Shown in pieces: positions 1 to 64,000 of a stretch of 64,000 nucleotides of DNA. The notes beneath the pieces are model-generated. The model made no database searches. It saw only the letters and a list, made by a program, of their open reading frames with translations, and was not told the DNA's origin. How positions within the stretch are numbered: position 1 is the first letter of the stretch; each line of letters begins with the position of its first letter. Origin of the DNA: Desulfatitalea alkaliphila (GTDB lineage Bacteria > Desulfobacterota > Desulfobacteria > Desulfobacterales > Desulfosarcinaceae); NCBI RefSeq assembly GCF_022968795.1, contig NZ_JALJRB010000002.1, positions 186,001 through 250,000 of the forward strand, read 5' to 3'. A program made the translations under genes and the position numbers.

Positions 1-176
1 CATCCCTTGTGCGTCGTCTGAAGTTGCAAGCAAACCGTTTTTCCGTGCTGGATACCCTTCGCATGCAGCATCGACCCTGTCAAGCCGATGCCGGCCTCAC
101 GGCACCCGTTGATAAGGCCGTTTGATCGTTCTTCTGTTCGCGCAGAAGGCGGCATGGCACTCGGCCCTTGCTACGG

Positions 177-3050
177 CTACCGGCCCCACGCGGACGCCAT
201 CGATTGGACAAAGCAACCCCCGCCGCCCCCACCGCCGCCGCCGCCGGAGCCCCCTTCGGCACGAACGATGTGGCCGCTGGCGACCAGCGCATAAGGCTGG
301 GGGCCGTAGGGGGTATTGTAGCCACTGACCCGCAGGGTGTAACGGCCGACCTCCGGTCTCTGCAAGGTGATGCTTTCGTTGTTGTTGACCCGGTCGCAGT
401 CGGTGGACCAGTCGGGCGTGTAACGCACATTGGCGCGGATGAGCGCGGTGTTGTCCGAAGGCGCCCAGGCATCGTCGTCCGTAGTTGTGTCGCGCACCAT
501 GGTACGCCCCTCCGGATTGCCCGCCTCCAAAACAATGCGAAGCAGAGCGGCGTCCCCTCGTTCGAGGGCGATGTAAAAATCCCCGTCGCCCAAGACCACA
601 TCCAGCGGGATGGTGTGATAGCCCCATGGCATGAATTGCAGCGTACGGCGCAGTAATACCCGATCCGGGTCCGGCATCCCTGCGAGATCGGCATAGACCA
701 CCACCTCCACGGGCGCGACGGACAGGTCGTCCGGGTCGTCTGCGTTGGCATAAGCAAAGGTGACACTCTCCAGGTAGGCGGGCGTGCGTTCGGGGGTGAA
801 CCGAACGGCATAGCTACGGGTATCGTAGACGATGCCCCCTTGGCCCCCATGATCATAGGCGATGGAGCTGACCGCGGAGGACTGCAAGGCGCCGTCCGGA
901 TAATGGACCGCACCCGACGGGGCGATCAACTGCAGGTCCAGATCGTTGACCAGGGCGCCGTGGGCCGACGGCAGCCCCGGATAGTCGGTCCAGGAAAGGG
1001 TCACCCGCAGCGGCGCATCGCCATCGGTGACCTTGATCGTGTGATCCTGGCGGCCGCCGGTTTCCAGGCCCGTGTTTTCATCATAAAAGAGGATATGGAA
1101 GGGCGCTTCCGGAAATACGCCGTCGCCCAGGTTCAAGCGCCCCCAGCCGGTCACGTTGTTGGGTCCCGGCCCGTAGGGGATCTCCTGGTGGTCGCCCGCG
1201 CCGTACTGCCCCGGTGAAATATCCTCCGCGCTGTTGAGCAGGGCCGCCTTGATCAGAGCCGCCGAAGGCGGATCGAAATCCGCCTCGGTCATCAAATACT
1301 CACGCATCAGGGCGGCGGCGCCGGCCACCAGGGGCGTGGCCATGCTGGTGCCGCCCATCCAGACGTAGTGATCGTTGTAGTTGCCCCAACCGATGTCTGC
1401 TTCCGCCGCCGCGGCCCGGGTGCGGGCGGAGAGGATGTTGGTGCCGGGGGCCACGATATCGGGCTTGTAGCGCCCGTCCAGCACGGGTCCCCGGGAGCTG
1501 AAGGCCGCCAGCCCGCGGTCATTGTTGGACATATGGTCCTCCCGGATGGGGTCGGCATGGTACAAGGGCCCCCACCCGCTCCCCCAAGCGAAGTCATAAC
1601 CCGCCCCCCTGGGCCGATCCCCCTCGGTGGCGCCCACCGCCAGGCAATTCTTGGCCGTGGCCGGCGCGCCGATGCTGTAACCGTCGATCACCCCGTCCCG
1701 GTCCCGGTCCACACCGTCGTTGCTGGCGGAGAAAAGAATCAAAAAAAAGGGGTTGTGCCACATGTAGGCATCCACATCGCGGGAGAATATCGAATAGGCA
1801 CTGGCCAGGGAAGATCCCCAACTGTTGGTGTGCAAATGGGCGCCCGCCAGGCGGGCCTCTTCGAACACCTCGCCCAGATCCGGTGGAAGCCCCTCCAGGC
1901 TGTTGGTGCCGTTCCGGTTGAGCGCCTGTAACACCAGTCCGGCTTTGGGGGCCATGCCGGCGTTGGTGCGCACGGGAAAGTGATCCGTGGCCGGATCGCT
2001 GCCGGACCACCAACCGTTGCCCAGCACCGATCCGGCCACGTGGGTCCCGTGGCCGTTGGTGTCCGAGGCGTTGTCGCCCACCGCACCCCCCTCTTCCACC
2101 GGCACGCGGTCGATGAGCGCCACCACCCGTGAGTTGCCTAGGCCGTCCTCGAAATCCTTGTGGATCTCGCCGGCGACGGTGCTGCCCATGTCCAGCCCGG
2201 TATCGGCCACTCCCACCACCTGCCCTTCGCCGTAGAGCCCGAACCGTTGCCAAGTCGGCCGAACCCCCATGATGTCGGCCGACACATCGTTGTACAGCTC
2301 CCACTGCGGCAGGGTTTCGATCCATTTCACCCCCTCGACGGCGGCCAGGTCGGCCACCCGGTCCGCCGGCAGTGCCACGGCAAGGGTCGTGCCGTCATGG
2401 GATGGGTGGTGGGATCGAACGATGCCGCCCCACCCTTGGATACGCTCAGTCACCACCGCCGGATCGACGCCGGGAAAAAGGTTGACCCGCAGTTCCGCTG
2501 TTGGCGCCTCGGCCTGCTCGTCGGCCTCTTCCCGTAAATAGATTCGGCTGCGGGCCGACGGGCTCACACGATAGGCCGGTTGGTAGACACCCACCCAGCG
2601 CACATGGACCATGCGCTGCACCGTTGCCCGGCGATCGGGGGCCATGCGCGCGATGAAGGCGAATTCAGGCACATAGTCGAACAGCTCCACGCCGGCATCG
2701 GCCAAGGCCGCCTTCCAGTCCGGCTGGATGGGACCGTCGAACTGGACGATGAAATAGGCCGTTTCACCGCCGCAGTCGCTTTGCAGGGTGCTGCTGCGCC
2801 CCCCGTCCGGCACCGCCGCTTCCTGCAACGGATCGAAACTGCGACCGCCGATGTGCAGCAGAATCCCCGGTGCCGTGACCGGTCCCGCTGGTGCCGATTC
2901 CCGAGGCGCTTCGACACGCCCGCCCATGGCAAAGGATCCGAAAGATCGCATCGGGTTGTCCCCGGCCAGGGCCGAACCGATCCATCCAACCAACAGCAGG
3001 GCCACTACAAGGCGCGGCAGCGACGGTTTACCGATTGTTTTTAAATTCAT
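177..3050 (-). CDS. Secreted subtilisin-like (S8) serine protease
   Basis: Predicted exported endopeptidase of 957 aa. Residues 1-29 form a signal peptide (hydrophobic core VVALLLVGWIG, cleavage after ALAG). The S8 triad is visible: Asp283 in VADTGLD, His334 in NGHGTH and Ser569 in GGTSMATP. The region after about residue 640 holds a jelly-roll-like segment with LRVTLSWTD and NDLDLQL, as in the C-terminal domain that accompanies many S8 proteases. The protein ends in a run of about 11 glycines followed by CFVQ and a short tail, a Gly-rich linker plus Cys arrangement that I associate with exported delta-proteobacterial proteins; its meaning here is inference. The ATG is preceded by an AGGA-type site (ctcctacg on the plus strand lies a little far upstream). 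It is divergent from the tetR-led operon. Confidence 0.93.
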   Translation of the reverse strand: MNLKTIGKPSLPRLVVALLLVGWIGSALAGDNPMRSFGSFAMGGRVEAPRESAPAGPVTAPGILLHIGGRSFDPLQEAAVPDGGRSSTLQSDCGGETAYFIVQFDGPIQPDWKAALADAGVELFDYVPEFAFIARMAPDRRATVQRMVHVRWVGVYQPAYRVSPSARSRIYLREEADEQAEAPTAELRVNLFPGVDPAVVTERIQGWGGIVRSHHPSHDGTTLAVALPADRVADLAAVEGVKWIETLPQWELYNDVSADIMGVRPTWQRFGLYGEGQVVGVADTGLDMGSTVAGEIHKDFEDGLGNSRVVALIDRVPVEEGGAVGDNASDTNGHGTHVAGSVLGNGWWSGSDPATDHFPVRTNAGMAPKAGLVLQALNRNGTNSLEGLPPDLGEVFEEARLAGAHLHTNSWGSSLASAYSIFSRDVDAYMWHNPFFLILFSASNDGVDRDRDGVIDGYSIGAPATAKNCLAVGATEGDRPRGAGYDFAWGSGWGPLYHADPIREDHMSNNDRGLAAFSSRGPVLDGRYKPDIVAPGTNILSARTRAAAAEADIGWGNYNDHYVWMGGTSMATPLVAGAAALMREYLMTEADFDPPSAALIKAALLNSAEDISPGQYGAGDHQEIPYGPGPNNVTGWGRLNLGDGVFPEAPFHILFYDENTGLETGGRQDHTIKVTDGDAPLRVTLSWTDYPGLPSAHGALVNDLDLQLIAPSGAVHYPDGALQSSAVSSIAYDHGGQGGIVYDTRSYAVRFTPERTPAYLESVTFAYANADDPDDLSVAPVEVVVYADLAGMPDPDRVLLRRTLQFMPWGYHTIPLDVVLGDGDFYIALERGDAALLRIVLEAGNPEGRTMVRDTTTDDDAWAPSDNTALIRANVRYTPDWSTDCDRVNNNESITLQRPEVGRYTLRVSGYNTPYGPQPYALVASGHIVRAEGGSGGGGGGGGGGCFVQSMASAWGR

Positions 3051-3139
3051 CCTGATCTCCTACGCGAACAAAGACGGTTGGGGTGATGCAAAAGACGACC
3101 AAAGGACATCATCGGTCGCCGCCCCCGAAACCTTAGGCC

Positions 3140-3175
3140 ATCGAAATCGGGATCGGGATCGAAATCCAAATTGAA
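3140..3175. repeat. Hexamer tandem repeat (ATCGRR-like)
   Basis: Six consecutive hexamers read ATCGAA, ATCGGG, ATCGGG, ATCGAA, ATCCAA, ATTGAA in the divergent intergenic region between the protease and the TetR gene. It is seen directly. Function unknown; it may be a slippage-generated spacer or a DNA-bending element. Confidence 0.7.
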
Positions 3176-3188
3176 CCAAATTTAGCAC

Positions 3189-3244
3189 TTGACAGCGATT
3201 CATTTTTCAGCCATGGTTTATCCATCAAATGATGGAAAGCATGG
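3189..3244 (+). promoter_or_regulatory. Candidate promoter -35 and TetR operator palindrome
   Basis: A consensus -35 hexamer TTGACA lies at 3189-3194, but no clear -10 follows. Overlapping its downstream side is a perfect 7-bp inverted repeat with 2-nt spacer (TCCATCA, AA, TGATGGA; 3221-3236). Its arms extend imperfectly outward to CCATG at 3211 and CATGG at 3240-3244. TetR repressors usually autoregulate through such palindromes beside their own start; the gene for one begins at 3272. Assignment of the site to that regulator is inference. Confidence 0.55.
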
Positions 3245-3271
3245 TTGCAACACCTTCCCGGAGACTCCGGC

Positions 3272-3901
3272 ATGCCCACCGCCCTTGACATCGCCCGACA
3301 AGCACCCGACTCCATGAAGGCCCGCATTCTGGCCGCCGCCCGCCGATTGTTCGGCGAGTATGGATTTCACGGGGTGACCACCCGCATGATCGCCAAGGAC
3401 GTGGGCATCGACATCTCCACCCTCCACTACCACTGGGGCGACAAGCAGGAACTGTACGAGGCGGTGTTGACCGACCTGAGCGACGAGATCCGGGGCAAGC
3501 TGATCGAAATCGAGGCCCTGGTGCACGGCAAGCCGCTGGACCAACGACTGGCGGCGGCCATCGATGTGATGTGCGATCACCTGTTCGCCAATCCCGAGGC
3601 GGCCAATCTGGTGCTGCTGAGCCAATTTTCCAAGAACCGCATCGCCTCCACCCTGGATGCCCGCATGGGCCGCCACCTGGGCAACATCGCCGTGGCCATG
3701 GGGCTGGCCGTGGACAAGGCCAATGTGTCGGCGCGGGCCAACGCCCGGGTGCTGGCGGTGTGGAATGCGGTGATCAATTTCGCGGCCGGCGAGGGGTCGT
3801 TCCGCCCCCTGCTCAAACTGGACCGCGACGCCTATGTGGCGGTGGTCAAGGAGACCCTGAAGTTCATCCTGATCCCGGCCTTCACCCGGGACGACCCGTA
3901 A
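3272..3901 (+). CDS. TetR/AcrR family transcriptional regulator
   Basis: 209-aa repressor-type regulator. The N-terminal helix-turn-helix is clear: ILAAARRLFGEYGFHGVTT followed by IAKDVGIDISTLHYHWGDK, the typical TetR recognition helix ending in a YxxxxxK-like motif. The C-terminal ligand-binding half is helical and diverged. I chose the ATG at 3272 rather than an in-frame TTG at 3245 because GGAG lies about 10 nt upstream and the upstream start would fall inside the palindrome. It is the first gene of a six-gene operon: the next start is 11 nt after its stop. The likely ligand is an acyl-CoA from the pathway encoded downstream (inference). Confidence 0.9.
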   Translation: MPTALDIARQAPDSMKARILAAARRLFGEYGFHGVTTRMIAKDVGIDISTLHYHWGDKQELYEAVLTDLSDEIRGKLIEIEALVHGKPLDQRLAAAIDVMCDHLFANPEAANLVLLSQFSKNRIASTLDARMGRHLGNIAVAMGLAVDKANVSARANARVLAVWNAVINFAAGEGSFRPLLKLDRDAYVAVVKETLKFILIPAFTRDDP

Positions 3902-3912
3902 GGAGGCAAACG

Positions 3913-5667
3913 ATGGCGCTCAACCTGGAAGCGGTGGGGCAGACGCTCGGGCCGATGACTAAACACTACACCTGGAAAGACGTGGTGCTCTACGCCCTGG
4001 GGGTGGGCGCCGGCGAGAACGACCTGCATTACTGCTACGAAAAGGATTTGAAAGTGATTCCCAGCTTCGCCATCGCGTCGATTTTCGATGTGCTGGCCCA
4101 GATCGGCATCAAATCCGAGGTCAATCTGGCCGGGGTGCTGCACGGCGAGCAGGAGCTGATCTTCCACCGGCCCATTCCCACCGAAGGCAGCCTGACCACC
4201 AAGGGGCGCATCCGCCACATCTACGACAAGGGGCCTGACCGCGGCGCCCTGATCATCGGTGAAAGCGACACGGTGGACGAAGCGGGCAACCGGTTGTTCA
4301 CCAGCATCTGCACGGTGTTCGGCCGGCTGGACGGCGGCTTCGGCGGACCCGACGCACCCAAACGCGCGCCGGCTTTTCCCGACCGGGCGCCCGACACGGT
4401 GGTGGCGGCCACCCCGGCGCCCAGCCAACCACTGCTGTACCGCCTCTCGGGAGACACCTTCAGTCTGCACGTGGATCCCGAATTCGCCCGCCTGTCGGGG
4501 TTTGAAAAACCCATCATGCACGGGCTGTGCACCCATGGCTACGCCTGCCGAGCCCTGTGCGACACCCTGATTCCCGGCGCGCCGGAAAAGGCCCGGCGCA
4601 TGGCCTGCCGCTTCAGCAAGCCGCTCTATCCCGGGATGCCCATCCAAACCCTGATCTGGCGCACGGAGCAGGGCAAGGCCCTCTGGCGGGTGGTCAATGC
4701 CGAGACCGGAGAGGTGGTGATCGACAACGGCGAATTCGAGTACGGCGATGAAGTGCCGCCCCGGATCCGCTTTGACGGACGGGTGGCCATCGTCACCGGC
4801 GCCGGCGGCGGCCTGGGCCGGGCCTACGCCCTGGAATTGGCCCGTCGCGGCGCCAAGGTGGTGGTCAACGACCTGGGCGGCGCCCGGGACGGCTCGGGCG
4901 ACGGCGCCGCCGCGCCGGCCGACCGGGTGGTGGCCGAGATCCGGGCCGCGGGGGGCGAGGCCGTGGCCGACCACAACTCCGTGGCCACGGTCGAAGGGGG
5001 CGCGGCCATCGTGCAAACCGCCCTCGAGGCTTTCGGCACCGTGGACATCCTGATCAACAACGCCGGCATTCTGCGGGACAAGAGCTTTGTCAACATGACG
5101 CCGGAGAACTGGCAGGCCGTGCTGGACGTGCACCTGCACGGCGCCTACCACGTCACCCGGCCCGCCTTCGCCGTGATGCGGGACAAGGGGTACGGCCGGA
5201 TCCTGATGACCACCTCGGCGGCCGGGCTCTACGGCAACTTCGGCCAGAGCAATTACGCGGCCGCCAAGATGGGGCTGGTGGGCCTGATGAACACCCTGAA
5301 ACTGGAGGGCGAAAAGCGCAACATCAAGGTCAACACCATCGCCCCCCTGGCCGCCTCCCGGCTCACCGAGGACATCCTGCCCCCCGACCTGTTCGCCAAA
5401 ATGCAGCCGGAATATGTGGTGCCCCTGGCGCTTTTTCTCTGCACGGACCAGTGCCCGGCAAGTGGCAACATCTACAATGCCGGCATGGGCTTCTTCAACC
5501 GGGTGGCGGTGATGACCGGCCCCGGCGCGGTACCGGCCGCGCAAGGCGCCGTGCCGACGCCGGAGGCGGTGCGCGATCAAGCGGCGGCGATCACCGACCT
5601 CGAAGCGGGCCGCACCTTCGGCCAACTGGCCGAGCAGGTGATGGATGTGGTCACAAAGGTTCAATGA
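3913..5667 (+). CDS. Hydratase-2 (MaoC-type)/SDR bifunctional enzyme, MFE-2-like but with reversed domain order
   Basis: 584 aa with two catalytic modules. Residues 1-285 are a double hot-dog hydratase 2: YRLSGDTFSLH keeps the catalytic Asp181 and His186 of the motif YxLSGDxNPLH, but Asn-Pro is replaced by Phe-Ser. PIMHGLCTHG follows as in peroxisomal MFE-2. Residues 287-540 are a short-chain dehydrogenase with TGAGGGLG (295-302), Ser435, Tyr448 and Lys452. Predicted roles: (R)-specific 2-enoyl-CoA hydration and 3-hydroxyacyl-CoA oxidation. In eukaryotic MFE-2 the order is SDR, hydratase, SCP2; here hydratase is first and SCP2 is absent, being found on the next protein. AGGAGG at 3901-3906 sets the start; a longer open frame upstream overlaps tetR and is rejected. 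Translationally close to both neighbours. Confidence 0.9.
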   Translation: MALNLEAVGQTLGPMTKHYTWKDVVLYALGVGAGENDLHYCYEKDLKVIPSFAIASIFDVLAQIGIKSEVNLAGVLHGEQELIFHRPIPTEGSLTTKGRIRHIYDKGPDRGALIIGESDTVDEAGNRLFTSICTVFGRLDGGFGGPDAPKRAPAFPDRAPDTVVAATPAPSQPLLYRLSGDTFSLHVDPEFARLSGFEKPIMHGLCTHGYACRALCDTLIPGAPEKARRMACRFSKPLYPGMPIQTLIWRTEQGKALWRVVNAETGEVVIDNGEFEYGDEVPPRIRFDGRVAIVTGAGGGLGRAYALELARRGAKVVVNDLGGARDGSGDGAAAPADRVVAEIRAAGGEAVADHNSVATVEGGAAIVQTALEAFGTVDILINNAGILRDKSFVNMTPENWQAVLDVHLHGAYHVTRPAFAVMRDKGYGRILMTTSAAGLYGNFGQSNYAAAKMGLVGLMNTLKLEGEKRNIKVNTIAPLAASRLTEDILPPDLFAKMQPEYVVPLALFLCTDQCPASGNIYNAGMGFFNRVAVMTGPGAVPAAQGAVPTPEAVRDQAAAITDLEAGRTFGQLAEQVMDVVTKVQ

Positions 5668-5679
5668 AAGGAGCGAATC

Positions 5680-8421
5680 ATGATCGGCATTACCGCCTAC
5701 GGCGCATATCTTCCAAAACTGCGGTTGCAGCGGGCCGCCATCTTCCAGTCCATGGGGTGGTTCGCCCCGGCCTTGATGATGGTGGCCCAGGGCGAACGCG
5801 CCATGTGCAATTGGGACGAGGATGCGGTCACCATGGCGGTGGCCGCCGCCCGGGACTGTTTGACCGGCCGTGACAAACAGGCGCTGCAGGGGCTCTACCT
5901 GGCCTCCACCAGCCTGCCCTTCGCCGACCGCCAGAACGCCGGCATCGTGGCCACGGCCCTCAACCTGCCCGGCACCCTTCTGACCGCCGATGTCACCGCC
6001 TCCCAGAAGGCCGGCAGCACGGCCCTGCTCACCGCCCTGGAAACGGTGCAGGGCGGCGCGCGCAACAACATCCTGGTGGCGGCCGCCGACCGGCGCGAAA
6101 CCCGGCCGGGCTATTTCTATGAAATGTGGTTCGGCGACGGGGCCGCCGCCCTGCAAGTGGGCGACAGCGACGTGATCGCCGCCTTCGAGGGCGCCTTCTC
6201 CGTCTCCTACGACTTTGTCGACCACTACCGGGCGGCGGACAAGCGGTTCGACTACTTCTGGGAAGAGCGATGGGTGCGCGACGAAGGCTACGGCAAGATG
6301 ATCCCGGAGGCGGTCAACGGCCTGCTGGCCAAGCTGGGCATCGCCATCGACCAAGTGGATCGCTTGGTCTACCCCTGCTTCTTCACCGCCGAACACCGCA
6401 ACATCGCCAAAAAATTGGGCGCCCGGCCGGACCAGGTGATGGACAACATGCACGAAGTGTGCGGCGAGACCGGCGCGGCCCACAGCCTGCTGCTGCTGGT
6501 GCGGGCGCTGGAGACGGCCGAACCGGGCCAACGCATTTTGATGGCCGGTTTCGGCCAGGGGTGCAATGCGCTGTGCTTCCGGGTCACCGAGGCCATCGCC
6601 GGCCTGGCCCCGCGCGCCGGGGTCCGCGGCGCGCTGGCCCGCGGCAAGGCCACCGACAACTACGCCAAGTGGCTCAAGTTCCGCGAACTGATCGACCCGG
6701 AAATGGGCATCCGGGCCGAGGCCCCCACCCAGACCGCCATGACCACCTTGTGGCGCAACCGGAAGATGCTGCTGGGACTGGTGGGCGGCCGCTGCCGCAC
6801 CTGCGGCACGCCGCAGTTTCCCAAGATGGACATCTGCGTCAATCCCGACTGCGGCGCCTTGCACAGCCAGGAGGACTACGAATTCGCCGACCGACCCGCC
6901 CGCATCAAAACCTTCACCGGCGATCTGCTGGCGGTGTCGGTGGACCCGCCCCACAAGTACGGCATGGTGCAGTTCGATGATGGCGGACGGCTGATGGCCG
7001 ATTTCACCGACTGCGACTTCGAGGAGCTGCAGGTGGGCCTGCCGGTGCAGATGGTCTTCCGCAAGCGCACCGAGGACAAGCAGCGGGGCTTTGTCAACTA
7101 TTTCTGGAAAGCCACCCCCACGCCGGATGCCGCCGAACAGATGCGCCGCATCCGTTTCGACGACCGGGTGGCCATCGTCACCGGCGCCGGCGGCGGCCTG
7201 GGCCGGGCCTACGCCCTGGAACTGGCGCGGCGCGGCGCCAAGGTGGTGGTCAACGACCTGGGCGGCGCCCGGGACGGCAGCGGCGCGGCCAGTGCGGCGG
7301 CGGATCGAGTGGTGGCCGAAATCAGGGAAGCCGGCGGGCAGGCGGTGGCCAACTACGACAACGTGGCCGGCGCCGAAGGCGGCGCGGCCATCGTGCAAAC
7401 CGCCCTGGACGCCTTCGGCCGGGTGGACATTCTGATCAACAACGCCGGCATCCTGCGGGACAAGAGCTTCGTCAAGATGGAAGCGGAGAACTGGCGTGCG
7501 GTGATGGACGTGCACCTCAACGGCGCCTACAACGTCACCCGGCCCGCCTTCGCCGCAATGAAAGCCAACGGCTTCGGCCGCATCGTCATGACCAGTTCGG
7601 CCGCCGGACTCTACGGCAACTTCGGCCAGGCCAACTACAGCGCCGCCAAAATGGCCCTGGTGGGGCTGATGAACACCCTCAAGCTGGAAGGGGGCAAATA
7701 CGACATCCGGGTCAACACCATCGCCCCCCTGGCCGCCTCCCGGCTCACCGAGGATGTGATGCCCCCCGAGCTGTTCGCAATGGCCAAGCCGGACGATGTG
7801 GTGCCCATGGTCCTCTACCTGTGCAGCGAGGGGTGCGACCACAGCGGCCAAATCTTCAACGCCGGTGTCGGCCACTTCAGCCGGGCGGCGCTGCTCACCG
7901 GGCCGCCGGTGCAACTGGGCCGGGAAGGGGATCCGCCGGCGGTGGAGGACATCGCCTTCCACTGGGACCACATCAATGACCTGCAAGGGGCCAAGGAGCT
8001 GGCGGATCTCAACGCCGCCACCGTGGACCTGATGACGCCGCCGCCGCCCAAGGACCGACCGGCCACGACCGGCGGCGGACAGACCCCCGCGGCCGAGGAA
8101 GCGCCGGACACCCAGGCGATCTTCGACCGCCTGGCGGGCACCTTCAAAGCCGATGCGGCCGAAGGGGTGGATGTGGTGTTCCAGTTCCTCATCTCGGGCC
8201 CCGGCGGCGGGAACTGGTCCTGCGAGATCAAGGACCGGCAGTGCACCGTGGCCGCCGGAGACCATCCCCGGCCCACCTGCACCCTGAAGATGGCAGCGGC
8301 CGACTTCGGCGCCATGATGACCGGCCGCATGGCGCCCATGCAGGCGTTCACCTCAGGCAAGCTGAAGATCGAGGGGGATGTGATGAAATCGCAGCTCATC
8401 GAAAAGCTGTTCACGATTTAA
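5680..8421 (+). CDS. Four-domain fusion: HMG-CoA synthase/KAS III-like + DUF35 Zn-ribbon/OB + SDR + SCP2
   Basis: 913 aa. Residues 1-330 resemble the HMG-CoA synthase/ketoacyl synthase III fold (opening IGITAYGAYLPKLRL). At the place where the nucleophilic Cys of ACYGxTAAL is expected, the sequence is SQKAGSTAL, putting Gln109 there. Residues 365-480 form a DUF35 module with a four-Cys zinc ribbon (C372, C375, C386, C391) and an OB-like part. Residues 493-760 are an SDR (TGAGGGLG at 501-508; Tyr653, Lys657), nearly identical to the SDR of the preceding gene. Residues 805-913 are an SCP2 lipid-carrier domain. Thus the SDR and SCP2 ends of an MFE-2 are present, while its hydratase sits on the neighbouring protein. 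Possible roles: acyl-CoA oxidation plus a decarboxylase, aldolase or scaffold step. Start 12 nt after the previous stop with GGAG upstream. Confidence 0.88.
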   Translation: MIGITAYGAYLPKLRLQRAAIFQSMGWFAPALMMVAQGERAMCNWDEDAVTMAVAAARDCLTGRDKQALQGLYLASTSLPFADRQNAGIVATALNLPGTLLTADVTASQKAGSTALLTALETVQGGARNNILVAAADRRETRPGYFYEMWFGDGAAALQVGDSDVIAAFEGAFSVSYDFVDHYRAADKRFDYFWEERWVRDEGYGKMIPEAVNGLLAKLGIAIDQVDRLVYPCFFTAEHRNIAKKLGARPDQVMDNMHEVCGETGAAHSLLLLVRALETAEPGQRILMAGFGQGCNALCFRVTEAIAGLAPRAGVRGALARGKATDNYAKWLKFRELIDPEMGIRAEAPTQTAMTTLWRNRKMLLGLVGGRCRTCGTPQFPKMDICVNPDCGALHSQEDYEFADRPARIKTFTGDLLAVSVDPPHKYGMVQFDDGGRLMADFTDCDFEELQVGLPVQMVFRKRTEDKQRGFVNYFWKATPTPDAAEQMRRIRFDDRVAIVTGAGGGLGRAYALELARRGAKVVVNDLGGARDGSGAASAAADRVVAEIREAGGQAVANYDNVAGAEGGAAIVQTALDAFGRVDILINNAGILRDKSFVKMEAENWRAVMDVHLNGAYNVTRPAFAAMKANGFGRIVMTSSAAGLYGNFGQANYSAAKMALVGLMNTLKLEGGKYDIRVNTIAPLAASRLTEDVMPPELFAMAKPDDVVPMVLYLCSEGCDHSGQIFNAGVGHFSRAALLTGPPVQLGREGDPPAVEDIAFHWDHINDLQGAKELADLNAATVDLMTPPPPKDRPATTGGGQTPAAEEAPDTQAIFDRLAGTFKADAAEGVDVVFQFLISGPGGGNWSCEIKDRQCTVAAGDHPRPTCTLKMAAADFGAMMTGRMAPMQAFTSGKLKIEGDVMKSQLIEKLFTI

Positions 8422-8442
8422 GGGACCCAGGGAGGTTTGCGC

Positions 8443-9648
8443 ATGGCAACCGGAATCAAGGACAAAGTGGCCATCATCGGCATGGGCTGCACCCGCTTCG
8501 GTGAACGCTGGGACGCCGGCGCCGAGGAGTTGATGGTGGAGGCCTTCGAGGAGTGCCTGGCCGACGCCGGCCTGGAAAAACGGCAGATCGGAGCGGCCTG
8601 GCTGGGCACCTGCATGGAGGAGATCAACGTGGGCAAGACGGCCATGCCCCTGGCCGTCACCCTGCGCCTGCCCATGATCCCCGTGACCCGGGTGGAGAAC
8701 TACTGCGCCACCGGCACCGAGGCCTTCCGCGGCGCCTGCTATGCCGTGGCCTCCGGCGCCTACGACATCTGTTTGGCCATGGGGGTGGAAAAACTCAAGG
8801 ACACCGGTTACGGCGGTCTGCCCAACCCGGGATCCAACGCCGGCAGCCTGCAGTGGCAGTGGATGCCCAACCTCTCGGCCCCCGGCGCCTTCGCCCAGCT
8901 GGCCAGCGCCTACCGGGCCAAGTACCGCGTCGGCGAGCAGGACCTCAAGCGCGCCATGGGGCGGGTGTCGGTCAAAAGCCACGCCAACGGCGCCCTCAAC
9001 CCCAAAGCGCACTTGCAAAAGGCGGTCAGCCTGGACCAGGTGCTGGGCGCCCCCATCATCGCCCACCCCCTGGGACTGTTTGACTGCTGCGGGGTCAGCG
9101 ACGGCGCGGCCTGCGCCATTGTCACCACCCCGGAAATCGCCGCCGGCCTGGGCAAGAAGGATTTCGTCACCGTCAAGGCCCTGCAGGTGGCGTTGAGCAG
9201 CGGCGAAGAGGCCGCCTTCAACCGCTGGGACGGCGATCACTTCATGACCACCGACCGCTGCAGCGCAATGGCCTACCAGGAGGCCGGCATCACCGATCCC
9301 AAACGGGAGATCAGCATGATGGAGGTGCACGACTGCTTCTCCATCACCGAACTGGTGACCATGGAAGATCTGCACATCTCCGAGCGGGGCCGCGCCTGGC
9401 ACGACGTGATGGACGGCTTCTACGACAGCGACGGCCAGATGCCCTGCCAGGTGGACGGCGGGCTCAAGTGCTTCGGGCACCCCATCGGCGCATCGGGCCT
9501 GCGCATGCTCTACGAGATGTATCTGCAATTGCACGGCCGCGCCGGCAAGCGCCAACTGGGCAACCCCCGCTACGGGCTGACCCACAATCTGGGCGGTTTC
9601 CCGTTTCAGAACATCTGCAGCATCGCGATCATCGGAAAGTACAAGTAA
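8443..9648 (+). CDS. SCPx-type thiolase (acetyl-CoA C-acyltransferase)
   Basis: 401-aa thiolase-superfamily protein without a lipid-carrier domain. Visible active-site elements are Cys88 in NYCATGTEAF (nucleophile), His296 in HDCFSITE and Cys343/His346 in CFGHPIGASG; the C-terminal THNLGG loop is also typical of the SCPx/lipid-transfer thiolase group. In that group the second motif is usually HDCFSxNE, so Asn is replaced by Thr here. Predicted to cleave a 3-oxoacyl-CoA at the end of the beta-oxidation round. Thiolases of this type often need a DUF35 partner (BbsAB; the archaeal thiolase/HMGCS/DUF35 complex), and a DUF35 domain lies in the preceding gene product. GGGAGG at 8430-8435 supports ATG 8443 rather than TTG 8437. 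Confidence 0.88.
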   Translation: MATGIKDKVAIIGMGCTRFGERWDAGAEELMVEAFEECLADAGLEKRQIGAAWLGTCMEEINVGKTAMPLAVTLRLPMIPVTRVENYCATGTEAFRGACYAVASGAYDICLAMGVEKLKDTGYGGLPNPGSNAGSLQWQWMPNLSAPGAFAQLASAYRAKYRVGEQDLKRAMGRVSVKSHANGALNPKAHLQKAVSLDQVLGAPIIAHPLGLFDCCGVSDGAACAIVTTPEIAAGLGKKDFVTVKALQVALSSGEEAAFNRWDGDHFMTTDRCSAMAYQEAGITDPKREISMMEVHDCFSITELVTMEDLHISERGRAWHDVMDGFYDSDGQMPCQVDGGLKCFGHPIGASGLRMLYEMYLQLHGRAGKRQLGNPRYGLTHNLGGFPFQNICSIAIIGKYK

Positions 9649-9696
9649 GCGCCCGGAAGACGTGCACGACATTACCGGGACAAGGAGAATCACACC

Positions 9697-10839
9697 ATGG
9701 ATATTCTCCGATACACCGAGGACCACCAACAGTTCCGCCGGCGCCTGCGGGCTTTCTGCGAACAGGAGGTGATCCCGCATGTCGACCAATGGGAGGCCCG
9801 GCGCCGGGTGCCCAGGGAGGCCTGGCGCAAGATGGGCCGGGCCGGTTTTCTGTGCCCCACGGTGGCCGAAACCTACGGCGGCATGGGCGGCGACTTCATC
9901 CACGCGCTCATCGTGGCCGAAGAGCTCTCCCGCACCGTGCACACCGGATTGGCGGCCACGTTGCACAGCGACGTGGTGGTGCCCTACATCGAATCCTTCG
10001 CCGCCGAACCGATCAAGCAGCGCTTCCTGCCCGGCTGCGTCAACGGCGACATCGTCACCGCCGTGGCCATGACCGAACCCAACGCCGGCAGCGACCTGGC
10101 GGGCATGCAGACCACGGCGGTGGAAGAGGGCGACACGGTGGTGCTCAACGGCACCAAAACCTTCATCTCCAACGGCCTCAACTGCGACCTGCTGGTGCTG
10201 GCGGCCAAGGACCCGGAGCAGTCCAATCCCCATCAAGCCATCTCCCTCTACCTGGTGGAAGCGGACACGCCCGGCTTCAAAAAGGGCAACCCCCTGCACA
10301 AAATGGGCTGGCACAGCCAGGACACGGCCGAGCTCTTCTTCACCAATTGCCGTGTGCCGGTGGCCAACCGCCTGGGGGAGCAAGGGGCCGGTTTCCTGAT
10401 GATGATGGAAAAGCTCCAGCAGGAGCGGCTGGCCTGTGTCATGGGGGCGGTGGCGGCGGCCGAACGGATCGTCGAATACACCATCGACCACTGCAAACGC
10501 ACCCTGGTGAACGGCCGGCCCCTCTGCCGCGCCCAGGCGGTGCAATTCGCCCTGGTGGAGATGAGCACCGAAGTCAAACTGGGCCGCACCTTCATGGAAA
10601 AACTCATCACCGACCACATGGAGAAGCAAAACATCGTGGTGGAAGTCTCCATGGCCAAGTACTGGTGCACCGACGCCGTGCACCGCATCGCCTCCCGCGC
10701 CCTGGATCTGCTGGGACGCCACGGCATGCTGGAGGCGTGCCCCATGGTGCGTGCCTTCCGCGATACCCGGGTGATGTCCATCTTCGCCGGCACCAACGAA
10801 ATCATGAAGGGCATCGCCGCCAAATTCATGGGATTGTGA
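9697..10839 (+). CDS. Acyl-CoA dehydrogenase, LCAD/IVD-type catalytic base
   Basis: 380-aa FAD flavoenzyme forming a 2-enoyl-CoA. Family signatures are present: TEPNAGSDLAGM (substrate/FAD loop), NGTKTFISNG, and IFAGTNEIMK near the C-terminus. The medium-chain enzyme has its catalytic Glu in YEGT; here that position is Ala (FAGT). Glu243 in LQQERL occupies the position of the alternative base used by isovaleryl-CoA and long-chain dehydrogenases, which fits a branched or bulky substrate (inference). AAGGAG precedes the ATG. The stop overlaps the start of the next gene in TGATG, so the two are probably translationally coupled. Confidence 0.93.
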   Translation: MDILRYTEDHQQFRRRLRAFCEQEVIPHVDQWEARRRVPREAWRKMGRAGFLCPTVAETYGGMGGDFIHALIVAEELSRTVHTGLAATLHSDVVVPYIESFAAEPIKQRFLPGCVNGDIVTAVAMTEPNAGSDLAGMQTTAVEEGDTVVLNGTKTFISNGLNCDLLVLAAKDPEQSNPHQAISLYLVEADTPGFKKGNPLHKMGWHSQDTAELFFTNCRVPVANRLGEQGAGFLMMMEKLQQERLACVMGAVAAAERIVEYTIDHCKRTLVNGRPLCRAQAVQFALVEMSTEVKLGRTFMEKLITDHMEKQNIVVEVSMAKYWCTDAVHRIASRALDLLGRHGMLEACPMVRAFRDTRVMSIFAGTNEIMKGIAAKFMGL

Positions 10840-12005
10840 TGAACGCAAACGCCTTACCATCTCCCGGCGCCCTGGACGGCGTCACCGTGCTGGATCTTTC
10901 CCGGCTGCTGCCCGGCCCCTACTGCTCCATGATCCTGGCCGACCACGGCGCGGCGGTGATCGCCATCGAAGACAAACGGCAGTACGCCGCCGACGGTCTC
11001 TTTTTGCCCACGGTGCAGCGCAACAAACGCCACATGACCCTGGACCTGAAAACCGACGCCGGCAAGGAGATCTTCATGCGCATGGCCCGCGGCGCCGATG
11101 TGATCATAGAAGGCTTCCGGCCCGGCGTGGCGGCGCGCTTGGGGGTGGACTACGACAGCGTGCGGCAGGTCAAGCCGGACATCATCTACTGCGCCATCAC
11201 GGGCTACGGCCAGACCGGCCCCTGCCGCGACCAGGTGGGCCACGACGTCAACTACCTGGCCCGGGCCGGGGCGCTGGATCTGATGGGCGACCCCGACCGC
11301 CCGCCGAGCATCCCCGGCATCCAGATCGCCGACATCGCCGCCGGCGGCATGAACGGCGCCATCGGCATCCTGCTGGCCCTCTACGCCCGAAACCGTACCG
11401 GCCGCGGCCAATACATCGACATCGCCATGACCGACGGCATGCTGGCCATGTTGCCCGTAGCCCACTTCTGGCACGGCTTCTCCGGCCAGGCGCCCCGCCG
11501 CGGCGACCACCTGCTGGGCCACCGCTACGCCTGCTACAACACCTACGCAACCGCCGACGACCGCGCCGTGGCCGTCGGGGCCTTGGAAAACCGCTTCTGG
11601 CGCCGGCTCTGCGAGGCAATGGATATGGCGCAATACGCCGACCTGCAGTTCGACGAAGCCCGCCGCGCAGAGATCATCGACGCATTCCGCCGCGCCTTCC
11701 GCCGACACCCCCTGTCCCACTGGGAAACCGTCCTCGGCGGCCAGCAAATTTGCGTCAGCGCCGTGCACACCTTGGAACAAGCCCTGTGCGACCCCCTGTT
11801 CCGAAAGCGGGAGATGGTGGCGCAGATCGAAACCCCCGAAGATCCCGGCGAAACCCATCTGGGCGTGCCGATCAAACTGAGCGTCACGCCCGGCACCCTG
11901 CGCACACCAAGCGCCCGTTTCGGCCAACACACCACGAAAATCCTCGCCGAATACGGCTACAGCGAAACCCAAATCCGGCAACTGCAGGCACAGAAGGTCG
12001 TATAG
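10839..12005 (+). CDS. CaiB/BaiF family enzyme, alpha-methylacyl-CoA racemase-like
   Basis: 388-aa class III CoA-transferase-fold protein. The segment GHDVNYLA with His135, ADIAAGG with Asp165 and VGALE with Glu250 match, in order and spacing, the catalytic His/Asp and conserved Glu regions of alpha-methylacyl-CoA racemases (GHDxNYLA, ADFAGGG, VGAxE), more closely than those of formyl- or succinyl-CoA transferases. Predicted role: epimerise 2-methyl-branched acyl-CoAs so that the stereospecific dehydrogenase can act; a CoA-transferase role is the alternative. It is the last gene of the operon, starting within the stop of the dehydrogenase. A much longer open frame upstream is an overlap artefact of GC-rich coding. 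Confidence 0.82.
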   Translation: MNANALPSPGALDGVTVLDLSRLLPGPYCSMILADHGAAVIAIEDKRQYAADGLFLPTVQRNKRHMTLDLKTDAGKEIFMRMARGADVIIEGFRPGVAARLGVDYDSVRQVKPDIIYCAITGYGQTGPCRDQVGHDVNYLARAGALDLMGDPDRPPSIPGIQIADIAAGGMNGAIGILLALYARNRTGRGQYIDIAMTDGMLAMLPVAHFWHGFSGQAPRRGDHLLGHRYACYNTYATADDRAVAVGALENRFWRRLCEAMDMAQYADLQFDEARRAEIIDAFRRAFRRHPLSHWETVLGGQQICVSAVHTLEQALCDPLFRKREMVAQIETPEDPGETHLGVPIKLSVTPGTLRTPSARFGQHTTKILAEYGYSETQIRQLQAQKVV

Positions 12006-12419
12006 GCTTTTATTATGCAGTGATGCACAACGCCCAAGTTGGGGCTTGCCCCATTACCAAACGGTTTTTCAAAAAAACGGCGTCACCCGTGCCGGTAGCG
12101 GCAAAGATGCGCATGACCTCATGTTGCTGCGCAACCCCGGCAACCCGTTGCCCATGCCACCCGCCACCCGCCACCTCCGACACCCCCGAAACACAAGCCT
12201 CCACACACCTATCTAAACGACAGAATTCATTGCTTAAAGCTTAATACTTAAAACTTAAAACCGGCGCCCGCCAGGGCGCATTCCGGACTTGCAAAAATTC
12301 CGATGGGAGGCTATCAGAGGCGGATCCCGATGGCGGCGCGCTGATTGCACAAAACGCGCCGACACCCATTTTCTTCGTGCCGTCGCACCGGCGCCAACCC
12401 TGAATACGGATAACGCCCC
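12006..12419. other. Intergenic region, possible hairpin
   Basis: About 410 bp without a credible gene. A 6-bp GC hairpin (GCGCCC, loop GCCA, GGGCGC; 12264-12279) lies next to an A-rich tract at 12241-12260. In minus-strand orientation it would be followed by T-rich sequence, but no minus-strand gene ends here, so a terminator role is uncertain. The tract from 12130 to 12240 is CA/CC-rich and looks degraded. Confidence 0.4.
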
Positions 12420-13733
12420 ATGCCCTTGTCGCCCGCTGTTCGCTTCAACCTCACCCGCTGGCTGATCTTCCTTGTCCTCATCCTGGCTTACATCACCGTC
12501 TATTTCCACCGCATGGCGCCCGGCGTGGTTTCCGGCGAGCTGATGGCCACCTTTCACACCTCCGGTGCGGCCCTGGGATCCTTGGCGGCCATGTATTTCT
12601 ATGTATACGCCGCCATGCAGATCCCTTCGGGGGTGCTGGCCGACGCCCTGGGCACCCGCACCACCGTGGTGGTCGGCAATTTGCTGGCCGGGTGCGGCGC
12701 GATCCTCTTCGGGTTGGCGCCCACCCTGGCGGTGGCGAGCGCCGGCCGCCTGATGGTGGGGCTGGGGGTGTCGGTGGTGTTTGTCTGCACCATGAAGAGC
12801 AATTCGGTCTGGTTCAGCGAGTCGCGCTACGGCTTCATGAGCGGCCTGACCCTGCTGGTGGGCAACTTGGGGTCGGTGATGGCCGCCGGACCGCTGGCGG
12901 CGCTGTTGGATGTGGTCACCTGGCGCGCCACCTTCGTGGCCATCGGCGCGGTGTCCATCGCCCTGGGCGTTCTGGGGGCCATCGTGGTGCGCAACCGGCC
13001 CGAGGATTGCAGTTTCGCGCCGTTGTCCGATGCCACCAAGGCACCGTTCACCGGCTTGGGCGCCTTGGGGCGGCAGTTGCTGGAGGTGGCCCGCAACCGG
13101 CACCTCTGGCCCGGGTTCGTGGTCAACTTCGGCACCACCGGCGGCCTCTACGCCTTCATGGGATTGTGGGGCATGCCCTATCTGCGGGATGTGAAAGGTT
13201 TCGAGCGACCGGAGGCCGCCGCCTATATGACCGTCATGCTGCTGGGATTCGCCCTGGGTTGCCTCTTTTTCGGCTGGTTCTCCGACTGGTTGCGGCGACG
13301 CAAGGCTGTTCTGCTGGCCTCGGTGATGCTCTACCTGCTATCCTGGGCCCTGCTGGCGATGCCCCCGTGGACATCCGCCGTTTACGGCTACCCGGTGTTC
13401 GCCCTGATGGGGTTCGCCGGCGCCGGGTTCACCGTCACCTTCCCGGTGGCAAAGGAGGTCAGCGACCCGCGCTTCGCCGGCATGGCCGTGGCCATCGTCA
13501 ACATGGGCACTTTCATCGGCACTTCCCTGATGCAGCCGGCCTTCGGCAAGGTGCTGGACATCTTCTGGCAGGGGACGCTGCAGGACGGGCTGCGCCTCTA
13601 TGCGGCGCGGGATTACCAGGCAGGGTTTCTGCTGATGGCCGGTTACGCCGCCATGGCCCTGGTGGCCGCCTTCTTTGTCAAGGAGACCGGCTGCCGCAAC
13701 ATCGCCGGGGCGCTGCGGGCCAAGCAAGATTGA
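12420..13733 (+). CDS. MFS transporter
   Basis: 437-aa inner-membrane carrier with about 12 hydrophobic segments and no signal peptide. The loop after the second helix reads GVLADALGTRTTVVVG, the MFS motif A region (G-x-L-A-D-x-x-G-x-R). A second such loop, FGWFSDWLRRRKAV, separates helices in the C-terminal half. The substrate cannot be told. It is convergent with the MBL hydrolase, the stops being 7 nt apart, and lies on the same strand as the beta-oxidation operon but 414 nt downstream, so it is probably a separate unit. Confidence 0.88.
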   Translation: MPLSPAVRFNLTRWLIFLVLILAYITVYFHRMAPGVVSGELMATFHTSGAALGSLAAMYFYVYAAMQIPSGVLADALGTRTTVVVGNLLAGCGAILFGLAPTLAVASAGRLMVGLGVSVVFVCTMKSNSVWFSESRYGFMSGLTLLVGNLGSVMAAGPLAALLDVVTWRATFVAIGAVSIALGVLGAIVVRNRPEDCSFAPLSDATKAPFTGLGALGRQLLEVARNRHLWPGFVVNFGTTGGLYAFMGLWGMPYLRDVKGFERPEAAAYMTVMLLGFALGCLFFGWFSDWLRRRKAVLLASVMLYLLSWALLAMPPWTSAVYGYPVFALMGFAGAGFTVTFPVAKEVSDPRFAGMAVAIVNMGTFIGTSLMQPAFGKVLDIFWQGTLQDGLRLYAARDYQAGFLLMAGYAAMALVAAFFVKETGCRNIAGALRAKQD

Positions 13734-13740
13734 TCCCCCC

Positions 13741-14769
13741 TCACCCCTCGCTCCGGACCGGTTGGTAGCGGTGCACCCCGCCATGGGTCTGTTGTATCAA
13801 CCGGCCTTCGTGAACCAAAGCGGCCAGATGGGCCGACACCGAGGCCACCGCCAGGCGCTGATCGAAGGGCGCCATCTCCTCGAAGGCGATGGGGCGCAAC
13901 TTGGCCGACCACGGCATGATCCGCGCCAAGTCGTAGGCGGTCAGCGGCTCGGCGCAGGCCGCCATGCGCTGCAGCAGCTCTCCGGTGCGCCGTTCGTGTT
14001 GGCTCAGCACCTGATCGATCCGGCTGCGGAATCCGGTCATCGGGGGACCGTGGCCGGGCAGCATCAGCGCCACATTCAGCGATCTCAGCCGCCGCACCGA
14101 GGCGATGTAGTCGCCCAGCGGATTGTCGCCCGAGCGCGGATAGCGGCCGATGGTGGGGGTGATGCCCGGCAGCAGGTGGTCGCCGGAGAAAAACAGCTTG
14201 CGGGTCGGCTCGTACAAACAGATGTGACCCGGGGAATGGCCCGGCGTCCAGATCACCTCCAGGGAAAAATCGCCGTGTTGCAGCGTCTCGCCCCCCTGCA
14301 GCAGGATGTCAGGCGCGGCCCGATCCACCAGGTGCGCGAAACGGTCCGCCTGCCGCCCACCGTCGGCGATCATTGCGCGCTCGGCCCCAGCGGCCCGAAG
14401 CAGCGCCTGTGTCCGCTGCAGGTAATGCGCTGTGTCGCCGTAGCGCAAGTGCGCCACATCGGCTTCCAGGGCGTGCATCAGCAAACGGCTGTCGGGCGCA
14501 GTCAGGACCCCGGCGGCCAGGCCGTAGTGGTCGATGTGGGCATGGGTGATCACCACCCGGCCGATCCGCTCCGGGCGTATCCCCAGGCCGTCCAGTTGCT
14601 GCAGCAGGGACGACCGGCAATCCGGGGTGTTCCAGCCCGTATCGATGAGCAGGTACCCTTGGGGCGCCGCCAGCAGATAGGCGTTGACATACTTCAAGGG
14701 AGAACCGGCCAGCGGCAGCTTGAGGCGGTGGACACCCGGATGGGGTTCGGGGTTGGTCGCGAGGGACAT
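13741..14769 (-). CDS. MBL-fold metallo-hydrolase
   Basis: 342-aa metallo-beta-lactamase-fold hydrolase with the full metal-ligand set: HAHIDH, TPGHSPGH, FSGDHLLP and LPGHGP. This pattern fits glyoxalase-II-like/RNase-Z-like thioesterases that use two metal ions. The C-terminal 100 residues look like a helical winged-helix extension (SAHLAALVHEGRLIQQ), as in LACTB2-like hydrolases. No signal peptide, so cytoplasmic. The specific substrate is unknown; a thioester is plausible given the CoA-rich surroundings. Confidence 0.88.
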   Translation of the reverse strand: MSLATNPEPHPGVHRLKLPLAGSPLKYVNAYLLAAPQGYLLIDTGWNTPDCRSSLLQQLDGLGIRPERIGRVVITHAHIDHYGLAAGVLTAPDSRLLMHALEADVAHLRYGDTAHYLQRTQALLRAAGAERAMIADGGRQADRFAHLVDRAAPDILLQGGETLQHGDFSLEVIWTPGHSPGHICLYEPTRKLFFSGDHLLPGITPTIGRYPRSGDNPLGDYIASVRRLRSLNVALMLPGHGPPMTGFRSRIDQVLSQHERRTGELLQRMAACAEPLTAYDLARIMPWSAKLRPIAFEEMAPFDQRLAVASVSAHLAALVHEGRLIQQTHGGVHRYQPVRSEG

Positions 14770-15035
14770 GGGCGATTATACGGGCCTTGTGATCATGATG
14801 CAATGCACTGCATGGGTTTGGTTTGTGCCGAAGCGACCCATCACGGGCCGACCGGCGCCCACTTCTATGCACAGTCAGCGCAAAATGCAAGCCGGTCCAC
14901 GCGACGGGGGGATGCCGATGGGCGACTTCTATGATATGCAAGGAGTATCACGCACATGATCATCGGCCAAGCCGCGCCGGACATGGCGGCCCCTCGTTTG
15001 CCATCTTTCATGCTTGCCTACGGAGGTGACGACGG

Positions 15036-15884
15036 ATGAGTATCCCCGAACGCAAAGTCGATCCACGAATCCAAATGTTTGCCGAGGCCATCGGCACCGC
15101 CCCGGGCCGCAATCGCTTGCCGGAGCGCAACGTACTGGTGGTGGGCGCCGGCCAGCGGGCGGTGACCGGCGCCGAGGAGATTCCCGGCAACGGCCGCGCC
15201 ATCGCCATGCTGGCGGCCCGGGAGGGCGCACGGGTGGTGTGCGCCGATATCAACGCGCAAAGCGCCGCCGAAACCGTGGCCCGCATCACCGCCGAAGGGG
15301 GGTGGGCCCAACCGCTGACGGTGAATGTGGCTCAGGCCGAGGAAAACGCCCGCATGGTCAAGCAGGCCCACCACGCCATGGGGGGCCTGGACGGTCTGGT
15401 GCTCAATGTGGGCACCAGCCACGGCCGCTCCCTGGACACCCTGACGTCCGACATCTGGGACCGGGAATTCGCCGTCAACCTGCGAAGTCACATGCTGGCC
15501 TGCCAGGCGGCTTTGCCCCTGATGGCGCCCGGATCGGCCATCGTCCTGATCTCCTCCCTGGCCAGTCAACGGCCCAACGGGCGCAATCCGGCTTACGAAG
15601 GCACCAAGGCGGCCCAATTGGCCCTGGCCCGCAGCGTGGCCCTGGCCGGCCAGCGACAGGGCATTCGCTGCAACGCCGTCGCACCGGGCTTGATCGACAC
15701 GCCCCTGGGCCGGGTGGCCACCCAAAAGCGTCCCAAGCGTGCCGCTCTGGTCCCCTTCGGCCGCCAGGGCACCGGTTGGGAAGTCGCCTATGCCGCCATT
15801 TTTCTCCTTTCCAATGAAGCATCCTATATCAACGCCCAGTCCATCTTCGTGGATGGCGGTTTGGGAACGGGCATTGCGATGTAG
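15036..15884 (+). CDS. Short-chain dehydrogenase/reductase with extended nucleotide-binding loop
   Basis: 282-aa oxidoreductase. The Rossmann motif is unusual: VVGAGQR is followed by an insert of about ten residues before GNGRAIA, so the glycine-rich turn is longer than the usual TGxxxGxG. Catalytic Ser in ISSLAS and the YxxxK dyad in YEGTK are present, and the C-terminal FVDGG is typical of SDRs. GGAGG lies 8-12 nt before the ATG. It is followed 47 nt later by the CMD-family gene, probably in one transcript. Substrate unknown. Confidence 0.85.
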   Translation: MSIPERKVDPRIQMFAEAIGTAPGRNRLPERNVLVVGAGQRAVTGAEEIPGNGRAIAMLAAREGARVVCADINAQSAAETVARITAEGGWAQPLTVNVAQAEENARMVKQAHHAMGGLDGLVLNVGTSHGRSLDTLTSDIWDREFAVNLRSHMLACQAALPLMAPGSAIVLISSLASQRPNGRNPAYEGTKAAQLALARSVALAGQRQGIRCNAVAPGLIDTPLGRVATQKRPKRAALVPFGRQGTGWEVAYAAIFLLSNEASYINAQSIFVDGGLGTGIAM

Positions 15885-15931
15885 CAGTGCGAGATGCCTT
15901 TAACAAGACACCCTGAATGGAGGTACGGAAC

Positions 15932-16456
15932 ATGCCCCGCATGCCCTATTTTGATTTGAGCCGGGCCGATGAACAGCTGCGTGCCGCAGTGGGCACCCGG
16001 CCGCCCTTGAACATCTACCGCATGTTGGCCCATGGGGGACCGGCGGCCGTGGGTTTTCTGGAGTTGGGCGCGGCCTTGTTGCGCAAAAACGAACTGGACA
16101 GCCGCCTGCGGGAGCTGGCCATTTTGCGGGTGGGCATTCTCTGCCGGGCGGAATACGAAGTATACCAGCACGAACGGCTGGCACGGCGGGTGGGGGTGGC
16201 CGAAGAAAAGATCCAGGCCCTGCGCGACGGGCCCGACGCGCCGGCCTTCGACACCCTGGAGCGCAAAGTGCTGCGCTACACCGACCAGGTGGTGCTCAAC
16301 GTCAAGGCCGGCGACAGCACGTTCAAGGCCGTGGCCGACAGCTTGTCCCAGCGCGCCTTGATGGAACTGACCATCACCATCGGCTACTACATGATGGTGT
16401 CACGGGTGCTCGAAAACTTCGAAGTGGAGATCGAACCGGCCCCGCAACAGGCGTAA
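15932..16456 (+). CDS. Carboxymuconolactone decarboxylase (CMD)/AhpD-like protein
   Basis: 174-aa all-helical protein of the CMD family. The core reads LRELAILRVGILCRAEYEVYQH, the segment that in AhpD carries the ExxxCxxxH catalytic motif; here the Cys positions are not conserved (EYEVYQH), as in gamma-carboxymuconolactone decarboxylase-like members rather than peroxidases. I placed the start at ATG 15932 because GGAGG (15919-15923) is at good spacing; an ATG at 15917 overlaps that site. It is likely cotranscribed with the upstream SDR. Reaction unknown. Confidence 0.82.
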   Translation: MPRMPYFDLSRADEQLRAAVGTRPPLNIYRMLAHGGPAAVGFLELGAALLRKNELDSRLRELAILRVGILCRAEYEVYQHERLARRVGVAEEKIQALRDGPDAPAFDTLERKVLRYTDQVVLNVKAGDSTFKAVADSLSQRALMELTITIGYYMMVSRVLENFEVEIEPAPQQA

Positions 16457-16562
16457 TCCTTGTCTGTGGCGGGCGAAACGCATCCGCCGCCACAACCGTG
16501 ACAATTCACTTGTCAAACAGCGGCCCCATCGGTAAGCTTGATCCATAACAAAGGAGGCGCCC

Positions 16563-17009
16563 ATGAGACATGCCATCGCCTGCCTGCTCTGCCTTGGCCT
16601 TGTTTGGATCGGGACGAGCACCGCAGTTGCCGAAGAAATCTTCATCAGCATCGTTAAATCCGTTGAGGGCGGAGCGACGATTACGCGTGGCGACACGACC
16701 CACGCCGTCACGTCCGGCATGGAAGTCAAACGGGCGGATATCATCCGAACCGACCGCAACGGCCATGTCGGCCTGGTCTTCTCCGACGATACGCGCATTT
16801 CCATCGGCCCCGGCACCGAACTCACCATCGACAGCTACCTTTTCGAACCCCTTGAGAACAACCTCTCCTTCGTCTTGCGACTTGTCCGGGGAACGGTGTC
16901 CTATTTATCAGGGCAAATCGCCAAGCTCGCCCCTGAAGCCGTACAGCTCGTCCTGCCTGCAGCCACCATCGGCGTTCGGGGAACCCACGTGCTGATCAAG
17001 GTGGATTGA
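16563..17009 (+). CDS. Exported FecR-domain protein
   Basis: 148 aa with a signal peptide (residues 1-23, ending AVAEE) and one FecR-type domain: KSVEGGATITRGD, VKRADIIRTDRNGHVGLVFSDDTRISIGPGTEL (in pieces), and VRGTVSYLSG. It probably sits in the periplasm and binds a surface ligand or cell-wall element. AGGAGGCGCCC precedes the ATG. It heads a group with an OmpA-like lipoprotein and a CHASE2 kinase, an arrangement suggesting envelope sensing. Confidence 0.85.
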   Translation: MRHAIACLLCLGLVWIGTSTAVAEEIFISIVKSVEGGATITRGDTTHAVTSGMEVKRADIIRTDRNGHVGLVFSDDTRISIGPGTELTIDSYLFEPLENNLSFVLRLVRGTVSYLSGQIAKLAPEAVQLVLPAATIGVRGTHVLIKVD

Positions 17010-17078
17010 TCGCTTTGCGCAGGTGCGCAGACGCGCAGGCGCATATTCGAAGACAGCCTTTACGCAGGAAGGTGAACC

Positions 17079-17681
17079 TTGAAGAAATCGATACTTATCG
17101 CTTGCTGCCTGGCGGCCATGGCCTTCAACATGGCTTGCGGCAAAAAAAGCATGGTCATGCTTGCACCGGATCCGGACGGATCGGTGGGGCGTATCACGGT
17201 TGCCAACGAGGCCGGTTCGGTCGACATCGACCAAGCCAACCTGGCGACGGTAATCCGCTCGCCGGAAGCTGCCCCCCGTGCGCCGGAGCCCCTGGACCCG
17301 GCCAAGGTCGAAGCATTGTTCGGCCAGGTCGTGGCCAACCAACCGTTGCCGCCACTGCACTTCCGGCTTCATTTCGAATCGGATTCGGTGCGACTGTTGC
17401 CGGACTCCCGCCGACAGTTGACGGAAATTGTCGAAGCCATTGAAGCGCGTTCCCCCACCCGCGTCTCGGTGGTGGGCCACACGGACACTATGGGCGACAA
17501 AGTTTATAATGTCCAACTCTCCCTGCGCCGCGCGATCACAGTGCGGCAGCTCCTGATCGACCGGGGGATCGACGCCGCTTTTATCGATGTCGTTTCCCAT
17601 GGCCAAGAAAATCCCTTGGTGAAAACGCCCGATAACGTCGCCAACGCCCAGAACCGACGGGTGGAAGTGGTGATCCGATAG
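17079..17681 (+). CDS. OmpA-family lipoprotein
   Basis: 200 aa. The N-terminus MKKSILIACCLAAMAFNMACG ends in a lipobox with Cys20, so a lipoprotein is predicted. The C-terminal 110 residues are an OmpA/Pal peptidoglycan-binding domain: FESDSVRLLPDSRRQLTEI, VVGHTDTMG, LSLRRAITVRQLLIDRGI and NRRVEVVI are all recognisable. Start codon is TTG with GGAAGG upstream. It probably tethers to peptidoglycan and works with the FecR protein and the downstream sensor kinase. Confidence 0.88.
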   Translation: MKKSILIACCLAAMAFNMACGKKSMVMLAPDPDGSVGRITVANEAGSVDIDQANLATVIRSPEAAPRAPEPLDPAKVEALFGQVVANQPLPPLHFRLHFESDSVRLLPDSRRQLTEIVEAIEARSPTRVSVVGHTDTMGDKVYNVQLSLRRAITVRQLLIDRGIDAAFIDVVSHGQENPLVKTPDNVANAQNRRVEVVIR

Positions 17682-17750
17682 CATCACCGCGCACCCGCAC
17701 AGAAGCTCGGACAGGCGTTTCCGACCCCGGAATCCGATGGGTAGCATAAG

Positions 17751-20648
17751 GTGTCAGTGGTATTGAAAGACATGGATACGCCCAAACACAAATTGGATCC
17801 ATCGGTTCCATGGACCGTATGCCTGGGACTTCTGTTGTCGATCTTTTTATCCGCACTTTACCTCTTACGCCCCGATTTCATCAGCCACCTGCAGCATAGA
17901 ACCACCGACGCCATTGTTGCCAATGCCGGCGACCCCGAACCAACCGGACAAGTCGTGGTGGTGGAGATCGATGAAGCCGCATTGGCAACGTGGGGCCAGT
18001 GGCCATGGCCGCGGCACCGGATGGCATCGCTGCTGAACACGCTATCGGAAATGGGCGCCCGCAGCATCGCCCTTGCGTTCATCATGGCCGAAGCGGATCG
18101 CACCTCTCTCTTGCCGTTGCAGGACCACGACGCCTTGCTGGCCGAAACCCTTTCCGGCGGCCCATTCGTATTGGGATACAAGCTTCAATTCGACGAAGTA
18201 CCCGGCGAACAGGAAGCGTGCTTTCTTCACCCGCTCAAGTTGGTGCAGGTACAAAAAGCGACCAACGGAGAAGCAACCGCGGGCCTGCATCGTGCGCAAG
18301 GAGCCATCTGCAATGTGGACCGGCTCGCGCGGGCGGCGCCCCATTCCGGCTTTCTCAATGGCCTTCCCGATGCAGACGGTCTTATGCGGCGTCTGCCCCT
18401 GATGATCCAATATGAACAGGCGATTCATCCCAATCTGGTGCTGGCCGCCCTGCTGCCCACCGTTCATGGGGCAGCGGTGATATTGCACCGACATGTGGCG
18501 AGCCATAGCACGCTGACCGTCGGTGCGCACACCATTCCCATCGATCAAAAAGGAAATCTTCAGATCCCCTTCACCAGCCGGCGCTCGAAGCTGCTGCATG
18601 TCCCCGCAGGGCAAGTGTTGGCCGGCCAAGTCGAAACGACGGTCTTCAAAGATCGGGTGGTGCTTGTGGGGCTGTCCGCCGCCGGTCTGGCATCCGCCTT
18701 CCCCACACCGGGGCATGGGCGCTATTCGACGGTCGAGATTCACGCCCAGGCGGTGGAGACGATCCTGTCGGGACAGTACATCCATCGCCACACAGGAATG
18801 CTGCTGGCGGAGATCCTCCTCTCACTCTTGGCAGTAGGCCTGTTCAGCCTGTGCATTGCGCGCTGCGAATTTGCAATCACCACCGTCATCGGCGCCCTGG
18901 GCATCATCACTTGTTGGTGGTCCGCCCAGTTGCTGTTCAACAGCCGGCAAATGCTTCTCTCCCCATTGCTTCCATCGGTATCCATCTTGAGCGCCGGGCT
19001 ACTGCTCATGCTTTTCAAATACTGGATGCGGCAGCGACGCGCACGGCTGGGCATGCAAGATGCGTTGATACTGATGAGAAGCAGTCAACAGGAGTTGAGC
19101 GCGATCATCAAAACCATCCCGGACATCGTTTTCCGCCTCGACCCGCAGGGTCGGATCACCTTTATCAGCCCCGCCGTTATCCGCTATCAACAAATGCCCG
19201 AAACACTGATAGGTAAACACATTCTGGACTTGGTCGTACCCGAAGACCGGCCCCGGGCCAACCATCTTATCAACGAACGTCGGACTGGGCAACGCGCCAC
19301 CGCCGATCTGGAAATACGGCTGATGCTATCGTCCGACGATCCACCACTAGACGGTAAAGATCGCTATTTCAACATATCGGCGGAGGGTATTTACACCCAA
19401 AAGGCGCCAAATGAGCGTTCATTTGCAGGCACACAAGGCATCGCCAAGGATATCACCCAGCGCAAACACCTCGAAAACCAACTGGAACAGTCCAAGAAGA
19501 TGGAGGCCATCGGCACCCTTGCCGCCGGTGTGGCCCATGATTTGAACAACATTTTGAGCGGGCTGGTCACCTATCCGGAATTGCTTCTGCTGGATCTGCC
19601 CGACGACGATCCCATGCGCGAAAAGATCGAGACGATCCGGCATTCCGGACAGCGGGCCGCTGAAATCGTCCAGGATATGCTGATGATCGCACGGCGTAAC
19701 GTCGCAAACCATGGGATCGTCAAATTGAACGATATCGTCACCGCCTATCTCCGATCCCCGGAATACGACAACCTGGCGCGCAACCATCCCAATATCACAA
19801 TGAACAGCGAATTGGCCGGTGATTTACTGCATGTGAAAGGGTCGGCCTTACACATCTCCAAGTTGATCATGAACCTGGTCGGCAATGCCGTCGAAGCCAT
19901 GCCTGCGAGGGGCAACATACGCATCCGAACCCTGAACCGATACCTGGATGAGGATTTCGAGGGATTCGAACGAATTCCGGAAGGTGAGTATGTGGTCTTG
20001 CGTATTGCCGACGAGGGGGTCGGCCTCGCGCCGGACGAATGCCGCCGGATATTCGAACCGTTCTACAGCAAAAAGCGGATGGGACGCAGCGGATCAGGGT
20101 TGGGCATGACCATCGTCTGGAACACCGTCAAGGATCATGGCGGCTTTGTGGACATCCACAGTAAGGAAGGTGAGGGCACACAGTTTGACATTTACCTGCC
20201 GGCAACGCGGGAAGAGGAAAATCCGATCCCCAAGCGGGTGGTGCTCCAGGATTACACCGGCACGGAACGGGTGCTGGTGGTGGACGACAGCGCGGAACAG
20301 CGCACCATTGCCACCCGGATGCTCGGCAAACTGTGCTACCAAGTGGTGTCCGCCGCCAATGGCGAGGAGGCCGTAAGCTATATGCAGATCCACGAGGTGG
20401 ATCTATTGGTGCTCGACATGGTCATGCCACCGGGGATCGACGGCCTGGAAACCTACCGACGCATTCTTCGAATACACCCGGAACAAAAGGCGATCATCGC
20501 CAGCGGCTACGCACCCTCGGAGCGGGTCCAGGCGATGCGTGAGCTGGGTGCCGGTGAGTATCTGCACAAACCGTATACCCTGGAGAAAATCGGTCTGGCC
20601 GTCCGCCGTGAGCTGGATAAGAACAAGTCGACGCAGATCCCCCCTTGA
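17751..20648 (+). CDS. CHASE2-PAS hybrid sensor histidine kinase with receiver domain
   Basis: 965 aa. A first membrane helix (about residues 22-40) precedes an extracytoplasmic CHASE2 domain (40-350; VVVVEIDEAALATWGQWPWPR), then three membrane helices (about 350-425), a PAS domain (445-560), a HisKA domain with phospho-acceptor His596 in AAGVAHDLNN, an HATPase domain (N-box NLVGNAVEAM, G-box ADEGVGL and GSGLGM) and a C-terminal receiver with Asp889 in VLDMVMPP. It probably senses an envelope signal in company with the FecR and OmpA proteins. Start uncertain: GTG 17751, GTG 17757 or ATG 17772. A second CHASE2 protein begins at 63009. Confidence 0.9.
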   Translation: MSVVLKDMDTPKHKLDPSVPWTVCLGLLLSIFLSALYLLRPDFISHLQHRTTDAIVANAGDPEPTGQVVVVEIDEAALATWGQWPWPRHRMASLLNTLSEMGARSIALAFIMAEADRTSLLPLQDHDALLAETLSGGPFVLGYKLQFDEVPGEQEACFLHPLKLVQVQKATNGEATAGLHRAQGAICNVDRLARAAPHSGFLNGLPDADGLMRRLPLMIQYEQAIHPNLVLAALLPTVHGAAVILHRHVASHSTLTVGAHTIPIDQKGNLQIPFTSRRSKLLHVPAGQVLAGQVETTVFKDRVVLVGLSAAGLASAFPTPGHGRYSTVEIHAQAVETILSGQYIHRHTGMLLAEILLSLLAVGLFSLCIARCEFAITTVIGALGIITCWWSAQLLFNSRQMLLSPLLPSVSILSAGLLLMLFKYWMRQRRARLGMQDALILMRSSQQELSAIIKTIPDIVFRLDPQGRITFISPAVIRYQQMPETLIGKHILDLVVPEDRPRANHLINERRTGQRATADLEIRLMLSSDDPPLDGKDRYFNISAEGIYTQKAPNERSFAGTQGIAKDITQRKHLENQLEQSKKMEAIGTLAAGVAHDLNNILSGLVTYPELLLLDLPDDDPMREKIETIRHSGQRAAEIVQDMLMIARRNVANHGIVKLNDIVTAYLRSPEYDNLARNHPNITMNSELAGDLLHVKGSALHISKLIMNLVGNAVEAMPARGNIRIRTLNRYLDEDFEGFERIPEGEYVVLRIADEGVGLAPDECRRIFEPFYSKKRMGRSGSGLGMTIVWNTVKDHGGFVDIHSKEGEGTQFDIYLPATREEENPIPKRVVLQDYTGTERVLVVDDSAEQRTIATRMLGKLCYQVVSAANGEEAVSYMQIHEVDLLVLDMVMPPGIDGLETYRRILRIHPEQKAIIASGYAPSERVQAMRELGAGEYLHKPYTLEKIGLAVRRELDKNKSTQIPP

Positions 20649-20732
20649 CCCATGGCATTCAAACGCTTGCACGCCGACACGAAGGGTCGCGCACAAACCA
20701 ATGGGAATCGATACTGATCCCGATGCTGCTTT

Positions 20733-20763
20733 AGCCCGTTTGTAATCTTCCTTGGGCTTTTTT
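20733..20763 (+). terminator. Rho-independent terminator after the kinase gene
   Basis: A 5-bp stem AGCCC (20733-20737) and GGGCT (20754-20758) is followed by a run of T to 20763. It is about 85 nt after the kinase stop. The stem is short and the loop long, so strength is doubtful. Confidence 0.55.
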
Positions 20764-20791
20764 AAACGCATTGGTGTTTGCGCGAGATGTA

Positions 20792-22057
20792 CTAACGTCC
20801 ACGTCCAGGACGGGCGAAGAAAATGGCCCCGGCGGCCAGAAAAGTCATCAGGCCGGTGATCAGGAAGGCCACCCGGTAAGTGCCGGTGGTGTCGAACAGG
20901 TGGCCCGCCAGGATGGGCCCCACCGCGCCGGCGATCATCATCACCGGGTTCATCACCCCCTGGATCTTGCCCAGGGCACTGCGGCCGAAGTATTCGGCCC
21001 GTATGGCCGGCATCAAGGGGATGTTGCCGCCGAAACCGATGCCGAAAAGAAAGATGAACAGCCACACCCGGGCCATGGAGTCGGCCCTCATCAGCACCAG
21101 CATGCCGGCGCCCATCATGGTGTAGGAGGCCATGAACAGGTAGCGTTTGTCCCAGTAGTCCCCCAGCACCCCGAAAAGCAGGCGGCCGATGATGCTCACC
21201 AGGGTCAACAGTCCTATGCTGATGGCGGCGGTTTCCACCGGGATCCCGGCATCGGTCAAAGCCGGGACGGTATGGACGGTGACGGTGGCGTGGGCCATGC
21301 CCTGGAAGAAAAAGGCCAAGGCGATGAACCAGAAGGTGGAGGAGCGCAGCGCCTCCGCCAGGGTGTAGTCGGCACCGCTCGTGGCCCGCATCGACGCCAT
21401 GCCGCCGATGAAGCCCAGCAACCCGCGCCGGTCGGCCGCGCCTTGCAGGGGCGCGCCGCCATCGGGCTTCAATCCCATATCTTCGGGTCGTTCCCGAACC
21501 ACGAACGCCAGGGGAATCACCAGGCACCAAATGAAGACGCCCATCACCACGAAGGCCGTGCGCCAACCGAAGTGGGTCACCATGATGGCGGCCAAGGGGG
21601 CGCAGATCAGCCCCCCCAAGCCGGCGCCCACCGACAGCATGGCCATGGCCATGGAAAGCCGGCGGTCGAACCATTTGGCGATCACCGTCCAGGCCGGCAG
21701 GTAGAGCATGGCGCTCATGCCGGCCGAGAGCACCACGCCGTAAATCAGATAAAAGCCCAGCAAGGATTGAATCAGGGGCATCATCACGAAGGCCGCGCCG
21801 GCGATGACCGCGCCGATGAGAATCAAGCGCCGCGAGCCGTATTTGTCCACGGCCCAGCCGACGATGGGCGAGGCGATGCCGCCTTCGACGCTGCGCAGGG
21901 CGTAGGCCCCGGCGGTCATGGCCCGGCTCCAACCGAACTCCCGGGCCATGGGCTTGAAGAAGACCCCGAAGCTGTAGAGCCAGGTGCCGTAGCCGAACAT
22001 GCAGATGATGTTGGTGGCCAGAACGATCCACCAGCCGTAGAAGACCTTGCGCTTCAT
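20792..22057 (-). CDS. MFS transporter (oxalate/monocarboxylate-type)
   Basis: 421-aa carrier with about 12 membrane segments. The start MKRKVFYGWWIVLATNI is the hallmark opening of the OFA/monocarboxylate MFS group. The motif-A-like loop VGWAVDKYGSRRLI and a second, FGVLGDYWDKRYLF, are visible. ATG 22057 overlaps the stop of the upstream permease gene by 4 nt (ATGA), so the two are coupled. The longer open frame upstream lies inside that permease gene and is rejected. Likely substrate: an organic acid (inference from subgroup). Confidence 0.9.
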   Translation of the reverse strand: MKRKVFYGWWIVLATNIICMFGYGTWLYSFGVFFKPMAREFGWSRAMTAGAYALRSVEGGIASPIVGWAVDKYGSRRLILIGAVIAGAAFVMMPLIQSLLGFYLIYGVVLSAGMSAMLYLPAWTVIAKWFDRRLSMAMAMLSVGAGLGGLICAPLAAIMVTHFGWRTAFVVMGVFIWCLVIPLAFVVRERPEDMGLKPDGGAPLQGAADRRGLLGFIGGMASMRATSGADYTLAEALRSSTFWFIALAFFFQGMAHATVTVHTVPALTDAGIPVETAAISIGLLTLVSIIGRLLFGVLGDYWDKRYLFMASYTMMGAGMLVLMRADSMARVWLFIFLFGIGFGGNIPLMPAIRAEYFGRSALGKIQGVMNPVMMIAGAVGPILAGHLFDTTGTYRVAFLITGLMTFLAAGAIFFARPGRGR

Positions 22058-23082
22058 CGTGTTTTCACGGCGCGGGCATCGCCGTCGCCGGCGGCGGCCG
22101 ACGCGGTTTGCCGCCGCTTGTTGACCAGGTTGATCAATACGCCGCCGGCCAGCAACTGCAGCGGATGGTAGAACATGATGGGCAGCAGAATCAAACTCAG
22201 GCCGGGATGGCCGGCGAAAATCAGGTTGGCCAGCGGCGCACCGGCGGCCAGCGTTTTCTGCGGCGCGCAAAACCAGGCGGCCATGCTGTTTTCATGATTG
22301 AAACGCAAGAGGCGGGTGCCCGCCACGCTGAGCGTCACCGCCGCAGCAAACAGTAAGATTGCGCCCGCCGCAGCCACCAGAGCGATTTCAGTCCCCTGGG
22401 CCGACCAGATGTTCTGCTTCCAGGAGTTGCAGAAGGCGGCATACACGATGAACAGAATGATCAGGCTGGCGGCGGTGGAGAATTTCTTCTTGTGGCGGTC
22501 GACCCGCTTGCTCACAAAGGGTCGCACGATTTGTCCGGCCAACAGCGGCGCCAGCAACATCAGGGAGATGTCCAGAAACAACTTTCCCAGGGGCAGGCTC
22601 TGGCCGCCGGCCTGGAGCCAGATGCCGATCCACATGGGAGTGATGAAGATACCGGCCATATTGGCGAAGGTGGAGTTGAAAACCGCTCCGGCCACATTGC
22701 CGCCGGTCATGCCGGTGTAGGCCACCGAGGTGGCGATGGTGGTCGGCAACACCGCCAGCAGGATGAACCCCAGCCGCAACTCTTCGGTCATGCAGGCACC
22801 GCCCACCGTCACCAGCACCAGGGCCAACAGAGGAATCACCAGGAAAACGAAGACCTGGACGAAAAGATGCAGCCGCCACTGCAGCAAGCCCATGCGCAAC
22901 ACCTTAAGAGATAGTGTCAGTCCTTGAAAGAAGAAGATGAGCACCACCCCCAAGCGGGTCAGCACCTGGCTGCGCAGGACGCCGCCGGCGGCACCGGGCT
23001 CGGGCAATAGCCAGGCAAGCAAGACCACCGCCGCCAGGCCGATCAGAAACCAGTTTTGGGCCATCCATCGTTTCAACGCCAC
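22054..23082 (-). CDS. SLC10A7-like bile acid:sodium symporter family permease
   Basis: 342-aa membrane protein with about ten helices. WFLIGLAAVVLLAWLLPEPG, FFFQGLTLSLKVL, LHLFVQVFVFLVIPL and CAPQKTLAAGAPL match the SBF-like/SLC10A7 group (the so-called P7 bile-acid:sodium symporter relatives). The natural substrate of bacterial members is unclear, and the name does not prove bile acid transport. I placed the start at GTG 23082 because AGGAGG lies 5 nt upstream. It overlaps the MFS gene start by 4 nt. Confidence 0.8.
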   Translation of the reverse strand: MALKRWMAQNWFLIGLAAVVLLAWLLPEPGAAGGVLRSQVLTRLGVVLIFFFQGLTLSLKVLRMGLLQWRLHLFVQVFVFLVIPLLALVLVTVGGACMTEELRLGFILLAVLPTTIATSVAYTGMTGGNVAGAVFNSTFANMAGIFITPMWIGIWLQAGGQSLPLGKLFLDISLMLLAPLLAGQIVRPFVSKRVDRHKKKFSTAASLIILFIVYAAFCNSWKQNIWSAQGTEIALVAAAGAILLFAAAVTLSVAGTRLLRFNHENSMAAWFCAPQKTLAAGAPLANLIFAGHPGLSLILLPIMFYHPLQLLAGGVLINLVNKRRQTASAAAGDGDARAVKTR

Positions 23083-23292
23083 CTGTGCCTCCTGCTGCCG
23101 GATAAAAACGGTCGCCCGCGCAAGCCCTTGCAATGGGCGCCTGCGCAACGCGCAAGGGCGCCACTTTAAAGGGGGGACGGGGAGGTGTCAAGCGGCAAAC
23201 AGGACAATGGGGTGCCCGGCATCGTACCCCCACCGATTATCGGTGTGCGCCGCAGGCCGAAGGCCGCCAGGGATGCGCGCCCCCGGAGAGCC

Positions 23293-23886
23293 CTAAAGTT
23301 TGCGCCGGGCTTTGGTTTTCGGTTTTTTGCGAACGGAAAAGCCGAAGGTGCCCAACATGCGCCCCAGTTGATAGTAGCGGCCGTGGGCGTAACAGATCGG
23401 GTCGGCATGGGAAAGCTGGAAGGCCCCTGTGGCGGGATTCATCAAACCGGCGTCGGCATTGACCGCCACCACTTCGGAGACGAACATGTGATGGCTCCCC
23501 AAGGGCACCACCTCGCGCACCCGGCATTCGATGTTCAGTGGGGATTGGGCAATGAGCGGCGCCGATACGACCCGAGCCTTCTCGCGAGTCAAGCCCATGG
23601 CCTTGAATTTATCTTGATCCCGGCCGGATTTCACCCCGCACCAGTCGGTGGCGAAGGCCAGAGCACGGGTGGTGAGGTTGATCACATATTCGCCGCCGGC
23701 CTTGATCAAACCGTAGGAAAAACGTTCAGGCCGCACGGAAATATAGCACAACGGCGGATCGGTGCAGAGGGTGCCGGTCCAGGCGATGGTGATGATGTTG
23801 TCACCCAGCCGCGCGTTGCCGCAACTGACCAATACGGCGGGCAGAGGATAGATCATGGTGCCGGGCTTCCACGCTTCCTTGGCCAT
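23293..23886 (-). CDS. Flavin reductase-like, FMN-binding split-barrel protein
   Basis: 197 aa. The pattern PLPAVLVSCGN, NIITIAWTGTLCTDPPLCYISVRP and YVINLTT fits flavoredoxin/flavin reductase-like FMN-binding split barrels. FVSEVVAV near the C-terminal half belongs to the same fold. Start at ATG 23886 has AGGAGGAGG upstream; the open frame reaching back to 23994 is not needed. Flavoredoxins serve electron transfer in anaerobes, a fit with the lifestyle inferred for this genome. Confidence 0.85.
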   Translation of the reverse strand: MAKEAWKPGTMIYPLPAVLVSCGNARLGDNIITIAWTGTLCTDPPLCYISVRPERFSYGLIKAGGEYVINLTTRALAFATDWCGVKSGRDQDKFKAMGLTREKARVVSAPLIAQSPLNIECRVREVVPLGSHHMFVSEVVAVNADAGLMNPATGAFQLSHADPICYAHGRYYQLGRMLGTFGFSVRKKPKTKARRKL

Positions 23887-24135
23887 CGGGCGGGCTCCTC
23901 CTCCTATCCGGCCGACGGTGCCGCAGGCGCGCCGGGCCGAGTGTGCACAGTTATATAACGCCACAGGCCAAAGAAGGCGACACTTTTTTGACATCAGCCG
24001 GCGGCCGGCTCCGCCCTACGCCCTTGACCCTTGAAATTCAAAGCTTATGTCCTCGCCACCGCCATCGGCGTGCAGGGCATGATCTTTGCAGAAATCGGGT
24101 TCGTGCGGTATTTGTTGATTATGGAGGAGGTCTCA

Positions 24136-25401
24136 TTGCTTTTGCACAAGGGTCGCAATTGGATCATGGGGGTTGTCGCGCTGCTGCTGATTGCAGCGGC
24201 CAACATCAGTACCGCCGAAGCATCGGATGCCGACCGCCCCTTCTATAAAAAGCATTTGTTCCGGCAAAACAACGGCGCCGTGCGCGGCGAATACGCCTAT
24301 GTGCTTCCGGTGCAGGCAGCGCCCGCCGCCTCGTCAAACCGCCGGGGCGCCGGATGGTCCCTGCATTTGAACGCCTGGAGTCAGGAACGCACCCTGGACG
24401 CCCCGGATCGCCGAAAACAGTTCAGGGGGGGATTGCGCCACGGCTATTTGCAATATCAGAGCGCCCGGGAGCGTCTGCGTTTCAATCTGGGCCGGCAGCT
24501 GGTCAAGGATGGCATCACACCGTCGCGGATCGACGGTCTGCGCATCGGCACCCAATGGAACGACCATTTCAGTGCCACCCTCTTTGCCGGGCTGTCCCCA
24601 TTCCTGGCGGATGACGCAAGTGGTGGGCCCTATTTGATCTACGGCGGCAAAGCCACTTTTCAAGCCCACAAAAACTATCGCTTCAGTTTGAGCTATCAAC
24701 GCGAAAAAAGCGGCGATGCCAAAGCAGCCGCCCACGTCGACATTCACGATGACGCCCGCTTCACCCTCAAAGGACTTTCCGGCGGCAGCGTGGCCGGCAG
24801 GGCCTGGAGTGAACACAGCTATGCCGCCGGTTTGTTCCTGGACCGTTTGCGCATTGCCCCCACCTACCAACATTTTCAATACCGCAACTTCGCCCAACGC
24901 TACCGGGGTGAGGTAAACCGCTTCGGCTTCGTCAAGGACGATAATGAAACCATTGAAATCGCCGGCAGCGATCTGATCTGGCAGGCAAAGGGGCCTTTGA
25001 AACCGGGTTTTCGCGGCCGGCGCTACGCCTATGAACTGCTCGGCGAAGAAGCGCTCTACATGGCGGGACTGCTGACCGTCGATCTGGTCGGCGGCAGCAG
25101 CATCGGCATGGAGATCGGGCAGATGGACGGGCACAGCGCGGTCAACAATCACTATCTCTACCGCGGCTTTGTGCATTGGCGCAACCCGCTGCGGGTCAAT
25201 GGCTTTTTACGCGCCGAAACCCATTACACGGTTTATGAAAACGGGGTGACGGGCAGCGATGAGGGCTTGCAATTGGCCCTGAGCGCCGGCAGCCGATTCC
25301 GGCAGGAGGCGGTGGAGATCAAACTGTCGGGCACCTATTGCCGGGATCCGTTCACCGGCGAGGCGCTGGCGGCGGCCATCACCTTCAACGTCAAAGGCTG
25401 A
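24136..25401 (+). CDS. Predicted outer-membrane beta-barrel protein
   Basis: 421 aa. A TTG start at 24136 follows AGGAGG (24125-24130) and gives a clean signal peptide: basic LLHKGRNWIMG, hydrophobic VVALLLIAAANIS, cleavage at TAEA. Earlier in-frame ATGs lack this logic. The mature protein is rich in alternating aromatic/polar stretches (e.g. YRFSLSYQREKSG, FNLGRQLV, YLYRGFVHW) as in barrel strands. No family was recognised. The gene is convergent with the cNMP-PilZ gene, 4 nt between stops. Confidence 0.72.
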   Translation: MLLHKGRNWIMGVVALLLIAAANISTAEASDADRPFYKKHLFRQNNGAVRGEYAYVLPVQAAPAASSNRRGAGWSLHLNAWSQERTLDAPDRRKQFRGGLRHGYLQYQSARERLRFNLGRQLVKDGITPSRIDGLRIGTQWNDHFSATLFAGLSPFLADDASGGPYLIYGGKATFQAHKNYRFSLSYQREKSGDAKAAAHVDIHDDARFTLKGLSGGSVAGRAWSEHSYAAGLFLDRLRIAPTYQHFQYRNFAQRYRGEVNRFGFVKDDNETIEIAGSDLIWQAKGPLKPGFRGRRYAYELLGEEALYMAGLLTVDLVGGSSIGMEIGQMDGHSAVNNHYLYRGFVHWRNPLRVNGFLRAETHYTVYENGVTGSDEGLQLALSAGSRFRQEAVEIKLSGTYCRDPFTGEALAAAITFNVKG

Positions 25402-25405
25402 CCAC

Positions 25406-26428
25406 TCAATCCATCCCGGCGGCGATCGCAGAGATGGTCTTGATCGCATCGTCGCTCAGATTGCGCTGCAATTTCAGGTGCACGCTGTACTCATCCAACG
25501 GATGGCTTTGGACACCCTGCACCAGCCCGATCAAGGTCACCGTTTTTGGCCGCTCTCCCAAAGGCACCTTGAATCGCACCTGCAGCGTGCGCCCGATCAA
25601 CCGGCGCATGGCCTGGGCATTCTTGGCATGAAAATAAAAGGACAAACCGCTCTTGGAAATATCCCATATTTCAGCCGTAACCGGACTGCCGGGCCGCTCC
25701 CGGTCATCCATGGGCAGCACCTGGAAAACAGCCTTGGTCGAGAAGTGAATCCGTTTGTGCCGGCGCCGGTCCAACCCTTTCTGGCGCAACCATGAAAAGA
25801 TCCCCCGGCCAACCTCACAGACCGCCTTCAATTTTTTGCCCATCAGCGGGAATTCGTGTTTGAAGGCCGCCAACCGGGACCGGTCCAAGTAACTCAATGC
25901 GGTGTTGCCCAAACAGACGGCGGAAAATGTACAGACGTTGACCGAAAAAAAGGTGTCTTCACCCACCGTATCGCCAGGCCCCAGCGATTTAATGAACAAG
26001 CGTTTGTTGCCGTTGTCGTGGAACAGCTGCACCTGTCCTTCATTGATCAGGTAGAGACGATCATTGGCCCTACCCTGCTGCAGAAGCGTCTCGTCCGGCC
26101 CCGGGATGATGGTTTGCAAACCAAAAAAGAAGGCATTGGCCTCTTCCGCCGAAAGCCCTTTGAAAAAGCGGTCCCACCGCTGCCGCAGGGCAGGGGTCAG
26201 GGCCTTGCTCTTCTTGTCTTCGATCAGCGCGTTGAGGGACGTGATCTGGGACAGGGCAAAGCTGTCCACCTCATACATCCGGTCGCGCAAGGCCTCCGCC
26301 TTGGCGAAGGCATGCGCCCGAGCATGGGCCATGGCCGCTTCGAACAGCAGATCCAGCGCCTTGTCCTTGCGTCCGGCCTTGAGCAACGCCTTTACCGCCT
26401 GCTGCTTTGCGCCATCATCGTCGTTCAT
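25406..26428 (-). CDS. Cyclic nucleotide-binding + PilZ domain protein
   Basis: 340 aa. Residues about 85-210 are a cNMP-binding (CRP-like) domain: GPDETLLQQGRANDRLYLINEGQVQLF (in pieces), SLGPGDTVGEDTFFS. Residues about 225-330 are a PilZ domain with the c-di-GMP motifs RRRHKR and WDISKSGL. The first 80 residues look helical and TPR-like. The protein may link two second messengers, with output by protein contact since no HTH follows. Position next to a barrel protein gene may be chance. Confidence 0.85.
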   Translation of the reverse strand: MNDDDGAKQQAVKALLKAGRKDKALDLLFEAAMAHARAHAFAKAEALRDRMYEVDSFALSQITSLNALIEDKKSKALTPALRQRWDRFFKGLSAEEANAFFFGLQTIIPGPDETLLQQGRANDRLYLINEGQVQLFHDNGNKRLFIKSLGPGDTVGEDTFFSVNVCTFSAVCLGNTALSYLDRSRLAAFKHEFPLMGKKLKAVCEVGRGIFSWLRQKGLDRRRHKRIHFSTKAVFQVLPMDDRERPGSPVTAEIWDISKSGLSFYFHAKNAQAMRRLIGRTLQVRFKVPLGERPKTVTLIGLVQGVQSHPLDEYSVHLKLQRNLSDDAIKTISAIAAGMD

Positions 26429-26724
26429 GGTACCACCTCACATCCGTGAATCAGAACTGGTACCGTCTTGCCGCCGGCCTGCCGCGGCATGGCCCCGCCG
26501 GGCTACCGACATAGACACGACGGCACCCCATACCGGGGGCAATCCGGTACAAACACATCATCGGCCGATAGCGGCTGAATATTAAGCAGTTAGGAAAAAA
26601 AAGGGAAAAGGGCATTTCGTGAGGCCTGCAAAACACCGGGCTGAAATTTGCGCCTCGCTTTACTTGGAGCCGTTAGGGAGGGTATAAGGGGCGGACTATA
26701 TCCGACAATCCGAGGGAGGGCGCG

Positions 26725-27492
26725 ATGGGTCAGGAATTCTTCGAAGGCGTGCGGCAATGGGTGGTCACACATCAGGACATGACAGCCAAGATACCGGTCT
26801 TTTACTACGACACCACCTCGATGACCGCCATCTATACCGCCGCCACCCGGCAGGTCAAAAAACGCCTGCCGCTGCGCCGCATGCACCCTGTCGAGTTGCG
26901 GCCCGGCCGTTGCCTGGTGGCCTTCTCGGCCTTCGAATATCGCAGTTGCGACATCGAGCCCTACAACGAAGTGAGCATCGCCTTTCCCATCACCTTCGGC
27001 CGGCCCCAACTGCCCTGGTTGTCCGCCGCCTGGCAAGCGGCCCGCCGTCGTATCAACGCCTACGTCTGGCAACTGCCGGTCTCCACCGAAAGCGCCCGGG
27101 CAAGCGGTGTGGCGCTTTATGGGTATCCCAAATTCCTGGCCGAGATCGAATTCGAAAAAGCCGAGCGGCGCACCACCTGCCATTTGACCAGTGACGACGA
27201 ACCGATCCTGGCCCTGACCGGCAAGATACTGTCCACCCGCCCGCAAAAACGGTCCCGCATTCGCACCTACTCCGTGCTGGAGGGAACGCCGCTGCTGGCC
27301 AACATGGTGTTCAATCCGCTGGCCATGGCCTACAGCAACGACAAACACGCCGCCCTGGTACAAACCGGCACCCGGCACCCCATCTGCAAGGCATTGCGCG
27401 CCCTGGAACTGTCCGAATATCCGATTCATTACCAATACAGCCCTGTGAACCAGAGCATTTTATTCCCGGCGCGCAACCTGCTCGACAAATGA
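26725..27492 (+). CDS. Acetoacetate decarboxylase family protein
   Basis: 255 aa. The region YGYPKFLAEIEF contains Lys136 in GYPK, the position of the Schiff-base lysine of acetoacetate decarboxylase; VELRPGRCLVAFSAFEYRS and NEVSIAFPI fit the same barrel fold. Members with this sequence pattern include true decarboxylases and aldolase-dehydratase relatives, so the reaction is open. GGGAGG lies 7 nt before the ATG. It stands alone between divergent and convergent neighbours. Confidence 0.78.
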   Translation: MGQEFFEGVRQWVVTHQDMTAKIPVFYYDTTSMTAIYTAATRQVKKRLPLRRMHPVELRPGRCLVAFSAFEYRSCDIEPYNEVSIAFPITFGRPQLPWLSAAWQAARRRINAYVWQLPVSTESARASGVALYGYPKFLAEIEFEKAERRTTCHLTSDDEPILALTGKILSTRPQKRSRIRTYSVLEGTPLLANMVFNPLAMAYSNDKHAALVQTGTRHPICKALRALELSEYPIHYQYSPVNQSILFPARNLLDK

Positions 27493-27522
27493 AGCACCGG
27501 ACCGGCGGCACAACGGCTGGAT

Positions 27523-27561
27523 AAAAAAAAGCGGGCAGCGGCGTTGCTTCGCCGCTGCCCG
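27523..27561 (-). terminator. Strong Rho-independent terminator for the ComEA-like gene
   Basis: A perfect 12-bp GC-rich stem (27532-27543 with 27550-27561, 6-nt loop) is followed, in minus-strand direction, by eight T residues (complement of 27523-27530). It lies about 90 nt past the minus-strand gene that ends at 27654. Confidence 0.85.
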
Positions 27562-27653
27562 GGAGGGATGGCGGGACACTCGCAAAGGGACTCATACTGC
27601 GGTTTTCAAATGGGGTTCCATCCACGAATGGGTCGACGACCCACCGCGTTTTC

Positions 27654-27938
27654 CTACTCTTGCTGCACCAAAATGCGATCCTTGTTCTTTTCAACCGTTT
27701 TGGCACCGATCCCCTTCACATTCAGCAAATCCTCAGCCGCGGCAAAGGGCCCGTTCTGCTCCCGGTATTCGATAATCCGTTGTGCATAGCTTTCGCCGAT
27801 ACCGTCGAGCAGCATCAGCTCGTCCTGGTCGGCACTGTTGATGTTGATCTTGCCCGGCACGTCCGCCAGGACGGGAACGGTCCCTGCCACGAACAGCGCC
27901 ACCAAAAGCAGCGCCACTACCTGAATCACCTTTTTCAT
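27654..27938 (-). CDS. ComEA-like helix-hairpin-helix DNA-binding protein
   Basis: 94 aa. Signal peptide or anchor MKKVIQVVALLLVALFVAG is followed by a single tandem HhH domain: INSADQDELMLLDGIGESYAQRII and LLNVKGIGAKTVEKNKDRIL. That is the DNA-uptake receptor fold of ComEA, but only the domain is present. An AGGAGG-type site (TCCTCC on plus) precedes the ATG. It may bind DNA in the periplasm for competence or recycling; no other competence gene is in this window. Confidence 0.85.
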   Translation of the reverse strand: MKKVIQVVALLLVALFVAGTVPVLADVPGKININSADQDELMLLDGIGESYAQRIIEYREQNGPFAAAEDLLNVKGIGAKTVEKNKDRILVQQE

Positions 27939-28058
27939 CTTTCCTCCTTGCTTCCTCGAAGCCCCTTCGGCACATGCCGCCTACCCCACACAAAAATTAA
28001 CGGCTCACCATGACAACACCCCCAAACCATGTCAACGCTGAAAGAGTGGTCCCAAAAT

Positions 28059-28094
28059 ACGTCCCCCACCTAAGTACCGCATAAAGGGGGACGT
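28059..28094. repeat. REP-like inverted repeat
   Basis: Perfect 9-bp inverted repeat ACGTCCCCC (28059-28067) and GGGGGACGT (28086-28094), 18-nt spacer. Its right arm continues ...TTCATGAATTTATG, resembling REP elements mobilised by RAYT transposases. The 27939-28303 interval otherwise shows no gene. Confidence 0.6.
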
Positions 28095-28303
28095 TCATGA
28101 ATTTATGAATTTAACGCTTGAAAAGGAATCGGACAAAGGTGTCGTATTTGCGAAACGATGAGAATGGTTTACCCATCAGAATAGTGGACGGTGGATCCAT
28201 CGGAAAGGACGAACGACGTTGTGTCAATAGACGGCCACGGGCGGGTGTATCCAACACAACCAACTGTTTTTGCAACACATAATTAACGCGCGGTGGGTTG
28301 ACG

Positions 28304-28705
28304 CTATTTGGTGGTGGTCACCGGACACGGTCCACGAAGAATGACAAATTGGGCCGTGGAGCCGAGAAAAATTTTCTTGGTGCGCGATTTTTTTTCGATA
28401 CCCAAGAAGATGTGCGCCACGTCGTTTTCGGTGGCGAATTTGACTAGGTCCTCACCGGGGCCGAGGCCTCGGTTCAAAAGGTGGATTTCGCAGGCGACCT
28501 TTTCCTTCTTCAGGTAATCCTTGGCCGATTGCAGTTTTTCATCCAAATAGGCGGTGTCGGCCATGGCGTTCTCCGATCCGGTTTCCAGGCTGGCGACCAC
28601 ATACACTACGGCATCCGCGCTACCGCGAGCCGCCTTGGCCGCCAACAGCAATGCCCGTTGGGACGCGGGGGAATCGTTGTATCCCACCATGAATTTGATC
28701 ATCAT
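28304..28705 (-). CDS. Universal stress protein (UspA family)
   Basis: 133-aa single-domain Usp. The opening FMVGYNDSPASQRALLLA and the nucleotide-binding G-rich region GIEKKSRTKKIFLGSTAQFVI fit the family (G-x2-G-x9-G-S/T pattern slightly altered). AAGGAGG is upstream of two adjacent ATGs (28705/28702). It closely resembles the Usp at 30433-30831: both end CPVTTTK and share GxEKKSRT. Together they bracket an acyl-CoA ligase. Confidence 0.88.
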   Translation of the reverse strand: MMIKFMVGYNDSPASQRALLLAAKAARGSADAVVYVVASLETGSENAMADTAYLDEKLQSAKDYLKKEKVACEIHLLNRGLGPGEDLVKFATENDVAHIFLGIEKKSRTKKIFLGSTAQFVILRGPCPVTTTK

Positions 28706-28845
28706 CCACCCCCTCCTTGACTGGCACCCACGCCAACACACGGTTTTTGCAACACAACAGCTTGAGCATAGCCGTTATGGCGTTTATGTGCAAGAGGGCG
28801 GTTCGCCCCGGAATGCCTGCCTCCCTTGGAGCAGTGGAATACGAG

Positions 28846-30375
28846 TTATGCTTTGGGCTTGCCGTGCAGCTGTTTGACCTTGGCGCGGTCGATTTGGCCA
28901 TCGGCGGTCAAGGGCAATTCGGCGACAAAAGAGACCAACTGCGGTTTCTTGTAGCGCGCGATGCGTTCGCCCACGAAAGCGATCAGCGCCTCGGCCGTCA
29001 GCGTGCGCCCCGCCTCGAGACGGCACACGGCCTTGACCGCTTCGGTCCATTTGGGATCGGGCACGCCGATGACTACCGCCTCCGCCACGTCGGGATGTTC
29101 CAGTAGAACCTTTTCCACCTCGGCCGGGTAGACATTTTCGCCGCCCGGCTTGATCAGTTCCTTGTCGGCTTTGCGCGCCACGTACCACAAATAACCGTCC
29201 GCGTCGAAGCGGCCCATATCGCCGGTGTGGTGCCAGCCGTTGCGGAAGGTGTGGGCGTTCTCCGCGGGCAACTGCCAATAGCCGAGAAACACCATGGGAC
29301 CGCGAATGGCAATTTCGCCGGTCTGCCCCGCTTCCACAGGCCGATCATTGTCGTCAAGCAACTGAATGTCCACCAGGGGGATAGGCCGGCCGGCCGACCC
29401 GGGCCGTTCGTCGTAGCGGCTCAGGGTGGCCACCAGACTGGTTTCGGTCTGCCCGAACATCACGTAGAAAGTGCCGCCGGTCAGGGACTGGTAGCGCGCG
29501 ATGACCTCGGGCGTGTCCACGCCCAGCACGGTGCGCAGCGATCCGATGGCGTCGTTGCTCTGTTCCACGTGGGCCAGCAAGGTTTGCAGCATGGGGGCGA
29601 AGGCGAACAGCAGGGAGACTTTGTGGTCGGCGATCAAACGGGCGGCCCGGGGGGCATCGAATTTGGGCATATTGATGTTCAGGGCACCGGCGTGAAAAGC
29701 GCAGAAGGCCATCCCTAGACCGGCGATGTGAAACAACGGCAATGGGTTGAGGTGGACATCGGCGGGCGTCAGGCCCAGCAGGTACATCAGTTGGATGTTG
29801 GCGGTGAGCAGGTTGCGGTGGCTCAACAGGGCGCCGCGCGGGTAACCCGACACCGCCGCAGTGTAAATGATCACCAATCCGTCATCGGCGGACACCGCGT
29901 CCGGTGGCGACCAGCCGCCGTCGGGCAACGCTGGTTGCGGCAGCTCGCTAAAGGGGCCCTGTCCCGGTTGCAGATTGAAAAAGGCGGTCTGCGCCTTCAG
30001 TTCGGGTTGCAGAGCCGCCACTTTTTCAGCCTCTTCCGGGTCGGCCAAAACAATCCGGGCGCCGCTGTCGTTGAGAATATAGGCCGTTTCCGCCGCTGAC
30101 AGCCGCCAGTTGACCGGCACCAGGATGGCCCCCAGGGCCGCCGCCGCGCCATAGAGCACATAATAGGGCAGGCAATTTTTGCCCAAAATACCGACCCGCT
30201 CCCCCTTGGCCACCCCGGCGGCGGACAACCGCGCGGCGGTTTGCTCAACGGCCCGACGGTACTGGGTAAAGGAGAGGGATTGGTCATCGTCGGCCTCCAT
30301 CCAGGCCGTCCGGTCCTGGTAGAGCCGGTCGTTTTGTTGAATGACGGCATACAGGGAAAGATCGTAGATACCCAT
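28846..30375 (-). CDS. AMP-dependent acyl-CoA ligase with divergent catalytic motifs
   Basis: 509-aa member of the ANL superfamily. The fold markers are there: FGQTETS (A5), GWHHTGDMGRFDADGYLW (A7-A8 region), DKELIKPGGENVYP. However, the phosphate-binding loop reads YTAAVSGYPRG rather than YTSGTTGxPKG, and the A10 lysine position is Gln (ADGQIDR; usual GKI/GKx-R). Its activity may therefore be altered. Start M 30375 has AGGAG 7 nt upstream; M 30381 is too close. It lies between two Usp genes and downstream of a LIV-type transporter on the same strand. Confidence 0.85.
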   Translation of the reverse strand: MGIYDLSLYAVIQQNDRLYQDRTAWMEADDDQSLSFTQYRRAVEQTAARLSAAGVAKGERVGILGKNCLPYYVLYGAAAALGAILVPVNWRLSAAETAYILNDSGARIVLADPEEAEKVAALQPELKAQTAFFNLQPGQGPFSELPQPALPDGGWSPPDAVSADDGLVIIYTAAVSGYPRGALLSHRNLLTANIQLMYLLGLTPADVHLNPLPLFHIAGLGMAFCAFHAGALNINMPKFDAPRAARLIADHKVSLLFAFAPMLQTLLAHVEQSNDAIGSLRTVLGVDTPEVIARYQSLTGGTFYVMFGQTETSLVATLSRYDERPGSAGRPIPLVDIQLLDDNDRPVEAGQTGEIAIRGPMVFLGYWQLPAENAHTFRNGWHHTGDMGRFDADGYLWYVARKADKELIKPGGENVYPAEVEKVLLEHPDVAEAVVIGVPDPKWTEAVKAVCRLEAGRTLTAEALIAFVGERIARYKKPQLVSFVAELPLTADGQIDRAKVKQLHGKPKA

Positions 30376-30432
30376 TCTCATGCTCCTATTGCGATACGGC
30401 GGATTTACGCCGGTTCCACAGACCGCCGCCGT

Positions 30433-30831
30433 CTATTTGGTGGTGGTCACCGGGCAAGTGGCTTTCAAAATGATGTATTGGGCGGTTGAGCCCAAAAGCA
30501 GCTTGCGGGTACGGGATTTCTTTTCGACCCCCACGAAGATATGATCGATGCGGTTCTCCCGGGCGAAGAACACGATGTCCTCTCCCGGCGACATGCCACG
30601 GGCCGTTTCCCACACCTCATGCGTTACGCCGGCGGCGCTCAATCGGTCCCGGACCTCCTTCAGTGCCTGCTGCACACGGGCGATGTCTTCCGGCTTTTCA
30701 CTGTGCCCGCCTTCCATGCTGGTCATGACGAACAGCGCGGCGTTGAAGGTCGCTGCATTCTGAATCGCCAACTCAAGTGCCGCCCTGGCCGGCTTGGAAC
30801 CATTGTAGGCCACCAGAAAACGCCTTTCCAT
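30433..30831 (-). CDS. Universal stress protein (UspA family), paralogue
   Basis: 132 aa. FLVAYNGSKPARAALELAI and GVEKKSRTRKLLLGSTAQYII fit UspA proteins, and the end CPVTTTK is shared with the 28304-28705 paralogue. Start at ATG 30831 is preceded by an AAGGA site; an upstream in-frame start is less likely. The gene is on the same strand as livF, 84 nt downstream of it. Likely a duplicated stress/energy sensor for the transport operon. Confidence 0.87.
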   Translation of the reverse strand: MERRFLVAYNGSKPARAALELAIQNAATFNAALFVMTSMEGGHSEKPEDIARVQQALKEVRDRLSAAGVTHEVWETARGMSPGEDIVFFARENRIDHIFVGVEKKSRTRKLLLGSTAQYIILKATCPVTTTK

Positions 30832-30915
30832 GACCGCATTCCTTTCTGCATGGCGAAGGGATCCCCCGCGCCGACAGGTAACCGCCACACCGGCCGACCG
30901 ATGATGCCGGACACG

Positions 30916-31731
30916 CTAGATCCAGCGCTTGCGCCGCTTGTAGGACTTGATCTCCTTGAACGATTTGCGCCCGCCCCCCCGCGTCAGCCCCATGTAGAAC
31001 TCCTTGACGTCCGGGTTGTCTTGCAGCGTTTTGGAGGGCCCTTCGAGCACGATCTTGCCGGACTCCATGATGTAGGCATAATCCGAAATTTCCAACGCGG
31101 TGCGCGCGTTCTGCTCGACCACCAGGATGGTGGTGTTCATCTCCCGGTTGATGGTGCGAATGTTGTCGAATATCTCCCGCACCAGTAACGGCGCCAATCC
31201 CAAAGAGGGTTCGTCGAGCATCAGCATTTTGGGCGACGCCATCAGCGCCCGGGCAATGGCGATCATCTGCTGCTCGCCGCCGGAGCAGTATCCGGCGAGC
31301 CGGTTGGTGATTTTGGCCAGGCGCGGAAAGTGCGCGTACATTTTGCGGTGATCGGCCTTGATCTGCCGGGTGCTGTCCTTGCGGGTGATCGAACCGGCGC
31401 GAATGTTCTCGTCCACGGTCAAATGCTTGAAGACCCTGCGGCCCTCGGGGACCATCACCGCGCCCAGGCGCACGATTTGGGTCCCCAGCACATTGGTGAT
31501 GTCCTGGCCCGCAAACCGCACGTAGCCGGCCCGGATGAAGCCGTTCTCCGGTTTGAGCAAGCCGCTGACGGCGCGCAGGGTGGTGGTTTTGCCGGCGCCG
31601 TTGGTGCCCAGCAAACTGACGATCTGCCCCTGCGGCACATGGAGGCTGACCCCGCGCAACACCTGGATGATGTCGTTGTAGACCACCTCGATGTTGTTTA
31701 CTTCAAGAATCGGTGGTTGTGCGTCGGACAT
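30916..31731 (-). CDS. livF: LIV-type ABC transporter ATP-binding protein (LivF-like)
   Basis: 271-aa ATPase. Walker A is GTNGAGKTTT, signature YCSGGEQQM, Walker B MLMLDEPSLGL. It is about 30 residues longer than LivF at the C-terminus, ending in a basic tail GRKSFKEIKSYKRRKRW. The start at ATG 31731 has GGAG upstream. The operon order on this strand is livG, acyl-CoA ligase, livH, livM, livJ, livF, so both ATPases are present. Branched-chain amino acid specificity is not proven. Confidence 0.9.
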   Translation of the reverse strand: MSDAQPPILEVNNIEVVYNDIIQVLRGVSLHVPQGQIVSLLGTNGAGKTTTLRAVSGLLKPENGFIRAGYVRFAGQDITNVLGTQIVRLGAVMVPEGRRVFKHLTVDENIRAGSITRKDSTRQIKADHRKMYAHFPRLAKITNRLAGYCSGGEQQMIAIARALMASPKMLMLDEPSLGLAPLLVREIFDNIRTINREMNTTILVVEQNARTALEISDYAYIMESGKIVLEGPSKTLQDNPDVKEFYMGLTRGGGRKSFKEIKSYKRRKRWI

Positions 31732-31805
31732 TGCGGCTCCTGTACCGTGACAACCATGGGCCGGCGCGTCGGCAATCCGCACCGGCGCCACGGCGCGATC
31801 TGTGG

Positions 31806-33026
31806 CTACTCGACCTTGCGCATATATTCGGAGCGGAAGGGCGCGTCCACCGCATGCCACTGGCCATCCTGCACCCGATAGAGCTGCAGACTGTCCACCC
31901 CGGCCCGATCTGTGGCGGAATAGGTGACCGGCCCCACGGTGGTTACGGGGTAGAAGGCGTTCAGGCCGTTCATCTGGTTCAACTCGGCGGTCAAATTGAC
32001 CCGGTTCACCGGATTGCCCTTGGCCTTGCAGCGCCGGATGGCTTCGAAGGCCACCTGGGCCACCATGATGCCGTTGGTGTAGTTGTGGCTGTTGGCGGTC
32101 TTGTCGTCCCGGCCGTAGCGTTCGGCCAGAGCCAACTGCGCTTCGGTGCCCACGCCGGGCACGCTGGTGAGCCGATAGGAGGTGGTCCAGAAGAAGTTTT
32201 CCGCGGCGCTGCCCGCCAGGGCGATCAAATCGGTGCCGCCGGTATAGTGGGCCCCCATGAAGGTGATTTTATCTTTTTCTCCGAAGGTCTGCGCGATGAT
32301 GCCCAGGCGCTCGGCATCGTTGAGGAAGGTGGCCACGGGACTCTGCACCGTCTGAGCGATAACGAACTGCACGCCCTTGCTCATCAAGCGCTGCAAGGTA
32401 GCGGTGCTATCCAGGTCGGTGCCGTGCTCCACGGTCTCCACGATCTCGATGTTCAGTCCCGCCGCCATGGCCTTCTCCAGATCGGCCACCGGCCCGCGCC
32501 CGAAGGCGGACGGGTGAATAAACAGGGCCACCTTGGCCTTGCCGCCGTCGAAATGGCGCGCGATATATTCGGCCAGGCCGATGCACTGTTCCGAGTAGGA
32601 GGCGATGGGCAAAAAGATATAGTTGCTGTCCTCCACGTTGCCCCGATGAAACGATGCCGGAAGGGTCGGAATTTTCTCCTCCTCGAAATCCCGCTTCAAT
32701 GCCAGCGTCGATCCGGTGGAGTAGTTCAGATAGATCGGGATGCCCATGTCCAGGAATTCTTCGAAATTGCGTTTGGTCACGTCGTTCTTGTATTGGTCAT
32801 CGCGGATGGTGCAGTCGATGGTGTCCTTGCCCAGCAGTTTCTCTTCGTTGACGTACTTGAAAAAGTCTTCCACCCCTTTGGCATAGGGCTGCCCGGCGTC
32901 CGAGGTGGGACCGGACATGGCCAGCGACAGGGCGATCTTGATCACCTCCGCCCGGCTGGGCCCCGCCGCGGCGAGCAGCAGACAAACAACGGCAATGCCG
33001 ATCAGAAAAATCTTCATGTGTTTCAT
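31806..33026 (-). CDS. livJ: LIV-type ABC transporter periplasmic substrate-binding protein
   Basis: 406 aa with a signal peptide MKHMKIFLIGIAVVCLLLAA...SRAEV (cleaved after SRA). The mature protein begins VIKIALSLAMSGPTSDAGQ like LivJ-type receptors, with a central binding-protein body and C-terminal domain. AAAAGGAGG precedes the ATG at 33026. Its substrate is unknown; the acyl-CoA ligases in the operon suggest an organic acid rather than an amino acid (inference). Confidence 0.9.
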   Translation of the reverse strand: MKHMKIFLIGIAVVCLLLAAAGPSRAEVIKIALSLAMSGPTSDAGQPYAKGVEDFFKYVNEEKLLGKDTIDCTIRDDQYKNDVTKRNFEEFLDMGIPIYLNYSTGSTLALKRDFEEEKIPTLPASFHRGNVEDSNYIFLPIASYSEQCIGLAEYIARHFDGGKAKVALFIHPSAFGRGPVADLEKAMAAGLNIEIVETVEHGTDLDSTATLQRLMSKGVQFVIAQTVQSPVATFLNDAERLGIIAQTFGEKDKITFMGAHYTGGTDLIALAGSAAENFFWTTSYRLTSVPGVGTEAQLALAERYGRDDKTANSHNYTNGIMVAQVAFEAIRRCKAKGNPVNRVNLTAELNQMNGLNAFYPVTTVGPVTYSATDRAGVDSLQLYRVQDGQWHAVDAPFRSEYMRKVE

Positions 33027-33117
33027 CGTTTCCTCCTTTTGGTTGGCTTTCCTCACGACGGGTTTACGACGATGGGGCCCGATGCCGCCCCTTTTCTCCC
33101 GGCAGCCCCTCCGGCGA

Positions 33118-34212
33118 TCAATAGCGGAAGGGCCAGAGCTTGACATAGGACCGCGCTATGCGCCACCAGTTGGCGATACCGCGGGGTTCGAACATCAGGA
33201 ACAACACGATGACCAAGCCGAAGCTGAAGGGCCGCAGGGCGGTGGCCAGGTTCCCCTGGGCCGGAAAGATCTGGGCGGCCCAGGCCGACAAATGCTCCAC
33301 CTGGATATCCAGAAACTCGATGGCCGCCGGCCCCCAGAACGCGCCGTGCAGTGTGCCCAGGCCGCCCACGATGGCCATGGCCAGGTAGGTGATGGAGTGG
33401 TGCAGGGTGAAGGATTCGATCCCCACCCCCCGGTACAGATAAGCGTGCAACGCACCGGCCAGACCGGCCATGAATCCGGCCAGGGCGAAGGCGTACACCT
33501 TGGTCAAACCCGGGTGCATGCCCATGGCGTCGGCGGCCCGGTCGTTGTCGCGCACGGCGATCAGACAGCGGCCGAAACGGGTGCGCATCAGGTTGCGGAT
33601 GCCGAAACCGGTGATGACCACCACCACCAGGCTGGCATAATACCAGAAGACATAGTGGGACGAGCGGCCCACTTCGCCCGTCAACCAATGAACCCGGCCG
33701 ATGTAGATGGTCTGCCCTTGGTTGAAAAAGCCCATGAAGTGGATGACCCACTCGAAGATCATCTGGAAGGAAAGGGTCGCGATGGCCAGGTAGAGATGTT
33801 TGAGCCGCAGGGCCGGCAACCCCACGAAAGCGCCGAACAGGGCGCCCATGCCGCCGGAAAGCACGATCATCAGCGGCCAGGCGTGGGTGATCAGTTTGTG
33901 ACTGTCACCCAGTGTGGTGGCCAGCCCGGCCACGGTGTAGGCGCCGACGCCCACGAAGGCGGCATGGCCGATGGAGATCAAGCCGGCGTATCCGGTCACG
34001 ATGTTCAGCCCCATCACCGCCACCACGGCGATCAAGGTGTGGTTGACCACCAGCATGTATTTGTTGCTCAGCTCGAAGAACAGGGGCCAGGCGAACAGCA
34101 GCACGAGAACGGCCACGAAGACCAGTCGGTCCAGGTGGGTGAAGAAGATGCGCTGCTCTTCACGGTAAGAGGTGAAGAAATTGCCGGTGGCCAGCCAACG
34201 GTTCGCGGACAT
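33118..34212 (-). CDS. livM: LIV-type ABC transporter permease (LivM-like)
   Basis: 364-aa membrane protein with about 10 helices. NIVTGYAGLISIGHAAFVGVGAY is the LivM family signature, and the ERA-like cytoplasmic loop LMRTRFGRCLIAVRDNDRAADAMG includes the coupling segment. It lies 4 nt past the livH stop on the same strand. Functions with LivH and both ATPases in high-affinity uptake. Confidence 0.9.
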   Translation of the reverse strand: MSANRWLATGNFFTSYREEQRIFFTHLDRLVFVAVLVLLFAWPLFFELSNKYMLVVNHTLIAVVAVMGLNIVTGYAGLISIGHAAFVGVGAYTVAGLATTLGDSHKLITHAWPLMIVLSGGMGALFGAFVGLPALRLKHLYLAIATLSFQMIFEWVIHFMGFFNQGQTIYIGRVHWLTGEVGRSSHYVFWYYASLVVVVITGFGIRNLMRTRFGRCLIAVRDNDRAADAMGMHPGLTKVYAFALAGFMAGLAGALHAYLYRGVGIESFTLHHSITYLAMAIVGGLGTLHGAFWGPAAIEFLDIQVEHLSAWAAQIFPAQGNLATALRPFSFGLVIVLFLMFEPRGIANWWRIARSYVKLWPFRY

Positions 34213-34215
34213 AGG

Positions 34216-35109
34216 CTACACCCTCTCGATCTCATGGGTGCCGAACAGCCCGTGGGGCTTGAACAGCAGGATGATCAACAAAATGATGTAGGGCAGCACG
34301 TTGGCCGTGCCGCTCAGGCCCCACTGCCCGTCGAGATAACCGCCGGCGAACTGCTGAATCAGTCCCATGATGATGCCGGCCACCACCGCTCCGAAAACGG
34401 AATCCAGGCCGCCCAGAATCACGACGGGAAAGACCAGGATGCCGAAGGCGCGCAGCGTATCGAAATTGAGTCCGGTGATGTTGCCGATGATCGCCCCGGC
34501 GGCCGCGGCGCTCAGCCCCGCCATGGCCCAGGCGAGCCCGAAGACCCGAGGCACGGAGATGCCGATGGACATGGCGGCCAGTTGGTCATCGCTGACGGCC
34601 CGCATGCTGATGCCCAGGGTCGAACGTTTGAAAAACCAGGAAAACCCTCCGATCAGGATCACCGTGATGATCACGCCGACCAGTTGGGTCCAGGAAATGG
34701 AGACGCCGCCGAAGCTGATGGGCGTCACCGGCAGCACTGCGGGAAAAGAGTAATTCACCGAGCCGAAAGGGGTCAGATAGATGATGCCGTCCAGAATGGA
34801 CATCAAGCCGATGGTCACCATGATCACCGAAATGATCGGTTCGCCGATCAAGCGCCGCAGGAAAACACGCTCCACGCTCATGGCCATGAAGAAGGTGAGC
34901 ACCATGCTGGCCAGAAAGGCGATAAGGATCGGCACCTTGAGCCACACGGTGAGCGCATAGACCATGAAGGCGCCAATGGCGATGAGCTGCCCGTGGGCGA
35001 TATTGAGCACCCGGCTCGATTTGTAGATCAACACGAAGCCGAGGGCCGAAAGGGCGTAAATGGACCCCACCACGATGCCGCTGATTACCAATTGAAAAAA
35101 GTAGCTCAT
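34216..35109 (-). CDS. livH: LIV-type ABC transporter permease (LivH-like)
   Basis: 297-aa membrane protein with about 8 helices. It has the LivH opening GIVVGSIYALSALGFVLIYKSS and NIAHGQLIAIGAFMVY, and the coupling loop FKRSTLGISMRAVSDDQLAAMSIGI. The start overlaps the end of the upstream acyl-CoA ligase by 4 nt (ATGA), showing translational coupling. Confidence 0.92.
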   Translation of the reverse strand: MSYFFQLVISGIVVGSIYALSALGFVLIYKSSRVLNIAHGQLIAIGAFMVYALTVWLKVPILIAFLASMVLTFFMAMSVERVFLRRLIGEPIISVIMVTIGLMSILDGIIYLTPFGSVNYSFPAVLPVTPISFGGVSISWTQLVGVIITVILIGGFSWFFKRSTLGISMRAVSDDQLAAMSIGISVPRVFGLAWAMAGLSAAAAGAIIGNITGLNFDTLRAFGILVFPVVILGGLDSVFGAVVAGIIMGLIQQFAGGYLDGQWGLSGTANVLPYIILLIILLFKPHGLFGTHEIERV

Positions 35110-37055
35110 GGCATGCCTTCCATAGTGTAGAACCGGATGATGGTTCGGACATCGGCCGTCTGCCCGTCCTGGTATTGAAAATGGGCATCCACCGTCTTTT
35201 CGGTGACCGACGGATCGTACAGTGCTTCGTAGAGCTCCTGGTACTTCTCCTTGACGAATTTACGCCGGATCTTGCCGGTCTTGGTCAACTCCCCGTCGTC
35301 CATATCCAGCAGTTTGTAGAGCAGGGCGAAACGATAAATCCGGAAGTGGGGCTTTTCCGCGTTGGCGTTGATGGTTTCCACCTCTTTGCGGATCAGGATC
35401 GCCACTTCGGGTTTGGCCGACAAGTCCATGAAGGTGCTGTAAGAGATCCCGTGGTCTTCGGCCCATTTGCCCACCACGACGGGATCGATGTTGATCAGGG
35501 CCGACACGAAGGGCTGACGGTCGCCGAAGATGACCGCCTCCTTGATATAAGGGCTGAACTTGAGGCGGTTCTCCAGGAACATGGGGCTGAACATCTCGCC
35601 GTCACGGTTGTGCATCACATCGGAGACGCGATCGATGACTACCAGATGGCCGTTTTCGTCGATGTAGCCCGCATCGCCGGAGTGCAGCCAGCCGTTTTCC
35701 AGCAGCTCTTGGGTCTTGTCCGGCAGCTTGAAATAGCCGCGGGTCACGGAGGCGGAGCGGGAGAGAATTTCGCCTTGGTCCGATATTTTGCACTCGGTGC
35801 CCGGCAGCGGCTTGCCAACGGTGTCCGGTCGGATATCGCCGTCCCGATGCATGTAAGCGATGCCCACGATCTCCGTCTGGCCATAGATCTGCTTCAAGTT
35901 GACGCCGATGGCCTGGTAGAAGGTGAACAGCTCCGGTCCCAGGGCGGCCCCGCCCGTGTAAGCCCGCCGTAGCCGCAGCAGTCCCACCTGGTTGATCAGG
36001 GGCCGGAACACCAGGGTGTCGCCCAGCCAGGAGAGCAGGCGCAGCCCCAAGGGCATCGCCCGGCCGGCCATGCGATAGCGCGCGGCCGCTTCGCCCACCT
36101 TGATGAAAAAACCGTAAAACCGCTTGTTGAGCCAATAGGACTCATCGATCTTGAGCCAGATGCGCGAGCGGATGGTTTCATAGATGCGGGGGGCACCGAA
36201 CATGAAGTGGGGACCGATCTCCTTCAGGTCCTCCATGGCGGTCTCCACCGATTCGGGGAAATTGATGGTGATCCCCGTAGCCATGGCGATGCCGAAGCAG
36301 TTCATCTGCTCGCCGATCCAGGCAAAGGGCAGGAAAGAGAGATACTCATCCGTGGGTGCCAGGGGGTCCACCTTGGTGATCTGCACCCCCATATTGATGT
36401 AATTGCGATGGCTCAACATGGCGCCCTTGGGCAAGCCGGTGGTGCCCGATGTGAGGCACAAATGGCAGATGTCGTCGGGCCGGCCCTGATCGATCAAGGC
36501 ATCGAAACGCTCGGGATCCGCCGCCAGCGCTTCTTCGCCCAGGGCATAGAGCCGCTCGATGTCCATGAACCACGGGTCCTGGCCGTAATCGCGCATGCCC
36601 CGCGGATCTTCGTAAATCACCTGCCGCACGTTGGGAATCCGGTCGCGGATCTTGACCAGCTTGTCCACCTGCTCCTGATCATTGCAGAAAACCAGCGCCA
36701 CTTCCAGGTATTCGAGAATGCCGGCGATCTCCTCGGGCAGGCTGGTCTGGTAGATCCCGGCCGTGATGCCGCCCATGGCGTGGGTGCCGATGGCCATGAA
36801 AAACAACTCGGGAATATTGTCACCGATCAGGGCCACCTTGTCCTCGCGCTGCAGGCCGATGCGCTCGAGCCCCAGCGCGACACGGCGCACGTAAGTGTAA
36901 TACCCTTCCCAGGTGTAGGGCTGCCAGCGGCCGAACGCCTTTTCGCGCAGGGCCACCTTGGACGGCGAAAGACGCACGCGCCAGCGCAGCAATTGCGGGA
37001 TGGTGTACTGCAGCAGATGGTCCATCGATTCCATGGCGGCGTCACTCTTTTCCAA
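35106..37055 (-). CDS. Long-chain acyl-CoA synthetase embedded in the LIV-type operon
   Basis: 649-aa ANL-family enzyme of the long (ACSBG/FadD15-like) type. Motifs are intact: LTSGTTGLPKGAMLSHRN (A3), YGQTEIVGIAY (A5), GWLHSGDAGYIDENGHL (A7-8), and the catalytic A10 Lys in KTGKIRR. Predicted to activate an acid to its CoA thioester in the cytoplasm. Its gene overlaps livG by 14 nt upstream and livH by 4 nt downstream, so it is coexpressed with the transporter; an uptake-and-activation unit is suggested. Start may be M1 or M8 (MESMDHLL). Confidence 0.93.
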   Translation of the reverse strand: MEKSDAAMESMDHLLQYTIPQLLRWRVRLSPSKVALREKAFGRWQPYTWEGYYTYVRRVALGLERIGLQREDKVALIGDNIPELFFMAIGTHAMGGITAGIYQTSLPEEIAGILEYLEVALVFCNDQEQVDKLVKIRDRIPNVRQVIYEDPRGMRDYGQDPWFMDIERLYALGEEALAADPERFDALIDQGRPDDICHLCLTSGTTGLPKGAMLSHRNYINMGVQITKVDPLAPTDEYLSFLPFAWIGEQMNCFGIAMATGITINFPESVETAMEDLKEIGPHFMFGAPRIYETIRSRIWLKIDESYWLNKRFYGFFIKVGEAAARYRMAGRAMPLGLRLLSWLGDTLVFRPLINQVGLLRLRRAYTGGAALGPELFTFYQAIGVNLKQIYGQTEIVGIAYMHRDGDIRPDTVGKPLPGTECKISDQGEILSRSASVTRGYFKLPDKTQELLENGWLHSGDAGYIDENGHLVVIDRVSDVMHNRDGEMFSPMFLENRLKFSPYIKEAVIFGDRQPFVSALINIDPVVVGKWAEDHGISYSTFMDLSAKPEVAILIRKEVETINANAEKPHFRIYRFALLYKLLDMDDGELTKTGKIRRKFVKEKYQELYEALYDPSVTEKTVDAHFQYQDGQTADVRTIIRFYTMEGMP

Positions 37056-37803
37056 TGTAGGCTTCGATCACTTTGGGATTGCGGGCCACTTCCGCCGGCG
37101 TGCCCGACCCGATCATCTCCCCGAAATCCAGCACATGAATCCGGTCCGAGATGTCCATCACCACGCCCAGGTCGTGCTCCACCAGAATGATGGTGGCGTT
37201 GCGCTCCTTTTGAATGTCCATGACGAACCGGACCATATCCTCCTTCTCTTCGATATTCATGCCGGCCATGGGCTCGTCGAGCAGCAACACCTGCGGCTCC
37301 ATGGTCAAGGCGCGGGCCACCTCGACCCGCTTCTGAATGCCGTAGCTCAGGGTGCCGACGGTGTTTTTGCGGTAAGGCTCCAGCTCCATGAAATCGATCA
37401 CCTCTTCCACGGTGCGGCGATTTTCCGCCTCCACCCGCGCGGCCTTGCCGATGAAGACAACGGCCTGCAACAAATTGTATTTGAGCTTGCTGTGTCGGGC
37501 CAGCAACAGGTTGTCGAGCACCGTCATGCCGCGAAACAGCTCCAGGTTCTGAAAGGCCCGGGCGATGCCCATCTTGGCCACTTGGTGGGGTGCGGCGTCG
37601 GTCAGCCGCTGGTCGCCGTAATGGATGTCGCCTTGGTCGGGATGATAAAAGCCGGAAATGCAGTTGAGCAGACTGGTTTTGCCGGCGCCGTTGGGACCGA
37701 TGATCGAAGTGATGGTCCCCGGCTCGAATCGCATCGCCACGCCGGACAGTGCTTTGAGGCCGCCAAAGGTCAAGGTCACATCTGAGATGATCAGCGGATG
37801 CAT
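37042..37803 (-). CDS. livG: LIV-type ABC transporter ATP-binding protein (LivG-like)
   Basis: 253-aa ATPase. Walker A is GPNGAGKTS, signature LSYGIQKRVEVARAL (usual LSYGQQRRxEIARAL), Walker B LLLDEPMAGM. FQNLELFRGMTVLDNLLLARH is the LivG Q-loop region. First gene of the operon. The ATG at 37803 has a weak ribosome-binding site, and the longer open frame upstream lacks family sequence. Confidence 0.9.
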   Translation of the reverse strand: MHPLIISDVTLTFGGLKALSGVAMRFEPGTITSIIGPNGAGKTSLLNCISGFYHPDQGDIHYGDQRLTDAAPHQVAKMGIARAFQNLELFRGMTVLDNLLLARHSKLKYNLLQAVVFIGKAARVEAENRRTVEEVIDFMELEPYRKNTVGTLSYGIQKRVEVARALTMEPQVLLLDEPMAGMNIEEKEDMVRFVMDIQKERNATIILVEHDLGVVMDISDRIHVLDFGEMIGSGTPAEVARNPKVIEAYIGKE

Positions 37804-38006
37804 AAAACCAACGGTCGATTCAAGGGTAATGGTAAGCGTACCGGGCCAAGCTGCAGAGGGGGACGCGGGCTTTCGGTCCACCGGCAATGCGGAACCGAAG
37901 GGTCCGGACGGTCCGCACAAGGCGTAAGGCCATCATCCGGCAAGAGGGCCGAACCTGTCAAGTGAGAAAAACAGTGGCAAAATAGCGGGAAACCACTACT
38001 ACTACA

Positions 38007-39896
38007 CTACCGCTGTCCACCATTCACGGCATCGAATTCGCACTTGAGGACCATCATCTCGTCATCGAAGGAGGTGGCCACGGGATAGGGCAACTGGTTG
38101 AAAAGTTTGATCATGCCATGGTTATCAGGGGCCACGTAGGCCACCAGGCCGGCGATGCCGTTCTCCCGCGCGGCCGAAGACAGCTTCTTGAGCAAAACCG
38201 AGCCCAACCCTTTGTGCCGATAAGCACTGTTGATGGAAAAGGCGATCTCGGCGATGTTGGTGTCCGGGTCCGCCAGGTACTCGCCCACGCCCACCACCCG
38301 GCCGAAGCCGAACTCGCCCACCAGCGCCACCAGGGTCAGATCATTGACGTAATCGATCTGGGACACCTCCTCCATCTCTTCCTGCAGAAAGCGGGTCTTG
38401 TCGTGGAAAAAGCGGGCGATCACATCATCTTCCGACAGGCTGTAGAAATGCTCCTGGATGCGCCGCTCGTCCACCGGCTTGACGGGACGCACGGTAACCT
38501 GTTCGCCGTCGATGACGAGCACCTCCTCCAGGTGGATGGGATAAACGCCGTGCAGGGATTCGTGCAGCGTGCGATCGGCGCTGAGCAACCCCATCTCCTT
38601 GGCCTGCACGAACAGTTCATCCCGGAAATCGGGGTGGGCGATGCTGATCATGGCCAGGGCCCGCTCCTGCAGGCTTTTGCCGAACAGATTCACCGCCCCG
38701 AACTCCGTCACCACGTATTGGATATCCCCTCGGGGCACCACCACGGCCGTATCGGAGAGCATGGGCACGATGCGGCTGCGGCTGCCGCGGGCGGTGGTCG
38801 ACGGCAGCATCAGGATCGACTTGCCGCCGGGGGACTGAAAGGCCCCGCGCACAAAATCGTTGATGCCCGTCACCCCCGAAAAATGGCTGTGGGGCATGGC
38901 GTCTGCGGCCGCCTGGCCGGTCAGGTCCATGGCCATCACCACGCTCATGGAGATCAGCTTGTTGTTGCGCGCGATCACCGACGGATCGCACACATAATCG
39001 CAAGGATGAAACTCCACCGAGGGATTGTCGTCTAGAAATTCATACAGGTTGGCCGACCCGATGGCGCTGCTGGCGATGGTTTTGCCCTCATGCAGCCCCT
39101 TTTTCCGGTTGGTCACCACGCCCCTGGCCACCAACTGCATCATGTCGTCGGTCATGTAGAGAGTGTGAATGCCCAAGTCGTTTTTATCGGACAAGGCCAG
39201 CATCACCGCCTCGGAAGCGGTGCCCAGTCCGATGGCCAGGGTGCTGCCGTCGTCCACCAGGCGCCGGGCGATCAGGCGCGCGATGTCGTTGGCCGCCGGC
39301 ATTTCGGGATTGGCCCCGATGGTCAACAGCGGCTCGTCGTGCTCCACGAACAGGTCCACATCGTTGACATGGATGAAGCTGCGGCCCAGCACCCGCGGCA
39401 TGTTGCTGTTCACCTGGGCGATCACCAGCTCGGCCGCGCGGGCCGCCGCCAGGGTGATGTCCACCGAAATGCCCAGGCTCATCCAGCCGAAATCGTCGGG
39501 CGGCGACACCTGAATCAGGGCCACGTGGATGGGCAGCAGGCGGCTGGTGAAAAGCCTCGGAATGGCCGACATGTGAATAGGCGTCAAAAAGCGCTGATTG
39601 CGGGCGATCGCGGCGGCCTTGGCCGAGCCGAGATAGAAGGAGCGGATATTGAGGCTCTGATCCTTGGTCTGATTGGCGATCAGGGTCAGCGGCGCCGTTT
39701 CCAGGGTCATCAAGCGGATGATCTCCAGCTCCCTGAAACGGTCCGACTGCGTGGACAACTCCTGCACCAAATGCTGCGGCTCGCCGCAGGACGATCCGAT
39801 GAAAACCCGCTGCGCCGGCTTGATCAACCGCAATGCATCATAAGCCGAACGCCGATTCTCCACATACTTATCCGCCCAATACCCCGCCAAGGCCAT
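38007..39896 (-). CDS. Acetyl-CoA hydrolase/CoA-transferase fused to a GNAT acetyltransferase domain
   Basis: 629 aa. Residues about 1-440 match the acetyl-CoA hydrolase/transferase (4-hydroxybutyrate CoA-transferase-like) family: GSSCGEPQHL near the start, TIASSAIGSANLYEFLDDN, and the C-terminal YVVTEFGAVNLFGKSLQERA. Residues about 460-629 form a GNAT domain with the acetyl-CoA loop RHKGLGSVL and NHGMIKLFNQLPYPV. Such fusions occur in other anaerobes; the acetyltransferase may tune the enzyme by lysine acetylation. Gene stands alone on the minus strand, between livG and the GAF/PAS/LuxR regulator. Confidence 0.87.
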   Translation of the reverse strand: MALAGYWADKYVENRRSAYDALRLIKPAQRVFIGSSCGEPQHLVQELSTQSDRFRELEIIRLMTLETAPLTLIANQTKDQSLNIRSFYLGSAKAAAIARNQRFLTPIHMSAIPRLFTSRLLPIHVALIQVSPPDDFGWMSLGISVDITLAAARAAELVIAQVNSNMPRVLGRSFIHVNDVDLFVEHDEPLLTIGANPEMPAANDIARLIARRLVDDGSTLAIGLGTASEAVMLALSDKNDLGIHTLYMTDDMMQLVARGVVTNRKKGLHEGKTIASSAIGSANLYEFLDDNPSVEFHPCDYVCDPSVIARNNKLISMSVVMAMDLTGQAAADAMPHSHFSGVTGINDFVRGAFQSPGGKSILMLPSTTARGSRSRIVPMLSDTAVVVPRGDIQYVVTEFGAVNLFGKSLQERALAMISIAHPDFRDELFVQAKEMGLLSADRTLHESLHGVYPIHLEEVLVIDGEQVTVRPVKPVDERRIQEHFYSLSEDDVIARFFHDKTRFLQEEMEEVSQIDYVNDLTLVALVGEFGFGRVVGVGEYLADPDTNIAEIAFSINSAYRHKGLGSVLLKKLSSAARENGIAGLVAYVAPDNHGMIKLFNQLPYPVATSFDDEMMVLKCEFDAVNGGQR

Positions 39897-39943
39897 AAGC
39901 CCCCCTATTCAATAACGAAAAACTCCACCCAACCCAAAAAACC

Positions 39944-39970
39944 CAACAAACTCAACAAACTCAACAAACA
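39944..39970. repeat. Tandem 9-mer repeat
   Basis: Three copies of CAACAAACT (last copy CAACAAACA) at 39944-39970 in an A/C-rich spacer between two minus-strand genes. Seen directly; function unknown. Confidence 0.6.
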
Positions 39971-39972
39971 CG

Positions 39973-41553
39973 CTACGGTTGATCCATGGTTTGCAATACC
40001 GACCGCAAATTGCGGGCCGTTCCGTTCAGGCGCAATTTCTTGCGGATGTTGTGGCGGTGAAACAGCACCGTGTTCTTGGACACCAGCAACTCACTTGCGA
40101 TCTCTTCGTTGGTCCGCCCCTCCTTGACCAGATTGGCGACCCGGATCTCGGTGGGGGTGAAATGGGAAAAGTGGTTGGCCAACCGGCTGGCAAAGGGTGA
40201 AACGATGTTGGCCAGGTTGGTGGACAATATACCCAACAGCGTCTGCTGGCGCGTGCTCAAGCGGGTGTTCTTCAACTGCTCCAGGTAGGGCCGCACCAGT
40301 TGCTGCACATTGTCGAGCACGTTTTTCTGCAGCTCATCCTTGTCCGCCTCGCGCTGCTTGATCAGCACCCGCAGGGCCGTATTGACCTCTTCCAAATGTT
40401 CGGACTGCGCCTGCAGGTCCACCTCACGGCGCAGCAGCGCCTTTTGCGCCTCCTTGCGCTCCTCCACCTCCCGGGCCAAACGCCGGTTGGCGGCATTGAG
40501 CTCGGCCGTGCGCTCGCGCACCAGCTCCTCCAACTGATCCTGGTATCGGCGTAAGGCCAGCGCCGCCCGCCGATGTTCGGTCACATCCCGCAAGGTGACG
40601 ATATTGCCCACCGGGTGCCCCGAATCATCCCGGTAGAGGCAGGAGCTGAGTTGGACATCCAACGTGCGCCCATCGCGGGTCACGCGCCGGGTTTCGAACA
40701 GGTGGATCTTTTCCCCCCGCAGCATGGCCGCGATGGCCTCCCGGGTTTCGGGCCAGGCATCGGGCGGCACGAAATCGATGGGCTTGCCCAGTACCTTCTC
40801 GCGGGACATGCCGAAGGTCAGCTCGAAGGCGGGGTTCACATAGGTGGCCGTGCCCTGCATATCGTAAACCACGATGGGATCGGGGGAGGATTCCAGGAAG
40901 TTGCGGTAACGTCGTTCGCTTTCACGGATCCGGGCCTCGGCCTTCTGCCGCTCGTTCAACTCGCGCCGCAACTCCAGGTGCAGCTCGGCTTTGTTCAGCG
41001 CCAGCAGGGCGAGGGCGGCGAAACGCTCCAGCAGCTGGATATCGTCGGCATCGAAGCAGCGCTCGGGCGCCACGTGTCCCAACCCCATCACCCCCCGCAC
41101 CCGCCGTTCGTCACGCAGCGGGATGCCCACCGCGCAGCGCAGCGGATCCAGGGCGGCATCGGGCAGCCGCCGCTCCCATCGGCAATAATCGGCCACCACC
41201 AGCGGACGTCCCGTGCGCCACACCTGGCCGCCCAACCCTTCGCCGGGACGCACCCGGCGGCCGACTTGCCCTTCGAAGAACCCCATGCCGACCCGGATCT
41301 CCATGCAGGCATCATCCGGCGTACACAAATAGACATAACCGTGCCGGGTGTTGGTTAAGGCCGCGGCCCGCAACAAGATGGTCTGCAACAGCGCCTGGGG
41401 ATCGGGTTGGTCGATCAGGGCCAAAGCGGTTTCATGCAGCGCGCTGAGAAATTGACCGTAGCGCCGCACCACCGGGTCTGCCACCGGCATCGATTCACCT
41501 TGCCGGCCATCCACGGCAATGCTGGAAGAAGAGACATCCACCATCGGGACCAT
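39973..41553 (-). CDS. GAF-PAS-LuxR-type transcriptional regulator
   Basis: 526 aa. A GAF domain (about 35-190: ALTNTRHGYVYL, GEGLGGQVWRTGRPLVV, AVGIPLRDERRVRGVMGLGH) is followed by a PAS domain (about 215-335), a coiled coil (about 340-410) and a C-terminal LuxR-type HTH (FTPTEIRVANLVKEGRTNEEIASEL, NTVLFHRHNIRKKL). It probably senses a small ligand and controls nearby genes. Divergent from ptsH across 445 bp. Confidence 0.88.
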   Translation of the reverse strand: MVPMVDVSSSSIAVDGRQGESMPVADPVVRRYGQFLSALHETALALIDQPDPQALLQTILLRAAALTNTRHGYVYLCTPDDACMEIRVGMGFFEGQVGRRVRPGEGLGGQVWRTGRPLVVADYCRWERRLPDAALDPLRCAVGIPLRDERRVRGVMGLGHVAPERCFDADDIQLLERFAALALLALNKAELHLELRRELNERQKAEARIRESERRYRNFLESSPDPIVVYDMQGTATYVNPAFELTFGMSREKVLGKPIDFVPPDAWPETREAIAAMLRGEKIHLFETRRVTRDGRTLDVQLSSCLYRDDSGHPVGNIVTLRDVTEHRRAALALRRYQDQLEELVRERTAELNAANRRLAREVEERKEAQKALLRREVDLQAQSEHLEEVNTALRVLIKQREADKDELQKNVLDNVQQLVRPYLEQLKNTRLSTRQQTLLGILSTNLANIVSPFASRLANHFSHFTPTEIRVANLVKEGRTNEEIASELLVSKNTVLFHRHNIRKKLRLNGTARNLRSVLQTMDQP

Positions 41554-41998
41554 CCCAAGAGAAAGGCCAAATCTGATGCTTCACATGCTAATCGCTGCCG
41601 CCGCCATAAGTCAATCGACGATTTGAAATCGAATTGACACCCTTGGCGGATGATGGTAGGGGTCTGCGATTCAGTATTCATCCTGAAACGGCTCCTTGCG
41701 GCTCGGATCGCGGCCGCATCGCGGATGGCAAACCACCGTGAAGGCAGCGCAGGGACACGGGAGGCCGTTTCCCGATGGACACGATGAATGGGGGATGGCC
41801 TTTTTAAACGACCCGATCCAAAAGTCCGCCACACACCTATTTCCGCCGCAATCCAACAGGCACTCCTGATGGCATCGCATTCGCCGTTGGCCGACTTTAA
41901 ATGAAACAGACATGGTGCAGGTTGCAGCCACCCGGAAACGGCGGCTGCGGTCCAAATCAAGGCTGCAGCGATGAGGCGCTGATCAGATTCAATGCCAT
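41554..41998. promoter_or_regulatory. Divergent intergenic region with palindrome
   Basis: 445 bp between the GAF-PAS-LuxR gene and ptsH, without a gene. At 41612-41636 a near-palindrome centred on G41625 has arms CGATTT and AAATCG extended by CAAT/ATTG. This sits about 60 nt from the regulator start, fitting an autoregulatory site (inference). The rest shows nothing I can name. Confidence 0.45.
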
Positions 41999-42283
41999 AT
42001 GCAATCCGACGCTCAAAACGAACTGTTACGCGAAGTGGTGATTGTCAACGCGCTGGGACTCCACGCCCGTTCGGCCGCAAAACTTGCCAAAATCGCCCAA
42101 AAAGCCGATAAAGGGGTATGGCTGCACCACGGCGATGAGCAGGTGGACGCCAAAGAGGTCATCGATATATTAACACTAGGAGCGGCCCGGGGGGATCGAT
42201 TGCAAATCCGCATCGACGCTCCCGCCGACCGGGATACGCTCGATCAGATCGTGGCGCTGGTCAACAGCGGCTTTGGAGAGTAG
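41999..42283 (+). CDS. ptsH: HPr phosphocarrier protein (PTS)
   Basis: 94 aa. The phosphorylatable His22 is in NALGLHARSAAKLA. The regulatory Ser46 region, usually AKSIxxILTL, reads DAKEVIDILTL, so Glu53 replaces the serine. The protein would thus be insensitive to HPr kinase, or resemble its phosphorylated state. Followed 6 nt later by ptsI. Confidence 0.92.
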   Translation: MQSDAQNELLREVVIVNALGLHARSAAKLAKIAQKADKGVWLHHGDEQVDAKEVIDILTLGAARGDRLQIRIDAPADRDTLDQIVALVNSGFGE

Positions 42284-42289
42284 TCGGGT

Positions 42290-44062
42290 ATGACGGAACA
42301 GGCATCCAGGGAAATCGTGTTGCACGGGATCGGCGGATCCCCCGGCATCTGCATCGGCAAGGCGTACCTGGTGGACAAGGACGGCGTCGATGTGGTGCCC
42401 AAATACGCGGTTTGCCAAACCAAACTGGAAGCGGAAAAAAAACGCTTCAAAGTGGCGGTCAAGAAAGCCATCGACGAGCTGCACGCCATCATCAAGGAAA
42501 CATCCGCCGAACTGCGGGAAAACGCCAAGATTTTGGAGACCCATGTGGTGCTGCTCAAGGACAAGATGCTCTACGGACGCACCATCGACACCATCGATAA
42601 AGAACACATCAACGCCGAGTGGGCCCTGCGCAAGGTGGTGCTGGCCATCAAGCCGCTGTTCGAGGGCATGGACGATCCCTACCTGCGGGACCGCGCCGAG
42701 GACGTGGGCAACGTTTGCGAACGTATCATGAAGCACCTCACCGGCTCGGCCGGCGTCAGCATCCGCACCATCGACAAGCGGGTGATCCTGGTGGCCCAGG
42801 ACCTCTCCCCGGCCGAAACCAGCCAGATCCAGCTCGAACGGGTTATGGGCTTCGTCACCGACCGCGGCGGCCGCGCCTCCCACACCAGCATCATCGCCCG
42901 CAGTTTGGAAATCCCCGCCGTGCTGGGCCTGGAAAAGGCCACCAGCACCATCCGCAACGACGACATCATCGTCGTTGACGGCACCGCCGGCGTGGTGGTG
43001 GTCAACCCCTCGGAAGAGACCCTGGCCCAAGCCGAAACGCGCAAAATAGAGTTCGAAAACCGCCGTGCCTTCTATGCCCGCAGCGGTCACCTGCCGGCCA
43101 AAACCCGCGACGGCATCGAGCTGACGGTCATGGGCAACATCGAAATGCCCGAGGAGGTCGTGGCCGTCAAGGACCGCGGCGGCGACGGCATCGGCCTCTA
43201 CCGCACCGAGTTCCAGTACCTGGCGCGCCAGGATTTCCCCAGCGAGGACGAACTGTACGAACACTACAAAGACGTGCTGGACGTCATGCCCGGCCAGCCG
43301 GTGACCATCCGCACCCTGGACATCAACGGCGACAAGGCCATGGCCCACAACAGCGACATCGAGGAGAACCCGGTGCTGGGCCTGCGAGCCATCCGCTACT
43401 GCCTCAAGAAACCGGAAGTGTTCATCACCCAACTGCGGGCCATCCTGCGCGCCGCCCAACACGGCCAGGTGCGCATCCTGGTGCCCATGATCTCCAAAAT
43501 CGAAGAGGTCCAACAAACCCGCCGCCTGCTGGAAAAAGCGGCCGAATCCCTGAAAAAAGAGGGGTTCCGCCACCAGCGAAGGGTGCCCCTGGGCATCATG
43601 ATCGAAGTGCCCTCCGCCGCCATCATGGCCGACGCCCTGGCCCGCGAAGTGGACTTTTTCAGCATCGGCACCAACGACCTGATCCAGTACACCATGGCCA
43701 TCGACCGCGGCAACCGGCACGTGGCCTACCTCTACAGCCCGCTGCACCCGGCGGTCCTGCGCCTGCTCAAGCACGTCACCGAAGCCGGCGCCCGCCACAA
43801 CGTCCCGGTCTTCATGTGCGGCGAAATGGCCGGCGAAAGCATCTACGTGCCCATCCTGCTGGGGCTGGGCATCAAGGAACTCAGCGTCAACGCCCAGGCC
43901 ATACCCCTGATCAAAAGTGCCGTGCGCGCCGTCGACGTGGAACAGGCGCGCCAATTCGTTGACCGCCTGCTGCAGCAGACCACCATCGCGCAAATCGAAA
44001 AACTGCTTGAAACCACCTACGGTGATCTGAAGAACAACCATCACCACATCTGGGAGCGTTAG
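42290..44062 (+). CDS. ptsI: PTS enzyme I (phosphoenolpyruvate-protein phosphotransferase)
   Basis: 590 aa, normal for enzyme I. N-terminal phospho-domain carries active His198 in [13 protein letters not shown]-terminal PEP-binding barrel has [40 protein letters not shown] and CGEMAGE. It transfers phosphate from PEP to HPr. No sugar-specific enzyme II is in the window; the pair may serve regulation. The smpB GTG follows the stop immediately. Confidence 0.95.
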
Positions 44063-44063
44063 G

Positions 44064-44525
44064 GTGCCAAAGGACCACATCAAACTGATCGCCGACAACC
44101 GCAAGGCGCGCCACGACTATTTCATCGAAGACGAATTCGAAGCCGGCCTGGTGCTCACCGGCACCGAAGTCAAATCCCTGCGCCAGGGGCGCGCCAACCT
44201 CAAGGACGCCTACGCCCGCATCAAAAAAGGCGAAGTGTGGGTCCACCAGATGCACATCAGCCCCTACACCTTCGCCTACTACGACAACCACGACCCTCTG
44301 CGGGTGCGCAAGCTGCTGTTGCACAGGCATGAAATCAAACAACTCTACGGCAAAATGAACGAAAAAGGCTACGCCCTGATCCCCCTGCGCCTCTATTTCC
44401 GCGACGGCAAGGTCAAACTCCAGCTCGCCCTGGCCAAGGGCAAGAAAAAATACGACAAACGGGATTCCATCCGCCGCCGCGACGAACAAAGGGACCTGGA
44501 CCGCCAACGCAAAGAGTACAAATAA
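44064..44525 (+). CDS. smpB: SmpB, tmRNA-binding protein
   Basis: 153 aa, GTG start. Hallmarks: [40 protein letters not shown], and the basic C-terminal tail [23 protein letters not shown]. It carries charged tmRNA into stalled ribosomes. It is directly upstream of ssrA, the usual partner. Confidence 0.97.
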
Positions 44526-44545
44526 GCATCCATGGCGCTGTTACA

Positions 44546-44573
44546 TTGACAAACCCAAACGATCCATTATATT
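44546..44573 (+). promoter_or_regulatory. Sigma-70-type promoter of ssrA
   Basis: TTGACA (44546-44551), 16-nt spacer, TATATT (44568-44573), about 60 nt upstream of the mature tmRNA 5' end. A near-consensus pair in a short AT-rich gap after smpB. Confidence 0.8.
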
Positions 44574-44636
44574 TAAGCCGTTAATTGCTCTTTAAAAGAA
44601 ATCGGCACCACCCTCGAACACCAACCATCCAAATAT

Positions 44637-44990
44637 GGGGGCGAAACGGCTTCGACGGGGACAAAGAAGTGCTGGTTGCATGCCGAGTGCTCATCGGCTC
44701 GTAAACTCGATGGGAAACTAAATATAATCGCAGACGATTATAACTACGCCGTAGCTGCTTAGGCAGCTGCCGTCCTACCGTATCACTCCTGCGGACACGG
44801 ATAGGGCGCCGACTTGCAGGATAGTTTATGCCGAATGCCTGTTACGGTATAAATGAAATTCTAGCAGGCTAGCGGTTCCAGCCTCTCGTCCGATGGAGCC
44901 TCGAATCGCGAACTTAATCATCGGAACAAGCATGTAGACGCCAGTGCGGAATGTTTTCGGACGCGGGTTCAACTCCCGCCGCCTCCACCA
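44637..44990 (+). ncRNA. ssrA: tmRNA (ssrA)
   Basis: Begins GGGGGCGAAACGGCTTCGAC and ends GGGTTCAACTCCCGCC then GCCTCCACCA, so both tRNA-like halves and the CCA end are encoded. The 5' GGGGGCG pairs with CGCCTCC. The reading tag is GCA GAC GAT TAT AAC TAC GCC GTA GCT GCT then TAG (44730-44762), giving peptide ADDYNYAVAA. The 3' half is a classic island integration site, and the accessory region begins just beyond. Confidence 0.97.
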
Positions 44991-45003
44991 TTATACAGTT
45001 GAT

Positions 45004-45046
45004 AACCCGTTTCTCCGGGATTCTTATCCGGGAGGGCGGGTTTTGT
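45004..45046 (+). terminator. Rho-independent terminator of ssrA
   Basis: Outer stem AACCCG (45004-45009) with CGGGTT (45037-45042) and inner CTCCGG/CCGGGAG stem, followed by T-rich TTTTGTTTTT. It lies 14 nt past the tmRNA 3' end. Confidence 0.88.
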
Positions 45047-45569
45047 TTTTGCCCTTATATTCAAGGCCTTTGGCGTATTTGCCATCTTTTAAAACCATTC
45101 TCTGATCACCTGATTTTTCCCTTTTTCCTGCCCTTCATTCTCTGTTTGCCCCCTGATTCTCCGTTTCGTTCGGACCTGGTCCGATACTCGTCCGGTAAGC
45201 TATATCCTTGTCCTGCAAGGGCTTACGGTAAATCGCCTTTTTTGGTGGTTGTGTTAAGTCTGCATCCGGTGTTGCAATCGGACCTCTTTTCCGAACTCAC
45301 CGAGCGCCAAACGGAAAAGAAACGGAATCAATCTATATTTCCAGCCACTAAATGTAATAATTGCAATATATTAGTTTGATTTATGCTGAATGCGCTGATA
45401 TTGTGTTCAGTATTATATCTCGTACATTTTTGATGAACATCTAAGATTTTTGAACACAATTGATACTTGCAAGCACTGCAATACGCATGGATCACTTGCT
45501 TTTTGTTCAAAAATTTATTATGTTCACGATGAATGTACTTTAATAATTATTGAACAACAGGATATCCAG
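45047..45569. promoter_or_regulatory. AT-rich region with long inverted repeats upstream of AbiEi-like gene
   Basis: About 520 bp without a convincing gene and distinctly AT-rich compared with the flanking core. A perfect 11-bp inverted repeat ATTTTTGAACA (45446-45456) and TGTTCAAAAAT (45504-45514), plus further TGTTCA copies (e.g. near 45411 and 45521), sits ahead of the AbiEi-like gene. TA antitoxins bind such sites to autoregulate; this is inference. Confidence 0.5.
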
Positions 45570-46592
45570 ATGGATCAGCTGACTAAGAATCTGATCAATA
45601 GAGCCGTGGAAACGCTTGCACAAGCCACCGGCATAGAAGTGGTACTCCGGGCAAATGTCTTAAAAGCGAAAAATGCCAATCCTGATAGTCTTGTCCGGAT
45701 CGACTATGATGATATGCACTATGATTTCGCCATACAGGCCAAGGCAAGGGTGACGCGTGCGACAGTAGCAATGGAAAAAGCCCAGCCAACGCTGCCTGGG
45801 CAAAATCGCATTCTGGTCACGGAATATGCAACGCCGCAGATGGCGGACCTGATGAAGGAAATCGGACTGCTTTTTATGGACACGGCCGGCAATGCATACA
45901 TTAACAAGCCGCCGCTTTATATCTTCATCAAGGGCAACAAGCGTCCTGAAAACCTGAAACCTGCTCCCATAAAGCGTTTATTCAAACCCGCCGGATTGAA
46001 GGTCGTATTTGCGCTGCTGAACAATCCTGAAATGGTCGATTGGCCTTATCGACAGATCGCCGCCGTGACGGATGTGGCCCTGGGAACGGTCGACTGGATT
46101 TTCAAGGACCTCAAAGAAATGGGGTTCCTCCTTGAAATGGGCGGACGCAAACGAAAGATCACCAACCCATTGCAGCTGCTCAAAAGATGGGTGGAGGCCT
46201 ATCCGGAGCAATTGCGCCCCAAGCTTGGCCTTGGGCGTTTCAAGGCGGATGACCCCGACTGGTGGAAGGATGTCGATATTACCGGTTACAACGCTTGCTG
46301 GGGCGGTGAAGTTGCGGCCGCCAAGCTCACCAAGCAGCTGAAGCCGGAAAAAGTCGTCATCTATGCCCCTGAACCGCCGGGTAAATTGATTATTGAAAAA
46401 AAACTGCGTAAAACCACGGCCGGCGACATCGAAATGCTGAAACCCTTCTGGACGTTTAAGCATGAGTGTGACGCGCAGGGCATCGCGCCGCCGCTCCTGG
46501 TCTATGCGGACCTGATGGCCACCGGGGATGATCGCAACATCGAAACGGCAGAAATGATTTATGACAACTATCTCGCACAACCTGACCGGTAA
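45570..46592 (+). CDS. AbiEi-like antitoxin/regulator of a putative type IV toxin-antitoxin pair
   Basis: 340 aa. The central part has a winged-helix pattern (LKVVFALLNNPEMVDWPYRQIAAVTDVALGTVDWIFKDL) and the C-terminal half ITGYNACWGGEVAAAKLTKQLKPEKVVIY, both in line with AbiEi-family antitoxins. The first half has a restriction-like look (ATGIEVVLRANVLK, RILVTEYATPQMADLMKEIGLLFMDTAGNAYIN). ATG 45570 is chosen over an earlier in-frame start that lies inside the inverted-repeat region. The next gene overlaps it by 32 nt, as in TA operons. Family assignment is from memory of the pattern and moderate. Confidence 0.6.
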   Translation: MDQLTKNLINRAVETLAQATGIEVVLRANVLKAKNANPDSLVRIDYDDMHYDFAIQAKARVTRATVAMEKAQPTLPGQNRILVTEYATPQMADLMKEIGLLFMDTAGNAYINKPPLYIFIKGNKRPENLKPAPIKRLFKPAGLKVVFALLNNPEMVDWPYRQIAAVTDVALGTVDWIFKDLKEMGFLLEMGGRKRKITNPLQLLKRWVEAYPEQLRPKLGLGRFKADDPDWWKDVDITGYNACWGGEVAAAKLTKQLKPEKVVIYAPEPPGKLIIEKKLRKTTAGDIEMLKPFWTFKHECDAQGIAPPLLVYADLMATGDDRNIETAEMIYDNYLAQPDR

Positions 46593-47214
46593 GACCGATA
46601 AAAAAACCGTCGCCCTTCTATTTGAGATTGATACAATTGCCCGGGACTTGAAACTTACCTTTTTCATTGTCGGCGCCACTGCTCGCGATATCCTGCTGCA
46701 GCATGCCCATGGTCTTCACACAACAAGAGCCACGCTGGATGTCGACATCGGCGTGTTTGTCTCTGATTGGGAGCAGTTTCGGACTTTAAAAGAAACCCTT
46801 GTGCGCACGGGAAAATTCAGTCCAACCAGGCAGGCTCAACGCCTGCTTTTCGACGACGAATTACTGCTGGATATCATTCCATTCGGCGGCATAGCAGAAG
46901 AAAACCATTCGATCGCTTGGCCGCCGGATTATGATATCCAGATGAGCGTCGCGGGTTTCCAGGAATGCTATCAGCATGCCGTTTCCGTGCAAGTAAGGGC
47001 CGAGCCTGATTTGGTCGTAAAGATCGTCTCCCTGGCAGGTCTGGCGATATTGAAGCTTGTCTCATGGGATGACAACATTGAAAGGCGTGGCAAGGATGCT
47101 GCCGACCTGTTTTTTATCATGAGAAATTTGCCACACCCGCATGAAACGTTCCGGGGCTTGGTGGGTGAAGCAAACAGGAAACCGGATGCTCGCGATCCGT
47201 TGCGCCATCTATAA
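46561..47214 (+). CDS. Nucleotidyltransferase-fold protein (AbiEii/MNT-like), possibly frameshifted
   Basis: 217 aa. The N-terminus contains FIVGATARDILL and the metal-binding TLDVDIGVFV, then LLDIIPFGG, the features of polymerase-beta-like nucleotidyltransferases used as AbiEii-type toxins. GLAILKLVSWDDNIERRGKDAADL is the helical part. The C-terminus ends sooner than expected. Another frame starting at 47186 encodes a 27-residue stretch (MLAIRCAIY, then TYDKVFEKYKKAQ) that could be the missing or a foreign tail, so a frameshift or junction near 47190 is likely. It is coupled to the preceding gene by a 32-nt overlap. Confidence 0.6.
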   Translation: MTTISHNLTGKTDKKTVALLFEIDTIARDLKLTFFIVGATARDILLQHAHGLHTTRATLDVDIGVFVSDWEQFRTLKETLVRTGKFSPTRQAQRLLFDDELLLDIIPFGGIAEENHSIAWPPDYDIQMSVAGFQECYQHAVSVQVRAEPDLVVKIVSLAGLAILKLVSWDDNIERRGKDAADLFFIMRNLPHPHETFRGLVGEANRKPDARDPLRHL

Positions 47215-47287
47215 TGGCACCTACGACAAGGTTTTTGAAAAGTACAAAAAGGCACAGGTATCGGTCTGATCAATTACTTTTTATTAA

Positions 47288-47800
47288 CAGTTTGATAATG
47301 CTCCCACCCACCACCGGAAACGCTGGGGGCGACTCTTCAACCATGTTGGCCGATCATTGAAAAATAGCGGCAGGCATCTGGATAAAACACTGACCGACCG
47401 CATTATCGCTTTTTTCGATTGGCGCTTTGTAGCCGCTGAACCGCTGGAGCTTCAGGAATTTACCTTTTGGCTGGAAGCCGAATGTCTCGATCCGGACTGG
47501 CGTTTGCAATCATACTCGAAGATTCTCGATCTTGGCCGGGGAAAAGATGTTGGACTTTCGCTTGAGGTGAGAGCTCTGAATAAACTGCTCCCGAATCACC
47601 TGGCATTGGTTGTCGAATGCTTTGCCAAAATCACGAATGCCATGGACCAAGGCACGCAGATGTATATTTCAGCCGATGAGGCCAAGCCAATTTTGAAGGC
47701 TGGCCTGACCGCTGAAGACCCTCAGGTCCGCGAAAATGCTGAACGTGCCCGGGAAAATCTGTTGCGGCTCGGCCGCTTTGATTATCTGGACGTTGAATGA
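47288..47800 (+). pseudogene. 5'-truncated C-terminal fragment of a large helical-repeat (HEAT-like) protein
   Basis: The frame is open from just after a stop at 47285 to a stop at 47798-47800, with no plausible start: an in-frame TTG at 47357 has no ribosome-binding site. The reading (RLFNHVGRSL, DKTLTDRIIAFFDWRF, EFTFWLEAECLDPDW, and the end EAKPILKAGLTAEDPQVRENAERA) looks like the C-terminal repeat region of large defence-type proteins rather than a complete small protein. The family is not certain. It sits between the nucleotidyltransferase remnant and the RhuM gene. Confidence 0.5.
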
Positions 47801-47813
47801 GGGGAAACATGCC

Positions 47814-48863
47814 ATGACTGACCGCGACAAAAAACTGATTCGCAACTCCACCGCTGAATTCCTGATTTTCACCGGTCAGGCGGGTGAACAAAACATTGAG
47901 GCCCGTTATGAGGACGAAACCATCTGGCTGACCCAGCAGTTGATGGCAGAGCTTTTTCAATCCTCTAAGCAAAATATCAGCCATCATATTCGAAGCATTT
48001 TCGATGAGGGAGAGCTGAATCCAGAGGCAACTGTCAAAAAATATTTGACAGTTCGCCAAGAGGGGAAGCGGCAGGTTCAGAGGGAGCTGGAATATTACAA
48101 TCTGGACATGATCATTTCCGTTGGCTACCGGGTCAATTCGGTGCGGGCTACCCAGTTCCGCCAGTGGGCCACACAGGTTTTGCGAGAGTTTGCCATCAAA
48201 GGCTATGTGCTGGACAAAAAGCGCATGGAAAACGGCGCGTTTCTGGGTGAGGACTATTTCGAACGCCTGTTGGAAGAGATCCGCGAGATCCGCCTCTCGG
48301 AGCGGCGCTTCTACCAGAAAATCACCGACATCTATGCCACCAGTGTCGATTACAATCGGGACGCGCCGACCACCAAGGCGTTTTTCGCCAAGGTTCAGAA
48401 CAAGCTGCATTTTGCCATCCATGGCCATACCGCTGCCGAGTTGATCCTGCAGCGGGCCGACAGCACCAAGGCCAACATGGGGCTGACCACCTGGGAAAAG
48501 GCCCCTGACGGCAAGATTCTGAAAACCGATGTTGCGGTGGCCAAAAACTATCTGGCCAAGGAGGAGCTGGAAGCTCTTGGGCGGATTGTGAATGCCTATC
48601 TTGATCTTGCCGAGGAACGCGCACTGCGCAAAATCCCCATGACCATGGAGGACTGGGCCAAGCGGCTGGACGCCTTCCTGGAGTTCACCGAGCGTGACAT
48701 TCTGCAGCACAGTGGCAAGGTAAGTGCGGATATCGCCAAGGCTCATGCCGAAAGCGAATTCGAGAAGTACCGTATCGTGCAGGATCGGCTGTTTGAAAGC
48801 GACTTTGACCGGATAGTGAAGCAGATCGAATCCGCCGGAGAGGAAAAACCGGAGAAAGAATAA
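47814..48863 (+). CDS. RhuM family protein (virulence RhuM domain)
   Basis: 349 aa. Opening IWLTQQLMAELFQSSKQNISHHI, then TVKKYLTVRQEGKRQVQRELEYYNLDMIISVGYRVNS, and RERRFYQKITDIYATSVDY-type stretches (seen as LSERRFYQKITDIYATS) match RhuM, a protein often found in islands near restriction or toxin genes. The C-terminal half is helical. Start at ATG 47814 has GAGGGG upstream. Function is unknown; in some genomes it accompanies anti-phage or TA modules. Confidence 0.85.
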   Translation: MTDRDKKLIRNSTAEFLIFTGQAGEQNIEARYEDETIWLTQQLMAELFQSSKQNISHHIRSIFDEGELNPEATVKKYLTVRQEGKRQVQRELEYYNLDMIISVGYRVNSVRATQFRQWATQVLREFAIKGYVLDKKRMENGAFLGEDYFERLLEEIREIRLSERRFYQKITDIYATSVDYNRDAPTTKAFFAKVQNKLHFAIHGHTAAELILQRADSTKANMGLTTWEKAPDGKILKTDVAVAKNYLAKEELEALGRIVNAYLDLAEERALRKIPMTMEDWAKRLDAFLEFTERDILQHSGKVSADIAKAHAESEFEKYRIVQDRLFESDFDRIVKQIESAGEEKPEKE

Positions 48864-48870
48864 ACGGCCT

Positions 48871-48991
48871 ACTTGAGGGGTGACTTGGGGGGGGTGACTT
48901 GGGGGGTGAAACTTGCGACAAACTCGCGACACGGCTTGCGACATGCCCTGGCTCACCGATCAAGAACCGACCAAGTAACCGATCAAGTAAA
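48871..48991. repeat. Direct repeat R1 (paired with 61325-61429)
   Basis: Imperfect copy of a block beginning ACTTGAGGG, holding CGACA-type 11-bp repeats (CTTGCGACA, CTCGCGACA, CTTGCGACA) and CATGCCCTGGCTCA, then AAGTAACCGATCA and GTAAAT. R1 contains a 14-nt duplicated GGTGACTTGGGGGG segment. The other copy lies 12.4 kb downstream; each precedes a start codon by a few tens of bases. Confidence 0.75.
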
Positions 48992-49008
48992 TTTCTGGAA
49001 GTGAGTTT

Positions 49009-49794
49009 ATGACGCATCCTGCGTTCCAACGCTATATCGGCATCGACTATTCCGGCGCGGAAACACCGGATGCCAGCCTGAAAGGGCTCCGGGTTTACGA
49101 GGCCAGCCGCGAGTCTGAGCCAGTAGAGGTGGAACCGCCGCCCAGCCCGTGCAAATACTGGACCCGGCGCGGCTTGGCGGAATGGCTGGCGGAACAGCTA
49201 TCCGGGGATGTGCCGACCATCGTTGGTATCGACCACGGCTTTTCCTTTCCCCTGCGGTATTTCGAGGTCCATTGGCTGGAACCGGATTGGCCGACCTTCC
49301 TTGATGATTTCCAGAAACACTGGCCGACCGATGCCGAGCACACCTACGTCGATTTCATTCGCCTCGGTTTAATGGGCGAGGGCGAGGCCCGTTCCGGCAG
49401 CGCCCGCTGGCGGCGGATAACCGAGGAACGGGCCGGGGCCAAGTCGGTCTTTCACTTCGACGTGCCCGGTTCGGTGGCCAAATCGACCCATGCCGGATTG
49501 CCCTGGCTTCGGTATCTGCGCAATCAGCTCTGTGAGCGGGTCCATTTCTGGCCCTTCGATGGCTGGGAAATTCCTGCCGGCAAATCCGCGCTTGGGGAGG
49601 TCTACCCGTCGTTTTGGAGCAAGAGCACTCCACGGGAGCGCCGCACGCCCGACCAGCACGATGCCTACGTCGCTGCCGCCTGGCTGCGGCAGGTTGATAC
49701 GGGTGGCAGCCTCGGTAAATTTCTCAAGCCGGACATGCTGCCCGGCGAATACCCCGTTGCCCAGGTCGAAGGATGGATTCTCGGCGTGATGTGA
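49009..49794 (+). CDS. DUF429-like predicted RNase H-fold protein
   Basis: 261 aa. It shows the DUF429-type layout: YIGIDYSGA near the N-terminus, IVGIDHGFSFPL, EVYPSFW and DQHDAYVAAAWL, each contributing an acidic residue as in the RNase H-like fold. A nuclease or nucleotide-processing activity is plausible but unproven. Its 3' end overlaps the end of the convergent AAA ATPase gene by 71 nt. Starts right after repeat R1. Confidence 0.6.
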   Translation: MTHPAFQRYIGIDYSGAETPDASLKGLRVYEASRESEPVEVEPPPSPCKYWTRRGLAEWLAEQLSGDVPTIVGIDHGFSFPLRYFEVHWLEPDWPTFLDDFQKHWPTDAEHTYVDFIRLGLMGEGEARSGSARWRRITEERAGAKSVFHFDVPGSVAKSTHAGLPWLRYLRNQLCERVHFWPFDGWEIPAGKSALGEVYPSFWSKSTPRERRTPDQHDAYVAAAWLRQVDTGGSLGKFLKPDMLPGEYPVAQVEGWILGVM

Positions 49795-51223
49795 CGCGAT
49801 CGATCATTTTAGGAAGCGGCACGAACCTAAAATAAGATGAGCCGCTATTTTCGGTTCGCGGCTCCATCTCCAGCAGAAACCGCCAGACCGGCGCCACCTG
49901 GATGGTGCCGAAGCCCACGGGGATGGTTTCATCGGTGCGCCAGGTGACGATGGTCCCTTCAGCCACCGCCAGTTCGACCATGGCTTCGGAGAGGGATCGA
50001 ACTTCGCACTGCCTGACGCGGGGATCGGCCAGGGAGGCGCAGACCTGGACCAGCATTACGGCTCGTTCTTGGCCCGGCGCTGTCGGCAGCAGCGCGACAA
50101 GGTCCACCTCCCGGCCCGTTTTGGTCTTGTGGTAGAAGATCTCCGGCGTCACCCGGCGCAGCGCGGTGAACACCATATTCTCCAGCAGACTGTCGCGGTT
50201 GGTGAGGATGCCGGAGCTGACCGAGGCCGCAAGGGCGTGATCGATGCAATAGACCTTGCGGGGATTGACGCTGATCCGGGTCGGCGAGCTGGAAAAGATG
50301 TTCACGCTGAACAGCAACCCGGCATCCTCGAACCAGGCGAGCCAGTCGACCACCGAGCTTTTGCGCACCCGGTGGCCGAGGGACTTCAGGAAGTCGGTCA
50401 GGTGACTGACGGCGTAAAAGGAGCCGGTGTTGTCCGCCAGCCAGTGTGCCAGATCGATCACCGCCCGAGGGTGGGAGATGTTGTGGTGGCCGATGATGCT
50501 GGCGATAATCGCATTCCAGTTCGCCTGATGGGCTTCGATGCGCTGGCGCTGGTCGAGGCCGTTCACACCGGGGAAGCCGCCGACCTGCCAGAAGTTCTCG
50601 AATGCCTTCTGGATGGTCAGCCGCTGCATGTTGGAGAGCGGGCCGTCGCTCTCGATGCCCTTGCCGTCGAGGAACTCACGGAACGAAAGCGGCAAGATCT
50701 CCCAGGAGACGATCCGGCCGGTCAGCGGGCTGGCGGTGTCCTCATCCGGTGAGGGCAGCAAGGAACCGGCCACGGTGACCTCGCACTTTTCGGTGCGCGT
50801 CAAGCGGCCGATGAAGAGCGGCCAGTGCGGGAGCGCCTGCACCTCGTCGAAAAAGCAATGAACCGTCTCGCTGCCGCGCTTCTGCGGGTGGAGCTCGAAG
50901 TACGCCTCCAGGATGAGGTCCGGGTTTTCGTGCCGCAGCCAGTAAAGCCGGTCATCGGCCAGGTCGAGAGAGAGGATGTTCTCAACGGGAACCCCGCTCT
51001 CGATCAACTGCCGGATGCGCTGGCGCAGCAAGGCGGTCTTGCCGCTCCCCCTGACGCCGGTGACCACCGAGACCTTGCCCGGCAGATTGCCAATGGTGAC
51101 ACGCCGGGGAAGCAGGCCGCCCGACGGTTCAAGGTTCTGGTATTCGCGGATGATTTGTTTCAGGCATTCGATCATGGCATGGCCCGGTGCTCCCTGTTCA
51201 TTTTGGCAACCGGTGTCATTCAT
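49724..51223 (-). CDS. AAA ATPase with DUF4143 domain
   Basis: 499 aa. Walker A GVRGSGKT, Walker B HCFFDEVQ, the sensor region VTVAGSLLPS, then PLSFREFL and the DUF4143 region REVDLVAL...VQVCASL. Such proteins are common accessory genes of unknown function. The last 35 residues, after FLLEMEPR, do not resemble the family and run over a palindromic motif and the end of the DUF429-like gene, so the 3' end may have been displaced by a rearrangement. The start could be M17 (51175), where family similarity begins (MIECLKQIIREYQ). Confidence 0.82.
   Translation of the reverse strand: MNDTGCQNEQGAPGHAMIECLKQIIREYQNLEPSGGLLPRRVTIGNLPGKVSVVTGVRGSGKTALLRQRIRQLIESGVPVENILSLDLADDRLYWLRHENPDLILEAYFELHPQKRGSETVHCFFDEVQALPHWPLFIGRLTRTEKCEVTVAGSLLPSPDEDTASPLTGRIVSWEILPLSFREFLDGKGIESDGPLSNMQRLTIQKAFENFWQVGGFPGVNGLDQRQRIEAHQANWNAIIASIIGHHNISHPRAVIDLAHWLADNTGSFYAVSHLTDFLKSLGHRVRKSSVVDWLAWFEDAGLLFSVNIFSSSPTRISVNPRKVYCIDHALAASVSSGILTNRDSLLENMVFTALRRVTPEIFYHKTKTGREVDLVALLPTAPGQERAVMLVQVCASLADPRVRQCEVRSLSEAMVELAVAEGTIVTWRTDETIPVGFGTIQVAPVWRFLLEMEPRTENSGSSYFRFVPLPKMIDRVTSRRESILRPGQRGIRRAACPA
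49806..49836. repeat. TTTTAGG palindrome resembling the Fic upstream site
   Basis: Perfect 8-bp inverted repeat ATTTTAGG (49806-49813) and CCTAAAAT (49826-49833). On the minus strand the motif reads CTTATTTTAGGTTCG (49822-49836), matching CTTATTTTAGGCTCG before the Fic gene at 52929-52943. Confidence 0.65.
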
Positions 51224-51275
51224 GCTTGGCTGGTCGGAATAAGCAAGTGGTTTGTCGAAAAGGCAGACGACTCAG

Positions 51276-51313
51276 TTCGATTCCGTTTTCGGGAACCGAA
51301 CCGGCGTCCGAAA
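51276..51313. repeat. Dispersed palindromic repeat, copy A
   Basis: Arms TTCGATTCC (51276-51284) and GGGAACCGAA (51291-51300), followed by CCGGCGTCCGAAA. The whole 38 bp is nearly identical to copy B at 52201. Lies between the AAA ATPase gene and the methyltransferase gene. Confidence 0.8.
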
Positions 51314-51405
51314 TGGTTGCCGGGAACAATCCCGCTTTGCGGAAAACAGGCGCAGATGTTACATGAGAGGAAGCACGCAAACATTAATCAAGAGAGAAAC
51401 CGTGT

Positions 51406-52155
51406 ATGGATGATTTCCAATTACTCATTGATCTCCACCGGCCTGCGAAACGGCAAGGTCCAGGCGGAGACACTGAAACAAAACTGGCGATGGAGCTGGC
51501 TGGACTCGACCTGTCACGCCCGCTAAAGATTGCGGATATCGGCTGCGGTACCGGCGCATCGACCATTCTGCTGGCAAGGGAGCTGGACGCCGACATTACA
51601 GCCGTGGACTTCCTGCAGGAGTTTCTGGATGAACTGCAAATCAGAGCCAGTGAGCAGGGCGTGGCGGACAGGATCACCACGCTGAACTGTTCCATGGATG
51701 CCCTGCCGTTTGATGAGGGTGAATTCGACGTGATCTGGTCTGAAGGGGCCATCTACAATATCGGCTTCGAGGCAGGGGTCTCCACCTGGCGCCGCTTCCT
51801 GAAACCCGGAGGAAAGCTCATTGTTTCCGAGATCACCTGGCTCAGTGCCACACGACCGGCGGAGCTCCAATCCCATTGGCATTCGGAGTACCCGGAGATC
51901 GATGTCGCCTCGGCAAAGATCGGGATAGTGGAGCGGCATGGTTACAGCCCGCAGGGCTACTTTGTCCTGCCGGTGCATTGCTGGCTGGAGGATTACTATC
52001 GCCCCATGCAGAGCCGTTTTGATGCGTTTCTGGAGCGGCATGGTCACAGCAACCAGGCCAAGGCTATCGTCGATGCGGAACGGCACGAAATAGCCCTGTA
52101 TGAAAGATTCCGTGACTACTACAGCTACGGCGTTTACGTGGCGAAAAAGGTGTGA
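51406..52155 (+). CDS. Class I SAM-dependent methyltransferase
   Basis: 249 aa. Motif I IADIGCGTGAST, motif II-like ITAVDFLQEF, and FDVIWSEGAIYNIGF followed by FLKPGGKLIVSE are the standard class I pattern. The C-terminal half (WLEDYYRPMQSRFDAFLERHG) is helical. Similar to small-molecule methyltransferases; substrate unknown. It is bracketed by copies A and B of the dispersed palindromic repeat. Confidence 0.85.
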   Translation: MDDFQLLIDLHRPAKRQGPGGDTETKLAMELAGLDLSRPLKIADIGCGTGASTILLARELDADITAVDFLQEFLDELQIRASEQGVADRITTLNCSMDALPFDEGEFDVIWSEGAIYNIGFEAGVSTWRRFLKPGGKLIVSEITWLSATRPAELQSHWHSEYPEIDVASAKIGIVERHGYSPQGYFVLPVHCWLEDYYRPMQSRFDAFLERHGHSNQAKAIVDAERHEIALYERFRDYYSYGVYVAKKV

Positions 52156-52200
52156 GCCATGACGCCACCGGAGGCAGGATTGCTTGCCCGGGATGCTCAA

Positions 52201-52325
52201 TTCGATTCCCGTTTTGGGAACCGAACCGGCGTCCGAAAACCGGATTCGAAGTTGTTGCGGTTCGTCGCCAGGTATCCGGTTTTACTGCAAACCCGTCACC
52301 CTCGTCCGGTGCCGGGAAATCGAGG
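52201..52325. repeat. Dispersed palindromic repeat, copy B
   Basis: Arms TTCGATTCCC (52201-52210) and GGGAACCGAA (52216-52225), spacer GTTTT, then CCGGCGTCCGAAA. A second conserved block CAAACCCGTCACCCTCGTCC (52288-52307) followed by GGAAATCG is shared with copies C and D. Confidence 0.82.
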
Positions 52326-52886
52326 AAGAAAATCGTTTCTCTGGTCGGGTTGTCGGGAAGTGGTTGTGGGATATGACTTCGGCGTTTATTATCAAGGAGT
52401 TGCGAGGAGCACGGGCTTTGAGACTGTTTTGCGGTAGGTCGTCGTTCCCTCCGATTTTGCCGGTCTGAGAGCTAACGCAAATCGGACTCACCTGGAAAAC
52501 GCAAAAATTATTCACCCCGATTTCCCGCGTTTCCGACCTCCCGCCGACACCGCCTCACACCGAAATCCCGATTTTACAATGGGTTGTGCTTCAAGGACCG
52601 TTCAAGACGAGTTCGCGAGATTTTTCGGAGGGGCAGAGAAAACGCACGTCCGAAAGTGACCTCGAAAAGGAAATGGGATTGAAACAGCATTTCCCGACCC
52701 CGGAGAATGCCCATTCCGACCAACGGCCCGAAAGCCTTTGATACCAAGGGCTTTCCGGCAACCGAAAAATCGGAGCCGTGGTTGTAAATTTTTTCCGCTT
52801 TAGCATATGCGTCGCAACGTCGAACGCTCGTCTGAGGAAATCGAAGTGGCCGTTCAGGAAATCCGCTTGATTTTTCCTTCCTGGTC

Positions 52887-52943
52887 CTTTATTTTAGGAT
52901 GTGCAGCGAAAGTAAAATAAAGACGAACCTTATTTTAGGCTCG
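52887..52943 (+). promoter_or_regulatory. AT-rich palindromic operator candidate before Fic
   Basis: A perfect 10-bp inverted repeat CTTTATTTTA (52887-52896) and TAAAATAAAG (52913-52922) is followed by CCTTATTTTAGG (52928-52939), 15 nt before the Fic ATG. TTATTTTAGG occurs twice as a direct repeat. A Fic protein with a winged-helix end could bind its own promoter here; inference. Confidence 0.5.
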
Positions 52944-52954
52944 AGGCAGGCAGG

Positions 52955-54124
52955 ATGAAGCGAGAACTCCAAGGTAGATACGTGACCATATCGACGGTGG
53001 GTGAGAAGGCCCAGGCCTTCGTGCCCGCGCCGCTGCCGCCACGTCCACCCATCGACTGGACGCCGGTGCTGCGCAGCAAGTTCGACCAGGCGCTGCTGGC
53101 CCTCGGTCGGCTGGACAGCGTCTCGACCTTGCTGCCGGACACCTCGCTGTTCCTGTACATGTATGTCCGCAAGGAGGCCGTGCTCTCCTCCATGATCGAG
53201 GGAACCCAGTCGTCCCTGTCGGATCTGCTGCTGTTCGAGCTGGACCAGGAACCCGGCGTGCCACTGGATGACGTGCGGGAGGTCAGCAATTATGTCGCCG
53301 CCCTTGACCATGGCCTGCGTTTGCTGGAGGAAGGGCTGCCACTGTCGCTGCGGCTGTTCCGCGAGATTCATGGCGTGCTGCTGACCAAGGGTCGTGGCAG
53401 CAATCAGACCCCGGAGGAGTTTCGTCGCAGCCAGAACTGGATCGGCGGCACCCGGCCGGGCAACGCGGCCTTCGTTCCGCCTCCGGCCGAAGAGGTACTG
53501 GAGTGCATGAGCAAGCTGGAGCTCTTCCTCCATGACCAGCCGGAGCCGACCCCGGTGCTGCTCAAGGCGGCACTGGCCCATGTGCAGTTCGAGACGATCC
53601 ACCCGTTCCTCGACGGTAACGGCCGTCTGGGTCGTCTGCTGATCGCGCTGCTGTTGTTTGAGCAGAAGGTGCTGCGGGAGCCGATGCTCTACCTCAGCCT
53701 CTATTTCAAGACGCACCGACAGTATTATTACGAGCTGCTCACCAATGTCCGTCTGACCGGAGATTGGGAAGCCTGGCTCGATTTCTTTGCCGAGGCCGTG
53801 ATCGTCACCGCCACCCAGGCTGTGGAAACGGCCCAGCAGCTTCTCGACCTGTCGAACCAGGACCGCGACAAGATCAGCGGCCTCGGACGGGCGGCGGCAT
53901 CCACCCTGCAGGTCCACCGGGCGCTTATGGAGCATCCCATCGCCACCTCGGGCTCGCTGGTGGAGAAGACCGGCATCACTTCAGCCACGGTCAACAAGGC
54001 GCTCGGTCACCTGGAGCAGCTTGGCATCGTCAAGGAGCTGACCGCCCAGAAACGCAACCGACTGTTCAGCTATGCGGGCTATATCGAGATCATGAGTCGC
54101 GGCACGGAACTGCCGGGCAGGTAG
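52955..54124 (+). CDS. Fic family protein (class II, with winged-helix C-terminus)
   Basis: 389 aa. N-terminal helix with inhibitory motif S78xxxE82G83 (SSMIEG), then the Fic core ending in HPFLDGNGRLGR with catalytic His216. The C-terminal part (about 300-389) is a winged-helix (HPIATSGSLVEKTGITSATVNKALGHLEQLGIV). This is the SoFic-like layout: AMPylation or related transfer, held in check by the internal inhibitory helix. Its upstream AT-rich palindromes suggest autoregulation. Repeat copy C follows the stop. Confidence 0.9.
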   Translation: MKRELQGRYVTISTVGEKAQAFVPAPLPPRPPIDWTPVLRSKFDQALLALGRLDSVSTLLPDTSLFLYMYVRKEAVLSSMIEGTQSSLSDLLLFELDQEPGVPLDDVREVSNYVAALDHGLRLLEEGLPLSLRLFREIHGVLLTKGRGSNQTPEEFRRSQNWIGGTRPGNAAFVPPPAEEVLECMSKLELFLHDQPEPTPVLLKAALAHVQFETIHPFLDGNGRLGRLLIALLLFEQKVLREPMLYLSLYFKTHRQYYYELLTNVRLTGDWEAWLDFFAEAVIVTATQAVETAQQLLDLSNQDRDKISGLGRAAASTLQVHRALMEHPIATSGSLVEKTGITSATVNKALGHLEQLGIVKELTAQKRNRLFSYAGYIEIMSRGTELPGR

Positions 54125-54526
54125 GCCAATTCGATTCCTATTTTCGGAATCGAATCAGATTCGTTGGGATGCTTTTCTTGGTATCCGCTCCCGTTGCAAA
54201 CCCAGCATCCTCGTCCGGAGCTTGGAAATCGGGGGAGAAAAGTTGCTTCCCGGGTGAGAACTTGGGGCGTGACTCGGCTTCCGGTGTGAAGCCCTTTGTT
54301 TTCAATGTTTTACGGGGTAGATTGAGGTCGGAGACTGAGTTGCGGTCGAGAGCTGTTTGCTCCAGCCACGGCCCTGGTTGAAAAATTGGCCGGGTTGCGG
54401 AAGAAGTCGGCCCTCAAGACGGCGGCCGGAAGGAAAACGCAGAAATACCTGCGGATAACACCCGGCCCCAGGAAAACACGATCCCGGAAAGACGGAGGTT
54501 CACGGCAGGAAGATTTGAGGCAGGAA
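54125..54526. repeat. Dispersed palindromic repeat, copy C, within a 400-bp gap
   Basis: Perfect arms TTCGATTCC (54130-54138) and GGAATCGAA (54146-54154) begin 5 nt past the Fic stop. The second block CAAACCCAGCATCCTCGTCC (54197-54216) is then followed by GGAAATCG. The rest of the gap, to the end of the Doc gene, holds no gene I can support. Confidence 0.78.
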
Positions 54527-54916
54527 TCAGGTTGGTTTCGACCATGTGCGGATGAACACAGCGACTTGCGCTTTGTCCATTTCACTGCGGGCCACCGCCA
54601 GCACCATTTCTGCGAAGTCATCCTCGGAGGCGTGGAGTTCGAACCCGTTCAAAGCAAGAAAAACAAGCGCCGCTACCGCTCCAACCCGTTTGTTGCCGTC
54701 CACGAAAGGATGGTTCTTCACCAGGTGGAAAAGATAGCTTGCAGCCATCTCGTAAATATCCGTGTGCAGAAACTCGCCGCCATAGGTTGCCGGCGGCATG
54801 CCGAGAGCAGACTTCAAAAGATCAATGTCCCGAATACCGGGTGCACCACCGTAGCGTGCGATCTGGTCCTGGTGAATCAAAAGTACTTCGGGCAAGCTGA
54901 GAAATTTCGGGACCAT
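54527..54916 (-). CDS. doc: Doc toxin (death-on-curing, Fic/Doc fold)
   Basis: 129 aa. The motif NHPFVDGNKRVGAVAALVFL is the Doc version of the Fic motif (HxFx(N/D)GNKR), with DIYEMAASYLFHLVKN before it. Doc phosphorylates EF-Tu. The start is 3 nt after the stop of the small AbrB-type gene, so the two form a TA operon. It differs from the classical Phd partner. Confidence 0.9.
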   Translation of the reverse strand: MVPKFLSLPEVLLIHQDQIARYGGAPGIRDIDLLKSALGMPPATYGGEFLHTDIYEMAASYLFHLVKNHPFVDGNKRVGAVAALVFLALNGFELHASEDDFAEMVLAVARSEMDKAQVAVFIRTWSKPT

Positions 54917-54919
54917 GGT

Positions 54920-55147
54920 TTATTCCGAAAGCTTTTTCAGGGCCTTGGGATACTGTTTGTTCACCTTATCCAGGGTGGCTTTAAAGGTTGTGTCCCTGCC
55001 GGCGTCCTTCACCGGGGAAAGGATAAGCACCTGCCCGTCGGTGGAAACGTCAAAAGGCGTTTCGGAGTCCGCACCAATGAGCTCCAGGACTGGCTTCTCG
55101 ATTACCAGCGCCAAGCTGTTGCCATGCTTGGTCAGGGTTTTGATCAT
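54920..55147 (-). CDS. AbrB/MazE-type antitoxin
   Basis: 75 aa. IKTLTKHGNSLALVIEKPVLELIG is the swapped-hairpin AbrB DNA-binding domain; the C-terminal tail VNKQYPKALKKLSE would bind the toxin. AAGGAGG precedes the ATG at 55147. Doc normally pairs with Phd; an AbrB-type antitoxin is a recognised alternative. Confidence 0.85.
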   Translation of the reverse strand: MIKTLTKHGNSLALVIEKPVLELIGADSETPFDVSTDGQVLILSPVKDAGRDTTFKATLDKVNKQYPKALKKLSE

Positions 55148-55261
55148 GATTTGAACCTCCTTGGTCGGTATATACAATGTTGCTACAAAGATATAACGAA
55201 AAGACAGCCCTGTCAAGATCTGTGTTTGATTCATTTTCGATATAATTCAAGATCAAGGTCT

Positions 55262-55537
55262 TTACAAGCGTTCGAGGGCATCCTCCAGGGCTGCGTCCAC
55301 CAAGTGAGTGTAAATCTCGGTGGTCGAGATGTCCTGGTGCCCGAGCGCCCGTTGGACCACGAGAAGGTCGGAGGTGGCCGCATACAGGTGGGTGGCGAAG
55401 GTGTGGCGCAGTCCATGCGGGCTGATGCCCTTGTCAATGCCGGCCCTGGTCAGCCAGTGTTTGACACGGTTGGCCACCTGGCCCGGAGAAATCCGCGTTC
55501 CGCGGTTGGATAGAAAAAGGGCCCTTCGCGAGCACAT
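55262..55537 (-). pseudogene. Tyrosine recombinase, C-terminal fragment
   Basis: 91 codons covering only the catalytic end: [11 protein letters not shown] (H-x-x-R), [14 protein letters not shown] with the nucleophilic Tyr. The N-terminal core-binding half and first catalytic Arg are missing, so it is a remnant. An integrase remnant inside the island is a sign of an ancient mobile element. Confidence 0.85.
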
Positions 55538-55805
55538 GCAGATGCGGCTGCTCTTCTGGAATTTGTGGCATCAAAATGTGAGGTTTCATACTCAATAGGC
55601 ATACTATGACCCCATCGAATTGTCCAGCGATTTTTGTGTGCTACCAGAACTTATTGAGAAGTTACGAATAATCGTTACAGATCGACGCATGGCGTATTAG
55701 CGACGACCAAGCTCGTTGCATACGTCCTCCTCCAGCCGACGCTTTTCACCCTTCCCCGGTAAGTAGCCCCCCATCATAAAGCCTCATCTGGCACAAGCCA
55801 TTTGT
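55538..55805. other. Decayed intergenic stretch
   Basis: About 270 bp past the recombinase fragment with no gene, and no clear continuation of the recombinase N-terminal half. Confidence 0.5.
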
Positions 55806-56120
55806 GTGCCCATTTACATCGACTTGATCGAAAGGGATAACTTGGAATGCAACGCCCAACCAGAACAAAACCATTCCGTCCCGGACACCACCGGGTTCAT
55901 CATCGCGCCCATGGCCGCGGCCGCCGCCCTGGATTCGGCCGCCTTCAGCAAGGTCAATGCCTCCGAAGCGGTTCCAGCCACCTGGGAGGAGCGAGCTCGT
56001 AAGGCCTGGGAATACTATGTCGAAGAGCCCCTGGTAGGCTGTTTTTTCGTTGATGGAGCTTACTTACCGGAAATTTCAAGGATGCGTCGGAAACGCCCAA
56101 AGTCGCTATCTGCCCGATAA
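55806..56120 (+). CDS. Hypothetical protein, possibly a fragment
   Basis: 104 aa, not recognised. The middle (TWEERARKAWEYYVEEPLVGCFF) has a look found in phage structural proteins, but the evidence is too thin to name it. Surrounding sequence is decayed, so this may be part of a broken gene or fortuitous. Confidence 0.25.
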   Translation: MPIYIDLIERDNLECNAQPEQNHSVPDTTGFIIAPMAAAAALDSAAFSKVNASEAVPATWEERARKAWEYYVEEPLVGCFFVDGAYLPEISRMRRKRPKSLSAR

Positions 56121-56280
56121 AGTAGTTGTTCTTTAAACAATCGGTGAAATTTCGCCTTGCACAAGACTCGGCGTATGTTATATTTTGCATTTCCTTCAGC
56201 TCTGTTGATGAAGGAGCTTTCTGTGGATGATTTGAACCCCTTGGAAAGACATCGCCTGCGTGAGGCCGTACGAAAATACG

Positions 56281-57017
56281 GATGACGGGTTGTCAATTTC
56301 CAGCCCAGGCGGTTTTGTCGAAGGGGTGACCCTCCAGAACCTGCTTGTGGCGCACCCCGATCACGAAATCCACTGCTGGCGGATATTGTAAAACGCATCG
56401 GCCTGGCGGAACGGACAGGGCGCGGTATCGATCGGATCTACAAGGGCATGCTGCGCTATGGCCGGCCCGCTCCGGATTACGGCATTTCGGACGATTACAC
56501 AGTGACAGTCCGAATGTCCAGTGCAGAATCAGATTTTAACTTTCTTGAAATGATATTGTCCCATGAAGACCGAACTGGACGGGCTATGCCCATAGATAGC
56601 ATGATTATCCTTTCGAGGCTTCGCTACGAACGAAGATTGACCACGGCCGATCTGGCCCCCTCGACCCAGAATTCTGAACAGGAAACACGCTCCGCTCTTG
56701 AAAAACTGGCAGAAGCGGGATTGGTTGAAGCCCATGGATCAGGTCGCGGCCGGACTTACATGCTCAGCGCGAAAGTATATCGCACCACTTGTCAGAAAGC
56801 TGCCCATATCCGCCAGGCCGGTTTCGCCCCCATTCAGCAAGAGCAAATGGTCCTTAACTATATCGACAAGCATGGCTCCATAAAAAGGGCTGAGGCCATG
56901 GATTTATGCCGAATAACAAAGGATTAGGCCTATAAACTTCTCAGCCGATTGAAAGATACCGGAAAAATTGAACAAAAAGGAGAAAGAAAGGGAGCGGTTT
57001 ATATACGAAAACGGTAA
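56281..57017 (+). pseudogene. AlbA/Schlafen-type ATP-binding protein, C-terminal remnant
   Basis: The reading GLSISSPGGFVEGVTLQNLL then PRSRNPLLADIVKRIGLAERTG (after a frameshift near 56352) then MLRYGRPAPDYG is the pattern of the C-terminal part of COG2865-type ATP-binding proteins. The frame continues to 56924, where TAG interrupts ITKD/AYKLLSRLK; the codon at 56925 is CAG in related reading, so a nonsense mutation is likely. After it the frame resumes to 57015-57017. Two lesions, no N-terminus. Confidence 0.72.
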
Positions 57018-57106
57018 ACACTCGGCGCAATTCTATGCGCCCGGCTATGCGCTTGACGCATATATATACGAACCTGCTTCATTTTTATCCATCAGGATAG
57101 GCGGAT

Positions 57107-58369
57107 ATGGCGAAGGAACGTAAAGAAGGAAATGCTCTGGCCGAGTTACTGGAGGCGGCGCCGCATAAAGTTCTCTCTAAGCTGATTACAGAGCTTACGG
57201 TGATGTTTCCCGATGTCCGGCGGGAATGTTTCGATTTTCTGAAATCCCAGTCTACAGTTTCCAAGGCCCTTATAAAACGCTCTGAAGGCGAGGCCGTCCT
57301 GGCCCTTTGGTCGGAACTGGCGCCGGATCTGGATGAACTGGATATGTACGGCGGTGGCGATTATGGCACCGAGGATCATGTGGCCGAGCTGTTGGATCAG
57401 ATTCGAGAGCGGCTGGAATCCAAGGAGGTGGACGCCGATTACCGGCGCGAGCTTCTGGACCTTGTCCTGCCGCTTATCAAAAGCGGCAATGCCGGTATGG
57501 ACGACATGCTTGATGATGTGGCTTATGCCGCTTGTTATAATGACAGCGATCTGCGAGGGCTGGCCCAGGCTTTTGAGGCGATGAACAAGGAGTGGAGGAC
57601 GGCACGGGCCCGCGATATCTACCGCCGTCTCGGGGATCGGGACAAATATCTTGAGCTGCGTGCCGGACGGATGGAATACGGCACCGATTACCATGACCTG
57701 GCTGCATTTTATTGGGAATCCGGTGAAAAGGAAAAAGCCATGCAGGTGGCTGAGGAGGGGCTGGAAAAAGCGAAAGGGCGCATGGATGAACTGCGCGGGT
57801 TTGTTGCGGGACGGGCCCGGGAGGCGGGTGATCGTGAAAAATACATGGCCCTTCAGCTCGACCAGACCACTGACGACTTGACCTGGGGAAAATACAAGGA
57901 TTTCGAGCAACTGTGCAGTGCCGCTGAATGGCGTCTTTTCGAGCCGAAAATTGTCTTGCAGTTGAAACAGGCCGGGAGATCGGAGCGGCTGAAAATCCAC
58001 ATGCACCGCAACGAGTACGATCAAGCCGTGGCTCTTTTATCCAAGGGCCGCTATCCGATGTCGGCCTGGGACGGCGGCTATGAAGTCCAGGTGGCCAAAG
58101 AGCTTGAAAAGGATTTCCCCGAAGAAATTCTAAAATATTATCTTTCCGGACTCGGTAATTTAAACCGCAATGATCAGCGCAAGGAGTACGCCCGCAAGGC
58201 CAAGTTGATGGCCAAGGTACGACATGTGCTGGTCGAGGTGCTCGACGACAAACCGCGTTGGGAAAAGTTTGCGCGCAAGGTCAAGAAGGACAATTTCCGG
58301 CGTTCGGCGTTTCAGCAGGAATTTGCCGATTCGGTGCCGGGCTGGCGGGAGTTGGGCGGACCGGCTTGA
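57107..58369 (+). CDS. Uncharacterised helical-repeat protein, first gene of a three-gene operon
   Basis: 420 aa, all-helical with TPR-like repeats (e.g. ELRAGRMEYGTDYHDLAAFYWESGEKEKAMQVAEEGLEKA in pieces). Basic and acidic residues alternate; no catalytic motif or membrane segment is seen. I do not recognise a specific function; it resembles SWIM-associated/DUF6880-like proteins. It begins a tight group: the next gene starts 16 nt later and the third overlaps the second. No close ribosome-binding site is obvious. Confidence 0.78.
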   Translation: MAKERKEGNALAELLEAAPHKVLSKLITELTVMFPDVRRECFDFLKSQSTVSKALIKRSEGEAVLALWSELAPDLDELDMYGGGDYGTEDHVAELLDQIRERLESKEVDADYRRELLDLVLPLIKSGNAGMDDMLDDVAYAACYNDSDLRGLAQAFEAMNKEWRTARARDIYRRLGDRDKYLELRAGRMEYGTDYHDLAAFYWESGEKEKAMQVAEEGLEKAKGRMDELRGFVAGRAREAGDREKYMALQLDQTTDDLTWGKYKDFEQLCSAAEWRLFEPKIVLQLKQAGRSERLKIHMHRNEYDQAVALLSKGRYPMSAWDGGYEVQVAKELEKDFPEEILKYYLSGLGNLNRNDQRKEYARKAKLMAKVRHVLVEVLDDKPRWEKFARKVKKDNFRRSAFQQEFADSVPGWRELGGPA

Positions 58370-58385
58370 TAGCAAAGGACATTTT

Positions 58386-59618
58386 ATGAATGCACGAAGA
58401 TCCAAGAGAAACAAGGACCTCGATGCTTTGGAAAAGATGATCGAGGAGATCACGGTAGACGCATACGGTGATGACGAGCAGCTATGGGCCTTTCGGCAGG
58501 CCTTCGAGGACGAGGTCGATTTGCCGGCCGACGGCTTCGTCATCGGTGTGCCGGTTTCGATAATGACAGTTGACTACGACGGCAACGCGCGGCGCGGCTT
58601 GACGGCAAGATTTCGCCGTGAGGATGGCTCCGAACATACCGTTGCGGTGTCTGAGGTCGAATTTCCCCAAAATTCGGAAGGTGCATGGCACGTCGCCGCC
58701 TACCGCAAGTGGCTCAACCTCGATCCCTTCCCTGCGGAGGCACCCGATGCCCGTTGCAAGCAGCAGCATAAGGTAACCGCCGATGACCTCGACTTTAGCC
58801 AACCGGTCGAACTGGTCGCCCTCTCGGTCAAGGAGCGGGCCGTCCGGTGCCGCTTGTTGGAGAGCGACAAGGTCATTACGCTGCGCGCGAGCCGCCTTTG
58901 GCATGTCGTGCCTGGCGCGATCATCACGGTCAAGCCGCGGAAGCAGTGGCGTTATGCCGGTCATCCCTATCTCTCCGGAGAGATTCAATCGGCCCGGATC
59001 GAGGCGGCGGCCCTGGATCTGGTGCCGCTTGGTCTTGAAGAGATGGGCATGTGGGATCCCGGAAAGCACTATTGGGGCGAAGAGGACGAGCCCATCGAGG
59101 CGTGGACCGAGCCGATCATTGCCCATGGACCTCGCCTCGAATTTAAAATGGAGCAGGTGCTGCCCGGCCGGGACTTGGATGATCCTTTAGATGACCCCAT
59201 CACCAGGTCCAACGATCTCAAGGATGCCGGCGAATGGGCAGAGGCGGAAAAAATTTTGATGGAGCTGTGCCAGGCAGACCTGCGTTGCCTAGATGCCCAT
59301 TCGCATCTGGGCAATCTCGTCTTTGGTCACCGCCCGGAAGATGCCATTCGCCACTATGAGGTCGGTATGCGTATCGGAGAACTATCCCTGGGAAAGAACT
59401 TTTCCGACCTATTGCAATGGGGCCATATAGACAACCGCCCGTTTTTGCGCTGCATGCATGGATATGGCTTGTGCCTCTGGCGTCTTGGGCGACTTGACGA
59501 AGCTCTGAGCGTTTTTGACCGGATGCTCTGGCTGAACCCGTCGGATAATCAGGGCGTGCGGTTTCTCATTGATGAGGTAAGAGCAAAGGCAGCCTGGGAG
59601 GATCGTGAAAACGACTAA
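58386..59618 (+). CDS. Uncharacterised TPR-containing protein, second gene
   Basis: 410 aa. The N-terminal two thirds (QQHKVTADDLDFSQPVELVALSVKERAVRCRL) suggest a beta-rich region with no known motif; the C-terminal third contains a TPR-like stretch (AEAEKILMELCQADLRCLDAHSHLGNLVFG, RPEDAIRHYEVGM). It begins just after the first gene and its end overlaps the GTG start of the third by 14 nt. I do not assign a function. Confidence 0.78.
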   Translation: MNARRSKRNKDLDALEKMIEEITVDAYGDDEQLWAFRQAFEDEVDLPADGFVIGVPVSIMTVDYDGNARRGLTARFRREDGSEHTVAVSEVEFPQNSEGAWHVAAYRKWLNLDPFPAEAPDARCKQQHKVTADDLDFSQPVELVALSVKERAVRCRLLESDKVITLRASRLWHVVPGAIITVKPRKQWRYAGHPYLSGEIQSARIEAAALDLVPLGLEEMGMWDPGKHYWGEEDEPIEAWTEPIIAHGPRLEFKMEQVLPGRDLDDPLDDPITRSNDLKDAGEWAEAEKILMELCQADLRCLDAHSHLGNLVFGHRPEDAIRHYEVGMRIGELSLGKNFSDLLQWGHIDNRPFLRCMHGYGLCLWRLGRLDEALSVFDRMLWLNPSDNQGVRFLIDEVRAKAAWEDREND

Positions 59619-60981
59619 AAATCAGAGGAATACGGTGAGCCCCAGAAAGCGAAAACAGAACGATCTGCTTGAGCAGGCCATCGAAGCGGCATTATCTCCC
59701 GGAAGTTTTATTTCCTACGAAGCCGCCTGGTCGTTCGTGGACGATGTTCAAGATGTTGCCGATGAAATTGAAAAAATCATCAAAAAAGAGCCGAGACGAG
59801 CGGCCCATTTGTTCGAGACCTTCATCGCCGCTTGCCATGAAAAAGCCGAGGAGATCGACGATTCCAGCGGCAATTTCGGCATGCTGGTGGATGATCTTTT
59901 CCGTGGTTGGATCCAAGCCCGCCAGGCGGCAAACCATGATCCGGATGAAACCGCAAAGTCGCTGCTTACCTGGATGGAGGACGATCCTTTCGGATTTTGC
60001 CATGATCTTGATCGCGAGGCTGTCAAAGTGCTCGACAAAGTGGGTCTGGACGCCTTCGTTCGCCGGATACGCGCCAAGTTCGAATCCACTATGACACCGC
60101 ATGACAATGAGAAACGCTACCCCGGATACGCGCGGCGCAGGTGGGGCGGTGTGCTGAAAACTTTGCTCGCAGGCCAGCGCAATGTCGATGCCTACATAGC
60201 ACTTTGCGAGCAGACCGAGCTCGAGGCCGTGGATTGCAAGGCGATCGCCGTGATGTACCGAAGCCGGAGACGCCCCGAAGATGCGCTCACTTGGGTCGAG
60301 CGAGGTTTGGAGATAGCACGGTCGGACAGCCGAAGATCCTTTGGAGAACACGATCTGCGAGAAATGAAGCGATCCCTGCTGGCCAGGCTAAACCGCCCGG
60401 CAGATGCGCTCCAATCAGCCTGGTCCGAGTTTGAGGCACACCCCTCATCATTCTCATACAAGGAGTTGATGCGCTACGTGCCGGCCAAAGAGAAAATGGC
60501 CTGGCACCAAAAGGCCATGGAGGTTTCAGAGAGGGGCGATCTGTCCGCTCAGATTGAACTCTGGCTCGAGAGAAAAGAGAGCGACCGTCTTATATCGCGC
60601 CTTCACAAGGTCACGGATGAAGAGTTGGAAGATCTTAGCCACTACCGGACCGAGCCATTGGCACGTAAACTGGAACGCTCTCATCCTGAAATTTCTGCCA
60701 GAGTGTATCGGGCGCTCTGCATGCGAATCGTCAATGCCGGCAAGAGCAAGTATTACGACGCGGCCCTCGACAATATCGAGCATGCCAAGAAATGCTACGC
60801 CAAAGCAGGGCTCAATGCCGACTGGCAGGCGGTGGTTGCCGATGTGCGCGCAAGGCACTTTCGCAAGAAGGGATTTATGGCCGAATTCGAGGATATCGTT
60901 TCCGATGCACCCAAGTATGTTGAGCCCCCCTTTCTGGAGCGTGCAAAGGCGCGCTGGCCAAGAAAACCTGTGGGCAGATGA
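59605..60981 (+). CDS. DUF6880-like helical-repeat protein, third gene
   Basis: 458 aa starting at GTG inside the end of the second gene. It is helical throughout, with TPR/SEL1-like stretches (DCKAIAVMYRSRRRPEDALTWVERGLEIA) and AKKCYAKAGLNADWQAVVADV near the end, the pattern of DUF6880 proteins. The stop is followed at 60996 by repeat copy D. Three repeat proteins in overlapping arrangement within a defence-type island suggest a functional unit of unknown role. Confidence 0.78.
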   Translation: MKTTKNQRNTVSPRKRKQNDLLEQAIEAALSPGSFISYEAAWSFVDDVQDVADEIEKIIKKEPRRAAHLFETFIAACHEKAEEIDDSSGNFGMLVDDLFRGWIQARQAANHDPDETAKSLLTWMEDDPFGFCHDLDREAVKVLDKVGLDAFVRRIRAKFESTMTPHDNEKRYPGYARRRWGGVLKTLLAGQRNVDAYIALCEQTELEAVDCKAIAVMYRSRRRPEDALTWVERGLEIARSDSRRSFGEHDLREMKRSLLARLNRPADALQSAWSEFEAHPSSFSYKELMRYVPAKEKMAWHQKAMEVSERGDLSAQIELWLERKESDRLISRLHKVTDEELEDLSHYRTEPLARKLERSHPEISARVYRALCMRIVNAGKSKYYDAALDNIEHAKKCYAKAGLNADWQAVVADVRARHFRKKGFMAEFEDIVSDAPKYVEPPFLERAKARWPRKPVGR

Positions 60982-60995
60982 GAGCAACCAGCCAA

Positions 60996-61112
60996 TTCGA
61001 ATCCGTATCTGGAAATTGAACCGCGTTCCACGTAATTGATAAACGTGCAGTTTTTCACATCGCAAGGTGACCGGTTTTTTTCAAACCCGGCACCCTCGTC
61101 CGGTCACTGGAA
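60996..61112. repeat. Dispersed palindromic repeat, copy D
   Basis: Arms TTCGAATCC (60996-61004) and GGAAATTGAA (61011-61020), then CCGCGTTCCACG in place of CCGGCGTCCGAA. The second block CAAACCCGGCACCCTCGTCC (61082-61101) is followed by GGAAATC, as in copies B and C. Degenerate copy. Confidence 0.78.
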
Positions 61113-61278
61113 ATCAAATGGACAGACCGCTACCGAAGTGATCAGTGATCGGGCTGATCATCAGAAACAGAACATGGGACTGCGGGATCTGAAGGGGATG
61201 CTGGACAAGAACCTGATCGTTGAGGTTGGCGCAGGAGCGACCGACCCGACCCGCCATTACGTATTGGCCGAGCTATGA
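61113..61278 (+). pseudogene. Winged-helix C-terminal remnant (Fic/AlbA-like)
   Basis: In one frame: [28 protein letters not shown] followed by [16 protein letters not shown] (shown in parts), the pattern of a winged-helix end of Fic- or AlbA-type proteins. It lacks an N-terminus and ribosome-binding site. Past its stop, another frame continues [14 protein letters not shown] with repeat-like AGCTATGACA/AGCTGCGACA units. Confidence 0.55.
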
Positions 61279-61324
61279 CAAGCTGCGACAGAGCTATGAC
61301 ACAAGCTGCGACATCTTGGGGCCG

Positions 61325-61429
61325 ACTTGAGGGTTGACTTGGGAGGTGAACTTGCGACAAGCTCGCGACACGACTTGTGAGATGCCCTGGCTCAGCGGCC
61401 AAGTACCGAACAAGTAACCGATCAGGTAA
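61325..61429. repeat. Direct repeat R2 (paired with 48871-48991)
   Basis: Copy of the R1 block: ACTTGAGGG, ACTTGCGACA, CTCGCGACA, CGACTTGTGA, then GCCCTGGCTCA and AAGTAACCGATCA with GTAAAT. Like R1 it stands just before a start codon (61457). Confidence 0.75.
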
Positions 61430-61456
61430 ATTCAACCCCATTCAGGAATTGGCTTT

Positions 61457-61768
61457 ATGGACACCGACGATCTGACTGAAATGGCTTGGGGCCTCATTGT
61501 CGGCGCATCCCGCGTCTCGGATACCCTGAAGGCCGAACTCGGCGCAATGGCCGGCCGCTTCAAGACCGAGGATGAATGGCTGCGAGGGGTCCGGGCTCAT
61601 CTGGTGAACATCTTCGAAGACCCTGTCGATTACGTTGACTTTTGGGATCTTGAAAACATGGAAGCTGTTACGGCATCCATGATCGGCAGTATTGCAGCGG
61701 AACTGCGTGATCGCGTGGATACTGTTTTATCAATGCCAATGAACGAACGTGGCGCACGGTCATGGTAA
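61457..61768 (+). CDS. Hypothetical small protein
   Basis: 103 aa, not recognised. The reading LKAELGAMAGRFKTEDEWLRGVRAHLVNIFEDPVDYVDFWDLE (in parts) suggests an acidic helical protein. It follows R2 directly and is the last gene of the accessory region before the cation antiporter. Confidence 0.55.
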   Translation: MDTDDLTEMAWGLIVGASRVSDTLKAELGAMAGRFKTEDEWLRGVRAHLVNIFEDPVDYVDFWDLENMEAVTASMIGSIAAELRDRVDTVLSMPMNERGARSW

Positions 61769-61832
61769 TTGTTGAGATGGCGGAACGCATCAAGCCAAAG
61801 TTTCGTAAAGATGTAAGGAGAACGGGAACTGC

Positions 61833-62834
61833 ATGACACCGGCCTTTATTGCCATCGCTCTGGGTCTCGCACTTCTGCTGTGGAGCGCCGACCGCTTTGT
61901 CGAAGGGTCGGCCGCCACCGCGCGCCATTTCGGCATGCCGCCGCTTTTGATCGGCATGGTGATCGTCGGTTTCGGCACCTCCGCGCCGGAGATGGTGGTG
62001 TCGGCCCTGGCCGCCGCGCAAGGCAATCCGGGGATCGCGCTGGGTAATGCCTACGGCTCCAACATCACCAACATCGCCCTGATCCTGGGGCTGACGGCGC
62101 TTATCAGCCCCATCGCCGTCCATTCGCAGGTACTGCGCAAGGAGTTGCCCATCCTCACGGCGGTGACCGCCCTGGCGGCATGGCAACTCCGGGATGGGGA
62201 TATCAGCCGGTTCGATGCCGTTGTGCTGCTGGCTGTCTTCGGCGGGCTGATGGCCTGGACCATCCGGCAGGGATTGCGGAAGCAAGCCGACACTCTGGGC
62301 ATCGAGATGGAGCAGGAGCTCGCAGTCCGCGCCATGCCCGTCCGCCGCGCCGTTTCCTGGCTGGTGGTGGGTCTGGCGCTGTTGATTGTCAGCTCCCGCA
62401 TCCTGGTTTGGGGCGCGCTGGAAATCGCCCATGGTTTCGGGGTCAGCGATCTGATGATCGGTCTGACCATCGTCGCGGTGGGCACCTCTTTGCCGGAACT
62501 GGCCGCGTCGCTGATCGCCACCCGCAAAGGGGAGCATGACATCGCCCTGGGCAATGTGCTCGGCTCCAACCTGTTCAACACCCTGGCGGTGGTGGGTATC
62601 GCCGGGGCAATTCACCCAATGGCCGTGGGGCCGGAGGTCTTCAAGCGGGACATGCTGGTCATGGCCGCCCTGACCTTGTCGCTGTTCGTCATCGGCTACG
62701 GGTTCCGGGGGCCGGGCCGCATCAACCGCATCGAGGGCGCGGCGCTGCTGGCCTGTTATGCAGGGTACACCGCCTACCTGATCGGCACGGTTTTCGTGGG
62801 GCAAGCATCGGCCCGACTGTTATCCATCCAATGA
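61833..62834 (+). CDS. CaCA-family cation antiporter (YrbG-like)
   Basis: 333-aa membrane protein with about ten helices. Both alpha-repeat signatures are visible: VGFGTSAPEMVVSALAA with GNAYGSNITNI, and VAVGTSLPELAASL with GNVLGSNLFN, typical of calcium/sodium exchangers (YrbG group). Core-genome-like base use marks the end of the island. Confidence 0.92.
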   Translation: MTPAFIAIALGLALLLWSADRFVEGSAATARHFGMPPLLIGMVIVGFGTSAPEMVVSALAAAQGNPGIALGNAYGSNITNIALILGLTALISPIAVHSQVLRKELPILTAVTALAAWQLRDGDISRFDAVVLLAVFGGLMAWTIRQGLRKQADTLGIEMEQELAVRAMPVRRAVSWLVVGLALLIVSSRILVWGALEIAHGFGVSDLMIGLTIVAVGTSLPELAASLIATRKGEHDIALGNVLGSNLFNTLAVVGIAGAIHPMAVGPEVFKRDMLVMAALTLSLFVIGYGFRGPGRINRIEGAALLACYAGYTAYLIGTVFVGQASARLLSIQ

Positions 62835-63008
62835 TGCCCTGGCGACCCTTTTTTGCGAACGCACGGTTAAGAGTTGTCGCCAACGGGCGATAATGGATTA
62901 ATGAAGGGATTTCCATTTCCGGGCAATCGCCGCCGGGGACTGACGCCGGAGCGCACGGCATATGCCCCTTGCGGGGGTGTTCATAGTAACGATTTGCTGC
63001 AAGGACCC

Positions 63009-64000
63009 ATGTTGAAAAAGATACTCGCTGCACCTTCAGTCCAGATTGCGTTGTTGAGTGCCTTGATCCTGATGGGCATGTTGTTCTCCCTGACCCCCTG
63101 GGAGCACCTGGAGAATCGATATTACGATTTCTGGGGGCACCATTTTCGCAGCCCTCAGGAACAGCCCATCGTCATTGTCGCCATCGACGAAAAAAGCATT
63201 CGGGAGCTCGGCGACTGGCCCTGGCCCCGCTCGCGCATTGCCGAAATGGTTCGTTTTCTGACATCCCAGCAGGCCGGGGCCATGGGCATTCTGCCACTGT
63301 ATACCCAGCCCGACGCCAATCCCGGTCTGTTGGCAATCGAGGAAACCCAAAAGCTGCTGGGTGATCGGGAATGGAAGGGCGACAAGCAGGCCGCGCGAAC
63401 CTTTCAGGGCATGCTGAGCAAGGTCGAAGAGCAGTTGGACCAGGACGCCCAATTGATTGAAACCGTCCGCCGGGGCAGAAATGTGGTGCTTCCGATACGC
63501 TTTACCAAGGGACCGGAGGCGGCGACGGAGCGCAACAAAATGTCGGGGATGTTGGCCCTCTGCTCACTGGATGCGGCGGCGTTGGCCGCCGGTACCGCCG
63601 AAACGCCCTCGGCCGAAGCCCAAACGACGCATACCTTCCGTCACAAGCCCATCACCATGACCGGTGTCTGGGAGCCCTTCGAAGCGCTGGCAACCAAGGC
63701 CAGCGGCCTGGGGCACCTGAACCTGGACGAGGATCGGGATGGTTTGTTTCGCAGCATGCCGTTGCTGATGGAATACAAGGACCGGCTGTTTCCGGCCATG
63801 CCCCTTCAGCTGGCGATCCGCCAAACCGGCGGGGACCTGCAGGATCTGACCGTGGGACGTAACTTTTTCGGTCAGCCCTGTCTGCGGATCAAATACCTCG
63901 AGATCGCCACGGACGACCAATATCGTCTCCTGATGAACTATGATGCTGCCTGGACAAAGGCAAGAACCTACTCTTTCGTGGATGTGCTCCAGGGATCGCT
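63009..64000 (+). CDS. CHASE2-domain sensor protein, partial (runs off window)
   Basis: Open frame from ATG 63009 to the window end, 330 codons without a stop. N-terminal membrane helix (about residues 10-30), then an extracytoplasmic CHASE2 domain: IVIVAIDEKSIRELGDWPWPRSRI, and GLGHLNLDEDRDGLFRSMPLLMEY typical of CHASE2. The output domain lies outside the window. Resembles the sensor part of the kinase at 17751. Confidence 0.85.
   Translation, partial: MLKKILAAPSVQIALLSALILMGMLFSLTPWEHLENRYYDFWGHHFRSPQEQPIVIVAIDEKSIRELGDWPWPRSRIAEMVRFLTSQQAGAMGILPLYTQPDANPGLLAIEETQKLLGDREWKGDKQAARTFQGMLSKVEEQLDQDAQLIETVRRGRNVVLPIRFTKGPEAATERNKMSGMLALCSLDAAALAAGTAETPSAEAQTTHTFRHKPITMTGVWEPFEALATKASGLGHLNLDEDRDGLFRSMPLLMEYKDRLFPAMPLQLAIRQTGGDLQDLTVGRNFFGQPCLRIKYLEIATDDQYRLLMNYDAAWTKARTYSFVDVLQGS

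Follow-up and report, generated by a model that had tools for sequence, protein, structure and literature searches.

Adjacent hydratase-SDR and pseudo-HMGS/DUF35-SDR-SCP2 fusion genes as the probable core of a beta-oxidation system in Desulfatitalea alkaliphila

Two adjacent genes in Desulfatitalea alkaliphila encode multidomain fusion proteins that we read, at a probability of roughly 0.6, as the core of a single beta-oxidation system acting on a CoA-activated acid, its fusions having arisen from separate genes and its pseudo-HMG-CoA-synthase (pseudo-HMGS) domain docking a thiolase. The genes lie 12 bases apart on the + strand of the 64,000-nucleotide stretch of DNA analysed here (the window; positions are counted from its first letter). 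P0001 (3913..5667, + strand, 584 aa; ORF, Pfam and solved-structure matches) fuses a hydratase 2 to an SDR, and P0002 (5680..8421, + strand, 913 aa; ORF, Pfam and a structure model) runs from the pseudo-HMGS domain through a zinc ribbon and OB fold and an SDR to an SCP2 domain. Both ORFs and both domain orders had been given at these coordinates in the original prediction, and ORF and Pfam checks confirm them. The fresh points are the order of the fusion, a conserved dead HMG-synthase as likely scaffold, and a twin SDR core, one catalytic module common to two chains, with conversion in some lineages. The pair would also offer a testable case of substrate hand-over built into the beta-oxidation of sulfate reducers and syntrophs.

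The MFE-2-type hydratase 2 domain of P0001 (aa 1-280; 3913..4752, + strand; PF22622, PF01575) is divided by Pfam into a hydratase 2 N-domain (aa 18-137) and a MaoC domain (aa 156-269), with the SDR match following at aa 290-478. It matches the human MFE-2 hydratase 1s9c (E 1.2e-46) and is outscored there by the MaoC family protein 3khp (E 1.9e-54). The hydratase motif at 4453-4470 reads GD-x-F-x-LH; Asp181 and His186 are retained, and a Phe occupies the position at which the hydratase 2 motif usually has Asn. This Phe is found in all 52 relatives with the hydratase-SDR order, and the sole other chain in the count, that of locus L150, is the one to which the single RNP counted is assigned. Given the Phe, hydratase activity of P0001 is likely but not certain. 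SDR domain 1 (aa 285-560; 4765..5592, + strand; PF00106, E 6.5e-41) carries Ser435, Tyr448 and Lys452, and its best relatives among solved structures are MFE-2 dehydrogenases. Three more places with MaoC domains were found in the window's own genome (G000:C40, G000:C14 and G000:C78), one of them under the family cut-off.

P0002 begins with a domain resembling HMG-CoA synthase and PhlA (aa 1-335; 5680..6684, + strand; phmmer and residue counts), followed by a zinc ribbon and OB fold of DUF35 type (aa 346-488; 6715..7143, + strand; PF12172, PF01796) with Cys372, Cys375, Cys386 and Cys391; these two parts are referred to below as KS-OB. SDR domain 2 (aa 491-770; 7150..7989, + strand; PF00106, E 2.1e-43), with Ser640, Tyr653 and Lys657, and an SCP2 domain (aa 801-913; 8080..8418, + strand; PF02036, E 5.4e-19) complete the chain. 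Pfam places ACP_syn_III_C at aa 216-297, OB_ChsH2_C at aa 419-461, SDR at aa 496-683 and SCP2 at aa 824-911, while zf-ChsH2 at aa 367-393 scores 23.0 bits, slightly below the Pfam cut-off of 23.2. NCBIfam models for archaeal HMG-CoA synthase match aa 1-338 below their cut-offs; phmmer matches for the HMGS-like domain are PhlA (E 6.1e-36 and 1e-35) and archaeal HMGCS (E 2.1e-27), and the DUF35 part matches the archaeal DUF35 protein 6esq_E (E 1.7e-15). The SDR is 50% identical over 295 columns to the rat and human MFE-2 dehydrogenases, and its best Foldseek match is the rat enzyme, 1gz6. An AlphaFold model built from 35 sequences (mean pLDDT 72, pTM 0.55) has the domains folded at moderate confidence, and its best solved matches include MFE-2 dehydrogenases, then other SDRs, PhlA and archaeal HMGCS; at this confidence it supports the domains of P0002 and not their arrangement.

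The catalytic Cys and Glu positions of the HMGS-like domain are occupied in P0002 by Gln109 and Thr77. Across 117 rows, counted after setting aside four cut-off rows, neither a Cys at the Gln109 position nor a Glu at the Thr77 (Glu82) position was found in any, and a functional HMG-CoA synthase was accordingly rejected for P0002. As PhlA likewise lacks these residues, the domain is read by analogy as a likely docking scaffold for the thiolase. The sections of PMC6392133 dealing with the PhlABC complex describe PhlA as without catalytic Cys and Glu, have the bound substrate touched by PhlC residues only, and hold PhlA and PhlB to be necessary for assembly of the complex; DUF35 domains are described, in the corresponding part of PMC12329534, as scaffolds between HMGS-like and thiolase subunits.

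The pair sits in an operon-like run of genes on the + strand, a run that relatives repeat. Upstream is a TetR-family regulator (3245..3901, + strand; Pfam TetR_N, E 2.7e-16), whose likely start lies a few codons inside its ORF. Among the best 80 of 582 relatives, a TetR match precedes the hydratase-SDR ORF at 36 of the 47 loci with room for one, 32 of these on the same strand. Downstream, an SCP2-type thiolase (8443..9648, + strand; profile and solved-structure matches, residues) is encoded by an ORF that opens at a TTG at 8437, the ATG at 8443 agreeing better with relatives; it is assigned to this type on Cys88, HDCF from residue 296 and GHP from residue 345, all in line with true thiolases. 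An acyl-CoA dehydrogenase (9697..10839, + strand; Pfam) and a CoA-transferase of family III, the CaiB/racemase type (10836..12005, + strand; PF02515, E 2.7e-102), follow. The thiolase adjoins the KS chain at 65 of the 66 loci with room among the same best 80 of 582, another 14 being cut off. The sole exception is L094, a chromosome record in which the KS-OB-SDR frame breaks off after 611 aa without a thiolase match behind it. The window encodes an HMGS-like domain, a zinc ribbon/OB fold and an SCP2-type thiolase together, the gene set expected of a DUF35-bridged thiolase complex of the PhlABC/HMGCS type, which their products may form. Fatty-acid degradation operons often carry an acyl-CoA dehydrogenase and a TetR gene. 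Peroxisomal branched-chain oxidation also resembles the set, with its racemase-type CaiB, hydratase 2, 3R-type dehydrogenase, SCP2-type thiolase and SCP2, a resemblance we take as a lead only. Elsewhere in the window, an acetyl-CoA hydrolase/transferase is fused to a GNAT acetyltransferase domain (38007-39896, - strand), and branched-chain-type ABC transporter genes (a binding protein and two permeases) lie beside an AMP-binding acyl-CoA ligase (31806-37055, - strand).

The fused layout recurs in many relatives. KS-OB matches were found in 32 of 60 genomes (the window's own and 59 relatives), with 17 rows, the window's included, having frames of 804-935 aa. Among GTDB species genomes, the KS ORF includes an SDR at 61 of the best 80 loci, lacks it at 14 and runs into a contig end at 5; as these 80 are the most window-like of 582 relatives, the proportion of 61 in 80 is an overestimate of the fusion's frequency. 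Six loci repeating an already included contig were left out of the rows analysed. In a sample of the phylum, an OB fold and an SDR share one frame in 10 of 247 genomes, the window's own included, as read from the match rows (E limit 1e-40). Judged by their record titles, most hosts are Desulfobacterales, Desulfobacteraceae, Deltaproteobacteria and Syntrophales MAGs; Desulfatibacillum, Desulfomonile and Desulfosarcina alkanivorans, which has the fused layout, are also among them. One genome, G008, belongs to the same genus as the window's. The KS-OB part stands unfused in the records under the titles Nitrospirae and Myxococcales; under Chloroflexi or Anaerolineae it is unfused or truncated, and one Phycisphaerales record has the fused form. 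An assembly artefact was rejected because these fused ORFs turn up in numerous independent assemblies, the complete Desulfosarcina alkanivorans PL12 chromosome (L109) among them. The four-domain chain had been put forward as a layout not yet described; a literature search of open-licence PMC papers found no description of it, although the many existing sequences with the same domain order (those 61 loci) lower its novelty. Within its lineage the layout is widespread, and gene fusion accounts for it readily.

The hydratase-linked chain varies more in its ending. A hydratase match lies in an ORF at 56 of the best 80 loci: 42 have hydratase-SDR-SCP2 (3 at contig ends), 10 hydratase-SDR (1 at an end, with L138 and L154 sitting on short or broken stretches), 3 a hydratase alone and 1, L150, SDR-SCP2-hydratase. 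The L150 chain (2774-5203 in a MAG titled Myxococcales, cut by the contig end) lies right after KS-OB and thiolase genes; its order is SDR-SCP2-SCP2-hydratase when a second SCP2, read by eye from the sequence, is counted, and it is probably an independent fusion of the same set. In another set of genome stretches, nine first chains have SCP2 and seven lack it, the seven being those of the window, its genus-mates L047-L050 and L077, and L056 of another family; all these SCP2 counts are by BLAST at 1e-5, a threshold that weak copies may escape (L123, at 728 aa, possibly holds one). The idea that SCP2 belongs behind the KS-linked SDR only does not hold for most relatives checked, which end both chains in SCP2. 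Its absence from the first chain here is therefore probably a loss, judging from the relatives' sequences; SCP2 probably stood at the end of both chains originally and was then lost in several lineages, more than one loss being needed because first chains without it occur in several separate ones. In L077, of the same genus, the KS-OB-SDR-SCP2 chain is divided between two overlapping frames (7394-10124), either a real break or an assembly error.

The two SDR domains had been called near-identical and their duplication, or a conversion between them, recent. They are indeed paralogues that align at both the DNA and the protein level, with 81% DNA identity across 767 columns (E = 0.0) and 72% protein identity over the domain, short of near-identity. 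Long identical DNA is also present: the 55 bases at 4782..4836 (+ strand), which code for the NAD-binding motif, recur at 7167..7221 (+ strand) in an exact-match search, and no such match arose in 100 shuffles. Nevertheless, this stretch alone is no sign of a recent event, because over the first 30 SDR codons, where the window's own pair is 92% identical, four same-genus genomes are comparably close to the window (86-91% for hydratase-linked and 81-92% for KS-linked SDRs).

For the wider comparison, pairs were scored where both SDR domains reach at least 240 aa, which holds for 52 of 92 loci. The Ser, Tyr, Lys and NAD-type Asp are present in both SDRs of all 52 genomes. In a tree of 104 SDR rows, each of the window's copies clusters with genus copies of the same kind (support 100/97 and 98/94); a recent duplication in the window is rejected on this ground, and the duplication predates the genus. 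The hydratase-linked label requires 12 changes on this tree, and the two SDRs of one genome are sisters in L061, L113, L123, L124, L137 and L152 (starred support). With 30 of the 52 pairs and 21 SDRs from loci without a fused pair as rows, the AU test rejects the hydratase-linked SDRs as a single clade (p 4.5e-6) but does not reject all fused SDRs as one clade (p 0.29), an arrangement from which the best tree departs (3 changes).

Conversion was assessed from the run length of identity on silent codons in the 52 own pairs and 300 cross-genome pairs. Three own pairs pass under Bonferroni correction (L113, L124 with a run of 152, and L152), and p < 0.01 is reached by 4 of the 52 own pairs vs 2 of the 300 cross-genome pairs. 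Tracts left by recent gene conversion between the SDR domains of the two adjacent genes are seen in L124 and L113, five consecutive 30-codon windows in L124 being 99-100% identical. In the window the same test gives p = 0.13, so conversion is rejected as an established fact there, and the claim of a recent event is supported on neither count; recent conversion is clear in a few relatives. Silent identity between the window's SDRs is nevertheless 76% against 61% expected from codon use, and the excess of 14.5 points tops every one of the 20 comparisons with five genus-mates (3.0 to 12.3), a hint of some homogenisation but no proof. An own pair exceeds the mean cross-genome likeness of the two kinds in 50 of 52 genomes in the core and in 35 of 52 in the C-terminal extension; this excess may be partly due to shared base composition, as it is also present, more weakly, in the extension, and codon use by itself already predicts 61% silent identity for the window's pair. 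In our reading the duplication is old, and the core has been converted from time to time in some lineages.

With an acyl-CoA dehydrogenase, a hydratase 2, an MFE-2-type SDR and a thiolase, a full round of beta-oxidation is encoded, and from sequence an (R)-specific system is the most likely. An enoyl-CoA would be hydrated to a 3R-hydroxyacyl-CoA and then oxidised by either SDR. The pseudo-HMGS/OB part would bind the thiolase in the way that PhlC is held by PhlA and PhlB, so that the 3-oxoacyl-CoA would be cleaved beside its site of formation, and the SCP2 domain may hold the acyl chain. The fusions would have arisen from a separate-gene cluster in Desulfobacterota or a closely related group; one SDR(-SCP2) module would have come onto two chains, and the first chain would later have lost its SCP2 in the window's genus. 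A more speculative step is that the SDR copies pair across chains, linking hydratase to thiolase, an idea suggested by the dimeric working form of MFE-2 dehydrogenases (stated in the portion of PMC3538638 concerned with these enzymes). Compatibility of the copies would then be maintained by gene conversion acting now and then on the SDR core. We regard as tentative, and rather doubtful, the full version of this proposal, a bacterial trifunctional assembly in which cross-chain pairing couples the hydratase to the thiolase bound by pseudo-HMGS/DUF35 and conversion matches the pairing surface; no description of an assembly of this cross-paired kind was found in open-licence PMC papers, and both SDRs could as well form homodimers.

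A less likely alternative to the main reading is that the pair is fused as described but its dehydrogenases serve different substrates or chain lengths and stay unpaired, a situation to which the tandem dehydrogenases of yeast MFE-2 can be likened. Two full SDR copies are kept in all 52 genomes scored (scoring being confined to genomes with both), and the C-terminal extensions of the two kinds diverge, with 54% identity within a genome compared with 81% in the core. However, just one column separates the kinds at 80% or more across these genomes, and the cores are homogenised rather than diverging in several lineages. That the KS-OB-thiolase unit instead runs a Claisen-type condensation or an aldol cleavage, in a biosynthetic or steroid side-chain degrading role, is improbable, although the HMGS-like fold is there and the DUF35-linked thiolase folds named in the relevant part of PMC12329534 include the aldolases Sal and Ltp2. 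Against such chemistry stand a KS domain devoid of catalytic Cys or Glu and a thiolase that keeps the residues of true thiolases. The acyl-CoA dehydrogenase and TetR gene in the run, as often in fatty-acid degradation operons, also speak against this reading.

The direction of change was read from a KS-OB tree of 121 rows (76 fused, 41 unfused and 4 cut off), rooted on four distant unfused sequences (L067, L068, L069 and L076); it is a quick tree with several long branches, weak inner forks and one contig entered twice (L113 and L178). The fused/unfused label changes 3 times on it vs 33.9 times in shuffles, the successive outgroups are unfused, and the fused rows are nested inside. L116 and L119, unfused within fused rows, are best read as later losses of SDR2-SCP2; the branches around L140 are weak. 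Outgroup rows L161-L166, L172 and L173 encode CaiB, KS-OB, thiolase and SDR as separate genes in one cluster; in L163, the one such row whose small genes between thiolase and SDR were checked by Pfam, these are a hydratase N half and a MaoC half, and L172 additionally has TetR, acyl-CoA dehydrogenase and CaiB downstream. On plasmids of the aerobes Sphingomonas paeninsulae and Variovorax paradoxus, SDR, MaoC, KS-OB and thiolase are four adjacent genes. Long SDR frames in five further stretches from three genomes of the phylum yielded no hydratase or SCP2 matches at 1e-3. Fusion of what were once separate genes in a single fat-breakdown operon is the probable origin of the pair, so that separate bacterial beta-oxidation genes can be seen turning stepwise into long fusions. 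The earlier proposal started from an ancestral MFE-2 (SDR-hydratase-SCP2) that came apart, with its SDR being copied and the fragments joined to a KS-DUF35 protein, and although the SDRs are closest to MFE-2 dehydrogenases among solved structures, the hydratase matches 1s9c (below 3khp) and the Myxococcales-titled MAG has its SDR-SCP2-SCP2-hydratase chain beside KS-OB and thiolase, we reject this as very improbable on the nesting of the fused form, the separate SDR and hydratase genes of the outgroup clusters and those SDR frames without hydratase or SCP2, our searches, anchored on KS-OB or the window's SDR, covering MFE-2-order chains only near these.

Among known systems, the PhlABC Friedel-Crafts acylase of Pseudomonas protegens likewise has an HMGS-like subunit without catalytic Cys and Glu, a DUF35 protein and a thiolase-like subunit; its parts are separate subunits, whereas in the window the HMGS-like and DUF35 parts are fused to each other and to SDR and SCP2, within a gene run of degradation type. 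The archaeal HMGCS complex has the same three folds, with DUF35 bridging, but has Cys114 and Glu82 (as given in the portion of PMC6392133 on that complex) where the window has Gln and Thr. Shy-Sal and ChsH2-Ltp2, in the part of PMC12329534 that treats them, link a hydratase, whose MaoC domain is named in a separate abstract, via DUF35 to a thiolase-fold enzyme, like the window set, but are aldolases whose hydratase is directly joined to DUF35, and SDR and SCP2 are not mentioned in that part; the BbsAB benzoylsuccinyl-CoA thiolase, covered there too, combines DUF35 and thiolase as in the window. The window's thiolase matches the BbsAB thiolase subunit 7pxp_C (E 4.4e-37), and the dehydrogenase BbsD of BbsCD was also matched (7pcs_B, E 1.6e-28). 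We know of no HMGS-like domain or fusion like the window's in BbsAB or BbsCD. The unfused clusters of the Sphingomonas paeninsulae and Variovorax paradoxus plasmids place the same functions side by side, all as separate genes, and these stretches gave no SCP2 matches at 1e-5. Eukaryotic MFE-2 (D-bifunctional protein, HSD17B4) has the same three domain types as the window pair, in the order SDR, hydratase 2, SCP2. In contrast, the window pair consists of two chains, has the hydratase before the SDR, the SDR twice and SCP2 on the second chain only, and includes the extra KS-OB part, and the history of this fusion pair is set apart from that of eukaryotic MFE-2.
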